DNA from: Sphingomonas endolithica
GTDB taxonomy: Bacteria > Pseudomonadota > Alphaproteobacteria > Sphingomonadales > Sphingomonadaceae
Assembly (NCBI RefSeq): GCF_025231525.1
Contig: NZ_CP103057.1
Location: forward strand, 2,001,001 to 2,065,000
Length of the DNA stretch: 64,000 bases
Direction: 5' to 3'
Every line of letters begins with the position of its first letter. The first letter of the stretch is position 1. This document shows positions 1-64,000 of this stretch, one piece after another. The notes beneath the pieces are model-generated. The model was not told the DNA's origin and ran no database searches. It saw only the letters and a list, made by a program, of their open reading frames with translations. A program made the translations under genes and the position numbers.

Positions 1-331
1 GATTGCTGGGTGAGCCCGTAAACAACGTCGGAGAATTGAACTGCGTGAAGCCTAGGTTGGTAGCGGCAATGCTCAGGCTCGAAAAGATACCATTGCCAAA
101 GCTGACCGTCGACGCCGTTCCAGCAATTCCGGCGAATGTACCGGCGACGTTACTGAACGAGAATTGATCCGATCCAATGAATGTCTGCGAAAAGTCGGGC
201 GTCGGGTTCGAGTCGAGTTGGAAGATCGCCGTGCCCGAAGGACCGGAAAAGTTGAACAGCAGCGGTGCTGCGTATGCTGGTGAGGTAGCCACGACCATCG
301 CAGCCGCCATCCCAAGTGCTATCTTCTTCAT
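1..331 (-). CDS. Exported protein, N-terminal part (PEP-CTERM-like)
   Basis: The reading frame starts at the ATG complementary to 329-331 and runs off the left edge, so only about 110 residues are visible. It begins MKKIALGMAAAMVVATSPAYA, a clear Sec signal peptide with cleavage after AYA. The mature part is rich in Ser, Thr, Gly, Phe and Asn (for example FNFSGPSGTAIFQLDSNPTP), the style of sphingomonad secreted proteins that end in a PEP-CTERM sorting tail. That tail would lie outside the window, so the PEP-CTERM assignment is inference. No catalytic motif is visible. A longer open frame on the same strand (73-315) is out of register with the signal peptide and is a shadow. Confidence 0.7.
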   Translation of the reverse strand, partial: MKKIALGMAAAMVVATSPAYAAPLLFNFSGPSGTAIFQLDSNPTPDFSQTFIGSDQFSFSNVAGTFAGIAGTASTVSFGNGIFSSLSIAATNLGFTQFNSPTLFTGSPSN

Positions 332-884
332 GTCTACTCCCTGCCTCTCACAGCCGCACTTCGCAGGCGCGATGACATGTTGAGATACGGCGCAGTCTGG
401 AAAAGGTTGCACACGTATTAACCGATTTAAGCCGCGGTTCCATTTGGATCGGCTGATCTGACACGGCGCAAGGCGCGAGGACGGAACCCAACCCCGACTG
501 TCGATGGGCACCGACCTTGCCGGAGAGGTCGACGATCAAACGTACTTTAGTGCATGGCATGGGCTGGCCGCGCATCAGCCGCTCGGCTCCGTGAACCGAG
601 CGCGACGTCAGGAATACGAGATGTCGGCCGATCTCCGCGGGCAGTTCAACGGCTGCCCGATGCATGACTCGATCGTGGTGGAAAGCGCCACGCAGAACCG
701 ATCATAACACTTTTTCGTGTGCATTTTCGCGCAACTAATGCGTTTTCTGAACGTATCTATGAAAGCCTCTCAGTTTCCAATCATTTTGCTTCGAAACTCA
801 AGGGCCGGAGAATGCAGATGCCCCTGGTGCGACGGCTCAGGGTGCGCCGATATCGATGATCCGTCGCGCAAAAGGGAGACGGGC
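332..884. other. Intergenic stretch without a recognisable gene
   Basis: This separates the divergent exported-protein gene and the ferritin-like gene, so it should hold both promoters. Short open frames occur on both strands (for example 504-707 plus and 348-665 minus), but they overlap each other, lack convincing ribosome sites and resemble no family I know. The segment around 700-760 is AT-rich and is the most promoter-like part. Confidence 0.4.
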
Positions 885-1889
885 ATGACCGATACGGACC
901 AGCATGTAATCGAGGCCTTCGACAATCGTGTCGAGCGACGCAACGAGCGCCGTGACTTCTTCAAGGCCGCGTTAGGCGCCGCAGCAGTGGCTGGCGCAGG
1001 TGTGGCGGCAGTGACGCTCGCCGGGCCGGCCGTTGCGCAGACCATTACCGATGCTGATGTCCTGAATTTTGCGCTGAACCTCGAATACCTTGAAGCACAG
1101 TTCTATCTGTTCGCGCTGAATGGATCGGGCCTCGCCGCTGCCGATACTGACGGCTACCTGACCGCTGGCACGCTCGTGGCCGGCGGTACTGTAGTCGCAG
1201 GTCAAAAGGTCGACTTTAGCGGCGACGCGGTCGTCGCGTCCTACGCCAAGGAAATCGCGGCGGACGAACTAGCGCATGTTCGTTTTCTGCGTGCGCAGTT
1301 GAACGGCGCTCGCGTGCCGATGCCTAACATCGACGTCAGCCCCGCTGCCTTTAACAAGGCCGCCGTTGCTGCCGGCATCGCCACCGCTGCAGCACCGTTC
1401 AATCCCTATTTGTCACCGGAGAATTTCCTGCTTGGCGCGTTTATTTTCGAAGACGTTGGGGTCACCGCCTACAAAGGCGCCGCCCCGCTGTTGACCAGCA
1501 AGGTTTATCTCGAGGCCGCCGCTGGCATCCTGGCAGTCGAGGCGTATCACGCCTCGATCGTGCGCACGTCGCTATATTCAAAGGGTATCGCCGCCCCGGC
1601 CAAGATGCTGATTGAAGCGACCGAGGCGATTTCGAACTTACGCGACACACTAGATGGCAGTCCGACAGCTGATCTGGTCAAGGGAATTGGCCCGGACGAC
1701 GACCAGGGCGTGGCGAACATTGCGGGTGCCTACGGTGTTGGCTCAAACATCGTGCCGCTCAACTCCAACGGCTTGGCCTTTAGCCGCTCGACCGGGCAAG
1801 TGCTCAATATCGTCTATGGCAACACGACGACGCCGTCCGGCCTGTTTTTCCCCAACGGTGTGAATGGAACATTCAAGGCGAATGCTTGA
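885..1889 (+). CDS. Ferritin-like domain protein, Tat-exported
   Basis: A 334-residue protein of the ferritin-like family typified by Pfam Ferritin_2 (PF13668). I take the ATG at 885 because AGGGAG lies about 7 bases upstream and the Tat-type leader (ERRDFFKAALGAAAVAGAG) then sits near residue 25, ending at AVAQ. The four-helix domain follows: LNFALNLEYLEAQFYLFAL supplies the first Glu-bearing helix, EIAADELAHVRFLR the Glu/His helix, and FIFEDVGVTAYKGAAP and ILAVEAYHASIVRT the second pair. It should fold in the periplasm. The metal-binding or stress role is inferred, because family members are mostly uncharacterised. It is followed 58 bases on by a paralogue with the same core, so a tandem duplication and shared transcription are likely. 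Confidence 0.85.
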   Translation: MTDTDQHVIEAFDNRVERRNERRDFFKAALGAAAVAGAGVAAVTLAGPAVAQTITDADVLNFALNLEYLEAQFYLFALNGSGLAAADTDGYLTAGTLVAGGTVVAGQKVDFSGDAVVASYAKEIAADELAHVRFLRAQLNGARVPMPNIDVSPAAFNKAAVAAGIATAAAPFNPYLSPENFLLGAFIFEDVGVTAYKGAAPLLTSKVYLEAAAGILAVEAYHASIVRTSLYSKGIAAPAKMLIEATEAISNLRDTLDGSPTADLVKGIGPDDDQGVANIAGAYGVGSNIVPLNSNGLAFSRSTGQVLNIVYGNTTTPSGLFFPNGVNGTFKANA

Positions 1890-1947
1890 GGCGCGTTGAC
1901 GCCTTCTTTCCCCAATCAGTTCATCACCGCATTCAAGGGATCTTCAC

Positions 1948-3027
1948 ATGATCGATCAAAACAACGCCATCGACATCTTCGCCGCCGTTGAGAAGCGACG
2001 CGAAGAGCGCCGCCGCTTCATCAAAATCGCTGGCGGCGGTACCGCTGCGATCGGTGGCTTGGCCATGCTGTCCGCATGCGGCAGCGATGACAATAACAAT
2101 CCAGCTCCGACTCCTACACCTACACCAACTGCCTCCCCCTCTCCGACGCCAAGCGCTGCGAACCTAGATCTCGACATCCTGAACTTCGCGCTGAATCTCG
2201 AATATCTCGAGGCGCAATACTACGTCTATGCGGTCAGCGGTGCGGGGCTGCCGGCTTCGATGACGGCAAATGGCGCCGGTACGAGCGCTGGTGGCACGGT
2301 CACGGGCGGAGCAGCGGTCAACTTTTCGGGTGACGCTCTTGTTGCTGCGTACGCCCGCGAGATCGCAGCGGACGAGGCCGCACACGTTACGTTCTTGCGC
2401 CAGGCGATCGGCTCTGCCGCAGTTGCTATGCCCAACATCAACATCAGCCCTGCGGTGTTTGGTGCGCTCGCCACGGCTGCGGGGATCGACCAGACGGCAG
2501 GAGCTTTTAATCCGTATTCTTCACCAGAAGCGTTCCTACTTGGCGCGTTCATTTTCGAGGATGTCGGCGTATCGGCCTACAAGGGCGCGGCCCCGCTAAT
2601 CACCAGTAAGACGTATCTTGAGGCGGCGGCGGGTATCCTTGCGGCCGAGGCATACCATGCCGGCCTGGTTCGCACCGTCCTATACAATAAGGGTATCGCG
2701 GCACCGGTGCTTATCACGAACGCCAACAAGATTTCGGATGCCCGGGACAGTGTCGATGGCACCGCCGTCAGCCCAGCCAATACGCCAGCCACGGCAACCG
2801 TATCAGCTGCTGATGACGATCAGGGGATCACGAATGCCGACGGTTCGGCGAATCTGGTTCCGGCCGACAGCAACGCGATCGCGTACAGCCGCAGCGTTTC
2901 GCAGGTGCTCAACATCGTCTATCTCAACACTGCGGCAAAAACGGCGGGGGCCTCGATGGGAGCGTTCTTCCCCAACGGGCTGAACGCCAATCTCGCAGCG
3001 TTTAAAACCAGCAGCGCAAACGCCTGA
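1948..3027 (+). CDS. Ferritin-like domain lipoprotein, paralogue of the preceding gene
   Basis: A 359-residue paralogue of the upstream ferritin-like protein. The leader (ERRRFIKIAGGGTAAIGG) is Tat-like but ends in LSACG, a lipobox, so the mature protein is probably lipid-anchored at the cysteine. A low-complexity linker of repeated Pro-Thr and Pro-Ser follows, and then the ferritin-like domain with the same landmarks as the first copy: NFALNLEYLEAQYYVYAV, EIAADEAAHVTFLR, FIFEDVGVSAYKGAAP and ILAAEAYHAGLVRT. The two proteins therefore share a core but differ in anchoring. The gene is closed by a strong hairpin about 10 bases after its stop codon. A periplasmic metal or oxidative-stress role is inference. 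Confidence 0.85.
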   Translation: MIDQNNAIDIFAAVEKRREERRRFIKIAGGGTAAIGGLAMLSACGSDDNNNPAPTPTPTPTASPSPTPSAANLDLDILNFALNLEYLEAQYYVYAVSGAGLPASMTANGAGTSAGGTVTGGAAVNFSGDALVAAYAREIAADEAAHVTFLRQAIGSAAVAMPNINISPAVFGALATAAGIDQTAGAFNPYSSPEAFLLGAFIFEDVGVSAYKGAAPLITSKTYLEAAAGILAAEAYHAGLVRTVLYNKGIAAPVLITNANKISDARDSVDGTAVSPANTPATATVSAADDDQGITNADGSANLVPADSNAIAYSRSVSQVLNIVYLNTAAKTAGASMGAFFPNGLNANLAAFKTSSANA

Positions 3028-3037
3028 GATGTTCAAA

Positions 3038-3076
3038 CAAAGACCTGCACGAGTAAGTCCCTCGTGCAGGTCTTTG
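3038..3076 (+). terminator. Hairpin terminator after the ferritin-like pair
   Basis: A perfect 16-bp inverted repeat, CAAAGACCTGCACGAG, with a 7-base loop, lies 10 bases after the stop of the second ferritin-like gene. The 3' arm ends in CTTTG and only a weak T tract follows, but stem length and position fit a transcription terminator. Confidence 0.8.
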
Positions 3077-3128
3077 TAACACTGGCAAATCAGGGATGGC
3101 ACGTCGCGGGTAGCTTAGTGGGGTACTG

Positions 3129-3296
3129 CCAGACTAACCAGATCTGGTTAGTCTGGACGGCGATCGGTGGTAATTTCGGTCCCGCGCCGGCGCCGCAAGG
3201 CGAACATAGACGGGTCCTTGACGGAACAAATCGACTGTAAACTGATCAACTTGCCCCTCTAACCAAATAGGAGATCAGCGGTGTGTTTGGTCTGAG
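3129..3296 (-). repeat. Dispersed repeat B, copy 1, with perfect 28-bp palindrome
   Basis: Read on the minus strand, this starts with a degenerate IS6-like end (CAGACCAAACACACC), continues through a conserved block (CTGATCTCCTATTTGGTTAG, then GGCAAGTTGATCAG) and closes with a perfect palindrome at 3129-3156 whose half is CCAGACTAACCAGA. Three related copies lie near 15958, 52433 and 54292. It contains no reading frame. I interpret it as a solo end of an IS6-like element left by deletion or recombination. The palindrome is complete only here; the other copies keep CTAACCAG and CTGGTT with changes. The rest of 3297-3487 shows nothing but the promoter region of the sigma-factor gene. Confidence 0.65.
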
Positions 3297-3487
3297 GGAG
3301 CCGGCGCATCGGTTAGCTGTACGGGCGACGGTGCTGCGGCCGGCGGGCAAAGAGCTTGACCTCAAATTGCACAGCCCCGTTCGGGCGCGGATGGCAAACC
3401 GTCTAAGCGACGCCACTTTCACAATACGCCTAGGGGAAAGGCGCTGCTGTACGAAGATTGTCATGAAGCGCGGCTAGGCCGCCTTGC

Positions 3488-4096
3488 ATGAAGCCGGTTT
3501 CTCGCCATCGGGCCATTTGGTTGGGCCAGCATATCTTTCCGCATGAGGCGGCGGTTCGCGCTTGGTTATCGCGGCGGGCGCTGACCCATGTGCTCGACAT
3601 CGATGATGTCATACAGGAAAGCTACGCGATCCTCGCGGGCCTCGATCGGGTCGATCATATCTGCACGCCGCGGACCTATTTCTTTCAGGTAGCGAAATCC
3701 GCCGTGCTGCAGGCTCTACGCCGCTCCCGCATGGTCTCGCTCGATGCGCTGGCCGATGCCGACGCCCTGCAGATTCCGTCGAACGATCCGGACCCCGAGC
3801 AGATCGCGGCCGATCGGCAGGAGTTGGGGCGGGTCGAAGCTGTGATCTCGACACTACCCAGCAGGTGTCGCGAGGTTTTCCTGCTCCGCAAGATCCAGGG
3901 CTTGTCACAGCGGGACGTCGCACAAACCCTGGGTTTATCCGAAAGTACGGTAGAGAAGCACGTCATCAAGGCTCTTGGCATCCTTACTCACGCGATTGGG
4001 CGTGGCGGAAAACGAGCCGTTGATGCATCTACTGCGCGTGAACAGAAGAACGACCGCCATGCTCGACACCAATCGCGAGAGCGCGCAATCCATTGA
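3488..4096 (+). CDS. ECF-type RNA polymerase sigma factor (FecI-like)
   Basis: A 202-residue sigma-70 family protein of the extracytoplasmic-function class. Region 2 is visible as DIDDVIQESYAILAGL with TPRTYFFQVAKSAVLQALRR. Region 4 is LPSRCREVFLLRKIQGLSQ followed by a helix-turn-helix, DVAQTLGLSESTVEKHVIKA. Its 3' end overlaps the FecR gene and a TonB receptor follows, the classical FecI-FecR-FecA order, so it probably drives transcription of the receptor operon when the receptor signals through FecR. Region 2.1 begins unusually close to the N-terminus for the length, but no domain is missing. Confidence 0.9.
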   Translation: MKPVSRHRAIWLGQHIFPHEAAVRAWLSRRALTHVLDIDDVIQESYAILAGLDRVDHICTPRTYFFQVAKSAVLQALRRSRMVSLDALADADALQIPSNDPDPEQIAADRQELGRVEAVISTLPSRCREVFLLRKIQGLSQRDVAQTLGLSESTVEKHVIKALGILTHAIGRGGKRAVDASTAREQKNDRHARHQSRERAIH

Positions 4097-5048
4097 GCAG
4101 GCTGCTCTGGTCTGGGCGGCGCGCGTCGATCGTGGATCACTGAACGACCAGGAAGAAGCTGAACTCAACGCTTGGGTGGCCCAAGACACGCGCCGAGCCG
4201 GAGCCTTCGCCCGGGCGATGGCGGCCAACGCGTATCTGGACCGTACCGCCGCGCTGGGTGCGCACTACCAGCCCGCGCGTGTCCCGCTGCTGGCGTCCAT
4301 GGGTCGCCGCCGAATGCTAGCTGCCGCTGGCGGGGCACTGGCAGCGTCAATCGTCGCGGGCGTCTTCGGTCTCCGCCTGCTCCCACACCCAGCGCGTCTT
4401 GCGACGATCAAGGGAGACATCCGTCGCGTGCCGCTGGCGGAGGGATCGGCTGTCACGCTGAATACCGACTCCGCGATCGAACCGCTACTCAGCGCCGAGC
4501 TTCGGCGAGTAAACCTTGTGCGCGGCGAAGCACTCTTCGATGTTGCAAAGGATCCGGCGCGCCCGTTCGTTGTCTATGCTGGTGACACTCGTGTCCGTGC
4601 CGTCGGCACAAGCTTCAACGTGCGCTTACACGAACAAGGCGGCGTGGCCGTTTCGGTACGTGAAGGTATTGTCGAGGTGACGCGAGGAGCGCAGCCGTCC
4701 TTGCGCCTGCGGCGGGGCGAATACGCGCTCTCCGAGGCCGGTCGACCGCTTGCAGCACGTCAGATTCCCGATCAGGAACTCGAGCGATCGATGGCGTGGC
4801 GTGATGGTCGGCTCGATCTGACTGGGATGACGCTCGGCGAGGCCGCGGCCGAGTTCGCACGCTATTCCGACCAGCGCATCATGATTGCCGACCCGGCGGT
4901 AGCCTCTCGGCGAGTAGCTGGCGTCTATTCCACCAGCGACCCCCTTGGCTTCGCGCGCGCCGTAGCGCTCGGCCTCGGGCTTACGGCCTCACAGGAAGAT
5001 GGCGCTGTCCAATTGCGCGCGCCGTTGCCCGGCGAAAAAATCTCGTAG
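4059..5048 (+). CDS. FecR-type anti-sigma/sigma regulator
   Basis: A 329-residue membrane regulator. The N-terminal cytosolic DUF4880-type domain (EQAALVWAARVDRG, WVAQDTRRAGAFARA) contacts the sigma factor. One membrane segment follows near residues 90-110 (GGALAASIVAGVFGLRLL). The periplasmic FecR domain has the landmarks ALFDVAKDPARPFVVYAG and RAVGTSFNVRL, and the C-terminal part (TGMTLGEAAAEFARYSDQRI) would contact the STN domain of the receptor. I take the ATG at 4059, which overlaps the sigma-factor gene by 38 bases. ATGs at 3975 and 4023 are alternatives that lengthen the overlap. The overlap suggests translational coupling of sigma factor and regulator. Confidence 0.88.
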   Translation: MLDTNRESAQSIEQAALVWAARVDRGSLNDQEEAELNAWVAQDTRRAGAFARAMAANAYLDRTAALGAHYQPARVPLLASMGRRRMLAAAGGALAASIVAGVFGLRLLPHPARLATIKGDIRRVPLAEGSAVTLNTDSAIEPLLSAELRRVNLVRGEALFDVAKDPARPFVVYAGDTRVRAVGTSFNVRLHEQGGVAVSVREGIVEVTRGAQPSLRLRRGEYALSEAGRPLAARQIPDQELERSMAWRDGRLDLTGMTLGEAAAEFARYSDQRIMIADPAVASRRVAGVYSTSDPLGFARAVALGLGLTASQEDGAVQLRAPLPGEKIS

Positions 5049-5129
5049 GGTGATAGAGGAACTTCGACCGAACTGCATCTAGGTGGTGAATGCGGCGCGG
5101 GGCGCCGTGCGTTCCGGGGGTCGAAGATC

Positions 5130-8102
5130 ATGAATGCCAAGTTGTTGCTGGGCTGCGGCGTTGCCGCGGCCGCTCTTCTGTCGCCTGCGTCGGCCAGCGC
5201 GCAGCAGGTGTCGTTCAACATTCCGGCGGGGCCGCTGCCTTCCGCCATCGCGGCGTTCGGCCGGCAGTCCGGCCTGCAGATCATCGCACCAGCCGACGGC
5301 ATGGGCGGCGTCCGCAGCAACATGGTGCGCGGTCGCATGGACGCCGGCACCGCAGTCCGCCGCTTGATCGCGGGCACTGGCCTTGCGATCGCCTCGGAAA
5401 GCGGAGGCCAGATCGTCCTGCGCCAGGTAACGCGTCCTGCAGCACCGAAGCCAGCGGCCTCGCAGACGACGTCGCGGACGTCGAGTGAGGCGCAAACCGG
5501 AGCCGGAGACGACATCGTCGTCACAGGCCTGCGCGCCAGCCTTCAGACGGCGCGCGAGATCAAACGCAACTCCGACGCCGTCGTAGACGCCGTGGCGGCC
5601 GAGGATCTAAACCAGCTGCCGGATAATAGCGCAACGGAAGCGCTCGCCCGCCTGCCCGGCGTGCAGGTTTTGCGGTTTCGCGGTGAGGCGCAAGGCTTCA
5701 CCGTGCGCGGATTGTCGCAGGTGTTGACCACCGTGAATGGTCAGGAAGCCTATTACGGCACCTCCCGGCAGAGCCTGCTCAACAGCTATCCCGCCAGCTT
5801 GATCGCGTCCGCCGAGGTGTACAAGGCACTGACCCCGGATCTCATCGAGGGCGGCCTTGGCGGCGCGGTGAACATCAACTTTCGTCGCCCGCTGGACTAC
5901 AAACGCGGCCTCACCGTCGCCGGCACGTTGCGTGGCACCACCGAGGACCAGGACCACAAATTCTACTACAACGGCGATGTGCTGCTGAACGGCCGTTGGG
6001 ACACCGGCATCGGCGAACTCGGTGTGCTTGTGAATGCGTCTTACATGCGCCGTGATTATCTCGAATCCTATCGGCAGAACCTGAGTCCCACCGCGACCAC
6101 TGTTGCCCCTGCCTCTCCGGCAGGGCTGGCCAAGGGGCTCATTATCCCGGTGGGGATGCTCATCCGGCACAATGAGGGCAATTACCGGCGCCCGGTTCTT
6201 ACAGCAGCGGCGCAGTGGCGGCCGGCGCCGAATTTCGATGTCGATGCCCGTGTCACGCATGTCATCGACAAGAACGAATATACCGACAACTACCTCGCGA
6301 CATCGCTCATGGCCCAGACGGTGCTTTCGGACGTCGTGTTGGTGCCTGACACGAACATCGTGAAAAGCGCGACCTTCACGCCGTCGAATGCGCGCGGCCC
6401 TTACTCATCACATACCAAGCTCGATATCAAAACGACGCAGGTCGATATTGGCGCCGCCTGGCGCACCGGCATCGCGAAGCTTAGCACGCGCGCGGTGTAC
6501 ACGACGTCCGTGAACGACACCTATGCTCAGAACGTGCAGCTTGCCTTCAGGACGGCACCAAGGGTTCGCGCAGACTTCCAGAGCGATGCGCAATATGGTG
6601 GGCTCGCCTATCAATACCTCGGCGTCGATCTGGAAGATCCGGCGAATTTCTATCTGGCGTCCTATGCCGACGGAGTTACCCGCAACAAGGGCGGCGGCCT
6701 GCAATGGCGGACTGACCTCGAACTGACCCCCGATGCGGGCTTCTTCAGCAACATCAAAGCCGGCTTTCGCTATGCAGATCGCTCCGCGCATTTTCGCTCG
6801 GGTTCGCGGACGGCGGCGTTCCCGACCACGGCAGCGGCTCGGCTGCCGCTGTCGGCGATCCCCGGCGGCGATGCGCTTAAGCTAGTCGCCTCCGGGTTCG
6901 GCGGAGACAATGCGGACGTGCCCTCCAGCTGGATCGGTTATGACGGTAGCCTGCTTGGTCGCAGCACCACCACCGAAGCGCTGAACCGCTACCTGACGAC
7001 GTCTTTCCCGCTTTTCGCCACGCAGAACCCGGCGATCAATCCCATCCAGACCTTTGACGGGAAGGAAACCAGCTACGCCGCCTATGGCCAGTTCAAGTAT
7101 AACCTGTCGCTGGCGAGCATCCCCGTCGATGGCGTGATCGGCGCACGCATCGTCAACACTCAACTGGCGATCGACGGCACACGGGGTCGGACCACGCGGC
7201 TAAATCCCGCGCCCGCGAACCCCATCGTCTACGAACCGATCCACAGCCGACAGAACTATTTGGATTTCGATCCGTCGGCGAGCGCGGTGGCGCATTTCGC
7301 GGACAACGTGCAGATGCGGCTGACCTGGACCAAGACGTTCTCGCGCCCCGACTTCTCCCAGCTCAATCCTAGCACCACGCTGACCGAAGCGAAGAACGGC
7401 GACGCCTATGTGGGATTTGCCACAAAGGGAAATCCCGACCTTCAGCCGGTGCGGTCGCAGAACTGGGATGCCTCGTTGGAATGGTATTTCGGTCGGGCGG
7501 GTGCGCTGAGCGTGGCTGGCTTCAAGCGAGACATCGATGGCTTCATCGTCAGCACGCAGGAAAGGCAGGATCTGGAGGGGGCGCTGGGCGCGGTTGACGT
7601 CACTCAGCCCATCAATGCCGGAAAAGGAACGGTGAAGGGGGTAGAGATCAGCGGGAGCACGTTCTTCGATTTTGCGCCCGGCATCCTTCGCAATTTCGGC
7701 GTGTCGGCGAACTTCACCTACGCGGACAGCCATCAGGTCCTGCCGACGACGAAGACCAACGTTGGGACGGAGGGCCCGATCGCCGGTGTGTCAAAGACGA
7801 GCTTCAACGCAGCGGCCTTCTACGACGATAGCCGGCTACGTATCCGTATCGCCTATGCCAAGCGTAGCAAGTTCCTGCTCGCCTACAACACGGCAAGCCG
7901 GCCATATGACCAATATTACTATCCAATCGAGCGTCTCGACTTTTCGGTCGGATACAAGATCATGCCTGGAACGTCGATCACGATAGACGGCACCAACCTG
8001 CTGAACATGCCCCAGCACGGTTATTACGGCACACCGCAGTTTGTCGACCGCGTCTACTACGAAGGGCGCACCTTCTCCGCCGCGCTACGCTTCGCTTTTT
8101 GA
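5130..8102 (+). CDS. TonB-dependent receptor with STN signalling domain
   Basis: A 990-residue outer-membrane receptor. A signal peptide covers about residues 1-24 (cleavage SASAQQ). An STN domain at about 26-98 (VSFNIPAGPLPSAIAAFGRQ) signals to FecR. A TonB-box-like DDIVVTG precedes the plug (SATEALARLPGVQV, FTVRGLSQVLTTVNG, GGLGGAVNINFRRPL), followed by a long barrel ending in the usual aromatic terminus, ALRFAF. Sequence style matches the large sphingomonad/Caulobacter/Xanthomonas TonB family linked to plant-polymer uptake rather than a siderophore receptor; that is inference. It sits 81 bases after fecR and 21 bases before the phosphodiesterase gene, so it is part of the same transcription unit. 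The substrate is unknown, but the downstream hydrolases suggest a carbohydrate or ester-decorated glycan. Confidence 0.92.
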   Translation: MNAKLLLGCGVAAAALLSPASASAQQVSFNIPAGPLPSAIAAFGRQSGLQIIAPADGMGGVRSNMVRGRMDAGTAVRRLIAGTGLAIASESGGQIVLRQVTRPAAPKPAASQTTSRTSSEAQTGAGDDIVVTGLRASLQTAREIKRNSDAVVDAVAAEDLNQLPDNSATEALARLPGVQVLRFRGEAQGFTVRGLSQVLTTVNGQEAYYGTSRQSLLNSYPASLIASAEVYKALTPDLIEGGLGGAVNINFRRPLDYKRGLTVAGTLRGTTEDQDHKFYYNGDVLLNGRWDTGIGELGVLVNASYMRRDYLESYRQNLSPTATTVAPASPAGLAKGLIIPVGMLIRHNEGNYRRPVLTAAAQWRPAPNFDVDARVTHVIDKNEYTDNYLATSLMAQTVLSDVVLVPDTNIVKSATFTPSNARGPYSSHTKLDIKTTQVDIGAAWRTGIAKLSTRAVYTTSVNDTYAQNVQLAFRTAPRVRADFQSDAQYGGLAYQYLGVDLEDPANFYLASYADGVTRNKGGGLQWRTDLELTPDAGFFSNIKAGFRYADRSAHFRSGSRTAAFPTTAAARLPLSAIPGGDALKLVASGFGGDNADVPSSWIGYDGSLLGRSTTTEALNRYLTTSFPLFATQNPAINPIQTFDGKETSYAAYGQFKYNLSLASIPVDGVIGARIVNTQLAIDGTRGRTTRLNPAPANPIVYEPIHSRQNYLDFDPSASAVAHFADNVQMRLTWTKTFSRPDFSQLNPSTTLTEAKNGDAYVGFATKGNPDLQPVRSQNWDASLEWYFGRAGALSVAGFKRDIDGFIVSTQERQDLEGALGAVDVTQPINAGKGTVKGVEISGSTFFDFAPGILRNFGVSANFTYADSHQVLPTTKTNVGTEGPIAGVSKTSFNAAAFYDDSRLRIRIAYAKRSKFLLAYNTASRPYDQYYYPIERLDFSVGYKIMPGTSITIDGTNLLNMPQHGYYGTPQFVDRVYYEGRTFSAALRFAF

Positions 8103-8123
8103 GCTGACTAGAGAGGCTTTGGC

Positions 8124-9077
8124 ATGTTTCGAGAGCGATCCTGGCTGCTGTGCGGCGTCCTCTGCTTCGGGCTGTTGGATCCGGCGGCTGCCGCAGCCCA
8201 GTCAGCGCGTAAGCGACTTTCGGTCGATAACCGGCAGTTTGTCGTCGTCGCTCACCGTGGTTGCCACAACGCGGCACCGGTACACGGCCTGCCGGCCACG
8301 CCCGAGAACTCGCTTGCCGGGCTTGAGAACTGCATCCGGCTTGGCGTCGATATGGCGGAAGTAGACGTACGGCGCACGTCCGACGGCGAACTGGTGATGC
8401 TGCACGACGAAACCTTGGACCGGACCACCACTGGACAAGGCTATGTGTCGGCGACATCGCTCGCCAAGCTGCGGACGCTGCGGCTGCGCGACAATCTGGG
8501 CGGCCGCAACGTAGCGCAGACGGAACATGGTATCCCGACACTGGGGGAGATGTTGCGAGCAGCGCACGGGCGCATCCTGCTCAACCTCGACATCAAAGAC
8601 GGTATCTATACCGAAGTGGTGGATGCCGTGCGCCGTGCCGGCATGCAGGACCAGGTGGTAGTGAAGAACGTCGCCGGCCCCACCACCCCGGCGCTGGCCG
8701 GCTTAGCGCCCTATGATCTCGTGCCGTTCGGCGTGATCCTGACGAATGCCGACACAAGCGCTGATCTACCAGCTATCCTGTCTCGGCAGATCAATGGCGC
8801 AAAACCGGTCGCCATCGAACTGCCGTCGATGCGTCCGGAACAGCTGCCTGCCGTTACGGCGATGGCCAAGCGTGGGCGCGTGCCGCTTTGGGTCAATACC
8901 TTGTGGTCTGGCTTCATCCAGGGCTGGGGCGGCGACAAGGCCGCCTTGCGCGACCCTCAAGCCGTGTGGGGCCGAATGGCCGAGGCCGGCATCACCATCT
9001 TTCAGACCGACGAGCCGGAGGCACTGCTCGCATGGCGCGCCAGTCGCGTTGCTCAGCAAAAGGAAGCGCGCCAGTGA
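8124..9077 (+). CDS. Glycerophosphodiester phosphodiesterase family protein
   Basis: A 317-residue exported GDPD-family enzyme. A signal peptide ends near residue 30 (AAAAQSA). The family signature VVAHRGCHNAAP with TPENSLAGLENCIRLG gives the catalytic His-Arg and the Glu. AEVDVRRTSDGELVMLHDE follows with the metal-binding Glu-x-Asp and second catalytic His, then TLDRTTTGQGYV. The C-terminal FQTDEPEALLAW is the usual family ending. It would cleave a phosphodiester in the periplasm. In carbohydrate loci GDPD-like proteins may act on substrates other than glycerophosphodiesters, so the exact substrate is open. Its TGA overlaps the GTG start of the next gene, which implies coupling. Confidence 0.88.
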   Translation: MFRERSWLLCGVLCFGLLDPAAAAAQSARKRLSVDNRQFVVVAHRGCHNAAPVHGLPATPENSLAGLENCIRLGVDMAEVDVRRTSDGELVMLHDETLDRTTTGQGYVSATSLAKLRTLRLRDNLGGRNVAQTEHGIPTLGEMLRAAHGRILLNLDIKDGIYTEVVDAVRRAGMQDQVVVKNVAGPTTPALAGLAPYDLVPFGVILTNADTSADLPAILSRQINGAKPVAIELPSMRPEQLPAVTAMAKRGRVPLWVNTLWSGFIQGWGGDKAALRDPQAVWGRMAEAGITIFQTDEPEALLAWRASRVAQQKEARQ

Positions 9078-11695
9078 CCGATCCGCTCTCGCGTCGGACC
9101 TTCATCAAGTCCGCCGGCGCAGTTGCCACCGGGCTGTCCGTTGCTCCGGTTGCCGCTGAAAACTTCAACTCGTCGGAGCCCCGGCCACCCGCCAGCGCGA
9201 TCGGTCGTCGTATCGCCCTGTCGGATCTACACTACACGGATCCGGTCACGCGGAGCGAGGAAGGCATACCCATCGGCAACGGCCGCATGGGCAGTCTGGT
9301 CTGGACGACACCGTCGCGGTTGCGCCTGCAGATCAACCGGGTCGACGTCTACCCCAGCAACAGGGCGTCCAACAGCTTCTTCGAGCCACACAACGATTAT
9401 TGCGGCGGCTGCGCCTTTCTGGACATTGCCTTCGACGGGCAGCCGTTCGCCAGCCCGAAGCAGCACCTGTCAGTTTACGACGGCGTGATGACGATCGAAG
9501 GTGAAGGCATCACTGTTCGCATCGTGCCGAGCCGTACCCACGATGTGTTCGCTATCGCGATCAACGACCGTCGCGCCCACCCGGCACGCGTCTCGGCGGT
9601 GCTGCGCATGCTGCGCTATGAATCCAAATATCTTGGCGCCCAAAGCGAGACGGATGCGGTCTGCCAAGCCAGCACCGTGCAGACGCGCAATCATCGTGCG
9701 ACATCGACCCGCCACGCAATGCCGGGGCGCATCGCGCTGACCCAGGATTTCAGTGAGGCTGGTCATAGCTGCCGCTCCGCCGTCGGGCTTACGTTTGACG
9801 ACGTGGGTGCAGCGAGCGAGTTGATCGACGAAACAGGCGTATCGCTCACCACTACGCGTACCGGCGCCATAACGCTTTTCGTTGGCTCGTCCGCCAGCTT
9901 TGATCCCAAGGCGGATGTACTCGCCACGACGTGGAGTGCCGTACAGGCCGTGCGGACACAGGGGTTCGCCGCTGTCGCGGCCGAAACACAGGGTTGGTGG
10001 CACCGCTTCTGGGATCAGGGCTCGATCGAACTGCGCAGTGCCGATGGCCGCGCCGAACGTGCCCAGGCCGGCTATCACTACTTCCTCTACCTGATGGCGT
10101 CCTCCTCCTGTGGTGGCCCATACCCGCCCAAGTTCAACGGTATGCTGTGGAATACTGGCGGGGATGTGCGCGCCTGGGGCGCGCAGCATTGGTTCACCAA
10201 TCTCAGCTGTTACTACGAAACGATGCCAGGTACCGGCCGGTTCGAGCTGATGGAGCCAATGTTCGCGATGTACTCGGCGATGTTCGACTCCTGCGCCACC
10301 GCTGCGAAGCAACAATGGGGATCGCAGGGCATCTTCATCCCCGAGACCGTCTACTTCGACGGCCTCGAACCGCTACCCCCGACAATTGCGGCCGAGCTTC
10401 AGGACCTCTATCTCGAGCGCCAGCCGTGGTCGGAGCGATCCAAGGCGTTCCTCGATTATGGCGCCACCAAGCACGCCCATTCCAGCGTATGGAACTGGAA
10501 GGCGACGGGCCAGTGGAAGGACGGGGTCTATGTGGTGCCCGAGCGCGGCGACGGCTGCTACGGCCCGACCAGCCACATCTTCGCGGCAACCGCCAAGGTC
10601 GCCTACCTCTTCTGGCAGAAGTATGAATTCACGCTCGACCGCGACTGGCTGGAGAAGCGCGCCTATCCGATGCTGCGCGGCGCGGTGGAATTTTATCGTC
10701 ACCATCCGCGCATGCAGAAGGGCGCGGACGGCCGCTACCATCTGAGCGGCGCCAACAACAGCGAGCCCGTGCGTGGTGCGCGCGACACCAATGAAGACAT
10801 GTTCGCGATCCGCGGAGTCTTGGGCGCGCTGCTCCGCGCGTCGCAACTGCTGGGATCGGACACGGGGATGCGGGCCACTTGGCGCGAGTTCCTCGATCAT
10901 CTCGCGCCGTTGCCGCTGACGACTGATTCCGACGCGCTCGGTCGCAAGGAAGCGCCCGGCCCCGCGACCTTCGCTGCGGCGCGGACGCCAGTGGTGAAAG
11001 CAAACCCCGTTTTCCTGCGTCCCGACGTTAACAGCCTGCCGAGTTGGTTCTTCGACACGTGCGGCGTGGAGGCCGCCGACGGCGTCGTGCGCGACATCGG
11101 ACAGGCGACGTTCGATGCTTTGGTCACGGCGGATGGGCCGAAGCCCGGCGCGTCCCCTGGGGTTCTGTCGAAGCTCGGCATCGCGGCCGCCACGCTCGGA
11201 CGTGCGCAAGCGGTCGCTATCCTGGTACCCAACCAGATGGAGCCTAGGGCTTTCCCACAGTCGCGCACCTACAAGAACGGCGCGGCCCTGCGAAACCGGA
11301 TGAGCATGATGGAGGGCGCGCAGGCGCTCGCAGCGGAGCATCTCGGCCGCGCGTCGCAGGCGCTCCAGATGGCGCTGCTCCAAAGCAACCCGCCGGCACC
11401 CGGAGAGGATCCGGTGCTCCACCTCGTTCCTGCTCTGCCGAGGGGCTGGGACGCTAGTTTCAAACTGGCGGCACGCGGGGGCTTCGTCGTCGAGGCGACA
11501 ATCGCGGGCGGCAAGATCGATGCTCTCGCCATCCTGTCACAGGCGGGAGCGCGCTGCACGTTGCGCAATCCGTTCGACGCTCCGGCCGTCGTGCGACGCG
11601 CGGGCCGCCCGGATGTGCGCATGGCAGGCGACTATCTCCGTTTCGACACCAACAAAGGCGAGCGGGTTCGCATCGCACGTGCCTCCCAGGAGTAA
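9074..11695 (+). CDS. Large exported GH95/DUF5703-like glycoside hydrolase
   Basis: An 873-residue exported protein. I take the GTG at 9074, which overlaps the preceding TGA, because the Tat leader (SRRTFIKSAGAVATG) follows immediately; an open frame from 8888 is only an extension. The start of the mature protein (GIPIGNGRMGSLVWTTPSRL, then LQINRVDVYPSN) matches the N-terminal beta-sandwich region of GH95/DUF5703-type proteins. The middle (PPKFNGMLWNTGG, GCYGPTSHIFAATAKVAYLF, YPMLRGAVEFYRHHP) looks like an alpha/alpha-toroid catalytic domain, and NNSEPVRGARDTNEDMFAIR resembles its active-site segment. The fold assignment is by motif resemblance; the glycan is unknown and GH95 fucosidase activity should not be assumed. 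It lies in the TonB-receptor operon between a phosphodiesterase and two esterase-type enzymes. Confidence 0.75.
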   Translation: MTDPLSRRTFIKSAGAVATGLSVAPVAAENFNSSEPRPPASAIGRRIALSDLHYTDPVTRSEEGIPIGNGRMGSLVWTTPSRLRLQINRVDVYPSNRASNSFFEPHNDYCGGCAFLDIAFDGQPFASPKQHLSVYDGVMTIEGEGITVRIVPSRTHDVFAIAINDRRAHPARVSAVLRMLRYESKYLGAQSETDAVCQASTVQTRNHRATSTRHAMPGRIALTQDFSEAGHSCRSAVGLTFDDVGAASELIDETGVSLTTTRTGAITLFVGSSASFDPKADVLATTWSAVQAVRTQGFAAVAAETQGWWHRFWDQGSIELRSADGRAERAQAGYHYFLYLMASSSCGGPYPPKFNGMLWNTGGDVRAWGAQHWFTNLSCYYETMPGTGRFELMEPMFAMYSAMFDSCATAAKQQWGSQGIFIPETVYFDGLEPLPPTIAAELQDLYLERQPWSERSKAFLDYGATKHAHSSVWNWKATGQWKDGVYVVPERGDGCYGPTSHIFAATAKVAYLFWQKYEFTLDRDWLEKRAYPMLRGAVEFYRHHPRMQKGADGRYHLSGANNSEPVRGARDTNEDMFAIRGVLGALLRASQLLGSDTGMRATWREFLDHLAPLPLTTDSDALGRKEAPGPATFAAARTPVVKANPVFLRPDVNSLPSWFFDTCGVEAADGVVRDIGQATFDALVTADGPKPGASPGVLSKLGIAAATLGRAQAVAILVPNQMEPRAFPQSRTYKNGAALRNRMSMMEGAQALAAEHLGRASQALQMALLQSNPPAPGEDPVLHLVPALPRGWDASFKLAARGGFVVEATIAGGKIDALAILSQAGARCTLRNPFDAPAVVRRAGRPDVRMAGDYLRFDTNKGERVRIARASQE

Positions 11696-11699
11696 CCCG

Positions 11700-12749
11700 A
11701 TGAAGTTTGTTTCTTCCGCCATGCTGGGGGCGTCGCTAGCAACCCTGCTGACCCCCATGGTGTGCGCCGCGCAGAGCCTGCCCACACGCAGCATCCCCGC
11801 GCATGATCTGCCCGTGCCCACCACGGCCAGCCCGGCGATGCAGAAGGTAATCTCTCTGTCCGGCCCGTCCAAGGCGCCAGCGAGCGTGCCGACCACCAAC
11901 GAAGGGTGGAACAAGCGATCGAACCCCAACCCCGCTAAAAAACACCAGACGGTCGAGATGCTTCTCGCGCGCTACAAGCTTGCGATGCGGGAGGAGACGA
12001 TAGCCGGGGTTCACTGCTACGTCCTGACCCCCACAGATGCTCCGAAAACCAACCATGGACGGGTGCTCGTCCATTTCCACGGCGGCGGCTACACCTCTGG
12101 TGCGGGCGAGGCGGCAGTCGGCGAAGCGATCTTCGTCGCCGGTGCCACGCGTATGAAAACGATCGCGGTCGATTACCGCATGGCGCCGGACTTCCCCTAT
12201 CCGGTGCCGGTGGACGACGCGATCGCCGTGTGGAAAGCGGTCAGCGCGAAGATGCCTGCGAACAAGCTCGGCATGTTCGGCACCTCGGCCGGCGGCAGCC
12301 TGGTGCTTTCGGCAGTGCAGCGCGCGATCACCGAGCGGCTGCCTGTCCCTGGCGCGATCATGGCGGGAACTCCCTGGTCGGATTTGTCCGAAACCGGAGA
12401 CAGCTATTTCCTCAACCGGTATGTCGATCCGATGGTGTATCAGGACGGCCTGAGCATCTCGGCCGCGCAGTACGCGCACGGCATCGACCTCAAGGATCCG
12501 CGGGTCTCGCCGATCTACGGCTCGTTCACCGGCTTCCCGCCCACGTTGCTACTCACCGGAACCCGCGACCTGTTCCTGTCGAACACGATCCGTGTGGATC
12601 GCAAGTTGCGCGATGCGGGCCGTCATAGCGAACTGATCGTCTACGAAGGGCTGAGCCACGGCCGCTACATCGCAGGTCCCGATTTCGAAGAGACCAAGAC
12701 GGCGCTGAAGGACATCGCGACCTTCTTCAACAGCAATCTCGCCAAGTGA
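11700..12749 (+). CDS. Exported alpha/beta hydrolase, HSL-type esterase
   Basis: A 349-residue alpha/beta hydrolase of the hormone-sensitive-lipase group. The start at 11700 lies 4 bases after the preceding stop, has AGGAG upstream, and gives a signal peptide ending at CAAQS. The oxyanion motif HGGG occurs in VHFHGGGYTSG, the nucleophile Ser in MFGTSAGGSLVLS, the acid is the Asp of LLTGTRDLF, and the His is in YEGLSHGRY. DYRMAPDFPYPVPVDDA is the usual cap-adjacent segment. Its place in the operon suggests that it removes ester decorations from the imported or surface-bound substrate; that is inference. The long frame extending upstream to 11520 lies inside the previous gene and is not used. 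Confidence 0.88.
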   Translation: MKFVSSAMLGASLATLLTPMVCAAQSLPTRSIPAHDLPVPTTASPAMQKVISLSGPSKAPASVPTTNEGWNKRSNPNPAKKHQTVEMLLARYKLAMREETIAGVHCYVLTPTDAPKTNHGRVLVHFHGGGYTSGAGEAAVGEAIFVAGATRMKTIAVDYRMAPDFPYPVPVDDAIAVWKAVSAKMPANKLGMFGTSAGGSLVLSAVQRAITERLPVPGAIMAGTPWSDLSETGDSYFLNRYVDPMVYQDGLSISAAQYAHGIDLKDPRVSPIYGSFTGFPPTLLLTGTRDLFLSNTIRVDRKLRDAGRHSELIVYEGLSHGRYIAGPDFEETKTALKDIATFFNSNLAK

Positions 12750-12763
12750 TCGGAGCAACAAGC

Positions 12764-13957
12764 ATGAAGAAAATTCGGTTCGCATTAGCGGCGATCGGTA
12801 TGGCGCTTGCCGCTGCCGGCCCCGCGGCGGCGCAGCATTGGACGCGGAGTTGGGAAGTGGCGATGCAGTCGGCGCCGCGGTCGCTCGCCCGTGCTCACCC
12901 GCAGTTTAAGGACCACACGCTGCGCCAGATCGTGCGGCTCAGCATTGGTGGCGATCATCTTCGCTTACGCTTCTCCAACGAGCTTACGCCGACGCCGACC
13001 CGGCTTGGCGTGGTCCGCATCGCGAAAGTAGATGAGCGGGGCACGATCGTGCCTGGCACGGAGCGGGTGGTTTATTTCTCTGGTCAGGGGGGTGCGACGA
13101 TGCCGGCGAACGGCACGGTACTCGGCGATGCGATCGATATGAAGACCGCACCGTTCGATCGGGTCGCCGTCAGCATCTATTTCCCAGATGAAATCGCCGC
13201 ACCGACATATCACGATTATGCCAATGCCACGCACTGGATCGCCCCCGGCGATCAAACGGCGGCGGCAAAGCTGCGCGATCCCAGCTTGTTCATCTCGATG
13301 GCCGTCCTCGCCGGAATTGATGTCGAAAATGGCAAGCCTGTCAGGACCATCGTTGCGTTTGGCGATTCGATAACTGACGGGGCTCACGCCACGCTGAACC
13401 TCGACCGACGCTGGCCCGATCTGCTCGCCCGGCGCCTGCAGCAGAACAAGCGAAATATCGGCGTTGCCAATGCCGGGATTGGCGGCAATCAACTACTGCG
13501 CGACGGCGGAGCGCTAAGCGGAGTCAATCGCTTTGAGCGTGATGCCCTGAACGTTCCGGGCGTCAGCCATGTCATCGTGCTGGAAGGTGTCAATGATCTA
13601 GGCATCGCTGCCTATGCCAAGCTCCCATTGCCCACGTCTGAGCAGATGATCGCGGGCTATCGCCAGATGATTGCGGCTGGTCATGCCCGCGGGGTCAAGG
13701 TCATCCTGGCAACGATCACGCCGTACAAGGGCGCGCGCTACTGGAGCGAAGATGGCGAGAAGGTGCGGCAGGCGGTGAACGGCTGGATCCGCGAGAACAA
13801 GGAGGCGGACGGGTTCGTCGATTTCGACAAATCGGTCTCCGACCCGGCCAACCCCCAGGCCATTGCCAAGCAGTTCAACGGTACCGATAAACTTCACCCG
13901 AACGACCAAGGCTTCTTGGCCATGGCGAACGCGATCAACCTGAACCTATTCCGCTAA
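12764..13957 (+). CDS. SGNH/GDSL-family esterase
   Basis: A 397-residue exported SGNH hydrolase. A signal peptide covers the first 24 or so residues (MKKIRFALAAIGM to AAAQ). An N-terminal beta-rich domain of about 170 residues precedes the catalytic domain. Block I is IVAFGDSITDGAHAT, block II NAGIGGNQLLRDGG, block III VLEGVNDLG, and block V DKLHPNDQGF, so Ser, Gly, Asn, Asp and His are all present. I use the ATG at 12764 because it begins the signal peptide; an upstream in-frame ATG at 12746 overlaps the previous gene's stop. It is the last gene of the receptor operon and probably deacylates the same substrate as its neighbour. Close relatives include putative acetyl-esterases of carbohydrate loci. 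Confidence 0.88.
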   Translation: MKKIRFALAAIGMALAAAGPAAAQHWTRSWEVAMQSAPRSLARAHPQFKDHTLRQIVRLSIGGDHLRLRFSNELTPTPTRLGVVRIAKVDERGTIVPGTERVVYFSGQGGATMPANGTVLGDAIDMKTAPFDRVAVSIYFPDEIAAPTYHDYANATHWIAPGDQTAAAKLRDPSLFISMAVLAGIDVENGKPVRTIVAFGDSITDGAHATLNLDRRWPDLLARRLQQNKRNIGVANAGIGGNQLLRDGGALSGVNRFERDALNVPGVSHVIVLEGVNDLGIAAYAKLPLPTSEQMIAGYRQMIAAGHARGVKVILATITPYKGARYWSEDGEKVRQAVNGWIRENKEADGFVDFDKSVSDPANPQAIAKQFNGTDKLHPNDQGFLAMANAINLNLFR

Positions 13958-14286
13958 AGTGGTGGATCTACGAAAGAAAGTTTAAGCGGACAGGCTGGCC
14001 ACGCCGCGCAACGTGCGCTGGCCGGTCCCAAGGCCGTCAGCAGCCTCAGGCGCGGCCGGTGCTTGGATAACAGAGTGGCGTATAGTCTGGCACAATATCC
14101 ATCAGCTTTTTGGCAGGCGCGACCACGCCTTCGGCCGTGAAAACCCACCATCGTTCTGGTGGCTGGGACGCGACCTGCGTGCGTTTCAGCTAATCGCGGG
14201 CGGCGGTCCAGCAGGTCGGCCCTGCACCTAGCCGATAATCGATATCGCGCAAATCGGACGCGGTCCGCTCGTTGATCTGCGCTTGC
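13958..14286. other. Intergenic stretch, no gene recognised
   Basis: This lies between convergent genes. Open frames are short and mutually contradictory. I see no T-tailed hairpin and no IS end, although the patchwork of broken frames could be decayed coding DNA that I cannot place. Confidence 0.35.
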
Positions 14287-14739
14287 TCACCGCGATCGGC
14301 TCAAAGGTTTGATCCCACGCTCCCTAAGCCGAAGCAATCCTCTTTTCTCTAGTTCATCCGCCTGAAGCTGAACACACTCCTGGACATAATATCCTTTGTC
14401 ACTGAGGGTCAATGCTACGAGGAACGGAGATTTATTCGTTTCAGAAAACCGATAGCCTACTTCACCCCCAAACTCGGCGACATCATTACGCCATGGCGCC
14501 ATTGATATAATACCACGACCTCCTTTAACGGCGTCTACGATCTCTAATTTTTGCCGATATGGCTCATCAGGAGATGAGGGAATAATACGCGCGAACCCGA
14601 CGATATCCGCGTGCTTCATAGTATCCATGTAAAGCTTTTCCGGGCCCATGGACACAATGCTGCTCATTACGCATCCAGCACTCGCCGCGCCTGGCATAAC
14701 GGCAGTAAAGATAAGTAACGCCTTCAGGTATCTAGACAT
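14287..14739 (-). CDS. Hypothetical exported protein
   Basis: A 150-residue protein of unknown function. It starts MSRYLKALLIFTAVMPGAAS, a Sec signal peptide, and the mature protein would begin near AGCVMSSIVSMG; the Cys could also be a lipid-anchor site, but the lipobox is poor. The mature part has mixed alpha/beta character (KHADIVGFARIIPSSPDEPY, VEIVDAVKGG-like strand) and a single further Cys in YVQECVQLQ. Base composition is visibly more AT-rich than in the neighbours, which suggests recent acquisition. It ends downstream of, and is co-oriented with, the Na/Pi cotransporter gene 10 bases upstream, so the two may be co-transcribed. I do not recognise a family. Confidence 0.65.
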   Translation of the reverse strand: MSRYLKALLIFTAVMPGAASAGCVMSSIVSMGPEKLYMDTMKHADIVGFARIIPSSPDEPYRQKLEIVDAVKGGRGIISMAPWRNDVAEFGGEVGYRFSETNKSPFLVALTLSDKGYYVQECVQLQADELEKRGLLRLRERGIKPLSRSR

Positions 14740-14749
14740 ACTAAGTTCT

Positions 14750-15853
14750 TCAAGCCCCCTGCACTATCGCCTCTTCGGCGTCACCTGGCGTATCTTCCCC
14801 GGCCCGCTCCGGCACGATCCGATCGAGCAGCCGAGACAAGCCGACAACAAACGGCAACGCGATTAACGCACCAGCGACGTTAAAGAGCACATGCGCGTTG
14901 GCGATGCGCTGTCCAGTGTCGGTCGCGGTCGCCGCGCCGAACTTGGCGAGTTGATCGATCAGGAGAACGCCGAACGCGACAGAGACCACGTTGAAGCCGA
15001 GATGAAAGATCCCTGCCTTGACGGCAGACCGAGAACGTCCGACCGTTGCAATCAGCGTGTCGGCGCAGGTGCCAATCTCGGCGCCCAGCATGATCGCCAC
15101 GCCCGCGGGCAGCGTGATCAATCCGCCCCCGGCCAAGGTAATGACGATGCCCATCATCGCGGACGACGACTGGATGGCAATCGTCAGAAGCGCACCTGCA
15201 GCGACGCCGAGCAAAGGATTCTCCAGCTGCTTCAGGTGCGCGATGATCTCGGGATGGTCCTGAAGAGGCTCGGCCGCGGTGCCAATGATGTTGAGCCCGA
15301 ACAGCACCAGCCCCAGCCCCAGCAGGATGTCGGCCCGCTGCTTTGCCTTGTCCGACTTACCCAGAACTTTCCACAGCAGACCGGCCGCGATGGCGACAGG
15401 CGCATAAATGTCGATATTCCAGGCAAAGACCTGGCTCGAGAACGTCGTGCCGATATTGGCGCCAAGAATCGCTGGCAGGGCATTGGCGAATGGCATCAGG
15501 CCTGCATCGATGATCGTGATAAGGAGGATGATCACCACCGATGAGGAATCTAGCACCACCGTGGCGGCAGTGCCGCTGGCCAAAGCCGCGAAGCGGTTCG
15601 AGGAACATCGTTTCAGCAGCGCCTGAAAGCGTCCGCCCTGGGCCTGCTTCAGGCTCTCAGCAAGGATGCCGACCCCGTACATGAACAGCGCGAGCCCGCC
15701 GATCGCGCCCATGGCCAATGCAACCCAGTCGATCGATGTGGACGCCTGATGCTGCTGCGCGCTCGCGTGGGGCACCCCCAGTAGCATCGCCGCCATTATA
15801 GCGGCGGAGAACACAGCCGCGCGGGACGAAACGAAGTCATAAGCCTTGCTCAT
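14750..15853 (-). CDS. Na/Pi cotransporter family protein
   Basis: A 367-residue inner-membrane protein of the Na+/Pi cotransporter family (PF02690; NptA/YjbB group). After an apparent signal or first membrane segment (ending ASAQQ) come two repeats of the family. Repeat one has GGLALFMYGVGILAESLKQA and TAATVVLDSSSVVIILL, and repeat two has GALLTIAIQSSSAMMGIVI with MLGAEIGTCADTLIA. The paired QSSS/DSSS motifs are the substrate-binding signature. The C-terminal PhoU-like domain of longer family members is absent. Transport of phosphate is expected from the family, but related proteins may move other anions. It is co-oriented with the small exported protein that follows. Confidence 0.88.
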   Translation of the reverse strand: MSKAYDFVSSRAAVFSAAIMAAMLLGVPHASAQQHQASTSIDWVALAMGAIGGLALFMYGVGILAESLKQAQGGRFQALLKRCSSNRFAALASGTAATVVLDSSSVVIILLITIIDAGLMPFANALPAILGANIGTTFSSQVFAWNIDIYAPVAIAAGLLWKVLGKSDKAKQRADILLGLGLVLFGLNIIGTAAEPLQDHPEIIAHLKQLENPLLGVAAGALLTIAIQSSSAMMGIVITLAGGGLITLPAGVAIMLGAEIGTCADTLIATVGRSRSAVKAGIFHLGFNVVSVAFGVLLIDQLAKFGAATATDTGQRIANAHVLFNVAGALIALPFVVGLSRLLDRIVPERAGEDTPGDAEEAIVQGA

Positions 15854-15957
15854 GAACGCTAAGTCGCATCGTGATATGACTCGCTAATGACAACAAAATG
15901 CCGCCCACGGAAGTATGTCACGTAGAGAAGACCAAAAACTGCCGCTTATGCTTTTAA

Positions 15958-16299
15958 GGGCATTGTCAAACCCAATGCACCACTGATTTCCCATTTGGTT
16001 AGGACAGCAAGTTGATCACCGTCGCTATCACTTTGTTCAGGGCAAGATCCGCCTATGTTCTCGCTGTGCTTCCAGGTCGGGATGAGATCCCGACGGTGTT
16101 GTCAGAGCAACCGCACCAGCCGAAACGCAGGCGAGTTTTACCCCCGATTGCTTGCCCTTCGGCAGGCAATCGTACGCACATCCGGGAACAAGCCGAAGGA
16201 GTCCGCAGCACTGACAGCCAGTTCAGAGTAGGACCGAGGTCTAAAGCTACCGTTAGCAACCCCACCATTCTCGCCTGGTGCATTTGGTCTGACAGTGCC
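15958..16299. mobile_element. Short composite element with IS6-like terminal inverted repeats
   Basis: The left end (GGGCATTGTCAAACCCAATG at 15958) and the right end (GGTGCATTTGGTCTGACAGT, to 16299) are imperfect inverted repeats of the IS6-type end seen elsewhere in this window. Inside are a copy of dispersed repeat B (about 15958-16095) and of repeat A (16100-16235). There is no transposase gene of its own; the minus-strand frame through it is the tail of the neighbouring transposase frame. It abuts the transposase gene at the codon for the residue after VHANVHN. It could be a non-autonomous element or two solo ends brought together by deletions. Confidence 0.55.
16100..16235 (+). repeat. 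Dispersed repeat A, copy 1
   Basis: It begins TGTCAGAGCAACCGCACCAG, resembling an IS6-like end, and includes a stem-loop at 16146-16171 (GATTGCTTGCC, loop CTTC, one G-T pair in the 3' arm) followed by the conserved CACATCCGGGAACAAGCCGA and GCAGCACTGAC. Related copies start at 20557 and 54155. No protein is encoded. Confidence 0.65.
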
Positions 16300-16923
16300 G
16301 TTGTGGACGTTGGCGTGCACGCTGGCGAACTTCTGTAAGGACTTCATTCGCCTGAACCTGAGCATTGCCCGCTCCCTTCGTCGGAACGGAAGGTGGCTGT
16401 TCTCCACCCGGTTGTTAGCCCAGCGCCCGACCTCCTGCTTGTTGGCGTTACCGAGCTCTTTCATCGCTGCACGATAAGACCGCAGACCGTCGGTCGTGAT
16501 CGCCTCAGGGCTACCGTGACGCTTCAGCGCTTTCTTCATAAAGTGCAGCGCTGCCTCCTTGTCGCGGGTTTTGGTGATGTAGCTCTCGAGGATCTCGCCC
16601 TCGTGGTCGACCGCTCGCCAGAGGTAGACCATCTCGCCATTCAGCTTCACGTACATCTCGTCCAGGTGCCAGCGCCAGTGACGAAAGCCGCGCATGCGCG
16701 AGATACGCTGGCGGCGGATGTCGCCGGCGAACATCGGGCCGAACCGGTTCCACCACATCCGTACCGTCTCGTGACAAATGTCGATACCGCGCTCGAACAG
16801 CAGGTCCTCGACATTGCGGAGCGACAGCGGAAAACGCACGTACATCATGACCACCAGGCGGATCACCTCGGGTGATGAATTGAAGTACCGAAACGGGCTG
16901 GCAGGCTTGCGGGGGCGGGGCAT
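16138..16923 (-). pseudogene. IS6-family transposase, C-terminus replaced
   Basis: This frame encodes a DDE transposase of the IS6 family. Residues 1-208 are intact: the N-terminal helix-turn-helix segment (SSPEVIRLVVMMYVRFPLSL), the first Asp in WRWHLDEMYVKLNG, the second in EAITTDGLRSYRAA, and the Glu in NNRVENSHLPFRRRE. After MKSLQKFASVHANVHN the normal ending (HFN..ERH and so on, still readable in the decayed copy near 27.5 kb) is replaced by about 50 residues translated from the adjacent element (GTVRPNAPGENGG onward). All three catalytic residues remain, so partial activity cannot be excluded, but the gene is best treated as truncated. Confidence 0.82.
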
Positions 16924-16980
16924 GCCAACGCCCTACCCTCCCCCTCCTAATCAAAGGTGCATTTGCTCTGACAGAGTCCC
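16300..16980 (-). mobile_element. IS6-family insertion sequence, 3' end missing
   Basis: The transposase-proximal end carries the terminal repeat GGTGCATTTGCTCTGACAGA (16956-16980, read outward). The opposite end is lost at 16299/16300, where the short composite element begins, so the IS is about 680 bases long and lacks the last transposase codons and its distal end. The outer end lies only 16 bases from the stop of the amidohydrolase gene. Confidence 0.75.
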
Positions 16981-16995
16981 GCTCCCATATTTTGA

Positions 16996-19900
16996 TCAGT
17001 CTACGTCGCCAAAGCCGTGGCCGACGGTAAGCCGGGAGCCGGTGTCCGCGCCGCCCGTTCCGTTTTCCCACCAATAGGGTTTGCGCTTCCGCGTCCCGGT
17101 GGCGACTTCATTCAGCGTCGCCGCATCGTATAGCCGTCCGCCGAGCATCACCTGTGACACCTTGTCGCTGTTGCGGATATCGGTGATCGGATCGGCATCC
17201 AACACGACAAGATCGGCGAGCTTACCGGGTTCTAGCGAGCCAACATCCTTGGCATAGCCGAGCGATCTGGCCGCGGCGATCGTGCCCGCGCCCAGAGCCT
17301 CGATCGGGCTGAACCCGCCGCGCGCAAAGCTCCACATCTCCCAGTGCGCGCCGAGCCCGGGCTGCTGACCATGCGCGCCGATCGCGACGGGAACACCCTT
17401 GTCGGCAAGCTTCTTCGCCTCGCGTGCAGTGGCGGCATCGGCATAATCCTCCTCCGGTGCGATCTCCCGCCGGGCGTTCTGCGCGGCGAGCAAGGCGGGC
17501 GGCGCGTGACGGCTGAGCAGCGGATGCCGCCACACATCGCTATGTGCGCGCCAATAGGGATCGCCCGCCGGGCCGCCATAAGCCACCACCAGGGTCGGGG
17601 TGTAGCCTACCGTCGTCTGCGACCACAGGCTGACGACATCGGCATAGAAATGCTCGAGCGGCACATTGTGCTCGACCGTCGCATTGCCGTCCTGAACCAG
17701 CGACATGTCGAGCGTGAACAGTGACCCGCCTTCCGGCACCACTTCCATATTCTCGGCCTGCGCCGCGGCAACGACCATCTGGCGCTGTTCGCGGCGCGGC
17801 TGGTTATAGTTCTTCACGCTATGCGCGCCCTGCGCCTTCAGCCGCCGCACCACCGCCAGCGCATCCTCGTAGGTGTCGATCTGCGCGTACACGTCGGCCG
17901 CCTTGGCGCCGTAGATCACCTCGCCGGTGGAGAAGGTGCGCGGGGCGAGCAGCATCCCCGCCTGCTGCATTTCCGCCGCCGGGAAAATCTCCGCCGAACG
18001 GGACGAAGGATCGTGGATCGTCGTGGTGCCGAGCGCCAGATTGGCCATTGCCGACCAGTTCTGTTCCGGCACGAGCTCGTCCTCACCCTGCGGCCCGTGC
18101 GCATGCGCATCGACCAGCCCGGGGATGATCGTCTTGCCCCGCACGTCGACCGTGATCGCGCCCGCCGGCACGGTGACCGATGCGCGCGGCCCGACCGCAA
18201 CGATGCGATCGCCGCGGATCAGCACCGTGGCGTCGTCGATGATTCCCCCATCGGCGCGCGCCATGGTGACGACGCGTGCGCCGGTCAGCGCGACGGTGGC
18301 GGTCGGCTTGTCGGCGGTGACATCCATCGACAGCGACACGCCGGTACGCGGCGCGGGGAATTTCGGCGCATCCTCGCCCGCCGGTGCCGGGCGGAACAAC
18401 GCCGCCGTCTCCGCGGTGAACAGCGTCGGTCCGGCGCTCCAATGGATCTGCCGCCCGTCGTTCGACCAGTTGATGAAATCGGCGCCGTCGCCGCTGACGC
18501 GGGTTACCGGCATCGCGGTGCCCTTGGTGTCGATCTCCATCGCCTGCTTACCTGGCATCAACGGCATGACGAACGCTTCGTAATTCTGCCGGAACGCGAC
18601 ATAATCGCCCCGCGGTGCGACCTGGTAATCGTTGACCAGTTCGCCGGTAGCGTGGACGCGGCGATCCTGGCCGCTAAGATCGACGCTGACCAACTGGCGC
18701 TTGCCCTTGTCGTTGGCCATCACGAACACGCGGTCGTTGGCCGCACCGAACTGCGGGCCAGCGGCGTCCGTCATGAGACGGATCGGCGCGCCGCCGCTCG
18801 TTGACACGCGGTACACGCCGGTGCCGGGATTGCCGCGCGACGCGGTCAGCCCCCCGCCCTCACCTTGCTCGAACGCGATCGTCTTGCCATCGGGCGAGAA
18901 ACGCGGCCGGGCATAATGGCCGGCGACCGTCGTAACGTTGCGCGCCGCGCCACCGCCTGCCGCCACGGTGCGGACTTGCCCCAGACCGGCATCGCTCCAG
19001 CCGACAAAGGCGATCTGCCGCCCGTCGCGCGACCAGGTCGGGAACAGCTCCAGCTCGTCGCCACCACGCGTCAGCCGCCGTGCCGCCCCCCCCGCGGCGG
19101 GCTTCAGCCACAATTTGCCCAATGTCTCGAACACCACGATGCGTCCGTCAGGCGACACGCTGGCCCAGCGCGGCATGTGCGTGGCAAAGCGATCCGGCGC
19201 GACCTCGATCTGCGGATGCACCGCGTCGACCACCACGCGCGTATCGTTGATGCGGAACGGAATCACCGCGGCGGTCGCCGCGCCATCCGCCGTCACGCGG
19301 CGTAGCTTGCCGCCGGCCCAGAACACCACCGCCTTGTCGTCGGCGGTCCATGCCATGTTCGGATAGACGCCGGTCACCGCCCAGGTTTCCTGCACGTCGC
19401 GGTCGAGCGGACCATAGACCATGCGCTCGATGCCGGTGGCGAAGTCCTTCACCCACAGCTTCGACACGTTGTTCTCGCGCCGCACGAAGGCGATACGCTT
19501 GCCATCGCGCGAAGGCGTCGGCCGCACCGACCCGCCGACGCCCGACACGACCGTCGTCACCTCACCGCTGTCGACGTCGTAGCGCTCGATATTGAACAGG
19601 TTGGTGCGCGAATTCTGCGCATATTCGAAGACGGGCCCGGGCGTGACGTTTCGCGTATAATAGATGCTCTTGCCGTTGGGCGCGTAGATCGGCTCGCCCA
19701 ATTCCTTCTGCAGCTCCTCGCTGGCGCGCTTGACCAATTGCACGCCGCCGCCGCCGGACACGTGGTACAGCCACACTTCGCCGGTGCCGAGCGAGCGGCC
19801 GGTGGTGAAATGCTTCTTGGCGGCGATGAAGCGGCCGTCCGGGTTCCAGGTCGGCTGGTTGAGCAGGCGGAAGTCCTCCTTGGTCACCTGCTTCTTGTCC

Positions 19901-20412
19901 TGCCCATCGGCGTTCATCACCCAGATATTGTCGCCGCCGCCACGATCGGACGTGAAGGCGATGCGTCGCCCGTCGGGCGAGAAACGCGGCTGATGCTCAT
20001 AGGCGAGGCCATCGGCGATGCGCGTCGGCGTGCCGCCGGCGATCGGCATGGTATAGATGTCGCCGAGCAGATCGAACGCGATCAACCGGCCGTCGGGCGA
20101 CACGTCGACGTTCATCCAGCTGCCTTCGTCGACCTGGATCGACACGTCGCGGGTGCGCAGGCCACGCGGTTTGTTGACGTCCCACTTGGGCGGCTTCGCA
20201 GCCGCGGCGGACGGCGTCATCGGCGTGGCGGCGACGTCCGGCGCGGGCCCCGTCGGCGGGAGCGGCTCGGCGGCGCTGGGGATTGGCGCCGTAACCTTGT
20301 CCTCCGGCGCTTGACTATCCTGAACCGGCTTCTGCGTCGGCGGCGCGGTTTGCGCGACCAGCTGGCTGGCGCAGAGACAGAGTGCGACGGCAGTTAAGGC
20401 GCGGTGATTCAC
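16996..20412 (-). CDS. Exported TolB-type propeller fused to amidohydrolase
   Basis: A 1138-residue exported protein. A signal peptide (MNHRALTAVALCLCASQLVA) and a Pro-rich linker precede an N-terminal TolB/PD40 beta-propeller of about 600 residues with repeated SPDGR-IAF blades (RFSPDGRRIAFTSDRGG, RFSPDGKTIAFEQGEGG). The C-terminal 430 residues form an amidohydrolase domain: VDVRGKTIIPGLVDAHAHG with the HxH metal site, AHSVKNYNQPRREQR with the likely metal-bridging Lys, TVEHNVPLEHFY with a His, and PGKLADLVVLDADP near the end. This two-domain architecture is common in Bacteroidetes and sphingomonads. Members are presumed periplasmic dipeptidases or imidazolonepropionase-like enzymes, with substrate unknown. 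The gene appears monocistronic, and an IS6 copy abuts its 3' end. Confidence 0.9.
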   Translation of the reverse strand: MNHRALTAVALCLCASQLVAQTAPPTQKPVQDSQAPEDKVTAPIPSAAEPLPPTGPAPDVAATPMTPSAAAAKPPKWDVNKPRGLRTRDVSIQVDEGSWMNVDVSPDGRLIAFDLLGDIYTMPIAGGTPTRIADGLAYEHQPRFSPDGRRIAFTSDRGGGDNIWVMNADGQDKKQVTKEDFRLLNQPTWNPDGRFIAAKKHFTTGRSLGTGEVWLYHVSGGGGVQLVKRASEELQKELGEPIYAPNGKSIYYTRNVTPGPVFEYAQNSRTNLFNIERYDVDSGEVTTVVSGVGGSVRPTPSRDGKRIAFVRRENNVSKLWVKDFATGIERMVYGPLDRDVQETWAVTGVYPNMAWTADDKAVVFWAGGKLRRVTADGAATAAVIPFRINDTRVVVDAVHPQIEVAPDRFATHMPRWASVSPDGRIVVFETLGKLWLKPAAGGAARRLTRGGDELELFPTWSRDGRQIAFVGWSDAGLGQVRTVAAGGGAARNVTTVAGHYARPRFSPDGKTIAFEQGEGGGLTASRGNPGTGVYRVSTSGGAPIRLMTDAAGPQFGAANDRVFVMANDKGKRQLVSVDLSGQDRRVHATGELVNDYQVAPRGDYVAFRQNYEAFVMPLMPGKQAMEIDTKGTAMPVTRVSGDGADFINWSNDGRQIHWSAGPTLFTAETAALFRPAPAGEDAPKFPAPRTGVSLSMDVTADKPTATVALTGARVVTMARADGGIIDDATVLIRGDRIVAVGPRASVTVPAGAITVDVRGKTIIPGLVDAHAHGPQGEDELVPEQNWSAMANLALGTTTIHDPSSRSAEIFPAAEMQQAGMLLAPRTFSTGEVIYGAKAADVYAQIDTYEDALAVVRRLKAQGAHSVKNYNQPRREQRQMVVAAAQAENMEVVPEGGSLFTLDMSLVQDGNATVEHNVPLEHFYADVVSLWSQTTVGYTPTLVVAYGGPAGDPYWRAHSDVWRHPLLSRHAPPALLAAQNARREIAPEEDYADAATAREAKKLADKGVPVAIGAHGQQPGLGAHWEMWSFARGGFSPIEALGAGTIAAARSLGYAKDVGSLEPGKLADLVVLDADPITDIRNSDKVSQVMLGGRLYDAATLNEVATGTRKRKPYWWENGTGGADTGSRLTVGHGFGDVD

Positions 20413-20556
20413 AGATGGTTCCCCTTTGCTGGCCGCAACCTAGCCGATTGACCGTCGCCGTCACCCGCCAAAATACACCTGCTTCATCGACGGTGCGGGG
20501 GTCCGGTGCGATCGGAGAGAGCGCGGATGAGATCTGACCATATCTATTGAGGGTCT

Positions 20557-20671
20557 TGTCAGAGCAACCGCTCCGGCCGAAAGCCAGGCAAGCTTTACCC
20601 CTGATTGCTTGCCCTTTGGCAAGCAATCGTCAGCACATCCGGGAACAAGCTGAAGCAGTCCGCAGCACTGC
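20557..20671 (+). repeat. Dispersed repeat A, copy 2, with perfect stem-loop
   Basis: It begins TGTCAGAGCAACCGCTCCGG and ends near GCAGCACTGC. The internal stem-loop at 20603-20628 is perfect here: an 11-bp stem GATTGCTTGCC with loop CTTT. It fills most of the 20413-20745 gap between the amidohydrolase and CYTH/CHAD genes; the remainder holds their divergent promoters. No reading frame of note is present. Confidence 0.65.
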
Positions 20672-20745
20672 ACGGACCCCACGCCGAGCACCGTTAGTTG
20701 TATGTGGCCTTGGTACGAGCGAGTGCTCGTCTGTGACTGGAGGCC

Positions 20746-22305
20746 GTGTTGGGAAAGAGGACGAAGCGTGACCGCGGTGGGTCGACGATCCCCGAGGACG
20801 CTAACGCAAACGGATTTGAGAGCATCCCGCCGAGCGAGGAATTCGAACTGAAGCTGGAGGTCGATCCGGCGAACCTCGCCGCGCTCCTCGGTGCCTCGCC
20901 TCTGGGCAGCGACGAGGCGGTCGATCGTGAGCAGGACTCGGTCTACTTCGACACGCCGGAGCAATTCCTTCGCAAGGCAGGGTTCTCGCTGCGGGTCCGC
21001 ACGGTCGGAGACAACCGGATCCAGACCATGAAGGCGGAGAGCGCGGCCGCAGCCGGGCTGTTCGTCCGTCCCGAATGGGAGCGCGTGATCGATGGCGCGG
21101 AACCGACGCTGGATGATGATGCCTCTCCTCTTCGCAGCTTGATCCCGCACGCCGAGCTCGACCGGCTTGAACCCGTCTTCCAGGTCAAGGTCGTCCGGAC
21201 GGTCGCCTTGGTGTCGCGGGAAGACGCGATCATCGAAGTCGTGCTTGACCGCGGCCAAATTCTAGCCGGCGATCGCTCGGATCGCGTCCACGAGATCGAA
21301 CTGGAATTGAAGGGCGGCGCTCCTGCGGCATTATTCTCCTTGGCGAGGGAACTTGATCAATCCGCGCCCATGCGGCTGGGCGTGCTCACCAAGTCCCAGC
21401 GCGGGTATAGACTGGCATCCACTGCTCCAGATAAGCCGGTAAAAACCAGTCCGCTTGAACTGCAGGTGGGGATGTCGACCGCCGCGGGCTTCCAGGCGAT
21501 CGTCGGTGCATGCATGCGTCAGTTTCGCCTGAACGAGGCTATCCTGGTACGTACCGGGAGCGCCGGCGCACTCCATCAGGCGCGCGTGGCGCTACGACGG
21601 CTGCGCTCCGCCTTGTCGACGTTCAAGGGCGTCGTGCGCGACGAACGGTACGATAACATCCGGGCAGAGCTGCGCTGGATTGCCGCGGAGCTCGGCCAGG
21701 CTCGCAATCTCGATGTCTTGCTCGAGCGGGTGTCAGGCAAGGAGGCAGCGAAGCCGCTTCGGGCAGCGCGCAAGAAGGCATATGCTGCCGTACAGACGGC
21801 CCTCGCATCCGATCGATTGCGCGCGTTGATGCTGGATGTGTCCGAATGGACGGCAATGGGCCCCTGGTCTTCCAACGCGGCTCATACCAAGGCACGGGCG
21901 CAGCCAATTGAACAATTTGCCGCGGATGCTCTGGAGAAACATCGGCGCCGACTGAAGAGACTTGGCCGCAAGCTCGACAAGGTGGGGGACGAAGAACGGC
22001 ACGAGGCCCGGATCGAGGCGAAGAAGCTGCGCTACGCGACCGAGTTCTTCGCCAGCCTGTTTCAAGGCAAGAAGGCCACTCGGCGCCACCGGGGATTTCA
22101 TGACGCGCTGGAAAAGCTGCAGGCGCATCTTGGCGATCTGAACGATCTAGCTACCGCGACAGCGGTGTTGGCCGAACTGAACCTCATTGGCACGCCCACG
22201 GCAGACGCCCTTCGGCCAGACCTGACGCTGCACGGTCCTCTGCTCGAACACTCGGTTTATGCCTATGCCGAGCTGATGGACAGTAAACGCTTTTGGCGCG
22301 GCTAA
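20746..22305 (+). CDS. CYTH and CHAD domain protein
   Basis: A 519-residue protein with two domains. The N-terminal CYTH domain (about residues 25-215) shows the ExExK signature in EEFELKLEV and the tunnel residues of SVYFDTPEQFLRKAGFSLRV and EIELELKGG; the family binds or hydrolyses triphosphates. The C-terminal CHAD domain (about 240-510) shows conserved histidines in ALHQARVALRRLRSALST and DEERHEARIEAKKLRYATEF, associated in the literature with polyphosphate binding. The combination suggests a polyphosphate-related role. The start is uncertain: GGAGG at 20739-20743 is too close for the GTG at 20746 and better spaced for the TTG at 20749. Confidence 0.88.
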   Translation: MLGKRTKRDRGGSTIPEDANANGFESIPPSEEFELKLEVDPANLAALLGASPLGSDEAVDREQDSVYFDTPEQFLRKAGFSLRVRTVGDNRIQTMKAESAAAAGLFVRPEWERVIDGAEPTLDDDASPLRSLIPHAELDRLEPVFQVKVVRTVALVSREDAIIEVVLDRGQILAGDRSDRVHEIELELKGGAPAALFSLARELDQSAPMRLGVLTKSQRGYRLASTAPDKPVKTSPLELQVGMSTAAGFQAIVGACMRQFRLNEAILVRTGSAGALHQARVALRRLRSALSTFKGVVRDERYDNIRAELRWIAAELGQARNLDVLLERVSGKEAAKPLRAARKKAYAAVQTALASDRLRALMLDVSEWTAMGPWSSNAAHTKARAQPIEQFAADALEKHRRRLKRLGRKLDKVGDEERHEARIEAKKLRYATEFFASLFQGKKATRRHRGFHDALEKLQAHLGDLNDLATATAVLAELNLIGTPTADALRPDLTLHGPLLEHSVYAYAELMDSKRFWRG

Positions 22306-22624
22306 CCATCGCACTGAACAAGTCGCCGCTCGGCCAGGATGGCTTGAAATCAGAATGGTCTGCGGCCGTCTTCCCGCGCCTGAGGCAGAACGACATTCTG
22401 GCATTGCTAAGGCCGGCCGACTATAGCTACGCCTCTGTGACGTTGAAGATGGACTCCACTAAGAAGAACCGAAGAACCGGTGACTGGTCGAACGATGTGC
22501 TCGCGCGGCGTGATCCACCTTGCCCTTCCACGACACATCATTGGGGCATGTCGTAGGAAAGTAGCGGACGTCGCGCGGCCATGGTCACCATCGACGGTGA
22601 GAAGTGGGAGAAGCCAGTAGAATT
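22306..22624. other. Intergenic stretch, no gene recognised
   Basis: This lies between convergent genes. A plus-strand frame (22293-22556) overlaps the end of the CHAD gene, has no ribosome site and resembles nothing I know. No terminator hairpin with a T tract stands out. Confidence 0.35.
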
Positions 22625-23182
22625 CTAAAAAGTCGTTGAGAGGGCGGTGTCCTGAAGCGGATAATGCATAGCGACTTCATACTGCGCGCCGGACGCCAAC
22701 AAGTGGCTCTCGAACAAGCTAAATCCGTCAACTCGCCAGGTCGCCCGCAAGTCGGAGTTGCGCGTCAACCAATCGACAATCGGGCCGGTGTGACTGTTCA
22801 GGCGCGCGATCGTGATATGTGGCGTGAAGCGCCGGGTTTCGCCACCAAGTCTGGCCAGATCACACGCCCGCTCGATCTTCGCCCGGAGCCGCTCAAGCTC
22901 GGGCGCGGGCCGAACCCGCGCCCAGATGGCGGTCGGCATACCCTTGCGCTCGAAGTGCGACACCCCCTCAAGCTCCAATTCGAAGGACGGCAATGCGATA
23001 CTCGCCAAGGCGGCGGCAAGGTCGTTTGCGGCCTCGCGCTCGACTTCGCCGACGAAGCGCGTCGTCAGGTGCAGTTGCTCGTCGTCCTGCCAGCGTGCGC
23101 CTTCCAGCGCTTCCATCGTGTCGATCAGCGCTTCTCGCACATGGGCGGGTGGCCGGATGCCGATGAACAAGCGGTGGGACAT
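22625..23182 (-). CDS. thpR: RNA 2',3'-cyclic phosphodiesterase
   Basis: A 185-residue member of the 2H phosphoesterase superfamily (LigT/ThpR). The two catalytic HxTx motifs are HLTT (in EQLHLTTRFVGEV) and HITI (in RFTPHITIARLNS), at about residues 42 and 127. The opening, SHRLFIGIRPPAHVREAL, matches the family. ThpR hydrolyses 2',3'-cyclic phosphates on RNA ends to 2'-phosphate. I prefer the ATG complementary to 23180-23182 because AGGTGG lies about 6 bases upstream; a GTG 9 bases further upstream is possible. It stands alone between convergent and divergent neighbours. Confidence 0.9.
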   Translation of the reverse strand: MSHRLFIGIRPPAHVREALIDTMEALEGARWQDDEQLHLTTRFVGEVEREAANDLAAALASIALPSFELELEGVSHFERKGMPTAIWARVRPAPELERLRAKIERACDLARLGGETRRFTPHITIARLNSHTGPIVDWLTRNSDLRATWRVDGFSLFESHLLASGAQYEVAMHYPLQDTALSTTF

Positions 23183-23348
23183 CTTCGCCACCTAACACGC
23201 TAAACCCGACCTGCTAATGCCTTTAGCAAGAAGAGAGGAGAAGGGGCGGATTCCACGGAGCGGGATATTTTCGCGCTCCCCGGACCGCCTAAGGAATTTG
23301 CGCGTTAACCTGCCGCAAGGCGCATAAAGCGACCTGATGGAGATAAAC

Positions 23349-23552
23349 ATGACCGATACCGCTGCCACACCTGAGGCTTCAACGAGCAACGGCAAGACTG
23401 GTCTGTCTGACGCGTTCCGAACGCATTTCGCTGGCGACGCGCCGATCACCGAGAAGGCGACGAACTTCGCCAAGGCGCGCCCGTGGACGAGCGCTGCCTT
23501 CCTCGGCGTGGCTGCGATCGCCGTGATGAACAGCCTAAGGGGTCGCGGCTGA
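23349..23552 (+). CDS. Small predicted membrane protein
   Basis: A 67-residue protein with a polar, Thr/Ala-rich N-terminal half (MTDTAATPEASTSNGKTGLS) and a single C-terminal membrane helix (SAAFLGVAAIAVMNSL) ending in RGRG. The ATG at 23349 is chosen because GGAG lies 6 bases upstream; the in-frame ATG at 23337 contains that ribosome site. The layout (soluble region, then one tail helix and a basic terminus) recalls small inner-membrane proteins such as the ElaB/DUF883 group, but I see no diagnostic motif. Function unknown. Its promoter would lie in the 150 bases separating it from the divergent thpR gene. Confidence 0.6.
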   Translation: MTDTAATPEASTSNGKTGLSDAFRTHFAGDAPITEKATNFAKARPWTSAAFLGVAAIAVMNSLRGRG

Positions 23553-23929
23553 CCGCAGACCGGTTGCAGCGATCGGCCTTCGTTTCCTCAGGCCACGTGC
23601 TAGGGTCGATGATCGGTGACTACGCTGATAGCAAAACCGGCGTAGTCAGATCCTGGCAGGTCTGCACAGATTGTGTCGAAGCGATCATCGATCCCGGTAT
23701 TCGCACATACGCATCAGGCTACCCGGGTTGGTAGCACACCAGAAGGAAGGGTGACCAAAGGGATGAGTCGACAGGAACGCCGCGCGCTTGCGGCGCAAAC
23801 AAAGCCTGCGGCGAGCCGACAGTGCACATGCTGCACTGTGCCAGAAGAAACCATGCCCGAGATGGTAGAGATGACGCGGTTACCGATGACCACACGAGGC
23901 CAGAGTTCAAGGACGATTACCGAATCGAG
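23553..23929. other. Stretch without a recognised gene
   Basis: Only short frames occur. A 7-bp inverted repeat (GACTACG at 23618-23624, CGTAGTC at 23641-23647, 16-base loop) lies about 65 bases after the small membrane-protein gene but lacks a T tract. A second small dyad, CAGTGCA/TGCACTG, lies near 23820-23838. Decayed IS6 sequence begins right after this stretch. Confidence 0.35.
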
Positions 23930-24153
23930 CAATTTACATTCTGCCCAGTGATGTTATCGCGCTTGAACGGCAGATCCTCGATGTTGCGCAGTGATGGCAG
24001 GACACGCACGTATATCATCACTACTTGACGGATCACCTCAGGTGATCCGTTGAAGCAGAGAAACGGACTGGCAGGCCTGTGGGTGGCAGGCCATGCCGAT
24101 CGCCTTACCCGAGCATACCTTCTGAAGCGTGCATTTGCTCTAACAGAGCAGCC
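23930..24153 (-). pseudogene. IS6-family transposase remnant, 5' end only
   Basis: The outward end GTGCATTTGCTCTAACAGAG (to 24153) matches the IS6-like terminus, with one base changed relative to the copy at 16980. Inside, the minus strand still reads RPASPFLCFNGSPEVIRQVV and MIYVRVLPSLRNIEDLPFKR, collinear with residues about 8-45 of the better-preserved transposase near 16.9 kb, and then similarity stops. Everything from the first catalytic Asp onward is gone, so this is a dead fragment. Confidence 0.78.
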
Positions 24154-24176
24154 AAGCGAGGTGAGGCGTCTGCAGC

Positions 24177-25163
24177 TCACTTGAGTCGAGCGGAAAGATC
24201 CTCGCCCATCTGCGACTGCGCCTCTTCCTTTATCCTGGTGGCGGGAACACTTCCCGCCTGAGATGTCAGGTTCATTACCCATCTTTGTACAGCCGCCTTA
24301 CCGTGAGCAGCCTCAAGGTCACGAAAGGTCCGCCATGCGGCTTCGTAGCGCGCTCTGTTGAAGCTCGGATCGCTTTCGTCTCCCGTCAAATCGTTCGGCC
24401 CGAACTTGAAGCTTCGCGCGTTCATAGGGGGATAGTAACGCAGGTCAGCCTCCATCTTGCGTCGCTCCTCCTTGCTGACCTGCCGGAAGATGGCTTCGCG
24501 CTTGATTTTCAGCCCTCCCCAACTTTCCAGCGCCACCGGCATCGTCGCTGCGGCGAGGTCTGCTTCGTATCCAAGCGCATCTTTCTGCGCCGCTGCTGGC
24601 GCAATCGCCTGCTTTACAGAGCGGCTGAGCCATTCGGCATGCCCTTCGCTGAACCAGCGGGGTCCTTGAGCCCCGGCTCGCATTTGGAAGCCGTGGAGCT
24701 GCTCGTGCGGCATGGTGAGCACCACCATGTCCTGACCTTCTTCAAGCAAAGCGCCATCCGATCGAATCGGTACATGCCAGCGAGTCACGGTCTCGCTCGC
24801 AGGCGGCACGTATGCGGCGACCGCGGCGAATACAGCACCGTACCACTGAGCACTCCGTCGAGCGCCGCTGAGCTCAGCATCGAGCAGCCTGAGTTGAGCC
24901 CCAAGGCAAGCCGCCCGCGCCCAGGCGGCCCGCTCGGATGTGGCGTCGTAATACGCATACATCCACCCTCCACTTTCCACGTCGGTGATCCGCAGTTTGG
25001 GCAGGTCGCCGGCAGACGCGATGACGCGCTCGATGCGAATACCTTTTATTTTTGGGCGTTTGCCGACGGGAGCGGCACACGCAACGCGAGCCTCCGCAAC
25101 AAACTTCATCTCGGGCAGCGGATGCACGACCATCCCGGCCATGGCGAACGACGCAGTCAACAT
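24177..25163 (-). CDS. Predicted zinc metallopeptidase-like exported protein
   Basis: A 328-residue protein I cannot assign to a named family, but it has a gluzincin-like signature. HEQLH (an HExxH) occurs in TMPHEQLHGFQMRAG at about residue 153, and about 20 residues later comes PRWFSEGHAEWLSRS, which matches the W..EG.AE segment that supplies the third zinc ligand in MA-clan peptidases. The N-terminus (MLTASFAMAGMVV) could be a short export signal. Four Cys in the first 100 residues may form disulfides. Peptidase activity is inference from the motif. Its 3' end lies only 24 bases from an IS6 remnant, and nothing suggests that it shares an operon with a neighbour. Confidence 0.7.
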   Translation of the reverse strand: MLTASFAMAGMVVHPLPEMKFVAEARVACAAPVGKRPKIKGIRIERVIASAGDLPKLRITDVESGGWMYAYYDATSERAAWARAACLGAQLRLLDAELSGARRSAQWYGAVFAAVAAYVPPASETVTRWHVPIRSDGALLEEGQDMVVLTMPHEQLHGFQMRAGAQGPRWFSEGHAEWLSRSVKQAIAPAAAQKDALGYEADLAAATMPVALESWGGLKIKREAIFRQVSKEERRKMEADLRYYPPMNARSFKFGPNDLTGDESDPSFNRARYEAAWRTFRDLEAAHGKAAVQRWVMNLTSQAGSVPATRIKEEAQSQMGEDLSARLK

Positions 25164-25316
25164 ACACGATCCTTGTCTTAGGACTCAAACCCAGTCAGCG
25201 GGTTCCCGAAAATAAATGCCTCGGGTGCCTTCAAGCGGGGTCCGGTAGCGTCCTGATGACCGCACGGTAGCGATCGACGATACGCAAATGCTACATAAGG
25301 TTGGTAAGCCCTTGTC

Positions 25317-26039
25317 ATGGATCATCGAGTCATTGTCGGCAGCACAATCCTCGTCGTCGATGACGACGCGAGCATCCGTGATGCGATCGCGGACTTTCTA
25401 GGCGGCCATGGCTTTGCTGTCCGCACCGCCAGCGATGCTGCGGCCTGCGAGCGTGAACTGGCGCATGCCCCCACCGACTTGATCGTGCTCGACGTGATGA
25501 TGCCGGGCGAGGACGGCGTATCGCTTTGTCGCCGGCTCGCACCTGCCGGCGTTCCCATCTTGATGCTAAGTGCGCTGGACGATGTCACTGATCGGATCGT
25601 CGGGCTGGAAGTCGGTGCCTGGGATTATCTGACAAAGCCGTTCGAGCCGCGCGAACTGCTGGCGCGCATTCGCGCACTGCTGCGTCGCCCCACAGCCGAC
25701 AAGGCGAACGACAGGCAAGCTGGTGGCGACGTGACGTTCGCCGGCTGGCGGTTCAACGCTGGGGAGCGGCGGCTACGCGATCCCGCCGGACGCTTAGTCT
25801 CGCTCAGCGAAGGTGAGCATGCGCTGCTTGCGGCTTTCGTCCGTCGGCCGGGTCGGATTCTGACACGTGACGCGCTGCTCGACCAAGCGCGCGGCGTGGA
25901 CGCGGTTTCCTACGATCGGGCGATCGACATCGCTATCAGCCGATTGCGTCGAAAGCTCGCGGACAGAGATGTTACCCCGCTGTTCGAGACGGTGCGCGGA
26001 GTTGGCTATCGTTTCACTCCAACGGTCCGCTCGGCATGA
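25317..26039 (+). CDS. OmpR-family response regulator
   Basis: A 240-residue response regulator. The receiver domain (residues about 10-125) has the acidic pair in ILVVDDDAS, the phosphoacceptor Asp about residue 59 in LIVLDVMMPGEDG, Ser in LMLSALDD, and Lys in YLTKPFEPRELLARIRALL. The C-terminal winged helix (about 140-235) is of OmpR/PhoB type (LSEGEHALLAAFVRRPGRIL, DRAIDIAISRLRRKL, FETVRGVGYRF). Its stop overlaps the start of the histidine kinase gene (ATGA), so the two form a cognate pair. The target genes are not apparent. Confidence 0.92.
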   Translation: MDHRVIVGSTILVVDDDASIRDAIADFLGGHGFAVRTASDAAACERELAHAPTDLIVLDVMMPGEDGVSLCRRLAPAGVPILMLSALDDVTDRIVGLEVGAWDYLTKPFEPRELLARIRALLRRPTADKANDRQAGGDVTFAGWRFNAGERRLRDPAGRLVSLSEGEHALLAAFVRRPGRILTRDALLDQARGVDAVSYDRAIDIAISRLRRKLADRDVTPLFETVRGVGYRFTPTVRSA

Positions 26040-27433
26040 GGCGTGCGCCGAGCGCTCTGATGTTGATCGGCGGCTTTGGAGTCGCCGTGGCGATGCTTAG
26101 CGTCGCCACGACTGCGACGATCGTTGTTCTGTCGCCGTCACCGCCGGCACTTCGGATGAGCGCCCGCGACGCGATTGCGGCGCTGCGCGATCCCACGCCC
26201 GGTTTCGAACGCAGCATCGTAGCCTTCCCCCCGGCGGGCATGCGCATACGCAGCATTGAGAAACTCATCGCCTCGGAACTGCACAGAACGCCCGCTTCCG
26301 TCAGGGTTACGTGGGCGGAGGACTTAAGCTCATCCGCCATAGATGCGTTCAAGGGAAAGCCTTCTCGCCCCGCGTTGCCCGATGGTGAGGCAATCACCTT
26401 CAAACAACGTGGGCCAAATCTTTTCGAAATGATCGGCTCAGACACCGACGCGGCGTTTAGAAAGTCGCAGATTGAGCTCGCCCGGCCTGCCTTCGCTGTC
26501 AGTGTTCGACAGAAGAATAAGCAATGGTTGACCGTTGCGCCAGAGCGGCCACTACTCAGCGTCTGGCGGCGGAACATCCTGATCTCGCTAGGTGTCACGC
26601 TCCTGATGCTCATGCCGCTAGCCTGGATCTTTGCCCGGCGTCTGACCCGGCCTTTCCGCGCTCTTGCGGACGCGCTGGGCGATCGCCCCGAGGCCCTTCC
26701 GCAAGAAGGACCGCGCGAACTGCGCGAGGCCGCCGCCGCAATCGACGCGATGCGCAACCGCCTAGCAAGCGAGGCGGGGGAACGCGCGCGCATGCTGACG
26801 GCGATCGCGCACGACCTGCGGACGCCGCTGACCGGGCTCCGCTTACGCATCGAGGCCGCACCTGAGCCTCAGCGCACCCGCATGGTCGCTGATGTCGAAC
26901 GCATGCAGGCGATGATTGGCGAGGTCCTGACCTTCGCGCGAGACGCAGCAGTGCCGGCCGAACTACTCGATGTGCGGCCGTTGTTGGCCGAGGTCGTCCG
27001 AGAGATGCAGGGACAAGGGACTGCGTTGTGCCTGTTGGACGGCGACGATGCGCGTGTTTCAGCACCCGCTCCCGCTCTTCGCAGCGCCATCGAGAACCTG
27101 CTCCAGAACGCAATTGATTACGCAGGCGGCGGTATAGTGTCATTGGAGCGCGTCGCGACGTTGGTGCGCATTGCGATTGCCGACTCAGGCCCCGGTATTC
27201 CGGTTGCTGATCGGGAGCGGTTGCTCCGTCCATTTGAGCGCGGCGAAGCATCGCGCAACCGCAACACGGGAGGGGCTGGTCTAGGCCTGAGCATTGTCCG
27301 CGAGTTCGCTACGCGTTTCAGAGGAGACCTAACGCTGACCGACGCTCCGGGCGGCGGTACGCTGGCCGTCCTCGATCTTCCTGCTGCCTCGCCAAGTGTG
27401 ACATTCAGGACGCCGAAACGGTCTGACTGCTGA
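26036..27433 (+). CDS. Sensor histidine kinase
   Basis: A 465-residue membrane kinase, partner of the overlapping response-regulator gene. A membrane segment near residues 8-30 (LMLIGGFGVAVAMLSVATTA), a periplasmic domain of about 140 residues and a second segment (ISLGVTLLMLMPLAWIFA) are followed by a HAMP linker (RRLTRPFRALADALGD). The H box is TAIAHDLRTPLTGLRLR with His about residue 259. The ATP-binding domain shows the N box (AIENLLQNAIDYAGGG), the G1 box (ADSGPGIPVADRERLLRPFER) and the G2 box (GGAGLGLSIVREFATRF). The periplasmic signal is unknown. Confidence 0.92.
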   Translation: MRRAPSALMLIGGFGVAVAMLSVATTATIVVLSPSPPALRMSARDAIAALRDPTPGFERSIVAFPPAGMRIRSIEKLIASELHRTPASVRVTWAEDLSSSAIDAFKGKPSRPALPDGEAITFKQRGPNLFEMIGSDTDAAFRKSQIELARPAFAVSVRQKNKQWLTVAPERPLLSVWRRNILISLGVTLLMLMPLAWIFARRLTRPFRALADALGDRPEALPQEGPRELREAAAAIDAMRNRLASEAGERARMLTAIAHDLRTPLTGLRLRIEAAPEPQRTRMVADVERMQAMIGEVLTFARDAAVPAELLDVRPLLAEVVREMQGQGTALCLLDGDDARVSAPAPALRSAIENLLQNAIDYAGGGIVSLERVATLVRIAIADSGPGIPVADRERLLRPFERGEASRNRNTGGAGLGLSIVREFATRFRGDLTLTDAPGGGTLAVLDLPAASPSVTFRTPKRSDC

Positions 27434-27489
27434 TCCAAGAGGATACGTGCTGACAGCGCTCATTTGTTATTCCGGACTGTCCTCATTGA

Positions 27490-27862
27490 GCACGACAGCC
27501 TAGCTCGCGATCTGACCCCACTCAGCCAGCGCGGCTGAGCGACGTTCCTTGTAGGTCTCACGGTCGACGAGATGGCGTTCGAGGTTGAAGTGGTTGTGGA
27601 CGTTGGCGCACGCTGGCAAACGTTCGGAGCGTCTTCATCCGCCTGAACCTGAGCATCGCTCGCTCCCGTCTTCGAAACGATAGATGGCTGTTCTAGACCG
27701 GTTGTTTGACCAGCGTCCTACATCATTACCACCAGGCGGATCACCTCGGCTGATGAATTGAAGTAGCGGAATGGGCTGGCAGGTGTGCGGGGGCGGGGCA
27801 TGGCATTCGCCCTATTGCCTGCCCCGCCTAACGATCGGTGCATTTGCTCTGACAGAGCCCCC
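27490..27862 (-). pseudogene. IS6-family element remnant with internal deletion
   Basis: The outer end GGTGCATTTGCTCTGACAGA (27837-27862) is intact. Next to it the minus strand has a damaged transposase N-terminus (ending near the HH-type region around 27725). This is joined directly to C-terminal sequence at about 27500-27680, where NHFNLERHLVDRETYKERRS and AALAEW can still be read with frameshifts. The catalytic core is deleted. It supplies the normal C-terminus missing from the copy near 16.3 kb. The flanks 27434-27489 and 27863-28008 hold no gene; the latter should carry the promoter of the HWE kinase gene. Confidence 0.72.
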
Positions 27863-28008
27863 TCGTATATTGGTGTTAACGTCATCGGTGACATCGAGGG
27901 TGATGATGCGCATTGCTCGGAGGCGGATACTTACAAACTTCCGTATAATAGTTGCGGACTGAAGGATCGGCAAAAAGCGGGGTATAGCTGTAATCCACGG
28001 GAGGCATC

Positions 28009-28644
28009 ATGTACCTTACCACTCTGAGTCGCGAAGCGGCGATTGCGGGCGCGGCAGTGCTACCGAGCACTTCGGACGAGACCAACCACCGAGTCGCCAA
28101 CAGCCTGCAGTTGCTTACCGCGTTGCTCGCGATGGAAGCACGTGACGTCACCGATCCGGCTGCGGTCGCGGTTCTGGAGCGGATGCGCCTCAGGATTGCT
28201 GCGGTAGGGGGCGTCCATCGGCACCTGTACCTCGGCACAGACACGTCAACTTTTGACCTTGGTGGCTATCTTCGAACCCTGGGCGAACAGATCGTGCTTG
28301 GTGGCGCCGATCACAGGCGAGTCATCGTCGCTGCCGAGCCGGTCCACACCGACTGCCAGACGGCCTCTTCGATCGGTATTCTGACGGTCGAACTAGCCAC
28401 CAACGCTTTCAAGCACGCCTATGCGGCCGGCGCCCCGGCCAGTGTCATCGTCAGCCTGCACCGCTTGGCCGACGGGGTGTACGAGTTCGTCGCCGAAGAT
28501 CGCGGGCGCGGCCTGGATGGCGCACCGCCAGCCTCTGGCTTGGGTGCGCGGCTTATCGCCGCCACGGTCGCGCGGCTCGGCGGAACGGCGGTTTGGGAGG
28601 ACGCGCAGCCGGGCACGCGCTTCCGTATGACGTTGAGCTTGTGA
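28009..28644 (+). CDS. HWE/HisKA_2-type sensor histidine kinase without a sensing domain
   Basis: A 211-residue cytosolic kinase that consists only of the phosphotransfer and ATP-binding parts. The H box is DETNHRVANSLQLLTALLAM with His about residue 27, typical of HisKA_2/HWE kinases. The ATPase part has TVELATNAFKHAY (N box), VAEDRGRGLDG (G1) and SGLGARLIAATVARLGG (G2). GGGAGG lies just upstream of the ATG. Alphaproteobacterial kinases of this class often feed the general stress response (PhyR) or light signalling, but no PhyR, NepR or EcfG gene is in this window. With no sensor of its own, it may rely on a partner or on the neighbouring receivers. Confidence 0.85.
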   Translation: MYLTTLSREAAIAGAAVLPSTSDETNHRVANSLQLLTALLAMEARDVTDPAAVAVLERMRLRIAAVGGVHRHLYLGTDTSTFDLGGYLRTLGEQIVLGGADHRRVIVAAEPVHTDCQTASSIGILTVELATNAFKHAYAAGAPASVIVSLHRLADGVYEFVAEDRGRGLDGAPPASGLGARLIAATVARLGGTAVWEDAQPGTRFRMTLSL

Positions 28645-28749
28645 GGACGCAGGGGTAATTTCACCGGGTGGTCTCCCTTCTGAGTTGAACCATTTCGCCA
28701 ATCGGACCAGCGGATCCCTTATGAGGATTAAAGATCGCTCGGGGGACAA

Positions 28750-30270
28750 ATGCAGGATGATGTAGCCGCGAAACGGTGGGTAGCCGCTTTGCAGATGCCG
28801 GCTGCGGCGGCGTTGGCGCTCGGTATCTTCGCGCTCGACGTGCTCAGTCCGCTGCAAGGAGCAGTGGCCGTGCTGTACACCATCGTTATTCTTATTTCCG
28901 CGCGGGCTCAGGTCCGCAGCCTGGTGCTGAAAACCGGCGGTAGCTGCGGGGCGCTCGCGCTTCTCGGCTACGGTATTAGCCATGGTGGTGTTCCCCTGGG
29001 ATCGCCCGCCGTCAGGTTGGGCGTCAGTCTGATCACGATCGTGACCACCAGCTTGTTGTGCGTGCGGCAGATCACGGCCTATGCGGAACGCCGGCGGGCG
29101 GACGAGCACTACCGGATAATTTTCGATGCCTCGGGCTTTCCAATGTGGGAGGCGGATTGGTCGCACGCGCATGCGTTGCTCAGTGCAGGTGCCGACCCGC
29201 GCGACCTCTCGAGACAGGTTATGGCAAACTGCAAAATTCGAGACGCCACACAGGAAGCCGCCAAGCTGTTTGGCTATGCGGACCGCAGCGAACTGATCGG
29301 CCGCAACCTTGTAGCGCATCACACCCCCGGCGCGCAGATGGCACTGGTACGCATCTTCGCCCAGTTGTTGCAGAGAAGCTCGCCTATCGAGGAGGAGGTG
29401 CAGTTCACCACGCTGGCGGGCAATACGATCGACGTGATCGTGCGCGTAACACTGCCGCCGCACGATCTCGGCTGGCAGCGCGTCGTGGTCACGGCACTTG
29501 ACGTGACCCAGCGGAATCGCGCACGCGCAAAACTGGTAGAGTCGCAGGCAGAGCTTGCGCACATGGCGCGGATCACGATCCTGGGCGAGATGGCCGCCTC
29601 GATCGCACATGAGGTCAATCAGCCGCTTTCTGCGATCATCACCTACGCGCGGTCGGGCAACCGCTGGCTGGCGCGCGAGGCACCCAATGCTATCGAGGTC
29701 GCCGACTGCCTCGAGCATATCGCGTCCAACGGAACGCGTGCGGCCGACGTGATCGCACGCATTCGCGACTTGGCGCGCAAAGTCGAGCCCGTCCATGTCA
29801 GGTTGTGGATCGCGACGTTGATCGCCGAAACCGTCGCGCTGTTGGAACGCGAGCTTGTCTCCCACGATGTGGTGTGGGCAATCCGGATCGCCGACGATCT
29901 GCCGTCGGTATGTGGCGACCGCGTCCAGATGCAGCAGGTGCTGATGAACCTGATCCTCAACGCGCAGCAGGCGATGGCGGAAACGTCGGTTGGCGCCCGC
30001 GAATTGCACATCGAAGGCCGCCACCAGGACGGCCATGTTCTGATCGATGTGAGCGACTGCGGCGTGGGCCTTGCAGGCAAGGATCCCGAGACGCTCTTCC
30101 GTCCCTTTTTCACCACCAAAACGACGGGTATGGGAATGGGGCTGTCGATCTGCCGATCGATCCTAGAACAGCATCGCGGCACGTTGAGCGCGGCTGCAAA
30201 CGCGCGCGGAGGTGTGACTATGCACATCCGCTTGCCCGTCGCTCTCTCATACGAAGGGCAGAACGCATGA
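28750..30270 (+). CDS. FixL-like PAS sensor histidine kinase
   Basis: A 506-residue kinase. Three or four N-terminal membrane helices within about residues 10-105 ([54 protein letters not shown]) are followed by a PAS domain of the FPMWEADWS type (about 120-255). Then come the H box, [17 protein letters not shown] with His about residue 287, and the catalytic domain: [30 protein letters not shown] and [14 protein letters not shown]. The proximal His-Glu-Val-Asn-Gln-Pro motif is that of FixL/DctB/NtrB-type kinases. Its stop overlaps the start of the FixJ-like regulator (ATGA), its likely partner. I see no reason to assume heme binding. Confidence 0.9.
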
Positions 30271-30920
30271 CCTATACTGACATTGCAGGATGCGTGTGCG
30301 TCATTGACGACGACGCCGAGGTGCGCGGCGCCATCGGGAGCCTGCTGCGCTCGCACGGTTTTGAGATCCAACTCTACGATAGCTCAACCGCGTTTCTTGC
30401 GGCGGGAGCACCGGCGAAAGTTTCTTGCCTGGTACTCGACATCCGTCTTTCCGGCGAAAGCGGTCTCGACTTCCAGGACAAGATGGCAGACCATGCTATT
30501 GCAATGCCGGTGGTCCTGATTACCGGGCATGGCGATATTCCGATGACGGTTCGCGGCATGCGCGCTGGTGCTATCGATGTCCTGACCAAACCGTTTGACG
30601 ATGACCAGTTGCTCGCCGCCATCGCCCGCGCGCTATATTTTGACGCTGCACGACGAACGGAAGTGGCTGCGACGGCCGACCTCCACGCTGGTTTCGACCG
30701 GCTTACTCCGCGTGAAAAGGAGGTCATGGCGCTGGTCGTCACCGGGCTGATGAACAAGCAGATCGCCGCCAAGCTTGCGCTCAGCGAGATCACTGTCAAG
30801 ATCCACCGCGGCAACCTCATGCGCAAGATGGCAGCGCAATCGTTAGCCGATCTGGTCCGGATGGCGGAGCAACTCGGCATTCGCGACGTGGCGATCCATC
30901 GGCATCATCCATCTGTATGA
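30267..30920 (+). CDS. FixJ-family response regulator
   Basis: A 217-residue regulator. The receiver domain has [18 protein letters not shown], phosphoacceptor Asp about residue 58 in [18 protein letters not shown], Thr in [14 protein letters not shown] and Lys in [16 protein letters not shown]. The C-terminal LuxR/FixJ helix-turn-helix is [20 protein letters not shown] and [20 protein letters not shown]. The start at 30267 overlaps the kinase stop; an open frame from 29805 is only an upstream extension inside the kinase gene. It is translationally coupled to both neighbours (ATGA at each junction), so kinase, regulator and the next receiver form a tight operon. Confidence 0.92.
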
Positions 30921-31387
30921 ATGCAGCCGGGCTTGCCAATGTCTATTTAGACCAATGCGAGGGTCGGCATCCACAGGCCCGGAGTGTCGCTTTGCTAGGT
31001 TCAGGTTCTATCGCAGTCGTCGATGACGATCCCGGCGTGCGCGGAAGCATCGTCAGTCTCTTACGCTCGACCGGACGGACAGGCGTCCCGTTCGCCGCGG
31101 CAGAGGATCTGCTGGCATATGCGGACTGGAACTCGCTCCGTTGTATCGTCACCGACCTCCATATGCCGGGCATGAGCGGAGCGGATCTCCAGCGGGTGCT
31201 CAACGAAGAACGCTGGCCGCTTCCGCTTATTATGATGACGGCATTTCCAACCGCAGCGGTCCGCGAAAACATCCTGACGAAAGGCGCCTGCGCCTTCCTT
31301 ACCAAACCGATCGATCCTGATGCGCTGCTCGATGCTGTTGAACAGGCGATGCTCAAGAACATTTGGGGTCAGACCCATTGGTCATAG
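30917..31387 (+). CDS. Single-domain receiver protein
   Basis: A 156-residue response regulator with only a receiver domain after an N-terminal extension of about 30 residues. IAVVDDDPGVRGSIVSLL gives the acidic pocket, CIVTDLHMPGMSGADLQ the phosphoacceptor Asp (about residue 80), MMTAFPTAAV the Thr, and FLTKPIDPDALLDAV the Lys. There is no output domain, so it probably works as a phosphate sink, a shuttle or a protein-interaction regulator. The pattern resembles FixJ receivers, and the gene overlaps the preceding FixJ gene by 4 bases; it could compete for phosphate from the same FixL-like kinase. The last residues (IWGQTHWS) read into unrelated sequence. Confidence 0.88.
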   Translation: MNAAGLANVYLDQCEGRHPQARSVALLGSGSIAVVDDDPGVRGSIVSLLRSTGRTGVPFAAAEDLLAYADWNSLRCIVTDLHMPGMSGADLQRVLNEERWPLPLIMMTAFPTAAVRENILTKGACAFLTKPIDPDALLDAVEQAMLKNIWGQTHWS

Positions 31388-31559
31388 CGGTTGGTGACGC
31401 CGCGCAAATCCTTCCACCCGCCAGACATGATCTGCATATTGCTGCGGCGTCTGTAGCGGCGCCTGTCGTGTCTGCCGGGCGAGAGTTGCTATGTCGATCT
31501 GGACGCAGCGCAAGGACGTGCCTTGCCGGCAATTATCCCAGACCAGCCACGTCGTAGCG

Positions 31560-31751
31560 GCGATCGCCAAGCAGCCACTGCCCTCGCCAGGTTGTCCAGC
31601 AGAGCCGATCCGCTGGCGTAGTTGCTGACCGGCCTGTCTGTCATCAATCCGCGGCTTGCCCGGGCCTTGGGAAAGAACACCAACCTAAACGCGCCATCTG
31701 CTCGGCCGTCAGCCAATACAGCTGCTCATCCACGGTCTCCGGACAAGGCAT
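31560..31751 (-). pseudogene. IS5-family transposase N-terminal remnant
   Basis: From the ATG complementary to 31749-31751 the minus strand reads MPCPETVDEQLYWLTAEQMA and then RL, the usual opening of IS5-type transposases (WL..EQMARL). A one-base frameshift follows, after which the neighbouring frame reads VFFPKARASRGLMTDRPVSN and then loses similarity. No DDE residues remain. The rest of 31388-31890 holds no recognisable gene apart from the AGGAGA ribosome site before the next gene. Confidence 0.55.
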
Positions 31752-31890
31752 GATTCAGAGCGCAACGTGCACAACAAGGCGGTCCAGACCTAACACCAAG
31801 GTTTGTTCAAAACGTTCGTATGACTGACATAAGCAGACCTTTGTCTCATCTCGTGAAGACCAACCCACCGCGTTTACACAGGAGATAGAC

Positions 31891-33093
31891 ATGAAGGTCG
31901 CATTCAAGGATGACTCGTTCGCATTCGAATTCGTGCGCAACCTCGGCTTCACGTATTACGGAGGAGCAGACATCGGCGAAATGATGGCTACCTCCGAACG
32001 TATCACCGAGGGCGACTTCGAGAGCTGGTTTACCGAATGGGACAAGCTTGGCCGGCGGATCCTGTCACGAGCGGACGCCAGCAAGGCAGATGGCCATCTC
32101 GTAAGCGCCCGCGAAGGCTATCTGCGTGCATCCACCTACTTCCGGACGGCCGAGTTCTATCTCCACGGCGATCATTCGGACCCACGCATCCTGTCGGAGT
32201 CCAGAGCGTCGCGAAGCGCCTACGACCAGGCAGCGGATTTGATGGGACCAACATGGGAGCGTGTCGAAATCCCGTACGAGGGCACCACGCTTCCCGGATA
32301 TTTCTACAAGGTGGACGATACTGGCACGCCGCGCCCCACGATCGTCTTTCATGGTGGATATGACTCCAGCGTCGAAGAACTCTTCTACTTCGGCGCCGCC
32401 GCCGCCATCCGCCGTGGGTACAATTGCCTGACCTGGGATGGTCCCGGGCAAGGCATGCCCATCCGCGAACAGAAGCTGCCGTTCCGGCATGACTGGGAAA
32501 ACGTCGTCACGCCGGCCGTGGACTATGCCCTGACCCGACCCGACGTCGATGGCGACAACCTCGTTCTAATCGGGATGAGCCTGGGCGGCTATCTCGCCGC
32601 GCGCGCTGCCGCCTTCGAACACAGGTTCCGCGCCGCCATCCTGTTCGACGGCTTGTACAGTTGGCATGACAGCCTCGTGGCCATGCTGCCCCCGGAGGCA
32701 ATCGCCGCGATCGATGCCGGCGACACCGCAAAGGGTGAAGCGATCATCCTGGCAGGCATGGAGAAAAATACGTCGCTGCGATGGGCCATCACCCAAGGTG
32801 TGTGGTCGTTCGGATCGCCGAGCATCAGCGCATTTATCGAAGAGACGAAGAAGTACACCCTCAAGGACGTCATCGGGCAGATCCAGTGCCCCACCATGGT
32901 GATGGAAGCAGACGGCGACATCTTCTTCAAGGGTCAGCCACAGAAGGTGTTCGATGAATTGAACGTTCCGAAGGTCTTCGCACGGTTCACCGCAGAGGAC
33001 GGCGCCGAAAACCACTGTCAGTCCGGTGCGCTGGCGTACAAGGATGAGGTCGTCTTCAACTGGATCGACGACATATTGAAGCTGTCCGCGTGA
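31891..33093 (+). CDS. Alpha/beta hydrolase, FrsA/dihydropseudooxynicotine-hydrolase-like
   Basis: A 400-residue two-domain alpha/beta hydrolase. An N-terminal helical region of about 130 residues (ASTYFRTAEFYLHGDHSDPR) precedes the catalytic domain: PTIVFHGGYDSSVEEL (oxyanion loop), NCLTWDGPGQGMP, the nucleophile Ser in VLIGMSLGGYLAARA, the acid Asp in MVMEADGDIFF and the His in GAENHCQSGAL. The layout matches the DUF1100/FrsA group that includes bacterial C-C-bond-cleaving and dipeptidyl-type hydrolases such as 2,6-dihydropseudooxynicotine hydrolase. The true substrate is unknown. AGGAGA is well spaced before the ATG. A related gene lies at 52756. It stands at the left edge of the accessory array. 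Confidence 0.87.
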   Translation: MKVAFKDDSFAFEFVRNLGFTYYGGADIGEMMATSERITEGDFESWFTEWDKLGRRILSRADASKADGHLVSAREGYLRASTYFRTAEFYLHGDHSDPRILSESRASRSAYDQAADLMGPTWERVEIPYEGTTLPGYFYKVDDTGTPRPTIVFHGGYDSSVEELFYFGAAAAIRRGYNCLTWDGPGQGMPIREQKLPFRHDWENVVTPAVDYALTRPDVDGDNLVLIGMSLGGYLAARAAAFEHRFRAAILFDGLYSWHDSLVAMLPPEAIAAIDAGDTAKGEAIILAGMEKNTSLRWAITQGVWSFGSPSISAFIEETKKYTLKDVIGQIQCPTMVMEADGDIFFKGQPQKVFDELNVPKVFARFTAEDGAENHCQSGALAYKDEVVFNWIDDILKLSA

Positions 33094-33246
33094 TAAGGAC
33101 AATCAGGCGAAAATGCCTGATCGTTAGGTCACCAACTTCCAAGATCGAGTGTCTTCGAGTCGCGTCGACAGCCGAGTACGACCGACATAAAGTCCTTGTT
33201 CGATAAACAAAGACAGTTCGAAGACCTCGAAAGGAAAGGACGAGCG

Positions 33247-33468
33247 ATGCGTGCATCACCTATTCCCAGTGTCGATATCGAGCCCTCGCAACGAGACCTT
33301 TACGATGCGTTCGTGAACAGGATCAGTACTAACTATAGTGGACTCGAGGCAATACCTTCTAATGGGTCTCCTTACATCCGCTTCCTTGAACGCTTTCGAG
33401 AATCCGGCGCCGGAGTGGACCTGAAGCACGAGCCAATCTGGCAATGCGCCTCGCCTTCACTCGACTAA
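33247..33468 (+). pseudogene. Carboxymuconolactone-decarboxylase-like N-terminal fragment
   Basis: A 73-residue frame that starts MRASPIPSVDIEPSQRDLYD and continues AFVNRISTNYSGLEAI, the beginning of AhpD/CMD-family proteins. It then diverges from the expected sequence (GPWNPWLH-type segment replaced) but still shows HEPIWQCA, like the family's later PIWE segment, and stops. The catalytic CxxC half of the domain is missing. AGGAAAGGA precedes the ATG, so it may be transcribed and translated, but the domain cannot be complete. Confidence 0.5.
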
Positions 33469-33480
33469 TGGGACCGCAAC

Positions 33481-34365
33481 ATGACGATCGATACGCCCGT
33501 ACCCGGCACGACCCGCTTCCTCGATATGACCGGTGGCCGTCTTGCCTATGACGACACCGGCGGCGACGGCGAACTGATCCTCGCCATTCCCGGCATGGGC
33601 GACCTGCGGGGAGCATATCGCCACCTGCGACCAGCGCTTGTCGCAGCGGGGTACCGCCTCGTGACGATGGACGTACGCGGATTCGGTGAGACCACGGCCG
33701 GATGGGACGATTATTCGGCGCGCGCGGTCGGTCACGACGCGCTCGCGTTGATTAATGCGCTCGGCGCGGCCGACGCTGTGATCCTCGGCAACTCCTTCGC
33801 CGCTGGCTCGGCGCTGTGGGCCGCACGCGACGCACCGACGCGGGTCCGGGGCGTCGTCCTACTGGGGCCGATCGTGCGCGACCTGGCGATCGCGCCGACG
33901 GTGATGCTGGCCTTTCAGGTCGGCTTCGGGGGCCCGTGGCGTCACGAGTTCTGGACCGCTTATTGGGACGCGCTGTTTATTACCCATAGGCCGGTCGACC
34001 ATGCCGACTACAGGGCGCGGCTACTGAAGAACATCGCGGAGCCGGGGCGGATGGACGCGCTAATGGCGATGCTCACTCTGTCCAAAGCCGACACCGCCGC
34101 GATTGTTGCCGAAAGTGATGTCCCTGCACTGGTGGTGATGGGCAGCCGCGATCCGGATTTCGACGATCCGACCGAGGAAGCCGTGCGACTGGCCACGATG
34201 CTCAGCGCCGGCAGCCTGATCGTCGGAGGCGTTGGCCACTACCCGCACCTCGAGACCCCCGAAGCCGTCGCTGCTGCAATAGCGCCGTTTCTCGGATCAT
34301 TGCCGATGCCTGCTCGGCGACAGCGGCAATATTGCAATCGAACCGTACAAGGCTCCGCGCATTGA
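33481..34365 (+). CDS. Alpha/beta hydrolase
   Basis: A 294-residue alpha/beta-fold hydrolase. LAYDDTGGDGELILAIPGMG is followed by VTMDVRGFGETTAGWDDYSA, the nucleophile Ser in VILGNSFAAGSALWAAR, the acid in VVMGSRDPDFDDP and the His in VGGVGHYPHLETPE. The N-terminal HG oxyanion motif is replaced by PGMG, as in several haloalkane-dehalogenase/esterase relatives. The last 20 residues (PMPARRQRQYCNRTVQGSAH) look like read-through into foreign sequence, so the original C-terminus may have ended near FLGSL. It starts 12 bases after the CMD-like fragment. Substrate unknown. Confidence 0.85.
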   Translation: MTIDTPVPGTTRFLDMTGGRLAYDDTGGDGELILAIPGMGDLRGAYRHLRPALVAAGYRLVTMDVRGFGETTAGWDDYSARAVGHDALALINALGAADAVILGNSFAAGSALWAARDAPTRVRGVVLLGPIVRDLAIAPTVMLAFQVGFGGPWRHEFWTAYWDALFITHRPVDHADYRARLLKNIAEPGRMDALMAMLTLSKADTAAIVAESDVPALVVMGSRDPDFDDPTEEAVRLATMLSAGSLIVGGVGHYPHLETPEAVAAAIAPFLGSLPMPARRQRQYCNRTVQGSAH

Positions 34366-34441
34366 GCACTTACCGAATAGGGGACGCTTGTTCATGTTGA
34401 CCTCGCGAAGCATCAACCACGCGCACCACCTCGGGTCTTAT

Positions 34442-34669
34442 CCACTCGGTTTCCAGGGCAACGACACGGCGCGGGAGCTGGGAATCACGGTTTCCTCCAC
34501 GCAGGTCCGCTCGAACGGACTGCAGCTCGCCGAGGCGGGTCGTCTCCTTGACGACAGAACGATCCACGTGACGATGGGCAGTACCTACCCGCTGGCACAA
34601 GCTTCGCAGGCCCACGAGCGCGCGCTGAACGGCGGCGGCCACGGCAAGATCGTCCTCACGGCCCTCTGA
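34442..34669 (+). pseudogene. C-terminal fragment of an NADP-dependent oxidoreductase
   Basis: From about 34442 the frame reads PLGFQGNDTARELGITVSST and QVRSNGLQLAEAGRLLDD, ending HERALNGGGHGKIVLTAL. This aligns closely with the last 75 residues of the complete oxidoreductase encoded at 36736-37752 on the other strand (PLGFAGGEDAEKLRITVSST and so on). The Rossmann fold and all upstream parts are missing. It is followed by an SCP2-like gene, just as the complete copy is, so it marks one arm of an inverted duplication. Confidence 0.82.
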
Positions 34670-34727
34670 ACCACACCTCGCCTGTCCAAATGGCGTCACC
34701 GAAGATCAATACCGAAGGAGACGGAGA

Positions 34728-35144
34728 ATGACGGCAGATAGCCAAGTGACGCAGGGCTCACCGGCGTGGTTCGAAATGGTAGGCGAGATCATGAGCGAGG
34801 CGGCCGAGAAGGCAATGTTACAGCCTAATCAGCGCGTTTCGCTGGTGGAGCGTTACACCGATGGTGAGAAGTTAGGCGGCGGCTTCGTGCAAGGTTTCCG
34901 CTTCGACATCATCGGTGGCAGGCCAAGCTACCGCGTGGGCGTGAGGCCTGAAGAGCGAGGCGACATCACGATCGAGGTCAGTTCGAGGGCCGCGCGTGAA
35001 CTGAATCACATGCCGGCCGCAGCGTCGGCGATTGCGCGCGAGACTTACCTCAGGACAGGTGAAATGCGACAGGAGGGCGATCCGTCGAAACTCGGCGACT
35101 GGTTCGGTCACGTGCACCAATCGATTGTCGACAGAACAAAATGA
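34728..35144 (+). CDS. SCP2-like conserved hypothetical protein, copy 1
   Basis: A 138-residue protein paralogous to the one at 36317-36739. Shared landmarks are AWFEMVG, the YTDG segment, FVQGFRFDIIGGRPSYRVGV, RPEERGDITIEVSSRAAREL, and LRTGEMRQEGDPSKLGDWF near the end. The alternating strand pattern and the LRTGE...GDP ending recall the sterol-carrier-protein-2 fold, which would imply a small hydrophobic ligand, but this is only resemblance. AAGGAG stands at a good distance before the ATG. It is 59 bases downstream of the oxidoreductase fragment and 42 bases upstream of the isochorismatase-like start. Confidence 0.72.
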   Translation: MTADSQVTQGSPAWFEMVGEIMSEAAEKAMLQPNQRVSLVERYTDGEKLGGGFVQGFRFDIIGGRPSYRVGVRPEERGDITIEVSSRAARELNHMPAAASAIARETYLRTGEMRQEGDPSKLGDWFGHVHQSIVDRTK

Positions 35145-35185
35145 CCGATCTGGTCGAACAAGATTGTGCCGTCAGGAGACAGACA

Positions 35186-35746
35186 ATGAACAATAAGACC
35201 GCTCTTCTCATCATGCATGTTCAGAACATGATGGTAGCTGATTACGGCGGCGCCGAAATCATTCAGCCGCTTCAGCAAGCACTCGTCGCTGCACGGCGAA
35301 ACGGCGTTCGCGTGATATATGTACGCGTCGCCTTTACCGATGGCTACCCCGAGGTCAATCCGCACAACAAGCTGATCGTCGCGATCAAGGAGAAGGTTGG
35401 CGTGACGCTGGTCGATGATCCGAAAATGCAGATCCATGAGGGCGTCCGGCCGCTTGAGGGCGAACCCGTCATTGTCAATTACCGGATCAGCGCGTTTGCC
35501 GGCAGCAGCCTGGAGCTTGTCCTTCGGTCGCTCGACATCGACACGCTCGTGCTCACCGGAATATCGACCGGCGGCGTGGTCCTCTCAACCCTTCTGGAGG
35601 CGTCGGACAAGGACTATGTACTGACGGTGCTCTCCGATGCGTCAGCCGAGCTCGATGCGGATCTGCAGCATACCCTCATGGAGAAGGTGTTCCCGTCAAA
35701 GGCGAAGGTGCAAACGACGGATGATTGGATTTCGTCGCTGTCATAG
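35186..35746 (+). CDS. Isochorismatase-like protein with atypical active site
   Basis: A 186-residue member of the isochorismatase-like (cysteine hydrolase) fold. The ATG at 35186 follows an AGGAGA at proper distance; an upstream in-frame ATG at 35141 overlaps the SCP2-like gene. The usual triad is Asp-Lys-Cys. Here the Asp position reads His (LLIMHVQNMM), the Lys segment is VNYRISAFAGSS without an evident Lys, and the Cys position reads Val (TGISTGGVVLSTLLEA). From memory a subfamily with MHxQN and GVVLST exists, so this may be a natural non-canonical group rather than decay. The fold is well kept (EKVFPSKAKVQTTDDW at the end). Activity is unknown. Confidence 0.8.
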   Translation: MNNKTALLIMHVQNMMVADYGGAEIIQPLQQALVAARRNGVRVIYVRVAFTDGYPEVNPHNKLIVAIKEKVGVTLVDDPKMQIHEGVRPLEGEPVIVNYRISAFAGSSLELVLRSLDIDTLVLTGISTGGVVLSTLLEASDKDYVLTVLSDASAELDADLQHTLMEKVFPSKAKVQTTDDWISSLS

Positions 35747-35959
35747 GGCGGCCCCTCTCCCGTTCGAAGACTAAACAGCGAAGTCTCGCCGGCGCGCCTG
35801 CGCGACCTCGCGGACTGCCGGTTCCGAGCATGGCTCGGGTCGAGATGGGCCCCACCTGGTGGGGTTGCATCGTCCAGCAGTCGATTTCAAACTTAAACGC
35901 ATTCTCCCTGTATCAAGCTGATATCCGACGCAGCAGGAGGCACCTATGCCGCACTAGAG

Positions 35960-36225
35960 CATTTTCCAATCGGTATGCATGATGGCCAGCATGCCTGAAG
36001 TAGTTGGCGCATTCGTTGGGTGTGAAGGCATCGGCACCTGCTCGACATAAGCGAGGAACCACTCCCGCGTCCTCGGACCATCGAGCACCATCGAGGCGGT
36101 CATGCCGGTCAGCCGCAATTTGCCGGTGAACGTCGTCGTTTTCCAATAGCCTTGAGGGACGCTCATCCGTAGCCGCTGCCCGCATCGCGCGTCCATGAAG
36201 ACGCGCCATCTTGGTGCTGGCGTGG
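35960..36225 (-). pseudogene. IS630-family transposase remnant
   Basis: Three consecutive pieces of an IS630-type transposase can be read on the minus strand in alternating frames: STKMARLHGRA, then SVPQGYWKTTTFTGKLRLTG with GPRTREWFLAYVEQV, then FTPNECANYFRHAGHHAY, the typical C-terminus. The segment with the second catalytic Asp and the Glu is deleted between the last two pieces, and at least two frameshifts are present. It lies in the 35747-36316 gap, which otherwise holds no gene. Confidence 0.75.
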
Positions 36226-36316
36226 GGGTTCCTCAATGTGCCGCGCGCGATTGCAAGCAGGGCTGTTCCTGCCTCATCTCTAGGCATGTGAGCGGGATCA
36301 CCTTCATGGCGCCTCG

Positions 36317-36739
36317 TCAGAGCGTGTGCTCCACGATTGAGTCGTGAAGCTCCTGAAGCCAGCCGCCCAATCGGGAAGGGTCGCCGTTCACCCGCATCTC
36401 GCCAGTCCTGAGGACCTGATTGATCGCGTCCGCGTATAGTGGATCGATACTGCGAAGACTGTTCAGCCTCTGCGCTGCCGCCGTCGTGATCTCGACGGTG
36501 ACATCGCCCCGCTCACCGGGACGTACTCCGACCCGGAACGATGGTTGCCCGGCTATAATGTCAAAGCAGATGCCCTGCACGAGGCCGTTCTCCAGCTCGA
36601 CACCATCCGTGTAGAGTTCCACAAAAGACAGGTTCAGTTTGGGGGACAGGCCGGAGCGGGTCGCCGCATCGACCATCAATGCGCCCACCATCTCAAACCA
36701 GGCTGTGGTTCCAAGTCGCAGCTTCGGGGCGCTCATCAT
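36317..36739 (-). CDS. SCP2-like conserved hypothetical protein, copy 2
   Basis: A 140-residue paralogue of the gene at 34728. It shares AWFEMVGALMVDAA, VELYTDGVELENGLVQG, FDIIAGQPSFRVGVRPGERG, the VTVEITTAAAQRLNSL segment and TGEMRVNGDPSRLGGWLQEL. The SCP2-like fold is inferred from the pattern only. Its ATG overlaps the stop of the oxidoreductase gene (ATGA), so the two are translationally coupled; a functional link, such as presenting or sequestering a hydrophobic substrate or product, is plausible but unproven. The pair is divergent from a LysR regulator. Confidence 0.75.
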   Translation of the reverse strand: MMSAPKLRLGTTAWFEMVGALMVDAATRSGLSPKLNLSFVELYTDGVELENGLVQGICFDIIAGQPSFRVGVRPGERGDVTVEITTAAAQRLNSLRSIDPLYADAINQVLRTGEMRVNGDPSRLGGWLQELHDSIVEHTL

Positions 36740-37752
36740 TTCACCTCAAGCACGATCTTGCCTTGGATATGCCCTTGCGCCGCCCGCTCATGCGCCAAGC
36801 TGGCGTCGGCAAGCGGATATTTGCTGTCGAGCACGACCCGGATGGCACCATCCTCCAACAGGCGGCCGACCTCCGCCAATTGTGCCCCGCTCGACCGGAC
36901 CTGGGTGCTCGACACGGTGATGCGTAGCTTCTCGGCATCCTCGCCACCGGCGAAGCCAAGCGGGAACACCAGGAACAAGGCGCCACCCGGCTTCAGCGTC
37001 CGCAGGAACCGGCTTGCGCTTGGGCCGCCCAGTGCATCGATGACAAGATCGACATCGTGCACCACGTCTTCCGGTGTGGTCTTGGTATAATCGATGAATT
37101 CGTCAGCGCCGAGCTCGCGCAGCATCTGCTCGTGCTTGCCCGAAGCCACGGCAATGACGTGGGCGCCTTTCAGCTTCGCAATCTGCACCGCGAAGTGGCC
37201 AACGCCGCCAGCGGCACCGTTGACCAGGACAGTCCTGCCCTCGAGTGGCACTGGGACGTGCTGGTTCGCTTGCAGAGCATTCGGCGCGTTGTGCCCCAGG
37301 TCGACCAGGAACTGCCAAGCGGTCAGAAGCGACATCGGGGCTCCGGCGGCATGCCCATGATCGATCCCGGCCGGCTTCAGGGCGACCTGTGAGGAAGGTA
37401 CGCTGACATACTCGGCATAGGCTTTGCTGTCGCCCTGCATGCCTTCAGGAAAGCGGACCATCGAGTAGACCTCGTCGCCAACGGAGAAGGTCTGAACGTT
37501 ATCCCCGACCGCCTCGACGACGCCGGAGATGTCGGTCCCGGGGATGAGCGGGAACGACACTTGCGGCTGCCACTCGGGCGGAAGCATCTTGTATCCGTCG
37601 CGCAGATACCAGTCCGGTGGATTGACGCCAACCGCGTGGACGCGGACCAGCACCTCACCGGGGGCGACCTGCGGTCGCGCAGCGTCCTCGTAAACCAGTA
37701 CCTCGGGTCCGCCAAATGCGTGCTGTCGGATCGCCTTCATTGTATCGTTCAT
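36736..37752 (-). CDS. NADP-dependent oxidoreductase, quinone-reductase-like MDR
   Basis: A 338-residue medium-chain dehydrogenase/reductase without catalytic zinc ligands. The start has GGAGA 6 bases upstream. Landmarks are MKAIRQHAFGGPEVLVYEDA, VLVRVHAVGVNPPDWYLRDG, LIPGTDISGVVEAVGDNV, the nucleotide-binding loop VLVNGAAGGVGHFAVQIAKL, GADEFIDYTKTTPEDVV, and the end HERAAQGHIQGKIVLEV. Members reduce quinones or activated double bonds with NADPH. It is the first gene of a two-gene unit with the SCP2-like protein and is divergent from the LysR gene at 37845. A truncated second copy of its 3' end lies at 34442 in inverted orientation. Confidence 0.9.
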   Translation of the reverse strand: MNDTMKAIRQHAFGGPEVLVYEDAARPQVAPGEVLVRVHAVGVNPPDWYLRDGYKMLPPEWQPQVSFPLIPGTDISGVVEAVGDNVQTFSVGDEVYSMVRFPEGMQGDSKAYAEYVSVPSSQVALKPAGIDHGHAAGAPMSLLTAWQFLVDLGHNAPNALQANQHVPVPLEGRTVLVNGAAGGVGHFAVQIAKLKGAHVIAVASGKHEQMLRELGADEFIDYTKTTPEDVVHDVDLVIDALGGPSASRFLRTLKPGGALFLVFPLGFAGGEDAEKLRITVSSTQVRSSGAQLAEVGRLLEDGAIRVVLDSKYPLADASLAHERAAQGHIQGKIVLEVK

Positions 37753-37801
37753 GCCGAATCTCCATCATGCGTGGTCTCGTCGAGCTGAAGATGGCGTCGT
37801 A

Positions 37802-37817
37802 ATTATGGGTTGATAAT
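37802..37817. promoter_or_regulatory. Candidate LysR operator
   Basis: The 92-bp gap between the divergent oxidoreductase and LysR genes holds ATTAT, 6 bases, ATAAT, a small dyad in an AT-rich patch. LysR boxes are AT-rich interrupted dyads of this kind, commonly T-N11-A. Binding is inferred from position and symmetry only. Confidence 0.4.
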
Positions 37818-37844
37818 ACCGCTGCGAGGCGCTTTAAATATGCC

Positions 37845-38774
37845 ATGAAGGAACAAGTGTCTCTTGAGCGGTTGACCGGTCTTATCGCGTTCGCGCGGGC
37901 CGGCTCGCTGGGGAGCTACACCGCCGCCGCCAGATCGCTGTCGATCTCGCCTTCAGCCGTCAGCAAAAGCATTCAGCGGCTCGAGAAGCAGCTGGGGCTG
38001 CCGCTTTTCGCCCGCACGACGCGGTCCCTGACGCTCACGTCCGAAGGGCGCGAATTGCACGAGCGCGCGCTTCGCCTGCTGCGTGAGGCCCAAGAGATCG
38101 AGCAGTTGGCTATGACCGCACGATCGGAGCCGTCGGGCACGCTGCGCGTAGCGGCGTCGCTGCCGATCGGGCTGCACATGATTGCGCCCGCGTTGCCGGC
38201 GTTCCGCAAGCTCCACCCGAAGGTGACGGTCGACCTCAGACTCACCGATCGGATGGTAGACATCGTCGATGAGGGGATCGACGTAGCAATTCGCATCGGT
38301 GATCTCGCAGATTCACGGCTGCTGTCTCGCAAGCTCGCCTCGCATCGGCTCTGCTGTTTCGCGGCGCCGGCCTATCTGGCCACGCGCGGCACGCCCGCTC
38401 ACCCTGACGAGCTGGCGGGGCACGACCTCGTCAACCTCCGGTACCAAAGCACCGGCCAGGTTTTCCGCTGGGCCTTCCGCGTCGGTGGTCGGGAAATCGA
38501 GATGGTTCCCGACGCTGCAGTACTCGCAGACGTCAGCGAAGCCGTGGTCGCGACGCTAGTCGCGGGTGGTGGCATTGGCATGAGCGCAACCTTCATCGCG
38601 GCGCCCTATGTGGCCCGCGGCGAACTGGTCCCCGTGCTCGGCACGTTCGCGGTCGAACGGCACAACATTACCGCCCTATGGCCGGAGAGCCGACGCGCAA
38701 ACCACGCAGTCCGTGCGTTCCTAGCGTTGCTGCAGGACGTGTTCCGCGAGCGGATGCCAGCCGCCAATGGCTGA
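37845..38774 (+). CDS. LysR-family transcriptional regulator
   Basis: A 309-residue LysR regulator. The N-terminal winged helix-turn-helix is [20 protein letters not shown], then [20 protein letters not shown] and [16 protein letters not shown]. The C-terminal effector-binding domain (about 90-300) has [20 protein letters not shown] and [16 protein letters not shown], typical of the CrgA/DsdC-like group that regulates adjacent dehydrogenases. It is transcribed away from the oxidoreductase/SCP2-like unit and probably controls it and itself. The effector is unknown. Confidence 0.9.
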
Positions 38775-38941
38775 AGCGATCGGCCCGAGGTGAGAACGAC
38801 ACGGTAGAGGCACCGTCCTACCCGTCTTTGCGTTGCGCAGGCATTGAGATCTTCAACGCACAGTGAAGTATGGAAGCGGTAGGCAAGCGCCTAGCCAAGG
38901 CGTGATGGCTAGCGAAGATGTGGCTGAGATGTTGCCCGAAA

Positions 38942-38966
38942 GAGGGCTCCGCATCGCGGAGCCCTC
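38942..38966 (-). terminator. Hairpin terminator of the hydrolase gene
   Basis: A perfect 11-bp stem, GAGGGCTCCGC, with a 3-base loop lies about 50 bases after the stop of the minus-strand hydrolase gene. On the minus strand the stem is followed by TTTC. The plus-strand LysR gene ends 168 bases to the left, so the hairpin best serves the hydrolase. The rest of 38775-39014 holds no gene. Confidence 0.65.
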
Positions 38967-39014
38967 GGTAACAGCGATGTCCGACACATGTGTCGCTGCA
39001 GCCCCCGGCACTTG

Positions 39015-39953
39015 CTAGCCGACGTAGCGCTGGAACCAGTCGAGCATGGGCTGCGGGTTAGCCGGCAGATAGTTGTAGCCGTCGAAGCGCCGGTTCGTGC
39101 CATCGATCCAGATGACGTCCTTGTGCTCGGTCGCCATCGCGTCGAAGATGGCCTGGACGTCGTCCGGCGTGGTGAGCGTGTCATCGCGAACCTGCAGCAG
39201 CAGCGTCGGCACATCCACCGCCGAGGCGTATTGCGGCATATCCATGTCCTTCAGCTCCATGCTCGTTACGCGTCGCAGTGCATCCGCCACTTCGGGGAGC
39301 GCATCTGGCATTCCCATGTGATCCAGGATCGTACGGTAGAAAGAGCTCAGCGAGATGGGCTGGGGCGCGACGATCGCCTGGACGGCCTCGAACTCCTCCG
39401 AATGCTTGGCCATGGCCACCATCGTGGCGTTCATACCGCAACAACGGCTGAGCAGACCGAGCTTCATTGCCTGCAAGTCAGGACGCGAGCGAACGTAGCG
39501 CAGCGATCCGATCACGTCGCGGTACTCGCGGATCCCATTGCCGATGGCGCCGCCGCTTCCCACCCCGCTCTGGCCGAAATTACGAAGGTCGTAGGCAAGG
39601 ACGTTGTAGCCAGCGTCGTGGAGATGCTTGTAGTCCGGCATGAAGTTCACTTCGATGTCGTTGCCGCTTGCCGCCCAAGCGTCGCCGTAGGGCTTCAGAT
39701 GCCCAGGGAAACCGTAGCGGTTTGCCCAGATCGGGTGGTTAGCGATGATCAGGCGGTCACTGTCGGCCGGGATGAACCAGCCCTCGATCGTCACGCCGTC
39801 CATCGCCGGGAAAAACACGTCGGAAAAGGCCAGGCCGTCATCGGCCGGCGAACGAAGGATAGGCGAGCGCGGCGGATTGGCCATCGCGGAAACCAGCCCG
39901 GCGATCATGTCGGCACGGGTGAGAGTTGCTGCTGCGTCAGTTGCCTGTGTCAT
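39015..39953 (-). CDS. Alpha/beta hydrolase with cysteine nucleophile position
   Basis: A 312-residue alpha/beta-fold protein. I take the ATG at 39953 (MTQATDAAATLTRADMIAGL); an upstream frame to 40028 reaches into the divergent regulator's promoter. Landmarks are FFPAMDGVTIEGWFIP, IIANHPIWANRYGFPGH, VLAYDLRNFGQSGVGSGG, the elbow GLLSRCCGMNATMVA, VRDDTLTTPDDVQAIF, and the end WIDGTNRRFDGYNYLP. The elbow places Cys where Ser is usual, and the segment that normally carries the catalytic His reads RRFDGYNY without one. Dienelactone hydrolase also uses Cys, but with a His. It is divergent from a LysR gene, its likely regulator. Confidence 0.78.
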   Translation of the reverse strand: MTQATDAAATLTRADMIAGLVSAMANPPRSPILRSPADDGLAFSDVFFPAMDGVTIEGWFIPADSDRLIIANHPIWANRYGFPGHLKPYGDAWAASGNDIEVNFMPDYKHLHDAGYNVLAYDLRNFGQSGVGSGGAIGNGIREYRDVIGSLRYVRSRPDLQAMKLGLLSRCCGMNATMVAMAKHSEEFEAVQAIVAPQPISLSSFYRTILDHMGMPDALPEVADALRRVTSMELKDMDMPQYASAVDVPTLLLQVRDDTLTTPDDVQAIFDAMATEHKDVIWIDGTNRRFDGYNYLPANPQPMLDWFQRYVG

Positions 39954-40060
39954 TTCGAAGCGTCCTTTTCGAGGGTCAGTCCCGCCGTCTGAGTGACTGG
40001 TAGAGACTATATAGACCTTGACGATCATTACGATAATCCATCACTATCTGGACACGCTGT

Positions 40061-40984
40061 GTGAGAATCTGGACATTGACCACTCACGTCGACGACCTGA
40101 ACGCGTTCATGGCAGTCGCGAAATCGCGGGGCTTCCGCGAAGCCGGACGTGCGCTGGGCGTTAGTCCAACGACGCTTAGCCAAACCGTCCAGCGTCTGGA
40201 GGCGAAACTCGGAGTGCGGCTTCTCCACCGCACGACGCGCAGTGTCACGCCGACCGAGGCTGGCAGGCGTCTGGTCGAGCGCCTCGCTCCGGCCCTCGGC
40301 GAAGTCGAAGCCGCGCTCAATAGCGTCAACGATCTCCGTGATACGCCGGCCGGGACGCTGAGGCTGAACGTACCGGTAAGCGCTGCGCGGCTGATACTGC
40401 CATCACTGCTGCCACGTTTCCTGACCCAATTTCCCGACATTCAGGTCGAAATCATCGCCGAGGACAGCGTCGTGGACGTGCTCGCGGCGGGAGCGGATGC
40501 CGGCATCCGCTACGAGGAAAGGCTTGAGCAGGACATGATCGCAATTCCAATCGGTCCGCGTGTCCAACACTTCGCGCTTGCGGCCTCCCCACGGTATCTC
40601 TTGGAGCGGGGTAATCCGGAGCATCCGCAGGATCTCCTGCAGCACCGTTGCCTGCGCGGCCGGTTCGGGAACGGCACCCTTATGAGTCCATGGGAACTCG
40701 AGCGCGGCGACGAGATCGTCCGCATCGAGCCGCAAGGGCCCCTTATCGTCAGCATCAGCGGCGCGATGGATCTCGCCGTGGACATGGCGGTCGAGGGGCT
40801 GGGGATCATCGCATTGTTCGAGGAGTGGCTTCGACCCAGGTTGGAGGCGGGCAGCTTGGTGCCCGTGCTGCCGGACTGGTGGTCGTCGTTCCCAGGACCC
40901 TCGCTATATTACTCCGGCCGCCGCCTGGTCCCCCCGCCGCTGCGAGCGTTCCTAGACTTCATCAAGTCGTCGCCGGAGAAATGA
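40061..40984 (+). CDS. LysR-family transcriptional regulator
   Basis: A 307-residue LysR protein that starts at GTG 40061 (MRIWTLTTHVDDLNAFMAVA). The DNA-binding part is REAGRALGVSPTTLSQTVQR and LEAKLGVRLLHRTTRSVTPT. The effector domain has LRLNVPVSAARLILPSLLPR, VEIIAEDSVVDVLAAGADAG and IRYEERLEQDMIAIPIG. It belongs to the CrgA-like LysR subgroup, like most LysR genes of this window. Divergent from the Cys-type hydrolase gene, 107 bases away, and likely its regulator. A 391-residue open frame crossing its 3' end on the same strand (40648-41823) is spurious. Confidence 0.9.
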   Translation: MRIWTLTTHVDDLNAFMAVAKSRGFREAGRALGVSPTTLSQTVQRLEAKLGVRLLHRTTRSVTPTEAGRRLVERLAPALGEVEAALNSVNDLRDTPAGTLRLNVPVSAARLILPSLLPRFLTQFPDIQVEIIAEDSVVDVLAAGADAGIRYEERLEQDMIAIPIGPRVQHFALAASPRYLLERGNPEHPQDLLQHRCLRGRFGNGTLMSPWELERGDEIVRIEPQGPLIVSISGAMDLAVDMAVEGLGIIALFEEWLRPRLEAGSLVPVLPDWWSSFPGPSLYYSGRRLVPPPLRAFLDFIKSSPEK

Positions 40985-41034
40985 GCGTGGAGCCTGGCGG
41001 CCGGGTCGCGACGCAGCGATCCGGCCCTTGCGGC

Positions 41035-41787
41035 TTACTTCAGAAAGGGGTTGATGGAAGCCAATGTGTCGTCGAAACGGCCCTCGATCTCCGCGTTGCG
41101 CATGAAGTCGACCCCTTCCACCAGGATCTCTCGCGGGGTGGGTGTGACCTGAAAAAGCGCAAAAACCTGATCGGCGAACGTGTCGAGCGGCATCATGCGC
41201 TCGTTGGTCTTCTGGCCGGGGGTCAGGTTCGTCTGGACAGCGGGCGGCACCACTTCGATGACCTCGATCTTGTTCTTCAGGACCGCGCGAAGCGATTCCG
41301 TGTAGCTGTGGATGGCAGCCTTGATCGCCGAATAGGTTGGCGCAATGACAAGCGGCACGAACGCCAGCCCCGAGCTGACGTTGACGATGACCGCATCGGG
41401 CTGCTGGGCGAGATGTTCAACCAGGGCATTGGTCACCCGGATGGGTCCCAGCAGGTTGCTGGTGACGGACGCCTCCGCATCGCTCAAGTCGCGAAACGTA
41501 TCGAGCGGCGTCTCCATGCGCATGATCCCAGCGCTGTTAAACAGCACGTTGACGTCTGGGAAATCGGTGACAAGCTTCTCTGCAAAACTAGCGACGCTGG
41601 CGGGATCATCCTGGTCGAGCATCAGAGCATGCATGTTCGGCCGATCGCCGATCGCCTTCTCCAGCGCCTCCATTCGTCGCCCCGCTATGATGACGGTGTT
41701 GCCGAGGTCGTGGAAGCGGTGCGCGAGGGCTTCGCCGATTCCCGTGCCGCCGCCTGTGATGAGAATGGTATTTCCGGTCGTCTTCAT
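41035..41787 (-). CDS. Short-chain dehydrogenase/reductase, DltE-like
   Basis: A 250-residue SDR. The start at 41787 begins MKTTGNTILITGGGTGIGEA with the NAD(P)-binding TGxxxGIG. The NAG-like motif is NVLFNSAGIMRMETPL, the catalytic Ser is in VIVNVSSGLAFVPLV and the Tyr-Lys pair in APTYSAIKAAIHSYTESLR. The C-terminal segment is of the DltE/YdfG-like type. It is the last gene of a three-gene minus-strand set (NAD(P)-binding protein, AtaL-like protein, SDR). Substrate unknown; the intergenic distance to the preceding gene is about 80 bases. Confidence 0.9.
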   Translation of the reverse strand: MKTTGNTILITGGGTGIGEALAHRFHDLGNTVIIAGRRMEALEKAIGDRPNMHALMLDQDDPASVASFAEKLVTDFPDVNVLFNSAGIMRMETPLDTFRDLSDAEASVTSNLLGPIRVTNALVEHLAQQPDAVIVNVSSGLAFVPLVIAPTYSAIKAAIHSYTESLRAVLKNKIEVIEVVPPAVQTNLTPGQKTNERMMPLDTFADQVFALFQVTPTPREILVEGVDFMRNAEIEGRFDDTLASINPFLK

Positions 41788-41868
41788 GAGGAGTATCCTT
41801 CGAGATTGAGGGGTCGGGGGTAAGCGTCGGCGGGACAGCGTCGGGCACGGTCCCATGTGCGCGGGTTA

Positions 41869-42345
41869 TTAGAGCGTGCCGTCGGCGAGCATCTCGCGGG
41901 TGCGCTTCAGTGTGGACAGCAGCGCGCTGCGATAACCCTTGTCGGCGCTGTCGAACTGCGCCTGCTCGGTTTGCTCCTCGGGGCCGTTCGGCGCCTTGCC
42001 GCGCAGACCAATGTAGCAGTAGAACTTGAGCTGCAACTCGCCGGCATCATCTTCGAACAGCTCGTTGACGATCGCGCCTTCGCGCGGCCCGGTCGCCTGG
42101 AAGAAGGTAACCTTGCTCTGCGGTTCGAGCGTGATGATCTCGCGCAGCTCGGCGCCAGCGATGGTGGCTTCGCGCACGAAGTGGCTCGCGCTTTCCTCCA
42201 CGACATCGCACTTGGTGCAGAGGCCTGGCGGGAGGAACAGGCGCGCGTCGCGTGCCTTGAGCTCAAGGCCCTTCCAAACCTGTTCGCGGGTGAGCCTGGT
42301 TTCGCCATCCGGGTTCACCGGAACGGTAGCGGTCGAGTAGATCAT
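41869..42345 (-). CDS. AtaL-like/DUF1857 SRPBCC-fold protein
   Basis: A 158-residue protein of the AtaL-like (DUF1857) group within the SRPBCC superfamily. Landmarks are MIYSTATVPVNPDGETRLTR, EQVWKGLELKARDARLFLPP, the CTKCDVVEE segment, FVREATIAGAELREIITLEP and VTFFQATGPREGAIVNELFE. The fold makes a deep hydrophobic ligand pocket. Members occur in biosynthesis and degradation clusters, with few known activities. It lies between the NAD(P)-binding protein and the SDR genes, with 36 bases to the former. Ligand unknown. Confidence 0.85.
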   Translation of the reverse strand: MIYSTATVPVNPDGETRLTREQVWKGLELKARDARLFLPPGLCTKCDVVEESASHFVREATIAGAELREIITLEPQSKVTFFQATGPREGAIVNELFEDDAGELQLKFYCYIGLRGKAPNGPEEQTEQAQFDSADKGYRSALLSTLKRTREMLADGTL

Positions 42346-42381
42346 GGTGTGTCTCCTGAAGTGGGGTGATAGTTCGGGCGA

Positions 42382-43245
42382 TCAGCCGGCGATCTGCGCC
42401 GCATAGTCGCGGTACGAGCGCAGCGGGCGACCGAGCAGCGTGGTGAGCCGATCGACGTCGCCAGCATCCGGGATCATGCCGTCGGTCACGAAGCGCTCGG
42501 CCATCAACCGCATGTCGAGCGCCATCCAGCTTGGCATGAACTGGCGCAGGTTCTGCTCGAACCCGGCGGTGTCGTCGCCCGGATAGGCGATCTCGCGGCC
42601 AAGGACCTCCGACCAGATCGCCGCGGCATCGGCACCGGTCAGCGTGTCCGGGCCGACGATGTTGATGCGCTCGAGCGGAAGCGGCGTTGCGGACTGTTCG
42701 CGGCGGATCAGCTCGATCGCGGCGACCTCGCCGACATCGCGCGCATCCACCATGGCCAGGCCCTTGGAGCCGATCGGCATCGGGTAGATGCCGTAGCCGG
42801 TGATCACGTCCTTGATCGTGATCTCGTTGTCCATGAAGTAGGCCGGACGCAGGATGGTGGCGTTCAGCCCCATCTGCTCGATCATGCGCTCGACGCCGAA
42901 CTTGCCGGCAAAGTGCGGCACGTTCACGTAGATGTCGCTGTGGATTACCGAGAGGTAGACGATCCGCTCGATTCCGGCCTCGCGGGCGACAGCCAGCGCA
43001 ACGAGCGCCTGCGTGTATTCGTCGGCGACGACACCGTTCAGCAGGAACAGCGTGGACACGCCCGTAAAGGCGCTGCGAAGCGCATCGACATCGAGCAGGT
43101 CGCCCTGGACGACATCTACGCCGACCGGGAAGCTGGCCTTCGCAGGATCGCGGACGAGGGCGCGCACATCGGCGCCGCGCTTGACGAGCTGTTCAACGAC
43201 GTTGCGGCCGACATTGCCGGTGGCACCGGTTACGAGAATGGTCAT
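42382..43245 (-). CDS. NAD(P)H-binding NmrA-like SDR protein
   Basis: A 287-residue atypical SDR. It starts MTILVTGATGNVGRNVVEQL with the GxxGxxG dinucleotide motif, followed by ALVRDPAKASFPVGVDVVQG, the FLLNG segment and a sugar-epimerase/NmrA-like core (ILRPAYFMDNEITIKDVITG). There is no YxxxK at the standard position, so it may be a redox sensor or a quinone reductase such as QorB rather than a classical dehydrogenase. A longer open frame upstream to 43827 lies antisense to the LysR gene and is not used. First gene of the three-gene set, divergent from the LysR gene 72 bases away. Confidence 0.88.
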   Translation of the reverse strand: MTILVTGATGNVGRNVVEQLVKRGADVRALVRDPAKASFPVGVDVVQGDLLDVDALRSAFTGVSTLFLLNGVVADEYTQALVALAVAREAGIERIVYLSVIHSDIYVNVPHFAGKFGVERMIEQMGLNATILRPAYFMDNEITIKDVITGYGIYPMPIGSKGLAMVDARDVGEVAAIELIRREQSATPLPLERINIVGPDTLTGADAAAIWSEVLGREIAYPGDDTAGFEQNLRQFMPSWMALDMRLMAERFVTDGMIPDAGDVDRLTTLLGRPLRSYRDYAAQIAG

Positions 43246-43317
43246 GGGCTTCACTCCTGGGTTGAGCCGTTTGGCTGTCCTTGAAATGAGCGATCCACAA
43301 CCAACCCGGTAGACGCT

Positions 43318-44244
43318 ATGTCTGAACAGACCGTCTTGCTGGTGAAACACATGGATCTTCTCGCGCTTGCTGATTTCAATCTCGTCGCCCGGCACGGCGG
43401 CTTCGGAAAAGCCTCGCGTGCTGCGGGGCGGCCCAAGGCGACTCTGTCCCGTCGGGTCGCCGAATTGGAGGCCAGCCTCGACCTGCGCCTGTTCGAGCGC
43501 GGCGCGCGCGCGCTGAAGCTGACTGAGGAAGGACGCGCTCTGTTCGAGCGGACGGGCCAGCTGCTCACTGAACTCGACGAGACCGCCGCCGCGATAGCTT
43601 CGGGCGGGCAAAACCCGCGCGGCAGACTGCGGATTAGCTCGCCGCTGCTGTTCTCGCAAACCGCGATGGGGAAGCTCGCCGCCGGTTTTTCCCTCAAACA
43701 CCCTGACGTCCGGCTCGAGGTCACGACCGAGGACCGCGCTGTCGACATGGTGGAGGAAGCGTACGATCTGGTGATCCGGGTCAACCCGCAGCCAGACGAG
43801 AGCCTTGTCGGGCGGGTGTTCCTCCACGATCGGCTAGTCGTCGTGGCAAGCCCGCAGCTTCCACAGCCGACTGACGGATCGGCGGTTCCGGCGGTGGTGC
43901 GCGGGTCAGCTGAGCAGGCCGAGGTCTGGGACGTGACCGGGCCCACCGCTAAATCCAAGATCTCGGTCACGCCAGTGCTGAGCCTGTCATCGCTCGTCAT
44001 GGTTCGCGACGCTGTCCGGACGGGCGTCGGGGCGGGGCGGCTCCCCATCTCGCTGGTGAGCCATGATCTCGCCGATGGCACGCTCGTTCACTGGGGTGAC
44101 GTGGAGGGGCCAGAAATCGCCTTGTGGACGCTCTATCCGACACGCCGGCTGCTGAGCGCGCGCGTGTCGGCTTTCCTGGGATATCTGAGGGAGGCTTTCC
44201 CCAAGGGAACGCCGGACGAACTTGCTGCCTATCTCGCGAGATAA
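43318..44244 (+). CDS. LysR-family transcriptional regulator
   Basis: A 308-residue LysR protein. DNA-binding part: LADFNLVARHGGFGKASRAA, GRPKATLSRRVAELEASLDL and RLFERGARALKLTEEGRALF. Effector domain: LRISSPLLFSQTAMGKLAAG, FSLKHPDVRLEVTTEDRAVD and MVEEAYDLVIRVNPQPDESL, ending DELAAYLAR. A possible later start is the ATG at 43348 (MDLLALADFNL). Divergent from the NmrA-like gene set and probably its regulator. A decayed relative with a large internal deletion, joining the middle and last residues of such a protein, lies at 59930-60082. Confidence 0.9.
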   Translation: MSEQTVLLVKHMDLLALADFNLVARHGGFGKASRAAGRPKATLSRRVAELEASLDLRLFERGARALKLTEEGRALFERTGQLLTELDETAAAIASGGQNPRGRLRISSPLLFSQTAMGKLAAGFSLKHPDVRLEVTTEDRAVDMVEEAYDLVIRVNPQPDESLVGRVFLHDRLVVVASPQLPQPTDGSAVPAVVRGSAEQAEVWDVTGPTAKSKISVTPVLSLSSLVMVRDAVRTGVGAGRLPISLVSHDLADGTLVHWGDVEGPEIALWTLYPTRRLLSARVSAFLGYLREAFPKGTPDELAAYLAR

Positions 44245-44288
44245 CGGCTCCTCGCCGTGTATTCGAGCCGGAGCCTTTCCCGTGAAGC

Positions 44289-44927
44289 TCAAGCCTCACC
44301 CCAAGCCTGGCGGACCCTTTGTATTGCAGGCCGCGTGAGCAGCCTCTCGTAATGCCGCTGGACGTTGTCTGGCAGCACGATCTTCTGCTTTGGCGTCCAC
44401 CGCTCGACATAGAAAAGTGCTGCGTCGGCTATCGTGAACCGGTCGCCCGCGGCGAAGTCGTGCGAAGCGAGCACCGGATCGAGGATCGCGAAACCTCTTT
44501 CGACCATGTCCCGACCTTGCCGCCTCACACTGTCCGCGCCTACGCCGAGCTTCCCGTGCACAGCGTCCTGAGGCTCGAAAACCTGGGGCGCGAAGATCCT
44601 GGCAAAGCCCTGTCCGTGGATCGTGCCTTCGACATAGGCCATCACCTCGACCGCCCTCGCCTCCTGCGTGGCATCTTCGGGGATCAGGCCCACATTCGGG
44701 GCCTGTCGAGCGATCCAGGTCGCGATCGCGCTGAACTCTGTCAAGACCGAGCCGTCATCGCGCACTAGGGTCGGGACCTTACCCTTGGGATTGATCGCCT
44801 GAAAGGCGGGCTGCCGGGTCTCACCGCCCGCGACGTCTAGCCGCTGGGTTTCGTAGGCCAGACCGGCCTCCTCCAGCAGGATGTGAATACCGATCGCGCA
44901 GCTGCCCGCGCCCCAGAACAGTTTCAT
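44289..44927 (-). CDS. Glutathione S-transferase
   Basis: A 212-residue GST. The ATG complementary to 44925-44927 begins MKLFWGAGSCAIGIHILLEE; the Ser-Cys start of the active-site loop is typical of bacterial beta-type GSTs. The thioredoxin-fold landmark NPKGKVPTLVRDDGSVLTEF supplies the cis-Pro and the Glu-Ser-like gamma-Glu site (TEFSAI). The C-terminal helical domain has FTIADAALFYVERW. It conjugates or reduces electrophiles with glutathione. It follows the HSL-type hydrolase gene with one base between them, so both form one transcription unit, divergent from a LysR gene at 45970. Confidence 0.9.
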   Translation of the reverse strand: MKLFWGAGSCAIGIHILLEEAGLAYETQRLDVAGGETRQPAFQAINPKGKVPTLVRDDGSVLTEFSAIATWIARQAPNVGLIPEDATQEARAVEVMAYVEGTIHGQGFARIFAPQVFEPQDAVHGKLGVGADSVRRQGRDMVERGFAILDPVLASHDFAAGDRFTIADAALFYVERWTPKQKIVLPDNVQRHYERLLTRPAIQRVRQAWGEA

Positions 44928-44928
44928 G

Positions 44929-45846
44929 TCAGGACCCCTTCCCGGTGCCAAGCACGCCGCGCAGAAAGGCCCCCACGCCGTCCAACGCCTCCGGTGCGGC
45001 CTTCAACATGCCGATGTTGGCGGGGAAGACGTGGATCATGCCTTTCCAGACATGTACATCGCACGGGGGCTGATGCGCGGCATCCGCGAGCGCCTGGAAG
45101 CGAAGCGTGTCGTCGAGCAGCACCTCGTCGTCACCCACGTCGATGCGGATCGGAGGCAGGTTCGCCAGTTCGCCCGCCATGGCGTTGGTGCGCCGGTCAC
45201 TCGGGTCGCCACCGGAGAAATACTGGTCGACCGCCTGTTGCAGCGCTGCTCGCGACAGGATCGGATCGACCGCGGCACGGCTCTCCATCGTCGCGCCGGA
45301 AAGCGACAGATCGATCCATGGCGAGAGGACAGCGGCACCGACCGCTCGCGTCGTCGCTCCTGAGGCCAGCACCGCCAGCCCCAGCCCTCCGCCTGCCGAG
45401 TCACCGGCCACGGCTACGGTATCGAAGCCCTCGGCCTGCATCCCGTCCAACGCCCGGCACGCATCGTCGAAGGCGGCGGGAAACGGATGTTCGGGCGCCA
45501 GCCGATAGTCGGCGACGAAGGTCGCTGCGTTGGCGCGGAACGCGATCTGGCTCGCGAGGCCCCGATAGGCAGTTGCCGAACCGATGACGTAGCAGCCACC
45601 GTGCAGGTAGAGGATAGCCTTCCCTGGCACTGACCCCGACGGGACACACCACCAGCCCGGCACTCCATCGATCTGACCGGCAGCCCATTCCACGCCTTCC
45701 GGAGCCGGCGTTTTCGCCATCAGCTCGTCGTAACCCGGTCGACCTTCCGGAGCGATCGAAGGAGCGGCGGACAGTGCCATGAAGCCGCGCATCGCGACCA
45801 TCGCCGCCCGGTCCGCAAGGTGCTCGTCGTGGCGAGTGACGGTCAT
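44929..45846 (-). CDS. Alpha/beta hydrolase, HSL-type
   Basis: A 305-residue HSL-family esterase. The oxyanion motif reads HGGC rather than HGGG (AILYLHGGCYVIGSATAYRG), followed by ADYRLAPEHPFPAAFDDACR, the nucleophile in VAVAGDSAGGGLGLAVLA, the Asp in IRIDVGDDEVLLDD and the His in WKGMIHVFPANI. The fourth oxyanion residue is normally Gly, but Cys is tolerated in some members. It is the first gene of a pair with GST. Substrates of this group are short-chain esters or lactones; the actual one is unknown. A LysR gene lies divergently 123 bases upstream. Confidence 0.88.
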   Translation of the reverse strand: MTVTRHDEHLADRAAMVAMRGFMALSAAPSIAPEGRPGYDELMAKTPAPEGVEWAAGQIDGVPGWWCVPSGSVPGKAILYLHGGCYVIGSATAYRGLASQIAFRANAATFVADYRLAPEHPFPAAFDDACRALDGMQAEGFDTVAVAGDSAGGGLGLAVLASGATTRAVGAAVLSPWIDLSLSGATMESRAAVDPILSRAALQQAVDQYFSGGDPSDRRTNAMAGELANLPPIRIDVGDDEVLLDDTLRFQALADAAHQPPCDVHVWKGMIHVFPANIGMLKAAPEALDGVGAFLRGVLGTGKGS

Positions 45847-45928
45847 CCGGTTGTCTCCTTCCGAGGAGCGACGCGCCCCTGATCGACTGCTTAACGGTCA
45901 TACTCCGGGATGTATCGAGGCCCCGACC

Positions 45929-45943
45929 GAGATACAGTGTCTC
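45929..45943. promoter_or_regulatory. Candidate LysR operator
   Basis: GAGATACAGTGTCTC, a 15-base near-perfect dyad (6 of 7 arm bases match), lies between the divergent hydrolase/GST unit and the LysR gene, 27 bases before the LysR start. A second loose dyad, ATAC...GTAT, lies just upstream near 45900-45914. Operator function is inferred from position. Confidence 0.45.
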
Positions 45944-45969
45944 CAAACGGGGACAATGAAGGCCCATTT

Positions 45970-46881
45970 ATGATAGACGTCGATGACTTGAGGGCGTTCC
46001 AGAAGGTCGCAACTCTGCTGAGTTTTTCGGAGGCGGGACGCGTTCTATCCGTACGGAAATCGGCTATCAGTCGCTCGATCCAGCGGATGGAAGCGCTCCT
46101 TGGCGTCCGTCTGTTCGAACGCACGACGCGTGAGGTCGCGTTGACCGACGCGGGTCGCGCGCTGCTCAGCCGGGTAGGCGACATCGTTAACCGTGTCGAT
46201 GAGGTGGTGGACCTCGCCGCCAGTCTGGGGTCTCATCCAAGTGGAAGGTTGAGGCTGACCGCCGGGATTGGATTCGGCATCGAGGTTCTGACCGAACTTC
46301 TACCGAAATTCTCGCGTGCCTTTCCGGATATTGAAATATTCCTTGATCTGACGAGCCGGTCTGTCGACCTCGTCGTTGAGCAGGTCGACGTCGCCTTCAG
46401 GATGGGACCGATGATGGACTCGACCTTGGTGGCGACCCGGCTCGGTGCGATCGGATGCATGCTGTGCGCGGCACCGGCCTATCTCGAGCAGCGTGGCAGG
46501 CCGAAGTCGCTCGAGGAGTTGCGCACGCACGATCTGCTCGCCAGTCCCCGTCAGGACGGCCTTCCCCGACGTTGGCGCCTTAGCGACAGAGACGGCGTCG
46601 AGCACCAGTTCGACGCGACCGCACGGCTGACGGCGAACGATCCGCACGCGATCCACGCGATGGTGCTCAACGGCGCCGGCATCGCCGCGACGGCGAAATA
46701 TCTCGCCCTGCCGGAGATCGAGCGCGGCAATCTGGTGCACATTCTGCCGGACTGGAGCGTGCCGGCCGTGGACGTCAGCCTGGTCATGCCGGCGGGCCGG
46801 GAGCGCAGCCCAGCCGCCCGCGTCTTCGTCGATTTCGTCCGAAAGTGGGCGGCGGACGATGCTCGCTGGTTCGAAGCATAA
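45970..46881 (+). CDS. LysR-family transcriptional regulator
   Basis: A 303-residue LysR protein. I take the ATG at 45970 (MIDVDDLRAFQKVATLLSFS); the open frame extends to 45910 without a ribosome site. DNA-binding part: EAGRVLSVRKSAISRSIQRM and EALLGVRLFERTTREVALTD. Effector domain: LRLTAGIGFGIEVLTELLPK, FLDLTSRSVDLVVEQVDVAF and MGPMMDSTLVATRLG. It is divergent from the hydrolase/GST unit and probably regulates it. It also converges on the LysR gene at 47007, with no gene between them. Confidence 0.9.
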   Translation: MIDVDDLRAFQKVATLLSFSEAGRVLSVRKSAISRSIQRMEALLGVRLFERTTREVALTDAGRALLSRVGDIVNRVDEVVDLAASLGSHPSGRLRLTAGIGFGIEVLTELLPKFSRAFPDIEIFLDLTSRSVDLVVEQVDVAFRMGPMMDSTLVATRLGAIGCMLCAAPAYLEQRGRPKSLEELRTHDLLASPRQDGLPRRWRLSDRDGVEHQFDATARLTANDPHAIHAMVLNGAGIAATAKYLALPEIERGNLVHILPDWSVPAVDVSLVMPAGRERSPAARVFVDFVRKWAADDARWFEA

Positions 46882-47006
46882 TATGCTGAGAACGACTACA
46901 CCGCAGACTTGCGACAATTCGTCGCACATACGCGCGGGACGGGCTCGACGGCGTGCGCATCGTCCATTGGCAGTAGAAGGATGACGGCTGCAAGGGTGAT
47001 GGCGTC

Positions 47007-47930
47007 TCAGGTATCAGCAAAGGCGTCACTGTAGAGACCCCCGACGATTGCCCGCAGCCAGCGTTGCGCGGGATGCGTATCGTTGCGGCGGTGCCACGCC
47101 AGCATGAAGGGAACGGGGCCAAGATCAAGCGGAGGCGCAAGGACGCATAGGTCGTCTTCGTGCCCCGAGGCGCTGACGACCCCGGCCATCAACGTCGCAA
47201 TCATGTCCGACCGGGCGATCAGCGACGGCGCGGCATACATTTGCGGGAGGGTGAGCGAGACGCGGCGCTTCAGTCCACGATTCGCTAGGGCGGCATCGAC
47301 AATGCCAAACCGTTCATTTTCTGGAGAGACCAGCAGGTGGGACAGCGCGAGAAATGCCGAGAGGTCGAGCGGGACGCCCGTTGCGGGATGACCGCGACGA
47401 AGGACGCACACAAATCGCTCCTCGAAGAGCGGGCGGATGAGGATGCGTGCCGTCGGGTTCGTAGGCGGAACGCCAACCGCCATGTCAACCTCGCCGGCAT
47501 CGAGCATCACGACCGCGTCATCGCGCGCCGTGAAGCTGCGGATGCGCAGAACGATCGCCGGCGCCACTTCCGTCAGCCGCTCGACCAATCGCGGGAGCAG
47601 GACGTGAGCCGGATGCTCGGACAAACCGAGCGTGAAGACCGCCGTTGACGTATTTGGCTCGAAGGTTTGCGTGAACGCCAGCGTCCGCTCGATCTCCGCC
47701 AGGGCACGCCCGAGCGGTTCGGCCAAATCGAGAGCGCGGGGCGTGGGTTGCAACCCGGACGGCGCGCGCACGAACAACTCGTCGCCGAACAATGCCCGCA
47801 ACCGGGACAGCGCGGCGCTCATCGCCGGCTGAGTGCGACCAATGCGCGCTCCGGCCCGCGTCACGTTTCGCTCCGTGATCAACGCGTCGAACGCTACTAG
47901 CAGGTTCAAGTCGATCCCATGCATATCCAT
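47007..47930 (-). CDS. LysR-family transcriptional regulator, NodD-like
   Basis: A 307-residue LysR protein of the NodD/SyrM-like subgroup, different from the other LysR genes here. It starts about MDMHGIDLNLLVAFDALITE, with the helix-turn-helix in ARIGRTQPAMSAALSRLRAL and FGDELFVRAPSGLQPTPRAL. The effector domain has FTLGLSEHPAHVLLPRLVER, VVMLDAGEVDMAVGVPP and PVFEER-like strands. It is divergent from a four-gene plus-strand operon (SnoaL-like, MDR, two SDRs), which it probably controls. The intergenic region is 87 bases to the chosen SnoaL start. Confidence 0.9.
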   Translation of the reverse strand: MDMHGIDLNLLVAFDALITERNVTRAGARIGRTQPAMSAALSRLRALFGDELFVRAPSGLQPTPRALDLAEPLGRALAEIERTLAFTQTFEPNTSTAVFTLGLSEHPAHVLLPRLVERLTEVAPAIVLRIRSFTARDDAVVMLDAGEVDMAVGVPPTNPTARILIRPLFEERFVCVLRRGHPATGVPLDLSAFLALSHLLVSPENERFGIVDAALANRGLKRRVSLTLPQMYAAPSLIARSDMIATLMAGVVSASGHEDDLCVLAPPLDLGPVPFMLAWHRRNDTHPAQRWLRAIVGGLYSDAFADT

Positions 47931-48017
47931 GCGGTGGATGATTACACATACCAACTATCGATTTCAACAATGTCGCCGCTGCGCCCATCTTCTGCCCACA
48001 CGATGAGGAGAACGCAT

Positions 48018-48473
48018 GTGAACGACGATCGAACAAACCGCATCGACATGTCCGACGGAGTCGGCGCGACGCTGAACACCTTTTACCGGGCCTTTGCAGG
48101 AGAACCGGACCTGCTCGATCAGGTGGTGACGGCCGACTGGCAAGACATTCCGCTTCTGCCCGGCCAAGGCACCGGCCCCGAGGGCATCAAGCCAATGATC
48201 CGCGCCTTCAAGCAGGCGATCCCGGACCTCTCGATCATCATTCACGACGTTATCGTCGATGGCGATCGCGTCGGCGTGCGCGGTGCCATGACCGGCACGC
48301 ATACAGGCGAATGGTTCAGCCTAGCACCCACGGGCCGTGCCTTCTCCGTCACCCTGCACGAGTTCCACCGGATCGAAAGCGGACGGATTACCCACACCTG
48401 GCATCTGGAGGACTGGTTCGGCTGGCTGAACCAGGTCGGCGCCTGGCCGCTCAACAAGAAGGACGCATCATGA
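48018..48473 (+). CDS. SnoaL-like ester cyclase-type protein
   Basis: A 151-residue SnoaL-like protein of the NTF2 fold. The GTG at 48018 has GAGGAG about 7 bases upstream; an in-frame ATG at 48003 and others upstream lack that site. Landmarks are TLNTFYRAFAGEPDLLDQVV, TADWQDIPLLPGQGTGPEGI, MIRAFKQAIPDLSIIIHDVI, VDGDRVGVRGAMTGTHTGEW and HEFHRIESGRITHTWHLEDW. Such proteins act as polyketide cyclases, isomerases or simple binding proteins; the substrate is unknown. Its stop overlaps the next gene (ATGA), so it opens a coupled operon. Confidence 0.85.
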   Translation: MNDDRTNRIDMSDGVGATLNTFYRAFAGEPDLLDQVVTADWQDIPLLPGQGTGPEGIKPMIRAFKQAIPDLSIIIHDVIVDGDRVGVRGAMTGTHTGEWFSLAPTGRAFSVTLHEFHRIESGRITHTWHLEDWFGWLNQVGAWPLNKKDAS

Positions 48474-49399
48474 ACGCCGTACGCATTTCCGCCTACCGGG
48501 CTCTGCCCGCCGTCCAGGACGTTCTCGCTCCGGTGGTCGGCGCAGGGGACATCCTGGTCCGTGTCGAGGCGGCTGGGCTCAACCCCCTCGATGTGAAGAT
48601 CCAGCAGGGCTTCATGCACGACTTCTTCCCTGTCGTGTTCCCGTATACGCTCGGAACCGACCTTTCGGGCACCATCGAGCAGATCGGGCCCAATGTGACA
48701 GGCTGGAGCATTGGCGACAAGATCGTCGCCCGCACCGACCCGCCTGCAGGCGGCGCTCTCGCCGAGCTCGCGGCGGTTCCGGCCACCCATCTGGCCAAAC
48801 TGCCTGCGAACGTGTCGTTCGAGCAGGCAGCCGGTGTTCCCACAGTTGCCGGCACGGCATGGCAGGCACTTTTCGAGATCGCAGGCCTTCGGTCCGGTCA
48901 GACCGTACTGATCCATGCAGGCGCCGGCGGCGTTGGCAGCTTCGCCATTCAGCTCGCTCGCAATGCAGGAGCGCGTGTGATTGCAACCGCCTCAGGCGAC
49001 GGCATCGCAACTGCTCGTCGCCTGGGGGCGGATCAGGTCATCGACTACAAGGCGCATGCGTTCGATGAATTGGTGTCGGATGTCGATGTCGTTCTGGACA
49101 CGATCGGTGGCGAGACCCAGCAACGTTCGTTCGGGGTTCTTCGCCGCGGAGGTTACCTCGCTTCGACCGCATCCCCGCCCGACGAGGCGCTGGCCAAGGC
49201 ACATGGAGTGGGTGCCAGCTTCATTTTTCATCAATCGGACGCCCCACGCCTGACGATGCTACTTGATCAGGTGGCTGCGGGTGATCTCGCGGTGCTGATC
49301 GATCGGACCCTCCCGATGGACCGCTTCGACGAGGCGTTCGCACGCCAGGCTTCGGGCCGCGCCCAGGGCAAAATCATTGTGAAAGGATACGCATCATGA
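48470..49399 (+). CDS. NADP-dependent oxidoreductase, zinc-independent MDR
   Basis: A 309-residue quinone-oxidoreductase-like protein. Landmarks are ILVRVEAAGLNPLDVKIQQG, FPYTLGTDLSGTIEQIGPNV, the nucleotide loop VLIHAGAGGVGSFAIQLARN, GADQVIDYKAHAFDELVSDV, VVLDTIGGETQQRSFGVL, and the end RAQGKIIVKGY. No zinc-binding Cys are evident. It starts within the SnoaL stop and ends within the start of the SDR gene (ATGA on both sides), so the three are translationally coupled. It is a different MDR from that at 36736. Substrate probably an enone or quinone; this is family knowledge only. Confidence 0.9.
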   Translation: MNAVRISAYRALPAVQDVLAPVVGAGDILVRVEAAGLNPLDVKIQQGFMHDFFPVVFPYTLGTDLSGTIEQIGPNVTGWSIGDKIVARTDPPAGGALAELAAVPATHLAKLPANVSFEQAAGVPTVAGTAWQALFEIAGLRSGQTVLIHAGAGGVGSFAIQLARNAGARVIATASGDGIATARRLGADQVIDYKAHAFDELVSDVDVVLDTIGGETQQRSFGVLRRGGYLASTASPPDEALAKAHGVGASFIFHQSDAPRLTMLLDQVAAGDLAVLIDRTLPMDRFDEAFARQASGRAQGKIIVKGYAS

Positions 49400-50136
49400 A
49401 GGGTGAACAGCAGCGCGCCGCAATCGTCACCGGCGCTTCACATGGCATCGGCGCCGCGGTTGCTGAACGGCTCGCGCAAGACGGGTTCGCAGTGGTGGTC
49501 AACTATTCGTCTGGCAGCGACCAGGCGGACGCGCTCGTCGCGCAGATCGAGGCTGTCGGCGGCAAGGCGATTGCCGTCAAGGCGGACGTATCCGATCCAG
49601 CGGCGGTCAGGGCGGTCTTCGATGCCGCCGAGGAGGCCTTCGGCGGGGTCGACGTGCTCGTTAACAACGCCGGCGTCATGCGGCTGACGCCGATAGCCGA
49701 GGCGGATGATGACGCGTTCGACACGACGATCGCGGTCAATCTGAAGGGCGCGTTCAACGGCCTGCGCGAGGGTGCCCGGCGATTGCGGGACGGTGGCCGC
49801 ATCGTCAGCTTTTCGTCAAGCGTGGTCGGGCTCTACCAGCCGACTTACGCGCTCTATGCCGCCACCAAGGCCGGCATCGAGGCAATGACGCACATCGTCG
49901 CAAAGGAACTCGGGGGCCGCCGCATAACCGTCAACGCGGTTGCACCAGGACCGGTCGATACGGCGCTGTTCACCAAAGGCAAGGAGCAGGCGCAGATCGA
50001 TGCGATCAAGAAGATGAACCCGCTCGGCCGGCTCGGCGAACCGGAGGACATAGCGCGCGTCGTCTCGTTCCTGGCCGGCCCGGACGGCGGCTGGATCAAC
50101 GGCCAGGTGTTGCGCGCGAACGGAGGAGTGATCTGA
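49396..50136 (+). CDS. SDR family oxidoreductase, FabG-like
   Basis: A 246-residue classical SDR. Landmarks are AAIVTGASHGIGAAVAERLA (cofactor loop), NYSSGSDQAD, which suggests NADP preference, VLVNNAGVMRLTPIA, the catalytic Ser in RIVSFSSSVVGLYQPTYALY, the Tyr-Lys in ALYAATKAGIEAMTH, and the end GPDGGWINGQVLRANGGVI. Coupled to the MDR gene upstream and 1 base from the next SDR gene. FabG-like SDRs reduce 3-oxo or related carbonyl groups; the actual substrate is unknown. Confidence 0.92.
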   Translation: MKGEQQRAAIVTGASHGIGAAVAERLAQDGFAVVVNYSSGSDQADALVAQIEAVGGKAIAVKADVSDPAAVRAVFDAAEEAFGGVDVLVNNAGVMRLTPIAEADDDAFDTTIAVNLKGAFNGLREGARRLRDGGRIVSFSSSVVGLYQPTYALYAATKAGIEAMTHIVAKELGGRRITVNAVAPGPVDTALFTKGKEQAQIDAIKKMNPLGRLGEPEDIARVVSFLAGPDGGWINGQVLRANGGVI

Positions 50137-50137
50137 C

Positions 50138-51037
50138 ATGGCAAAAGTAATTCTCATCACCGGAGCGTCGAGCGGGTTCGGCGAGATGACTGCCTATCGG
50201 CTGGCCGATGCGGGTCACATTGTCTACGCCTCGATGCGGACGCCTGCTGATGACAAGGTCGAGCAGGCCCGAGCGTACTCGGTCAAGCATGACGTCGACG
50301 TTCGCACGGTCGCTCTCGATGTACAGGATCAGGCATCAGTCGACGCTGCGGTTGCCCACGTCCTCGCTGAACAAGGCCGTATCGACGTGCTCGTCCAGAA
50401 CGCAGGCCACATGGCGTTTGGTCCAGCCGAGGCGTTCACGCCTGACCAGTTCGCGCTGCTTTACGACATCAACGTCATCGGCCCCCAGCGGCTCAATCGC
50501 TCGGCTTTACCACACATGCGGACAGCGGGCGGCGAGCCACTGATCGTCTGGGTTGGCTCGACCAGCACGCGCGGGGGTACACCGCCTTATCTTGCGCCGT
50601 ACTTCGCGGCCAAGGCGGCGATGGACTCGCTTGCGATCAGCTATGCCGGTGAGCTCGCGCGCTGGGGAGTGGAAACCGTCATTGCTTCGCCAGGCGTCTA
50701 TACCAGTGGCACCAACCACTTTGCTCATGCCGCCCAACCCGGCGACCTGGATCGCTATGACGAATATGAGAAAGGCCCAACCCGCGAGCTTACAGAACAG
50801 GCGAAGCAGGCCGACCTCAAAAGTGTGCCCGAAACCGCCGATCCAGCTGACGTCGCGCGGGCGATCGTCGAGGTCGTGGCCATGCCTTACGGCAGCCGGC
50901 CGCTTCGCATCACAATAGACCCTGCCGATGGCGGCGCAGACGAACTCAACAAGCTAGGGGACCGGGTCCGCGCCGGCTATCTGGAGCATGCAGGACTCGG
51001 TGACCTGCTCCACCCGACCCGGAGCTCCGACAGGTAG
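50138..51037 (+). CDS. SDR family oxidoreductase
   Basis: A 299-residue SDR. It starts MAKVILITGASSGFGEMTAY with the cofactor loop. The NAG motif reads QNAG (VLVQNAGHMAFGPAEAF), the Ser is in VWVGSTSTRGGTPPYLAPYF and the Tyr-Lys in APYFAAKAAMDSLAIS, where Tyr is followed by Phe-Ala-Ala-Lys. The tail of about 50 residues after IASPGVYTSGTNHF is longer than in FabG-like enzymes, as in DhaD/serine-dehydrogenase-like members. It is the last gene of the coupled operon SnoaL-MDR-SDR-SDR, controlled probably by the divergent NodD-like LysR. Confidence 0.88.
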   Translation: MAKVILITGASSGFGEMTAYRLADAGHIVYASMRTPADDKVEQARAYSVKHDVDVRTVALDVQDQASVDAAVAHVLAEQGRIDVLVQNAGHMAFGPAEAFTPDQFALLYDINVIGPQRLNRSALPHMRTAGGEPLIVWVGSTSTRGGTPPYLAPYFAAKAAMDSLAISYAGELARWGVETVIASPGVYTSGTNHFAHAAQPGDLDRYDEYEKGPTRELTEQAKQADLKSVPETADPADVARAIVEVVAMPYGSRPLRITIDPADGGADELNKLGDRVRAGYLEHAGLGDLLHPTRSSDR

Positions 51038-51077
51038 GCTTCGAACAGCAATCCGTATCTGAAAAGTTAGCGGAGCA

Positions 51078-51434
51078 ATGCTCCGCTTAATATGGAAGGT
51101 GCTACGTCCCATGTCCAGTTATGACACCGCAAATAACGGCGCTGGCGTGTCCTTGGGAAGGGCGGTGTTGTCGGTCGCGCCGCGCGACGCTTATGATCTG
51201 AGTCCCTCGCCCAAGGCGCTGTTCACAGCGTTCGGTAAGCATGCCCCCTCGGTGGCATTCCCGGTTACGAAGCACACGACGACCGACGAACGCTCCGAGA
51301 GCGTGGCTGCGATCCAGCGCCTCTCGACTGCCTTCCTGCGCAGCGCTCTTTATGCCGGCGACTCCCCTTGGCGCGAGGCGGTTGCCACACTCGCCGCTGA
51401 GATGGCGCCAGAAGGCAGCATCGAAGCAAAGTAG
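51078..51434 (+). pseudogene. Possible C-terminal remnant of an alpha/beta hydrolase
   Basis: A 118-residue frame with the first 11 residues doubtful (a later ATG at 51111 begins MSSYDTANNGAG). The second half, HTTTDERSESVAAIQRLSTA, then FLRSALYAGDSPWREAV, recalls the C-terminal segment of PAF-acetylhydrolase/chlorophyllase-like alpha/beta hydrolases, where TTDE... and LRS.LY..D.AW follow the catalytic His. If this is right, the nucleophile half is missing. The gene follows the SDR operon by 40 bases and may be transcribed with it. If the resemblance is wrong it is simply a hypothetical protein. Confidence 0.4.
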
Positions 51435-51524
51435 GCCCGTCCACCCTCTCTGCACACCCGCACCCTACCCACACACGGTCTTTATCGCTTGGGGGCCTCA
51501 TCCTCGACCACCACAGGAGTTTGC

Positions 51525-52283
51525 ATGAACACTATCCTTATCACCGGCTGCTCGTCCGGGTTCGGGCTGGAGACGGCCCACTACTTCCTCAATCGCGACT
51601 GGACGGTGATCGCCACTATGCGCGCGCCCCGTGCGGACGTGCTGCCTGTATCCGAACGCTTGCGCATACTCCCGCTCGACGTAACCGATCCGGGCAGCAT
51701 CACCCGCGCCATGGAGGCGGCCGGGCCGGTCGACGTCCTGGTCAACAATGCGGGTGCTGGGCTCATGGGCGCGTTGGAGGGCACACCGATCGATGAGGCC
51801 CGCAGGATCTTCGAGCTCAACACGTTCGGGACGATGGCGATGACGCAAGCCGTTCTGCCCGGCTTCCGCGCTCAGGGGTCCGGCATAATCGTCAACATTT
51901 CATCGGCGGTCACGCTCAAACCCTTGCCGCTGCTCTCGATCTACACCGCGAGTAAGGCAGCGGTGGACGCGTTCAGTGAAGATCTCGCCATGGAGGTGGA
52001 GCCGTTCGGCGTACGCGTGCGGCTGGTTATTCCCGGCCGTGCCCCGGACACATCGTTCAGCGCGACTGCCCGTGCGCGATTGCAAAGCGGCATCCCGGAG
52101 GCATATGCCGCTTGGGCCAAGCAAGTGTTCTCCGCAGCGCCGCAGCAAGCGCCCCTGGTTACGAACGCGAGCGATGTCTCCGAAGCCATCTGGCGCGCCG
52201 TGACGGACCCGTCCGCACCGCTCCGTATCGCTGCAGGGGCCGATGCGGTCGCGCTCTTCGCGGGCGGCAGCCAGGCGGCATAA
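51525..52283 (+). CDS. SDR family oxidoreductase
   Basis: A 252-residue SDR with an AGGAG before the ATG at 51525. Landmarks are MNTILITGCSSGFGLETAHY, the Asp of LPLDVTDPGSITRAMEAAGP, VLVNNAGAGLMGALEGTPID, Ser in IIVNISSAVTLKPLPLLSIY and Tyr-Lys in SIYTASKAAVDAFSEDLAME. The C-terminal segment TNASDVSEAIWRAVTDPSAP and LRIAAGADAVALF is diagnostic, because a decayed copy of just this part sits at 55645-55820. It stands alone, with no LysR gene adjacent. Family members reduce carbonyls with NADPH; the substrate is unknown. Confidence 0.9.
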   Translation: MNTILITGCSSGFGLETAHYFLNRDWTVIATMRAPRADVLPVSERLRILPLDVTDPGSITRAMEAAGPVDVLVNNAGAGLMGALEGTPIDEARRIFELNTFGTMAMTQAVLPGFRAQGSGIIVNISSAVTLKPLPLLSIYTASKAAVDAFSEDLAMEVEPFGVRVRLVIPGRAPDTSFSATARARLQSGIPEAYAAWAKQVFSAAPQQAPLVTNASDVSEAIWRAVTDPSAPLRIAAGADAVALFAGGSQAA

Positions 52284-52432
52284 ATCTCCACTGGTCGGGG
52301 TGCGGGCGTGGCGCTCCCGTCCAGGCGATTAACGTGCTGCTTGGAGCCCAGACGATTTCGTTCGGAGTAGTCCCGAACGGCCATGCGCGCCGTCTCAAGC
52401 CATATCGCCCACAACTGCCTGGATGGCTCTGT

Positions 52433-52606
52433 TAGACTAACCAGAATCTGGTTCGTTTGCAGGAGACTGGTCGTGATCTCAATCCCGAAGCCGTGATACG
52501 GTGAAAACATTGGCGGGCCATGCGCAGAACAAACAGACAATGAGACTGATCAAGTTGCCGCTCTTACCAAATAGGAAATCAGGGGCGCATTTGGTCTGAC
52601 AGTGCC
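52433..52606 (-). repeat. Dispersed repeat B, copy 2
   Basis: Read on the minus strand, it begins with GGCACTGTCAGACCAAATGC at 52606 and continues CTGATTTCCTATTTGGTAAG, then CGGCAACTTGATCAGTCTCA. It closes with the imperfect palindrome AACCAGATTCTGGTT near 52439-52453. The outer end is complete, so this is the best preserved terminus of repeat B. It fills much of the 52284-52755 gap, which holds no gene. Confidence 0.65.
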
Positions 52607-52755
52607 GTCGTGCGGCATCGCGACTGGTCCACTTGGCGCCTCTGGGCTTGTCCGCTAGCTTGCTGGTGCTTGTTGCCGTCGCTCCCTGAACCATCCGCAG
52701 CTCCGCTGGGGGCAACTACCAAATTAAGCAGTCTCAAACTGAAAGGCAATTAACG

Positions 52756-54039
52756 ATGGAAAGCGATCGTTGCTCCTCAGCCGCTTCGTACCACATCCAG
52801 GCCTCGCCGATGCAGTCGCGGGGCGGGTTCCCCTATTTTGCTCATCACGATTCCGTGTCTGCGTTGTGGGACAAGAAGTGGCGGGCACTTTGCGCCCACG
52901 GCATCTATCCGTTCGGCGATGGGGAGGTCGCCGACTTCGATCCAATATTCGCCGAGCTGATCAAGAGATCGGGAGATGATCCGGCCATCCTCAACCGCCC
53001 GGATGATTACGCTGCCTCCTTCCTGCCAGTCGGCGAGCGGCTGTACGCTTTAGCCGAAGACGTCCTGTCGAAGGGGCATCGTGAGGAGGCGAGAGCCCTC
53101 TTCCTTCGTGCCGCAGCCGTCTATCGAATCGCCCGCTTTCCAATCAACCGATCACCGTTGACCCAGGAAGCCTGGGAAAAGGGCAAAGCCGCTTACGAAA
53201 AGGGTGGCGAACTGCTTGATCCGCCAAGCGTCTCGGTCGATGTGCCGTTCGTCCATGCCGAGATTGCTGCGGGCGACCGTGATGTCGCTATTCCGACATA
53301 CCTTCGCCTGCCGAACGGAAGCAAGCCAGCACAGGGGTGGCCCATACTGCTCTTCGTCTGCGGCCTAGACGCCTACCGCACCGACCATACGGAGCGGACC
53401 CAGCAGCACGTCGACCGTGGCTTCGCTACGATGAGCTTCGAGATACCGGGCACCGGCGATTGTCCGGCCGCACCGAATGATCCGACTTCGCCGGATCGGC
53501 TGATGAGCAGCATCCTCGACTGGGTGGCTGCCAACGCAGCACGGTACGGGCTAGATGTGACGAAGGTCGTCGTGCGCGCCGTCAGCACCGGCGGATACTA
53601 TGCTTTCCGCGTGGCGCATACGCATGCCGATCGCCTCTTCGCCGTGGTCGCCCAGGGCGGAGGCGCTCATCACATGTTCGATCCTGCCTGGATCATGGCG
53701 CAGGATCAGATGGAATATCCGTATGCGCTCGCCGAGGCGCTGGCGTACAAGTTCGGCTATCGCGATGTCGATATGGAAGCGGCTCTCAAAGCCTATTCAG
53801 CCGAGGCGGCCAAGTTCAGCCTGCGGGACGCAGGCATCATCGACAAGCCGAGCTGCAAGTTGCTGGCCATCAACGGCATGGAGGACTCGATCTTTCCAAT
53901 CGAAGACTCCTACCTCGTCGTCAATGCGGGCGGGCCTAAGGATCTGATCGTCCGCGGCGAGCGAGGGCACATGGGGAATCCTGGAGCGGAGCCGCTCCTC
54001 TACCAATGGATCGACGGCACCATTGCTGGACGACCATAG
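52756..54039 (+). CDS. Alpha/beta hydrolase, FrsA-like
   Basis: A 427-residue two-domain alpha/beta hydrolase, distantly similar in layout to the gene at 31891. The N-terminal helical part runs to about residue 190 (SKGHREEARALFLRAAAVYR). The catalytic domain shows PILLFVCGLDAYRTDHTERT, FEIPGTGDCPAAPNDPTSPD, the nucleophile Ser in VVVRAVSTGGYYAFRVAHTH, the acid Asp in AINGMEDSIFPIED and the His in RGERGHMGNPGAEP. The oxyanion loop lacks the usual HG. Substrate unknown. It is flanked on both sides by IS-end repeats, so it may have been brought in with them. Confidence 0.85.
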   Translation: MESDRCSSAASYHIQASPMQSRGGFPYFAHHDSVSALWDKKWRALCAHGIYPFGDGEVADFDPIFAELIKRSGDDPAILNRPDDYAASFLPVGERLYALAEDVLSKGHREEARALFLRAAAVYRIARFPINRSPLTQEAWEKGKAAYEKGGELLDPPSVSVDVPFVHAEIAAGDRDVAIPTYLRLPNGSKPAQGWPILLFVCGLDAYRTDHTERTQQHVDRGFATMSFEIPGTGDCPAAPNDPTSPDRLMSSILDWVAANAARYGLDVTKVVVRAVSTGGYYAFRVAHTHADRLFAVVAQGGGAHHMFDPAWIMAQDQMEYPYALAEALAYKFGYRDVDMEAALKAYSAEAAKFSLRDAGIIDKPSCKLLAINGMEDSIFPIEDSYLVVNAGGPKDLIVRGERGHMGNPGAEPLLYQWIDGTIAGRP

Positions 54040-54154
54040 ACGCGGGTGCAGGATGACAGCTTGGGAAACGAGCGCGTTTTCCTTCAGCCTTTGACGGTGG
54101 CCGGGTCCGGCGCGGCGCTAGGCTGACCGGCTCAGCTTCCTATGAATAGGGTGT

Positions 54155-54291
54155 TTTCAGAGCAACCGCACCAGCCGAAACTCAGGCGAGTTTTGCCTCC
54201 GATTGTTTGCCCTTCGGCACGCAATCGTCAGTATATCCGGGAACAAGCCGAAGGAGTCTGCAGCACTGACACCCAAATTAGAAAGGACCGA
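54155..54291 (+). repeat. Dispersed repeat A, copy 3
   Basis: It begins TTTCAGAGCAACCGCACCAG and includes the stem-loop region at 54201-54226, here with two mismatches in the 3' arm, then TATCCGGGAACAAGCCGAAG, GCAGCACTGAC and AAAGGACCGA. It is followed at once by repeat B, whereas in the copy near 16.1 kb the order is B then A. Confidence 0.65.
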
Positions 54292-54475
54292 CGGGCACTG
54301 TAAGACCAAATGCACCGCTGATTCCTATTTAATTAAAGCGGCAAGTTGATCGCCGTCATTGTTGATTTTGTTGAGCTAAATGTCCGGCTCTGTTCTCACT
54401 GTGGTACCGGCTCGGAAGCGAGGTTGCGGCCGGTCGTTCTCCAAACCCAAACTAACCAGATGCTGGTTAAAAAAA
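54292..54475 (+). repeat. Dispersed repeat B, copy 4
   Basis: It begins GGGCACTGTAAGACCAAATG and continues CACCGCTGATTCCTATTTAA, then CGGCAAGTTGATCGCCGTCA, and closes with AACCAGATGCTGGTT and a run of A near 54451-54475. It is oriented opposite to the copy at 52433-52606, so the two ends face away from each other around the 52756 hydrolase gene. The IS3-type transposase frame starts 30 bases further on. Confidence 0.6.
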
Positions 54476-54504
54476 GCCGCGGCCTACTTTGCCAGGGACT
54501 CGAT

Positions 54505-55364
54505 ATGAAGTTCGGGTTCATCGCAAAGCATCGAGAGATTTGGCCGGTATCATGGCTTTGCGGGGCACTCGATCTCTCGCGCAGTGGTTTCCATGCCAGG
54601 CTCGCGCGGGCGCCAAGCCCGGTCGCGTTGCGACGAAGTGTATGCAAGGAAGACCCGCGCCAGCTTCATCTCCAGCTACCGAACCTATGGTGCGCGTCGC
54701 GTCTGGCACGATCTCCTGGCCGAAGGCCTTTCATGTGGCCCTGCATCGGGTCGAACGGCTAATGCGTGTGCACGGTCTGCTAGCGCGGCCGCGGCGCCGC
54801 GGTCAGCCCAAGGATCATGGCGAACGCTCGGTGATCGCCGGCAACGTGCTCGATCGGCAGTTCAGCGCCGACGCGCCGAACCAGAAGTGGGTGGCCGACT
54901 TCACCTACATCTGGACCGCCGAAGTATGGCTGTACGCGGCCGCGGTGATCGACCTGTTCTCGCGGCGGGTGGTCGGCTGATCGATGAGCGACACGATGAC
55001 GGCGCAGCTCGTCACCGACGCGCTGGTCATGGCGATCTGGCGGCGCGGCAAGCCCGATGCGCTGCTGCACCACTCGGACTAGGGCAGCCAATATACCAGC
55101 GAGCAGTTCCAGCGACTCATGGCCGACAACGGAGTAAAATGCTCCATGAGCCGTTCCGGCAACGTCTGGGACAATGCTGCGATGAAGAGCTTCTTCTCCT
55201 CGCTGAAGACCGAACGGATCGCTCGCAAAACCTACCGAACGCGTAATCAGGCACGGCAGGACGTGTTCGATTATATCGAATGCTTCTACAATCCCGCACG
55301 CAGGCACTCGACCCTGGCCTATCTTAGCCCCATGGACATCGAGAAGCAGGCCAACGTAGCCTAA
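54505..55364 (+). pseudogene. IS3-family transposase (OrfB), multiply broken
   Basis: Read in pieces, this is an IS3-type OrfB. It starts MKFGFIAKHREIWPVSWLCG and then shifts frame near 54620 (ASFISSYRTYGARRVWHDLL continues in another frame). It shifts again near 54720 (HRVERLMRVHGLLARPRRRG, then QKWVADFTYIWTAEVWLYAA with the first catalytic Asp). A TGA stands where VVGWS expects Trp (54978-54980), and a TAG stands after LLHHSD (about 55080), where the second Asp occurs. The last part reads SRSGNVWDNAAMKSFFSSLK and runs to 55364; the catalytic Glu of NAAMESFF is Lys here. Two frameshifts, two stops and a lost catalytic residue make it dead. No complete OrfA is seen. Confidence 0.85.
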
Positions 55365-55400
55365 CCTCGTGTCTACGAGGCCGGCAGCAGGTCACTTTGC

Positions 55401-55592
55401 TTAAAGCGGCGTCCCGGTTTCGACGCCGATCTTCAGTTTGGCGACCTTGGCGGGCTTGTCGCCCGTGACGACCAGCTTGCGCGCTGTATCCAACTTATCG
55501 GGTGTCAGTGCCGACGTCCGGTCAATGCCGATCCCGCGGTCTTTCCGTACCGTTGCCAACTCGGCAATCATGCGTTCCTTCATCAGTTCGTG
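55401..55592 (-). pseudogene. Serine recombinase/resolvase C-terminal remnant
   Basis: The minus strand reads ELMKERMIAELATVRKDRGI and then TSALTPDKLDTARKLVVTGD, KPAKVAKLKIGV. This matches the end of the catalytic domain (ERE.I.ERT) and the helix-turn-helix tail (SALTPDKLD.ARKL...) of Tn3-type resolvases. The catalytic Ser region is missing, the reading frame upstream (to 55664) is unrelated, and the last helix is altered (ETGTPL). The gene is non-functional. Confidence 0.65.
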
Positions 55593-55644
55593 TCCCCCTT
55601 TTGGACTGCCGGGGCGCACCGAACGATCCGGCTGATGAAGTCCG

Positions 55645-55820
55645 TTAAGCGGCCTGTGCAGCAAGCGTCACAGCATCCGCGCCAGCAGGGATGCGAAGCG
55701 GTGAGGATGCATCGGTCACGGCCTGCCAGACCGCTTTCGCTACATCGCTCGCCGTGGTGCCTTCAACGGGTTGCTGGGGCGCTGCGGAGAGGGTCGGGTC
55801 GCGTTTCGTGAACAAACGAT
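55645..55820 (-). pseudogene. SDR C-terminal remnant
   Basis: From the stop codon complementary to 55645-55647 back to about 55820 the minus strand reads LFTKRDPTLSAAPQQPVEGT, then TASDVAKAVWQAVTDASSPL and RIPAGADAVTLAAQAA. This aligns with the last 50 residues of the SDR encoded at 51525-52283 (SAAPQQ..., ASDVSEAIWRAVTDPSAPLR, GADAVALF). The Rossmann part is absent. The AT-rich 55821-56047 stretch between it and the next operon has no gene of its own and probably carries the operon promoter. Confidence 0.75.
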
Positions 55821-56047
55821 ACGGAGACTCAAATCACAATATGTTCTTGGTCGGTCGGGCGCCGACGATTGTGATGGTTGATTGCGACCTGATTTTGACC
55901 GTCAGCGGTGGGCTACTAATAAGTAAATTGGTCCAGGGGTCTGCCTATGTCAGTCTTACCGTGGTTTGGGCATACCTTAATATTAGAGCTATTAAGCGCA
56001 TTTTTAAGCTAGCCTTGTTGGCGTCAACCATTGGCGGATTCAGGTTC

Positions 56048-56614
56048 ATGAGAACAGCTGTCATCACTGGAGTGTCACGGGCGATGCGCTTCTCAATCAA
56101 CGGCGACATCCACGAGGTGGAAGTCGATGTCCGTACTTCGCTGCTCGATCTGTTGCGCGAGCATCTCCACCTGACCGGATCGAAGAAGGGCTGCAATCAG
56201 GGCGCGTGCGGCGCCTGTACCGTGCTAGTTGATGGCGAGCGGATCAATGCCTGCCTAGCGCTTGCCGTGCAGTATCAAGGCCGCGAGATCATCACGATCG
56301 AGGGTGTCGGCACGCCCGGTCAACTCGCGGCGATTCAAGCCGCCTTCGTCAAGCATGACGGCTTCCAGTGCGGTTATTGTACGCCTGGTCAAATTTGCTC
56401 TGCGATCGGCATGGCGGCTGAGGCAAAGCGGGGCTTGCCGAGCTTCGTTTCGGCCGATCTGAGCGGATTGTCGACGATTGACCATGACGAATTGCGAGAG
56501 CGGATGAGCGGCAATCTCTGCCGCTGTGGCGCCTACAATGGTATTATTGACGCAATCCGCGAGGTTTTTGTCGACGAGACCACTACACCCGTGAAGTTTG
56601 AGGAGGCGGCCTGA
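56048..56614 (+). CDS. 2Fe-2S subunit of a molybdenum aldehyde oxidoreductase (PaoA-like)
   Basis: A 188-residue iron-sulfur subunit of the xanthine-oxidase family. The ferredoxin-type cluster is bound by GCNQGACGACTVLVDG and the following Cys of NACLALAVQ. The helical domain binds the second cluster through QCGYCTPGQICSAIGMA and GNLCRCGAYNGIIDAI. I list the ATG at 56048; the ATG at 56084 (MRFSINGDIHEVEVD) begins the conserved part and may be the true start. The open frame further upstream is not coding. It overlaps the next gene (TGATG). Unlike E. coli PaoA it shows no evident Tat leader from these starts. Confidence 0.9.
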   Translation: MRTAVITGVSRAMRFSINGDIHEVEVDVRTSLLDLLREHLHLTGSKKGCNQGACGACTVLVDGERINACLALAVQYQGREIITIEGVGTPGQLAAIQAAFVKHDGFQCGYCTPGQICSAIGMAAEAKRGLPSFVSADLSGLSTIDHDELRERMSGNLCRCGAYNGIIDAIREVFVDETTTPVKFEEAA

Positions 56615-57600
56615 TGCTCGCGTTCGACTATACCCGCGTCGACACGCCCGCTGAGGCGATCGCGCTTGCGGTTCGCGACCTGGACGCCCGCTACCTTGGC
56701 GGCGGCACCAATCTGGTAGATCTGATGCGCGAGACGATCGAGGCTCCGCGCAGCCTGATCGACGTGACCGGCATCTCCGACGAGATCGTTGTCCAGCAAA
56801 ACGGCGCAGTGCTAATCGGCGCGGCGGCAAAGAACACCGCAGTCGCCGAAAACGCCGCAATTCGCGCACAATTTCCAATGCTGGCCCGCGCGATCCTGTC
56901 CGGCGCCAGCGCACAGATTCGAAACATGGCGACTACCGGGGGCAATCTGCTCCAACGCACCCGCTGCTATTATTTCTACGACGATGCCGCACGCTGTAAC
57001 AAGCGTGTATCGGGAGCGGGCTGCGATGCGATCGACGGATTCAACCGCATCCATGCGATCCTTGGTACATCGTCCAGCTGCGTTGCGACCCACCCGTCCG
57101 ACATGTGCGTTGCGCTCGCCGCGCTCGATGCAATCGTCCATATCGATGGGCCGGAGGGCCAGCGCATGATCCCGCTGATCGATTTCCACTGCCTGCCCGA
57201 CGACCAGCCACAGATCGAGGCGGTGCTGCGTCCCGCCGAACTGATCACCGCGATCGAGCTCCCCGCCGCATCGGCGTCGCCGCGCGGCACCTATCGCAAG
57301 GTGCGTGATCGGGCGAGCTACGCCTTTGCCTTGGTGTCGGTCGCGGCAGACCTCACGATCGAGGGCGGGCGAGTCGCCGATGTACGGCTCGCGCTCGGGG
57401 GTGTCGCGCACAAGCCGTGGCGCGCTTTCAAGGCGGAAGCGGCGCTGCGCGGCCAGCCTGCCACCGAGGCAAGCTTCCTCACGGCGGCCGAGGCTGAACT
57501 CGCCGATGCACAGCCGCTGCGCGACAATGCCTTCAAAGTGCCGCTCGCCAAACGGACGATCGTCGCCGTGCTGTCCGATCTCGCGGGAGTTACTGCATGA
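56614..57600 (+). CDS. FAD subunit of aldehyde oxidoreductase (PaoB-like, with extra Cys cluster)
   Basis: A 328-residue FAD-binding subunit. The FAD loop is ARYLGGGTNLVDLMRETI and the second signature ATTGGNLLQRTRCYYFYDD. It is followed by the Cys-rich insertion ARCNKRVSGAGCDAIDG and SSSCVATHPSDMCVALAAL. In E. coli PaoB four Cys of such a loop bind an extra [4Fe-4S] cluster, and the pattern here is the same, so this is the PaoB branch rather than ordinary xanthine dehydrogenase. Its ends overlap both neighbours (TGATG and ATGA), so the operon is tightly coupled. It should pass electrons from molybdenum and Fe-S centres to FAD. Confidence 0.9.
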   Translation: MLAFDYTRVDTPAEAIALAVRDLDARYLGGGTNLVDLMRETIEAPRSLIDVTGISDEIVVQQNGAVLIGAAAKNTAVAENAAIRAQFPMLARAILSGASAQIRNMATTGGNLLQRTRCYYFYDDAARCNKRVSGAGCDAIDGFNRIHAILGTSSSCVATHPSDMCVALAALDAIVHIDGPEGQRMIPLIDFHCLPDDQPQIEAVLRPAELITAIELPAASASPRGTYRKVRDRASYAFALVSVAADLTIEGGRVADVRLALGGVAHKPWRAFKAEAALRGQPATEASFLTAAEAELADAQPLRDNAFKVPLAKRTIVAVLSDLAGVTA

Positions 57601-59927
57601 CCATTCTCACCGAAGCCAAGCAGAAGGTCCAGGGTGCCGCTAATGCGGCTATGGCCAAGGCGATCCAGATCGCTCCCGATGGTTGGATCCCGGGCGGCGT
57701 GCCCGATCCGCTGATCCGCGAGCAGCATGGCAACGTTGGCCAGCCGATGTCGCGGCTTGATGGGCCGCTCAAGGTCGGCGGCAAGGCGCGCTACGCAGGA
57801 GAGTTCGTGTTCGCGGACATGGTCTACGCGGCGGTCGCGTTTAGCACGATCCCGCGTGGGCGCATCGTTGAAATGGATACCGTTGCGGCGGAAGCAGCGC
57901 CCGGCGTAGTTCTGGTTATGACGCATCTTAACGCGCCGCGCATGGCCAAGGTGCCGCTGTTCATGTCCCAGCCAAAGGCGGCGGGCGGCGTCGATCTGCC
58001 GGTCATGCAGGACGACCAGATTCATTGGAACGGTCAGCCGGTCGCAGTGGTGCTCGCCGATACGCAGGAGCGCGCCGATCACGCCACGTCGCTGATCCGC
58101 ATCGCTTACGAAGCGAACTCTTCAATCACCAGTTTTGCGCAGGCAAAGGTGGAAGGTACCGAGCCCGGCGTGTTCATGGGCAGCCCGCTCGACATCACCA
58201 TTGGTGATCCCGATGGAGCGCTGACGGTGGCGCCGCACAAGGTAGACCAGTTGTATGTCACCCCGCGCCACAACCACAATGCCATTGAGCTCCACGCCTG
58301 CACGGTCACCTGGGAAGACGGAAACCTGCGGTTGCACGATGCCTCGCAACTTGTAACACACACCGCCTGGTCGCTCGCTCAGGTGTTTGGGATCGACGAG
58401 GCGCAAGTCCATGTTACCTCGCCATTCGTCGGTGGCGGTTTCGGTGGCAAGGGCCTGTGGCACCATCAGGTGCTCGCCGCGGCGGCATCCAAGCTGGCAG
58501 GTCGCCCCGTCCGGCTAATGCTGTCCCGCGAAGGTGTGTACCGCGTCGTCGGTGGCCGTGCCGCGACCGAGCAGCGCGTCGCGATCGGCGCTGACGACGA
58601 TGGTCGATTTACCGTACTCCACCATTCCGGCACCGCGGTGATGAGCATGCATAATCAAATGCCGGAGCCTTTTATTTTTCCGGCGATGAGCGTCTACGCC
58701 GCGGGCGCGCTTCAGCTCAAGGTGGAGGTCGCGTCACTCGATATGCTGGCAAACACGTTCATGCGCGGACCGGGCGAGGCGGTCGGCACGTTTGCACTGG
58801 AGAGCGCGATTGACGAGCTAGCCGAGACGATGGGCATCGATCCGATAGAACTTCGGTTGAAGAACGAGCCCGAGAAAGATCCTCTCACTGGAGCGCCCTT
58901 CTCCTCGCGGGAAGTGGAGAAGGCGTTTCGCGACGGCGCCGAACGGTTCGGCTGGTCAAAGCGGCAAGCGCCAGGCACGCGGCGCGAGGGCGAGTGGCTG
59001 TTCGGCATCGGCGTCTCCACCGGAACCTATCCATACTACCGCATGCCCGGCGGCGCAGCGCGACTTACTATACGCCAAGACGGAACAGCCATCGTCGATA
59101 TCGCCGCGCATGATCTGGGCATGGGCACCGCCACCGCGCAAACCCAGGTCACTGCAGACCGGCTTGGGGTGCCGATGGACGCCGTGACCTTCAACTACGG
59201 CGACTCCGCGTTGCCTGGCTTGGTGCCCGCGGGTGGCTCACAACAGACTGCCTCGATCGGCGCTGCCGTGATCGCCGCCCACCGCAAGCTCGTCGCCGAG
59301 CTGCTTACGCTGGCAGGCAATGACTCACCGCTGGCCGGGCTGAGCGTCGACGAGGTCGGGGGGCTGAACGGCGGGCTTGCCAGCTTTGCGGACGACACGC
59401 GGCACGAAACCTACGCCTCTATCCTGTCGCGCGCACAGCGCGAAGAGCTGTCGGTCGAGGCCGAAGCGCCGCAGCCGCTCGAGACGCAGCATTGGTCGAT
59501 GCACAGCCACGCCGCGATGTTCTGTGAGGTGAAGGTGAACGTCGTCACCGGAGAGCCACGCGTAACCCGCTTCCTCGGCTCGTTCGATTGTGGCCGCATC
59601 CTCAATCCCAAGACGGCGTCCAGTCAGTTCCGCGGCGGAATCATTATGGGTATCGGCCTTGCTCTGACCGAGGAGACAATGTTCGACGAGCGCAGCGGCC
59701 GGATCATGAACCCCAGCCTGGCCGAGTATCATGTACCGGTGCACCTCGATGTGCCCGAAATTGACGTGATCTGGACCGACATTCCCGACCCGCATTCGCC
59801 GATGGGTGCGCGTGGCGTCGGCGAGATTGGCATCACCGGGGTCGCCGCCGCGATCGCTAACGCCATCTACAACGCGACTGGCAAACGCGTGCGCGATCTT
59901 CCGATGACGCTCGACAAGCTGATGTGA
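57597..59927 (+). CDS. Molybdopterin-binding subunit of aldehyde oxidoreductase (PaoC-like)
   Basis: A 776-residue catalytic subunit of the xanthine-oxidase family. The N-terminal domain begins at PMSRLDGPLKVGGKARYAGE. Molybdopterin-binding landmarks are FVGGGFGGKGLWHHQ, MRGPGEAVGTFALESAID, and the glycine-rich segment around AGGSQQTASIGAAV. The catalytic Glu is the one in SPMGARGVGEIGITGVAAA near the C-terminus. About 30 residues at the N-terminus (MTILTEAKQKVQGAANAAMA) precede the family core. The enzyme would oxidise aldehydes or aromatic aldehydes. No XdhC/PaoD-like cofactor-insertion chaperone is in the window, so it must be supplied from elsewhere. Confidence 0.92.
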   Translation: MTILTEAKQKVQGAANAAMAKAIQIAPDGWIPGGVPDPLIREQHGNVGQPMSRLDGPLKVGGKARYAGEFVFADMVYAAVAFSTIPRGRIVEMDTVAAEAAPGVVLVMTHLNAPRMAKVPLFMSQPKAAGGVDLPVMQDDQIHWNGQPVAVVLADTQERADHATSLIRIAYEANSSITSFAQAKVEGTEPGVFMGSPLDITIGDPDGALTVAPHKVDQLYVTPRHNHNAIELHACTVTWEDGNLRLHDASQLVTHTAWSLAQVFGIDEAQVHVTSPFVGGGFGGKGLWHHQVLAAAASKLAGRPVRLMLSREGVYRVVGGRAATEQRVAIGADDDGRFTVLHHSGTAVMSMHNQMPEPFIFPAMSVYAAGALQLKVEVASLDMLANTFMRGPGEAVGTFALESAIDELAETMGIDPIELRLKNEPEKDPLTGAPFSSREVEKAFRDGAERFGWSKRQAPGTRREGEWLFGIGVSTGTYPYYRMPGGAARLTIRQDGTAIVDIAAHDLGMGTATAQTQVTADRLGVPMDAVTFNYGDSALPGLVPAGGSQQTASIGAAVIAAHRKLVAELLTLAGNDSPLAGLSVDEVGGLNGGLASFADDTRHETYASILSRAQREELSVEAEAPQPLETQHWSMHSHAAMFCEVKVNVVTGEPRVTRFLGSFDCGRILNPKTASSQFRGGIIMGIGLALTEETMFDERSGRIMNPSLAEYHVPVHLDVPEIDVIWTDIPDPHSPMGARGVGEIGITGVAAAIANAIYNATGKRVRDLPMTLDKLM

Positions 59928-59929
59928 CG

Positions 59930-60082
59930 CTGTTCTATCATACAGTGATAGGGAGGCTAATTGTTGACTTCGCACTCAAGCACCCGGACGTAAGGCTTGA
60001 GATCACGACCGAGGACCAGTCCGTTGATACGGCGAAGGAAGCATATGACCTAATGATCAAGGTCACATATCTGGCGAGATGA
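59930..60082 (+). pseudogene. LysR effector-domain remnant with internal deletion
   Basis: Immediately after the PaoC-like stop the frame reads LFYHTVIGRLIVDFALKHPD and VRLEITTEDQSVDTAKEAYD, then LMIKVTYLAR and a stop. The first part aligns with residues 112-155 of the LysR protein encoded at 43318 (LLFSQTAMGKLAAGFSLKHPDV...), and TYLAR matches that protein's last residues (AYLAR). About 150 residues between them are deleted, and the DNA-binding domain is absent. It lies on the same strand as the aldehyde oxidoreductase operon. Confidence 0.8.
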
Positions 60083-60171
60083 CAGTGTCCTCCCGTGCCT
60101 TGCAGATCAGAACTTACCCTGCGCGGATTACGTTACGCGCCCGCCCCTCTCTTTCTACCTCGGAGATATGA

Positions 60172-60537
60172 ATGCTATCGCCAACCGCGCTCGCTTCCGC
60201 ATTCGATCGTGTAAGCGACCACTGGTCGCCCAAGGTGATAGGCAAGGTCAACGATCAGCTACTCAAGGCTGCGAAGCTGAAGGGCGAACTCGTTTGGCAT
60301 GCGCACGAGGGCCAAGACGAACTGTTTTACATCGTCAAAGGGTCGTTACGCATCGAGTTCGAGGATGGAGCGGTCTATCTTGAAAAGGGCGATTTCATCA
60401 CGGTGCCTAGTGGCGTGCGCCATAATCCCGTCGCGCAGGAGGAATGCTGGGTGCTGCTTATCGAGCCTGCCGCAACCAAGCACACAGGAGAAGAGGTGAC
60501 GTCCCGCACGCGGAGCCTTGAGGAGCAGCTAGCCTAG
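60172..60537 (+). CDS. Cupin-domain protein
   Basis: A 121-residue single-domain cupin. The ATG at 60172 has GGAG 6 bases upstream; the ATG at 60168 is out of frame. The metal site is HAHEGQDELFYIVKGSLRIE (His, His, Glu) with the second motif GDFITVPSGVRHNPVAQEE providing the last His. Such small cupins include isomerases, dioxygenases and binding proteins. It lies 90 bases after the LysR remnant and downstream of the aldehyde oxidoreductase operon; whether it belongs to it is unknown. Its N-terminus (MLSPTALASAFDRVSDHWSP) is typical of the family. Confidence 0.85.
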   Translation: MLSPTALASAFDRVSDHWSPKVIGKVNDQLLKAAKLKGELVWHAHEGQDELFYIVKGSLRIEFEDGAVYLEKGDFITVPSGVRHNPVAQEECWVLLIEPAATKHTGEEVTSRTRSLEEQLA

Positions 60538-61172
60538 CCGCTGACGCCCGCTTACCGCTCATCCTTCCTGAAAGCCGCGCTTCCGCTTATCACCACAATC
60601 GGCCATGGCAGTTAACGCCCACTCGCCGCCGTAGAGACCGCTGCTACGCTGCCGGTTTGGCGATCCAGATGCTGCTTCTCTACGGGCAATTGCAGGCCTC
60701 GCCCTCGGCACCGTGATTCCCCGTCAGCGGATCGGCTGCATTGTCTTGCTGGTCGTCCGATAACGATGACCGTGTATTCCAGGTGTTGGCACGCGGCTCA
60801 CTCAGAGAACATTCGATCCACTAGCGCCCTCGACTTCCTCTTCGGGCCGCTTTGGCGAAACCTCGGGGCGCTTGCCGGCTTTACATCGCGAAAGGGTTAA
60901 GGTCGTGGCTTGGGCGACGGAGCGGGAACGGCAGCTAAGCACAATTTTCCGGAATTCCCCGGGCTTGATCGGGGCGTGCCTTAATGGCCGCCAGTGGTGG
61001 AAGGCGGACGGTCCGCCTTCGGTAAGGAAGGCGGCGATCGCCGAAATTGGCAGCTGCCGCTTTTCTCGCAAAAGAGGGTGTTTCGGGAAGCACCGGTGAA
61101 CTTGAATGGCAAGAAGCGCTGCCGGCGATCCGGCCACCTATAAAAGCGCGGAGGTTCTAAGCATCCGCACCG
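60538..61172. other. Long stretch without a recognisable gene
   Basis: A 635-base gap between the cupin gene and the convergent LysR gene. Open frames on both strands (60802-61137 minus, 60872-61099 plus) are low-complexity and resemble nothing I know. A hairpin at 61001-61021 (stem GAAGGCGGA, loop CGG) lacks a T tract. The composition looks like degraded coding DNA, but I cannot identify it. Confidence 0.4.
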
Positions 61173-62090
61173 CTAAGCCGGCGCAAGGATTGGGAGCGGC
61201 TCGTAACGGAAGAACCCGAGCATCGCCTTCAACGGTGCGGACACATGGCGGCGACCGGAATAGTAGAGGTGAAATCCTGGCGTCGGCTGGCACCAGTCGT
61301 CCAAGAGGCGCACCAGCCGGCCAGCTGCTAGGTAATCGACTATGACGTCCTCTAGAAGATAGCCGATTCCGGCCCCGCCCAACGCCGCAGCGATAATCAT
61401 GCCGGTGTCGTTAATCGTATGCAGAGCCTCGACCGCTACCTCCAGGGTTTCGCCCGCGCGTCCGAACTGCCAGCGATAGGGCGCCCCGCTGCTTGGCCAG
61501 CGATAATTGATGCACCGATGCGCGCTCAGATCGCTCGGTGTCACAGGTATGGTTCTGGACGCCAGGTATTCCGGAGAGGCGAACACGGCCGGGCGCAGGT
61601 CCGCAGTCAGCCGCACTGCAATCATGTCGCCTTGAACACGCCCACCGGGCCGGATGCCGGCGTCGAAACCGCCGGCCACCATGTCCGTCATGCGATCTTC
61701 AACCACCAGATCGAGAGCAATCTCGGGAAAGAGCCGAGTGAACTGCGCCAGCCGCGGTACGATAACCATCTCGGCGGCAAGCCGGGGCAGGTTGAGCCGC
61801 AGCCGGCCGCGCGGACGATCACCGAACGAGCCGGCTTCTTCGACGGCTTCCTCCATTTCCGTCATTGCGGGCAGCAATCGGATGAGGAGCGCAGCCCCGA
61901 CCTCGGTCGGCGCGACACTGCGCGTCGTCCGGTGAAGCAGCTTGGCGCCCAGCCGCTCTTCCAGTGTGCGGATGACGTGGCTGAGCGAAGACGGTGTCAC
62001 GCGGAGGCGGGCCGCGGCCTGCCGGAAGCTGCGCTCCTGCGCGACCGCGACGAAAGCTCTTAGCTCGGCAAACTCCGCACCCCGCATCAT
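61173..62090 (-). CDS. LysR-family transcriptional regulator
   Basis: A 305-residue LysR protein. I take the ATG complementary to 62088-62090 (MMRGAEFAELRAFVAVAQER); the frame extends to 62123 but would then overlap the operator-like dyad. DNA-binding part: AARLRVTPSSLSHVIRTLEE and RLGAKLLHRTTRSVAPTEVG. Effector domain: LRLNLPRLAAEMVIVPRLAQ, IALDLVVEDRMTDMVAGGFD and AGIRPGGRVQGDMIAVRL. It belongs to the CrgA-like group, like those at 37845 and 40061. Divergent from the SDR gene at 62187 and probably its regulator. Confidence 0.9.
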   Translation of the reverse strand: MMRGAEFAELRAFVAVAQERSFRQAAARLRVTPSSLSHVIRTLEERLGAKLLHRTTRSVAPTEVGAALLIRLLPAMTEMEEAVEEAGSFGDRPRGRLRLNLPRLAAEMVIVPRLAQFTRLFPEIALDLVVEDRMTDMVAGGFDAGIRPGGRVQGDMIAVRLTADLRPAVFASPEYLASRTIPVTPSDLSAHRCINYRWPSSGAPYRWQFGRAGETLEVAVEALHTINDTGMIIAAALGGAGIGYLLEDVIVDYLAAGRLVRLLDDWCQPTPGFHLYYSGRRHVSAPLKAMLGFFRYEPLPILAPA

Positions 62091-62118
62091 TGCTGCGTCC
62101 CGTTCAACTGCCAATGAA

Positions 62119-62135
62119 AACAATAGCGCATTGTT
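62119..62135. promoter_or_regulatory. Candidate LysR operator
   Basis: AACAAT, 5 bases, ATTGTT is a perfect 6-bp-arm dyad in the short gap between the divergent LysR and SDR genes, 29 bases before the LysR start. Size and position suit a LysR box. Not proven. Confidence 0.5.
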
Positions 62136-62186
62136 GGCGGTATAATCGGTTCATAGATCGGCGTCACCACGATGAAAGAGAACGCG

Positions 62187-62969
62187 ATGACAGACACCCG
62201 ATCGAACAACAGCATGCCATTGGCGGGCAAGGTGGCCTTGGTGACCGGCGGCGGCACGGGCATCGGGCGTGCGGCCGCTCTGGGCTTCGCCCGGAAAGGC
62301 GCGGCCGTCATGCTGGCCGGGCGACGCCAAGCGGAAGTCGATGCCGTCGCGGGCACCATTCGGGACATGGGCGGCCAAGCGGCCGTGACAGTCGCCGATG
62401 TGTCGCACGAGACTGAGGTGGTGAATTTGGTCAAGGGAACCGTCGAGCGGTTCGGTCGGCTGGACGCGGCGTTCAACAACGCGGGTGCGTCGACCTTCGG
62501 CGGTATCGAGACCCAGACCGCGGCCGACTTCGATCGGGTCATGGCGATCAACGTCCGCGGCGTTTGGCTGCTTATCCAGCAGGAAATCATCGCCATGCGC
62601 GCGCAGGGCGGAGGTGGGGCAATCGTCAACACGTCGTCGATCTCGGCGACCGGCGGCAATGCCGGCCTATCGATCTATGGAGCGAGCAAGGGCGCGCTCG
62701 ACGCCATGATCCGCACGATCGCTCTAGAGGTCGGCGGGGACGGCATCAGGATCAACAATGTAAGCCCTGGCTTGACGAGGACGCAGATGACGGAGGGCAT
62801 GCCCGAGGAGGCGTTTGCGGCAGTCGGCGCGCACGCGGCGCTGAAGCGGGTGGCCAACCCCGAGGACGTCGGCGACGTTGCGGTGTGGCTCTGCACGGAC
62901 GAGGCCCGCTTCGTGACCGGGCAAAGCATCCTGACAGACGGCGGCTACAACATCGCCGGAATGCGCTGA
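62187..62969 (+). CDS. SDR family oxidoreductase
   Basis: A 260-residue classical SDR. The ATG at 62187 follows AAAGAGA at better distance than the in-frame ATG at 62172. Landmarks are GKVALVTGGGTGIGRAAALG, MLAGRRQAEVDAVAG (Arg pair suggesting NADP), AAFNNAGASTFGGIE, the Ser in AIVNTSSISATGGNAGLSIY, Tyr-Lys in LSIYGASKGALDAMIR, and the end FVTGQSILTDGGYNIAG. Divergent from the LysR gene at 61173. It resembles glucose-1-dehydrogenase/FabG-like SDRs; substrate unknown. Confidence 0.92.
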   Translation: MTDTRSNNSMPLAGKVALVTGGGTGIGRAAALGFARKGAAVMLAGRRQAEVDAVAGTIRDMGGQAAVTVADVSHETEVVNLVKGTVERFGRLDAAFNNAGASTFGGIETQTAADFDRVMAINVRGVWLLIQQEIIAMRAQGGGGAIVNTSSISATGGNAGLSIYGASKGALDAMIRTIALEVGGDGIRINNVSPGLTRTQMTEGMPEEAFAAVGAHAALKRVANPEDVGDVAVWLCTDEARFVTGQSILTDGGYNIAGMR

Positions 62970-63334
62970 TCCGAAACCTTCCAGGGTGGGTCGGCGCTTC
63001 CCAAAAGGAACATAGTCGCGGCGGCGAGTTCTCGAAATTGAGCCCATAGCGGGATAGTGGTAGTAGCGATGTCTGCGGTCGTCGTCCCGGCATCCCCTTT
63101 CCCGGAATCTGTTCCCCATTGCCGTGGATCAGCGGCGGCACCGCTACGCTAATGAACGTGCTTCGTTCCTCGATTGCCCCACAAACCATTCGACTTGTGC
63201 TGCAAGCAGAGCAAACGTCGCCGTACTGGATCGCGACCCGGACGAAGCCGCCCCGCCCCGCCGATGAAGGTCCGCGGGGCTGATGATGGTGGGAGCAGCA
63301 AGGGTGCTGCTCGCCTTGAACAAGGACCACCCCC
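62970..63334. other. Intergenic stretch before the DUF3489 gene
   Basis: No gene is recognised on either strand. A small hairpin, GAGCAGC / GCTGCTC with a 6-base loop (63293-63312), lies 23 bases before the DUF3489 start and could affect its expression. The stretch may include the left boundary of the mobile region that starts here, but I see no clear attachment site. Confidence 0.35.
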
Positions 63335-63856
63335 ATGACCAAACTGACCGATCTCGACGCCATCCTTTTGTCTGGCGCAGCCAAGCGTGACAGTGGCAGC
63401 CTGCTGCCGGTCCCAGAAAGCGTGAGTGGTGCTGGTGCACGCCTGACCAAGGCGATCACCGGGCTGATCAAGCACGGCCTGGCGGAAGAACGTGAGACCC
63501 GCGACAAGACGGCGGCACGCCGCACCGAAGCTGATGTGGCATACGGCGTGTTCATCACTGACGCCGGCAATGCCGCGATCGGCATCGCTAGCGGCGATGG
63601 AAATGACCACGAAGGTGAAGGCAAGGTCGCTCCGTCCACCCAGCCAGACACGCCGCGTATCACCAAGGCCAGTTCCGTGCTGGCGATGCTCCAGCGCGAA
63701 GAAGGCGCAACGCTTGCCGACATGATCGCAGCCACGGGATGGCTACCGCACACCACCCGTGCAGCGCTGACGGGCCTGCGCAAGAAAGGGCATACCCTCG
63801 AGAAGTCCAAGCGCGGTGACCAGACTTGCTACCGCATCGTAGCGGTGGCTGCATAA
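63335..63856 (+). CDS. DUF3489-domain protein
   Basis: A 173-residue protein. The C-terminal DUF3489 domain (about residues 105-170) reads KASSVLAMLQREEGATLADM, then GWLPHTTRAALTGLRKKGHT and the end SKRGDQTCYRIVA. It has a winged-helix look and is common next to DUF2924 genes and serine recombinases in alphaproteobacterial integrated elements. The N-terminal half also looks helix-turn-helix-like (RLTKAITGLIKHGLAEE). AAGGA precedes the ATG. Its TAA overlaps the ATG of the next gene. Function in the element unknown, perhaps DNA binding. Confidence 0.88.
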   Translation: MTKLTDLDAILLSGAAKRDSGSLLPVPESVSGAGARLTKAITGLIKHGLAEERETRDKTAARRTEADVAYGVFITDAGNAAIGIASGDGNDHEGEGKVAPSTQPDTPRITKASSVLAMLQREEGATLADMIAATGWLPHTTRAALTGLRKKGHTLEKSKRGDQTCYRIVAVAA

Positions 63857-64000
63857 TGGCCGGTCTGGAGGACAAGATGGTTGCGCTGACGACGATGTCG
63901 TCGGCGCAACTGCGTGATGAGTGGCGTGCGTTGAAAGCATCGCCTGTGCCGCTGGTCAGCCCGAGCATGTTGCGGCTGGCGCTCGGGTACGAGCTGCAGG
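63856..64000 (+). CDS. DUF2924-domain protein, N-terminal part
   Basis: The gene begins at the ATG 63856, which shares its A with the preceding stop (TAATG), and runs off the right edge with 48 residues visible. MAGLEDKMVALTTMSSAQLR and DEWRALKASPVPLVSPSMLR then LALGYELQ match the start of DUF2924 proteins, which almost always stand between a DUF3489 gene and a large serine recombinase. The rest of the element should lie just beyond the window. The family role is unknown, likely linked to recombination. Confidence 0.82.
   Translation, partial: MAGLEDKMVALTTMSSAQLRDEWRALKASPVPLVSPSMLRLALGYELQ

What the first reader, a model, noticed from the sequence alone, without database searches (positions are those of the whole stretch)
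3488..13957. Candidate outer-membrane signalling and degradation locus of unknown substrate
Seven co-directional genes with short gaps or overlaps encode an ECF sigma factor, FecR, an STN-type TonB receptor, a GDPD-family phosphodiesterase, a large GH95/DUF5703-like protein, an HSL esterase and an SGNH esterase, all the enzymes with export signals. The mix of phosphodiester, glycosyl and ester cleavage next to a self-regulated receptor suggests uptake of a decorated glycan or glycolipid that standard polysaccharide-utilisation schemes do not name.
Basis: partly seen in the sequence, partly recalled or inferred. Interest (0 to 1): 0.75.

Follow-up and report, generated by a model that had tools for sequence, protein, structure and literature searches.

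The report
Receptor operon for a phosphodiester-bearing glycan
A soil-type bacterium carries a self-switching outer-membrane receptor operon whose close relatives come with an esterase and a phosphate-ester-cutting enzyme, which suggests that they feed on a sugar-containing molecule held together by phosphate and decorated with esters; the substrate itself is still unknown.

Summary
Seven co-directional genes (3488-13957) encode an ECF sigma factor, FecR, a TonB-dependent receptor, GDPD, a GH95-like protein, an HSL-type hydrolase and an SGNH esterase; successive gaps from the receptor on are 21, -4, 4 and 14 bp. The >50%-identity receptor clade has 7 loci in 6 of 295 genus genomes. All 7 carry an SGNH esterase and a phosphoesterase (four families pooled); 0 of 18 loci of next-nearest receptors carry any tested enzyme partner. 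Two sets alternate: GDPD + GH95-like (2 loci) or S1/P1 nuclease (5 loci, 3 with GH92, one of these broken). The GH95-like gene is rare (2 of 295 genus genomes) and sits in an Acidobacteriaceae-containing clade whose four named loci also carry SGNH, GDPD or PF04185 phosphoesterase; 0 of the other 75 loci do. The GDPD belongs to a separate sphingomonad lineage, so the pairing probably arose more than once. HSL is not conserved. The GH95-like protein is neither canonical GH95 nor GH139: the acid Glu and base Asn are kept, other signature residues are lost. Best reading: ligand-sensed uptake of an esterified, phosphodiester-bearing glycoconjugate. Substrate not identified. New variant of a known kind.

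The parts
3129..3156 (.). 28-bp perfect palindrome, single copy in the genome (up to 3 mismatches), 331 bp upstream of the sigma gene; possible operator
   Evidence: no function shown
3488..4096 (+). ECF sigma factor (FecI-like)
   Evidence: TIGR02937, PF08281; 60% identical homologue beside the receptor in G1043 and G1118
4059..5048 (+). FecR anti-sigma/sigma regulator
   Evidence: PF04773; 49-51% identical homologue beside the receptor in G1118 and G1043
5130..8102 (+). TonB-dependent receptor with N-terminal STN signalling domain
   Evidence: PF00593, PF07715, TIGR01782; STN weak; 7-locus clade above 50% identity
8124..9077 (+). exported GDPD with DUF4996
   Evidence: PF03009, PF16387; best solved relative 3i10; sphingomonad GDPD lineage
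9074..11695 (+). GH95/GH139-like exo-glycosidase candidate (DUF5703 N-terminus), Tat-type leader
   Evidence: PF22124, PF18961, PF21307; Glu564 and Asn376 conserved; trees
11700..12749 (+). HSL-type alpha/beta hydrolase (esterase), exported; not conserved in the other receptor loci
   Evidence: PF07859, NF058649 below cut-off; no relative in 6 of 6 other receptor loci
12764..13957 (+). two-domain SGNH esterase with GDSI serine motif, exported
   Evidence: PF13472; 9kr0 E 7e-79, 7tog E 3e-68; relative present in 7 of 7 receptor-clade loci

Best explanation
This is a ligand-sensed outer-membrane acquisition operon for a glycoconjugate that contains a phosphodiester, exo-linked sugar(s) of the type that GH95/GH139 enzymes remove (L-fucose, 2-O-methyl-L-fucose, L-galactose) and O-acyl or O-acetyl esters. 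Proposed working: exported SGNH (with HSL here) strips esters; the GH95-like enzyme removes the terminal sugar by an inverting mechanism (acid Glu564, Asn376 as water-activating residue); GDPD opens the phosphodiester; the receptor imports a fragment of the molecule; occupancy is read by its STN domain through FecR to release the sigma factor, which raises expression of the receptor-enzyme transcript. Shown: gene order, domains, conserved residues and recurrent co-location. Inferred: export, order of cleavage, regulation, and that one molecule carries all three bonds. The receptor clade appears to be paired with interchangeable enzyme sets, each with a phosphoesterase and, in 5 of 7 loci (one broken), an exo-glycosidase, and with a constant SGNH esterase.
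For: SGNH and a phosphoesterase in 7 of 7 receptor-clade loci, against 0 of 18 control loci of the next-nearest receptors for SGNH, GDPD, PF04185, S1/P1, GH92, GH95L, HSL and His_Phos. GDPD + GH95L and S1/P1 (+GH92) sets do not overlap among the 7 loci. GH95L with SGNH/GDPD/PF04185 in 4 of 4 named loci of the supported 18-row GH95L clade and 0 of the other 75 loci, all 79 placed in the tree. GH95L and GDPD have different histories (GH95L 50-54% to those Acidobacteriaceae, GDPD 31-35%, but GDPD 49-64% to other Sphingomonas GDPDs), so the pairing was probably assembled more than once. GDPD-DUF4996 has a TBDR directly upstream in 13 of 13 loci fetched for it out of 31 non-own places. Distant GH95L relatives sit beside GH29 fucosidases and SASA acetylesterases. 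GH139/GH95 mechanism: PMC12282258 (abstract and passages read).
Against: No substrate, transcript or activity data. HSL is not conserved and sigma/FecR are missing from 2 of 7 loci. Phosphoesterase type varies (GDPD, PF04185, S1/P1, histidine phosphatase), which could mean different substrates or phosphorus scavenging. S1/P1 is named for nucleases; in G1118 and G1043 it is on the strand opposite to the receptor, in G056 upstream on the opposite strand. Many GH95L genes, including near ones (L033, L035, L036, L037, L039), have no SGNH, GDPD or PF04185 partner in the flanks held. SGNHs of this family also lie beside other, more distant TonB receptors (G083, G075 and G013 coordinates), so SGNH alone is not specific. 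In G1089 an MFS and a ROK gene separate receptor and GDPD. No inner-membrane sugar transporter in the operon.
Confidence: 0.5

Rival explanations
1. Glycophospholipid catabolism: SGNH and HSL are (lyso)phospholipases or lipases, GDPD cleaves the deacylated glycerophosphodiester, and the glycosidase (GH95L here, GH92 elsewhere) trims sugars from the head group, as with phosphatidylinositol mannosides or inositol phosphosphingolipids.
For: Fits the constant pair of ester hydrolase and phosphoesterase with a variable glycosidase, the PF04185 partner in G1089, L031 and L032, and GH92 with S1/P1 in the sister set.
Against: The SGNH's characterised relatives are two-domain carbohydrate acetylesterases (7tog, 7toj), not lipases (its nearest structure, 9kr0, is of unstated function); distant GH95L relatives sit in plant-glycan-like loci.
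Confidence: 0.2
2. Plant or algal polysaccharide locus: GH95L plus acetylesterases debranch an acetylated fucosylated glycan; GDPD is a separate phosphorus-scavenging gene that shares the operon.
For: GH95/GH139 activities are fucosidases; Bacteroidota GH95L loci carry GH29, GH88 and SASA; SGNH related to acetylxylan esterases; Na/Pi cotransporter next door.
Against: GDPD and/or another phosphoesterase recurs with GH95L in three of the four Acidobacteriaceae loci, with GDPDs of a different lineage, and phosphoesterases are in 7 of 7 receptor loci; no endo-acting polysaccharide enzyme is among the seven genes.
Confidence: 0.25
3. Bacterial wall polymer (teichoic-acid-like): GDPD acts as a GlpQ-type teichoicase, SGNH/HSL remove D-alanyl or acetyl esters and GH95L removes the sugar substituent.
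For: Teichoic acids carry exactly phosphodiester, glycosyl and ester bonds (recalled); GDPD-fold enzymes include teichoicases such as GlpQ (recalled); no call supports it directly.
Against: The best solved GDPD relative is 3i10 (126 bits); the entry that I recall as GlpQ, 5t91, scores 42.5 bits. GH92 and S1/P1 in the sister set do not fit.
Confidence: 0.05

Closest known systems
Carbohydrate-utilisation loci with TonB-dependent receptors in Proteobacteria (CUT/PUL-type; name recalled)
   Same: TonB receptor clustered with exported exo-glycosidase and esterases; sister loci G1089 C3 and G056 add MFS sugar transporters and ROK regulators
   Different: no endo-acting enzyme and no sugar transporter here; a phosphoesterase is constant
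FecIRA-type cell-surface signalling (ECF sigma, FecR, STN receptor)
   Same: three adjacent genes in canonical order
   Different: receptor of the TIGR01782 group, followed by degradative enzymes; FecI and FecR equivalog cut-offs not reached
GH95 (AfcA-type alpha-L-fucosidase/L-galactosidase)
   Same: three-part Pfam architecture, acid Glu and the Asn equivalent to N423
   Different: NIN signature replaced by W(F/Y)xNxSC; the C-terminal NLF..FQIDGNFG stretch (IDGNFG recalled) replaced by NRMxLxEGxQA
GH139 (2-O-methyl-L-fucosidase; 9hyq, 9hmb)
   Same: DUF5703 N-domain, acid Glu and base Asn aligned
   Different: Gln411 absent; weak similarity only (30-32 bits by single sequence; 66-84 bits by profile)
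FjoAcXE/PbeAcXE acetylxylan esterases (7tog)
   Same: two-domain SGNH protein aligned over nearly the full length
   Different: GDSI instead of GNSI; Arg139 and Arg193 of the MeGlcA/xylose site replaced by Asn and Ala

Membership tests
FecIRA-type cell-surface signalling | ECF sigma, FecR and STN-domain TonB receptor genes adjacent | tested here: met
   STN matches model positions 1-51 of 52 but is under the Pfam cut-off
FecIRA-type cell-surface signalling | ligand-dependent induction of receptor genes | not testable with these tools
   needs expression data
GH95 | general acid Glu (AfcA E566) | tested here: met
   Glu564 aligned and conserved: invariant in 24 rows, and 16 of 16 clade rows plus over 97% of 59 others
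GH95 | Asn pair N421/N423 (NIN) and activating Asp766 | tested here: not met
   only the N423 equivalent (Asn376) is kept, in 31 of 31 GH95-like rows; residue 375 is T, V, A or I in the 24 close rows; Glu747 may replace Asp766 but the local alignment is uncertain. The 10 canonical rows compared were picked by the NIN motif, and 6 of them are cut before the Asp766 region. Residue roles from PMC12282258
GH139 | Gln411-Asn412 pair and acid Glu561 | tested here: not met
   Asn and Glu met, Gln not met
GH139 | 2-O-methyl-L-fucosidase activity | not testable with these tools
   no assay
FjoAcXE-like acetylxylan esterase | GNSI serine motif; Arg139 and Arg193 in the ligand site | tested here: not met
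   GDSI; Asn and Ala at those columns (alignment, roles)
GDPD | PF03009 domain above cut-off | tested here: met
   80.3 bits, cut-off 23.6
Sus-type PUL | SusC/SusD pair | tested here: not met
   TonB receptor present; no SusD-like domain among the seven genes scanned
Proteobacterial TonB carbohydrate locus | inner-membrane sugar transporter and sugar-sensing regulator in the cluster | tested here: not met
   no such domain in the seven genes; present in sister loci L187 and L170

The most novel reading that the evidence does not exclude
A family of receptor operons dedicated to phosphodiester-linked glycoconjugates (for example fungal phosphogalactomannan, glycosylinositol phospholipids or a bacterial phosphoglycan), in which one receptor clade is combined with interchangeable phosphodiesterase-plus-exo-glycosidase sets and a constant esterase, and in which the GH95/GH139-like enzyme founds a new glycosidase family with its own specificity.
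Probability: 0.3. Interest if true: 0.75.

Novelty: new variant of a known kind. Interest (0 to 1): 0.5.

Why it matters
Glycan-uptake loci are mostly catalogued by their glycosidases. Here the phosphoesterase and the esterase are the parts that travel with the receptor, while the glycosidase changes. If the shared-substrate idea is right, it opens a class of phosphorylated glycoconjugates as bacterial food and gives a concrete set of enzymes (an uncharacterised GH95/GH139 relative, GDPD-DUF4996 and an SGNH esterase) to assay together.

Tried and rejected
Canonical GH95 or GH139 membership for the large enzyme: rejected on signature residues. FjoAcXE-type xylan esterase: rejected on the serine motif and ligand residues. 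Phosphate-starvation control of the operon: a PHO-box-like pattern (up to 3 mismatches) gave 5 hits in the window against 3.45 expected, none before this operon; one lies 22 bp upstream of the neighbouring Na/Pi gene. Sigma-70 promoter scan: nothing useful, 1 found against 3.1 expected. Foreign composition: operon genes are 60.1-65.7% GC against 62.3% for the window, so composition shows no island. Viral contigs: no relative (close relatives only). Plasmids: 7 records, none sphingomonad; two are 38-39% identical over 93-95% of the query (Haladaptatus, Paenibacillus), the rest 23-25%. Literature: DUF5703, DUF5703 with glycoside hydrolase, DUF4996, and glycosyl inositol phosphorylceramide with TonB-dependent returned 0 papers; three mixed searches (4, 5 and 15 of 37 papers listed) showed nothing on such a locus, judged by titles and abstract starts only. 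The crystal-code searches led to the two papers that I opened. No claim of absence from print goes beyond those searches.
Full report
Observation. The seven genes are present as described. Refined starts, chosen by reading: FecR 4059, GH95-like 9074 (GTG, overlapping the GDPD stop by 4 bp), HSL 11700, SGNH 12764. Spacings are -38, 81, 21, -4, 4 and 14 bp. A perfect inverted repeat at 3037-3077 follows the upstream ferritin-like gene, and the next genes downstream of 13957 run the other way, so the unit looks bounded. Export of the four enzymes rests on reading their N-termini, which look Sec-like for three and Tat-like for GH95L.

Distribution. A full-length GH95-like match is rare among relatives. 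At E <= 1e-30 it was found only in the own genome among 397 family and 385 class genomes (samples drawn evenly, sharing some genomes) and in 2 of 295 genus genomes; these searches scored only the best two or three candidates of each genome. Among 150 relatives, 18 matched at E <= 0.001, but apart from the own genome the matches were partial (at most 117 residues, best E 1.6e-15). A third named strain, MMS24-J13, has it at 55%; its context was not available.

Receptor clade. In 295 genus genomes, 7 receptors in 6 genomes match the window receptor at E <= 1e-170, the window's own included; the other six are 52-56% identical (two best candidates scored per genome, so a lower bound). The next-nearest receptors are at most 39% identical (best E 2.2e-160). 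Layouts: window: sigma-FecR-receptor-GDPD-GH95L-HSL-SGNH. G1089 C3: receptor-MFS_2-ROK-GDPD-GH95L-PF04185-SGNH. G1089 C2: sigma-FecR-receptor-SGNH-S1/P1-GH92. G970: sigma-FecR-receptor-SGNH-S1/P1, then GH92 fragments. G1118 and G1043: sigma (60%)-FecR (49-51%)-receptor-SGNH, then S1/P1 on the opposite strand (in G1043 a 200-residue match). G056: S1/P1 upstream on the opposite strand, receptor-His_Phos_2-GH92-SGNH-ROK-sugar transporter. Counts: SGNH 7 of 7; a phosphoesterase of one of four families 7 of 7; sigma and FecR 5 of 7; GDPD 2 of 7; GH95L 2 of 7; S1/P1 5 of 7; GH92 3 of 7 (one fragmentary); HSL 1 of 7. The GDPD/GH95L and S1/P1 sets do not overlap in these 7.

Control. The loci of 18 of the next-nearest receptors (from; about 8.5 kb on each side, shorter at contig ends) were fetched and searched with the same queries and with profiles: 0 of 18 have SGNH, GDPD, PF04185, S1/P1, GH92, GH95L, HSL or His_Phos relatives; 7 have ROK relatives, 10 sugar-transporter relatives and 1 a sigma relative. 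7 of 7 against 0 of 18 is a chance of about 2e-6 (by hand) if loci were independent, which they are not fully, since the 7 receptors are relatives. The queries were taken from the receptor-clade loci themselves, which favours them. SGNHs of this family do occur beside some other, more distant receptors (e.g. G083, G075, G013).

GH95-like clade. 79 loci from named genomes were retrieved. With window SGNH and GDPD as queries, only L031, L032, L034 and L063, all Acidobacteriaceae, have a relative nearby; profiles give the same four and add PF04185 in L031 and L032 (those profiles include sequences from some of these loci, the queries do not). L034 has SGNH only. L063 also has a purple-acid-phosphatase-type metallophosphoesterase next to GH95L. 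In a tree of all 79 loci and 24 database proteins, the window protein sits in an 18-row clade (support 100, quick method) that holds exactly these four loci plus the Sphingomonas rows P0001, P0008 and P0054, P0011/P0019 (the same proteins as L031/L032) and other database rows; the Acidobacteriota relatives L033, L035, L036, L037, L039, L056 and L099 lie outside and lack the partners (with 58 loci gave the same clade). Flanks vary from none on one side to 10 kb (shortest locus 3.3 kb), so absences are not all equal. Farther relatives lie beside GH29 fucosidases, SASA acetylesterases, GH88, GH97 or DUF5696 proteins; 20 proteins were scanned, 19 of them neighbours of distant GH95L genes, chosen by hand from the 130 neighbours listed. 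In 4 of 79 loci GH92 is near.

Different histories. The window GDPD groups with sphingomonad GDPDs (49-64% identity to those of Sphingomonas) and away from the acidobacterial ones (31-35%), while GH95L is 50-54% identical to the same acidobacterial loci. Unequal rates are possible, but the simplest reading is that GH95L came by horizontal transfer and was paired with a local GDPD, so the GDPD/GH95L association was assembled more than once. In 13 of 13 GDPD-DUF4996 loci fetched for this purpose (of 31 non-own places) a TonB receptor lies directly upstream (one, L183, is only a barrel fragment); in G1089 an MFS and a ROK gene lie between. ROK regulators lie close in about 8 of 13 by reading, 3 of them confirmed by Pfam.

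Enzyme chemistry. GH139 and GH95 are described as inverting, with an acid Glu and an unusual Asn base (PMC12282258, abstract and passages read). GH95L keeps the Glu (564) and an Asn (376; 31 of 31 GH95-like rows), lacks Gln411 and the NIN motif, and has a conserved Glu747 in an NRMxLxEGxQA motif near where GH95 has Asp766; the IDGNFG motif of GH95 is recalled, one search shows only its NLF..FQI start in 4 of 10 canonical rows. It is best called an uncharacterised relative of GH95 and GH139. The SGNH resembles FjoAcXE-like acetylxylan esterases (PMC9105624, passages read) but has GDSI for GNSI and lacks two of the arginines that bind the MeGlcA-xylose ligand. GDPD is closest to 3i10, named only as a putative GDPD.

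Mechanism. I favour a ligand-sensed operon that dismantles and imports an esterified glycoconjugate with a phosphodiester. The presence of all three bond types in one molecule is inferred from recurrence of the genes, not shown. Glycophospholipids and acetylated plant glycans remain serious rivals. No structure prediction was possible.

Noticed in passing
window 14750-15853 (-): Na/Pi cotransporter (PF02690) next to the operon on the opposite strand, with a PHO-box-like sequence (3 mismatches) 22 bp upstream of its start; fits phosphate recovery but the motif count in the window is at chance level.
   Followed up: partly
window 16138-16923 (-): IS6-type transposase (PF13610); a similar-looking transposase, by reading, lies beside the S1/P1 gene of G1118 (L197 12261-12932).
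   Followed up: no
window 3129-3156: Perfect 28-bp palindrome before the sigma gene, unique in the genome with up to 3 mismatches; its 20-bp core is absent from the 217 other loci, the two with it covering this same place.
   Followed up: partly
window 717-1889 and 1948-3027: Two tandem ferritin-like (PF13668) proteins just upstream of the operon.
   Followed up: no
window 16996-20412 (-): Large PD40 beta-propeller plus amidohydrolase protein.
   Followed up: no
L195 11396-12074 (G970): GH92 found only as two fragments next to S1/P1, suggesting decay of the alternative enzyme set.
   Followed up: no
L173 and L176, downstream of GDPD: Genes that by reading look like phosphonate-pathway enzymes (phosphoenolpyruvate-mutase-like, nucleotidyltransferase-like) near the receptor-GDPD pair.
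   Followed up: no
L054, L057, L060, L067: GH92 near GH95-like genes in four of 79 loci, all titled as Bacteroidota groups, echoing the GH92/GH95L alternation in the receptor clade.
   Followed up: no
L090 4769-18037: Bryobacterales contig with five consecutive genes that match the GH95-like query, behind a TonB-receptor-like gene.
   Followed up: no
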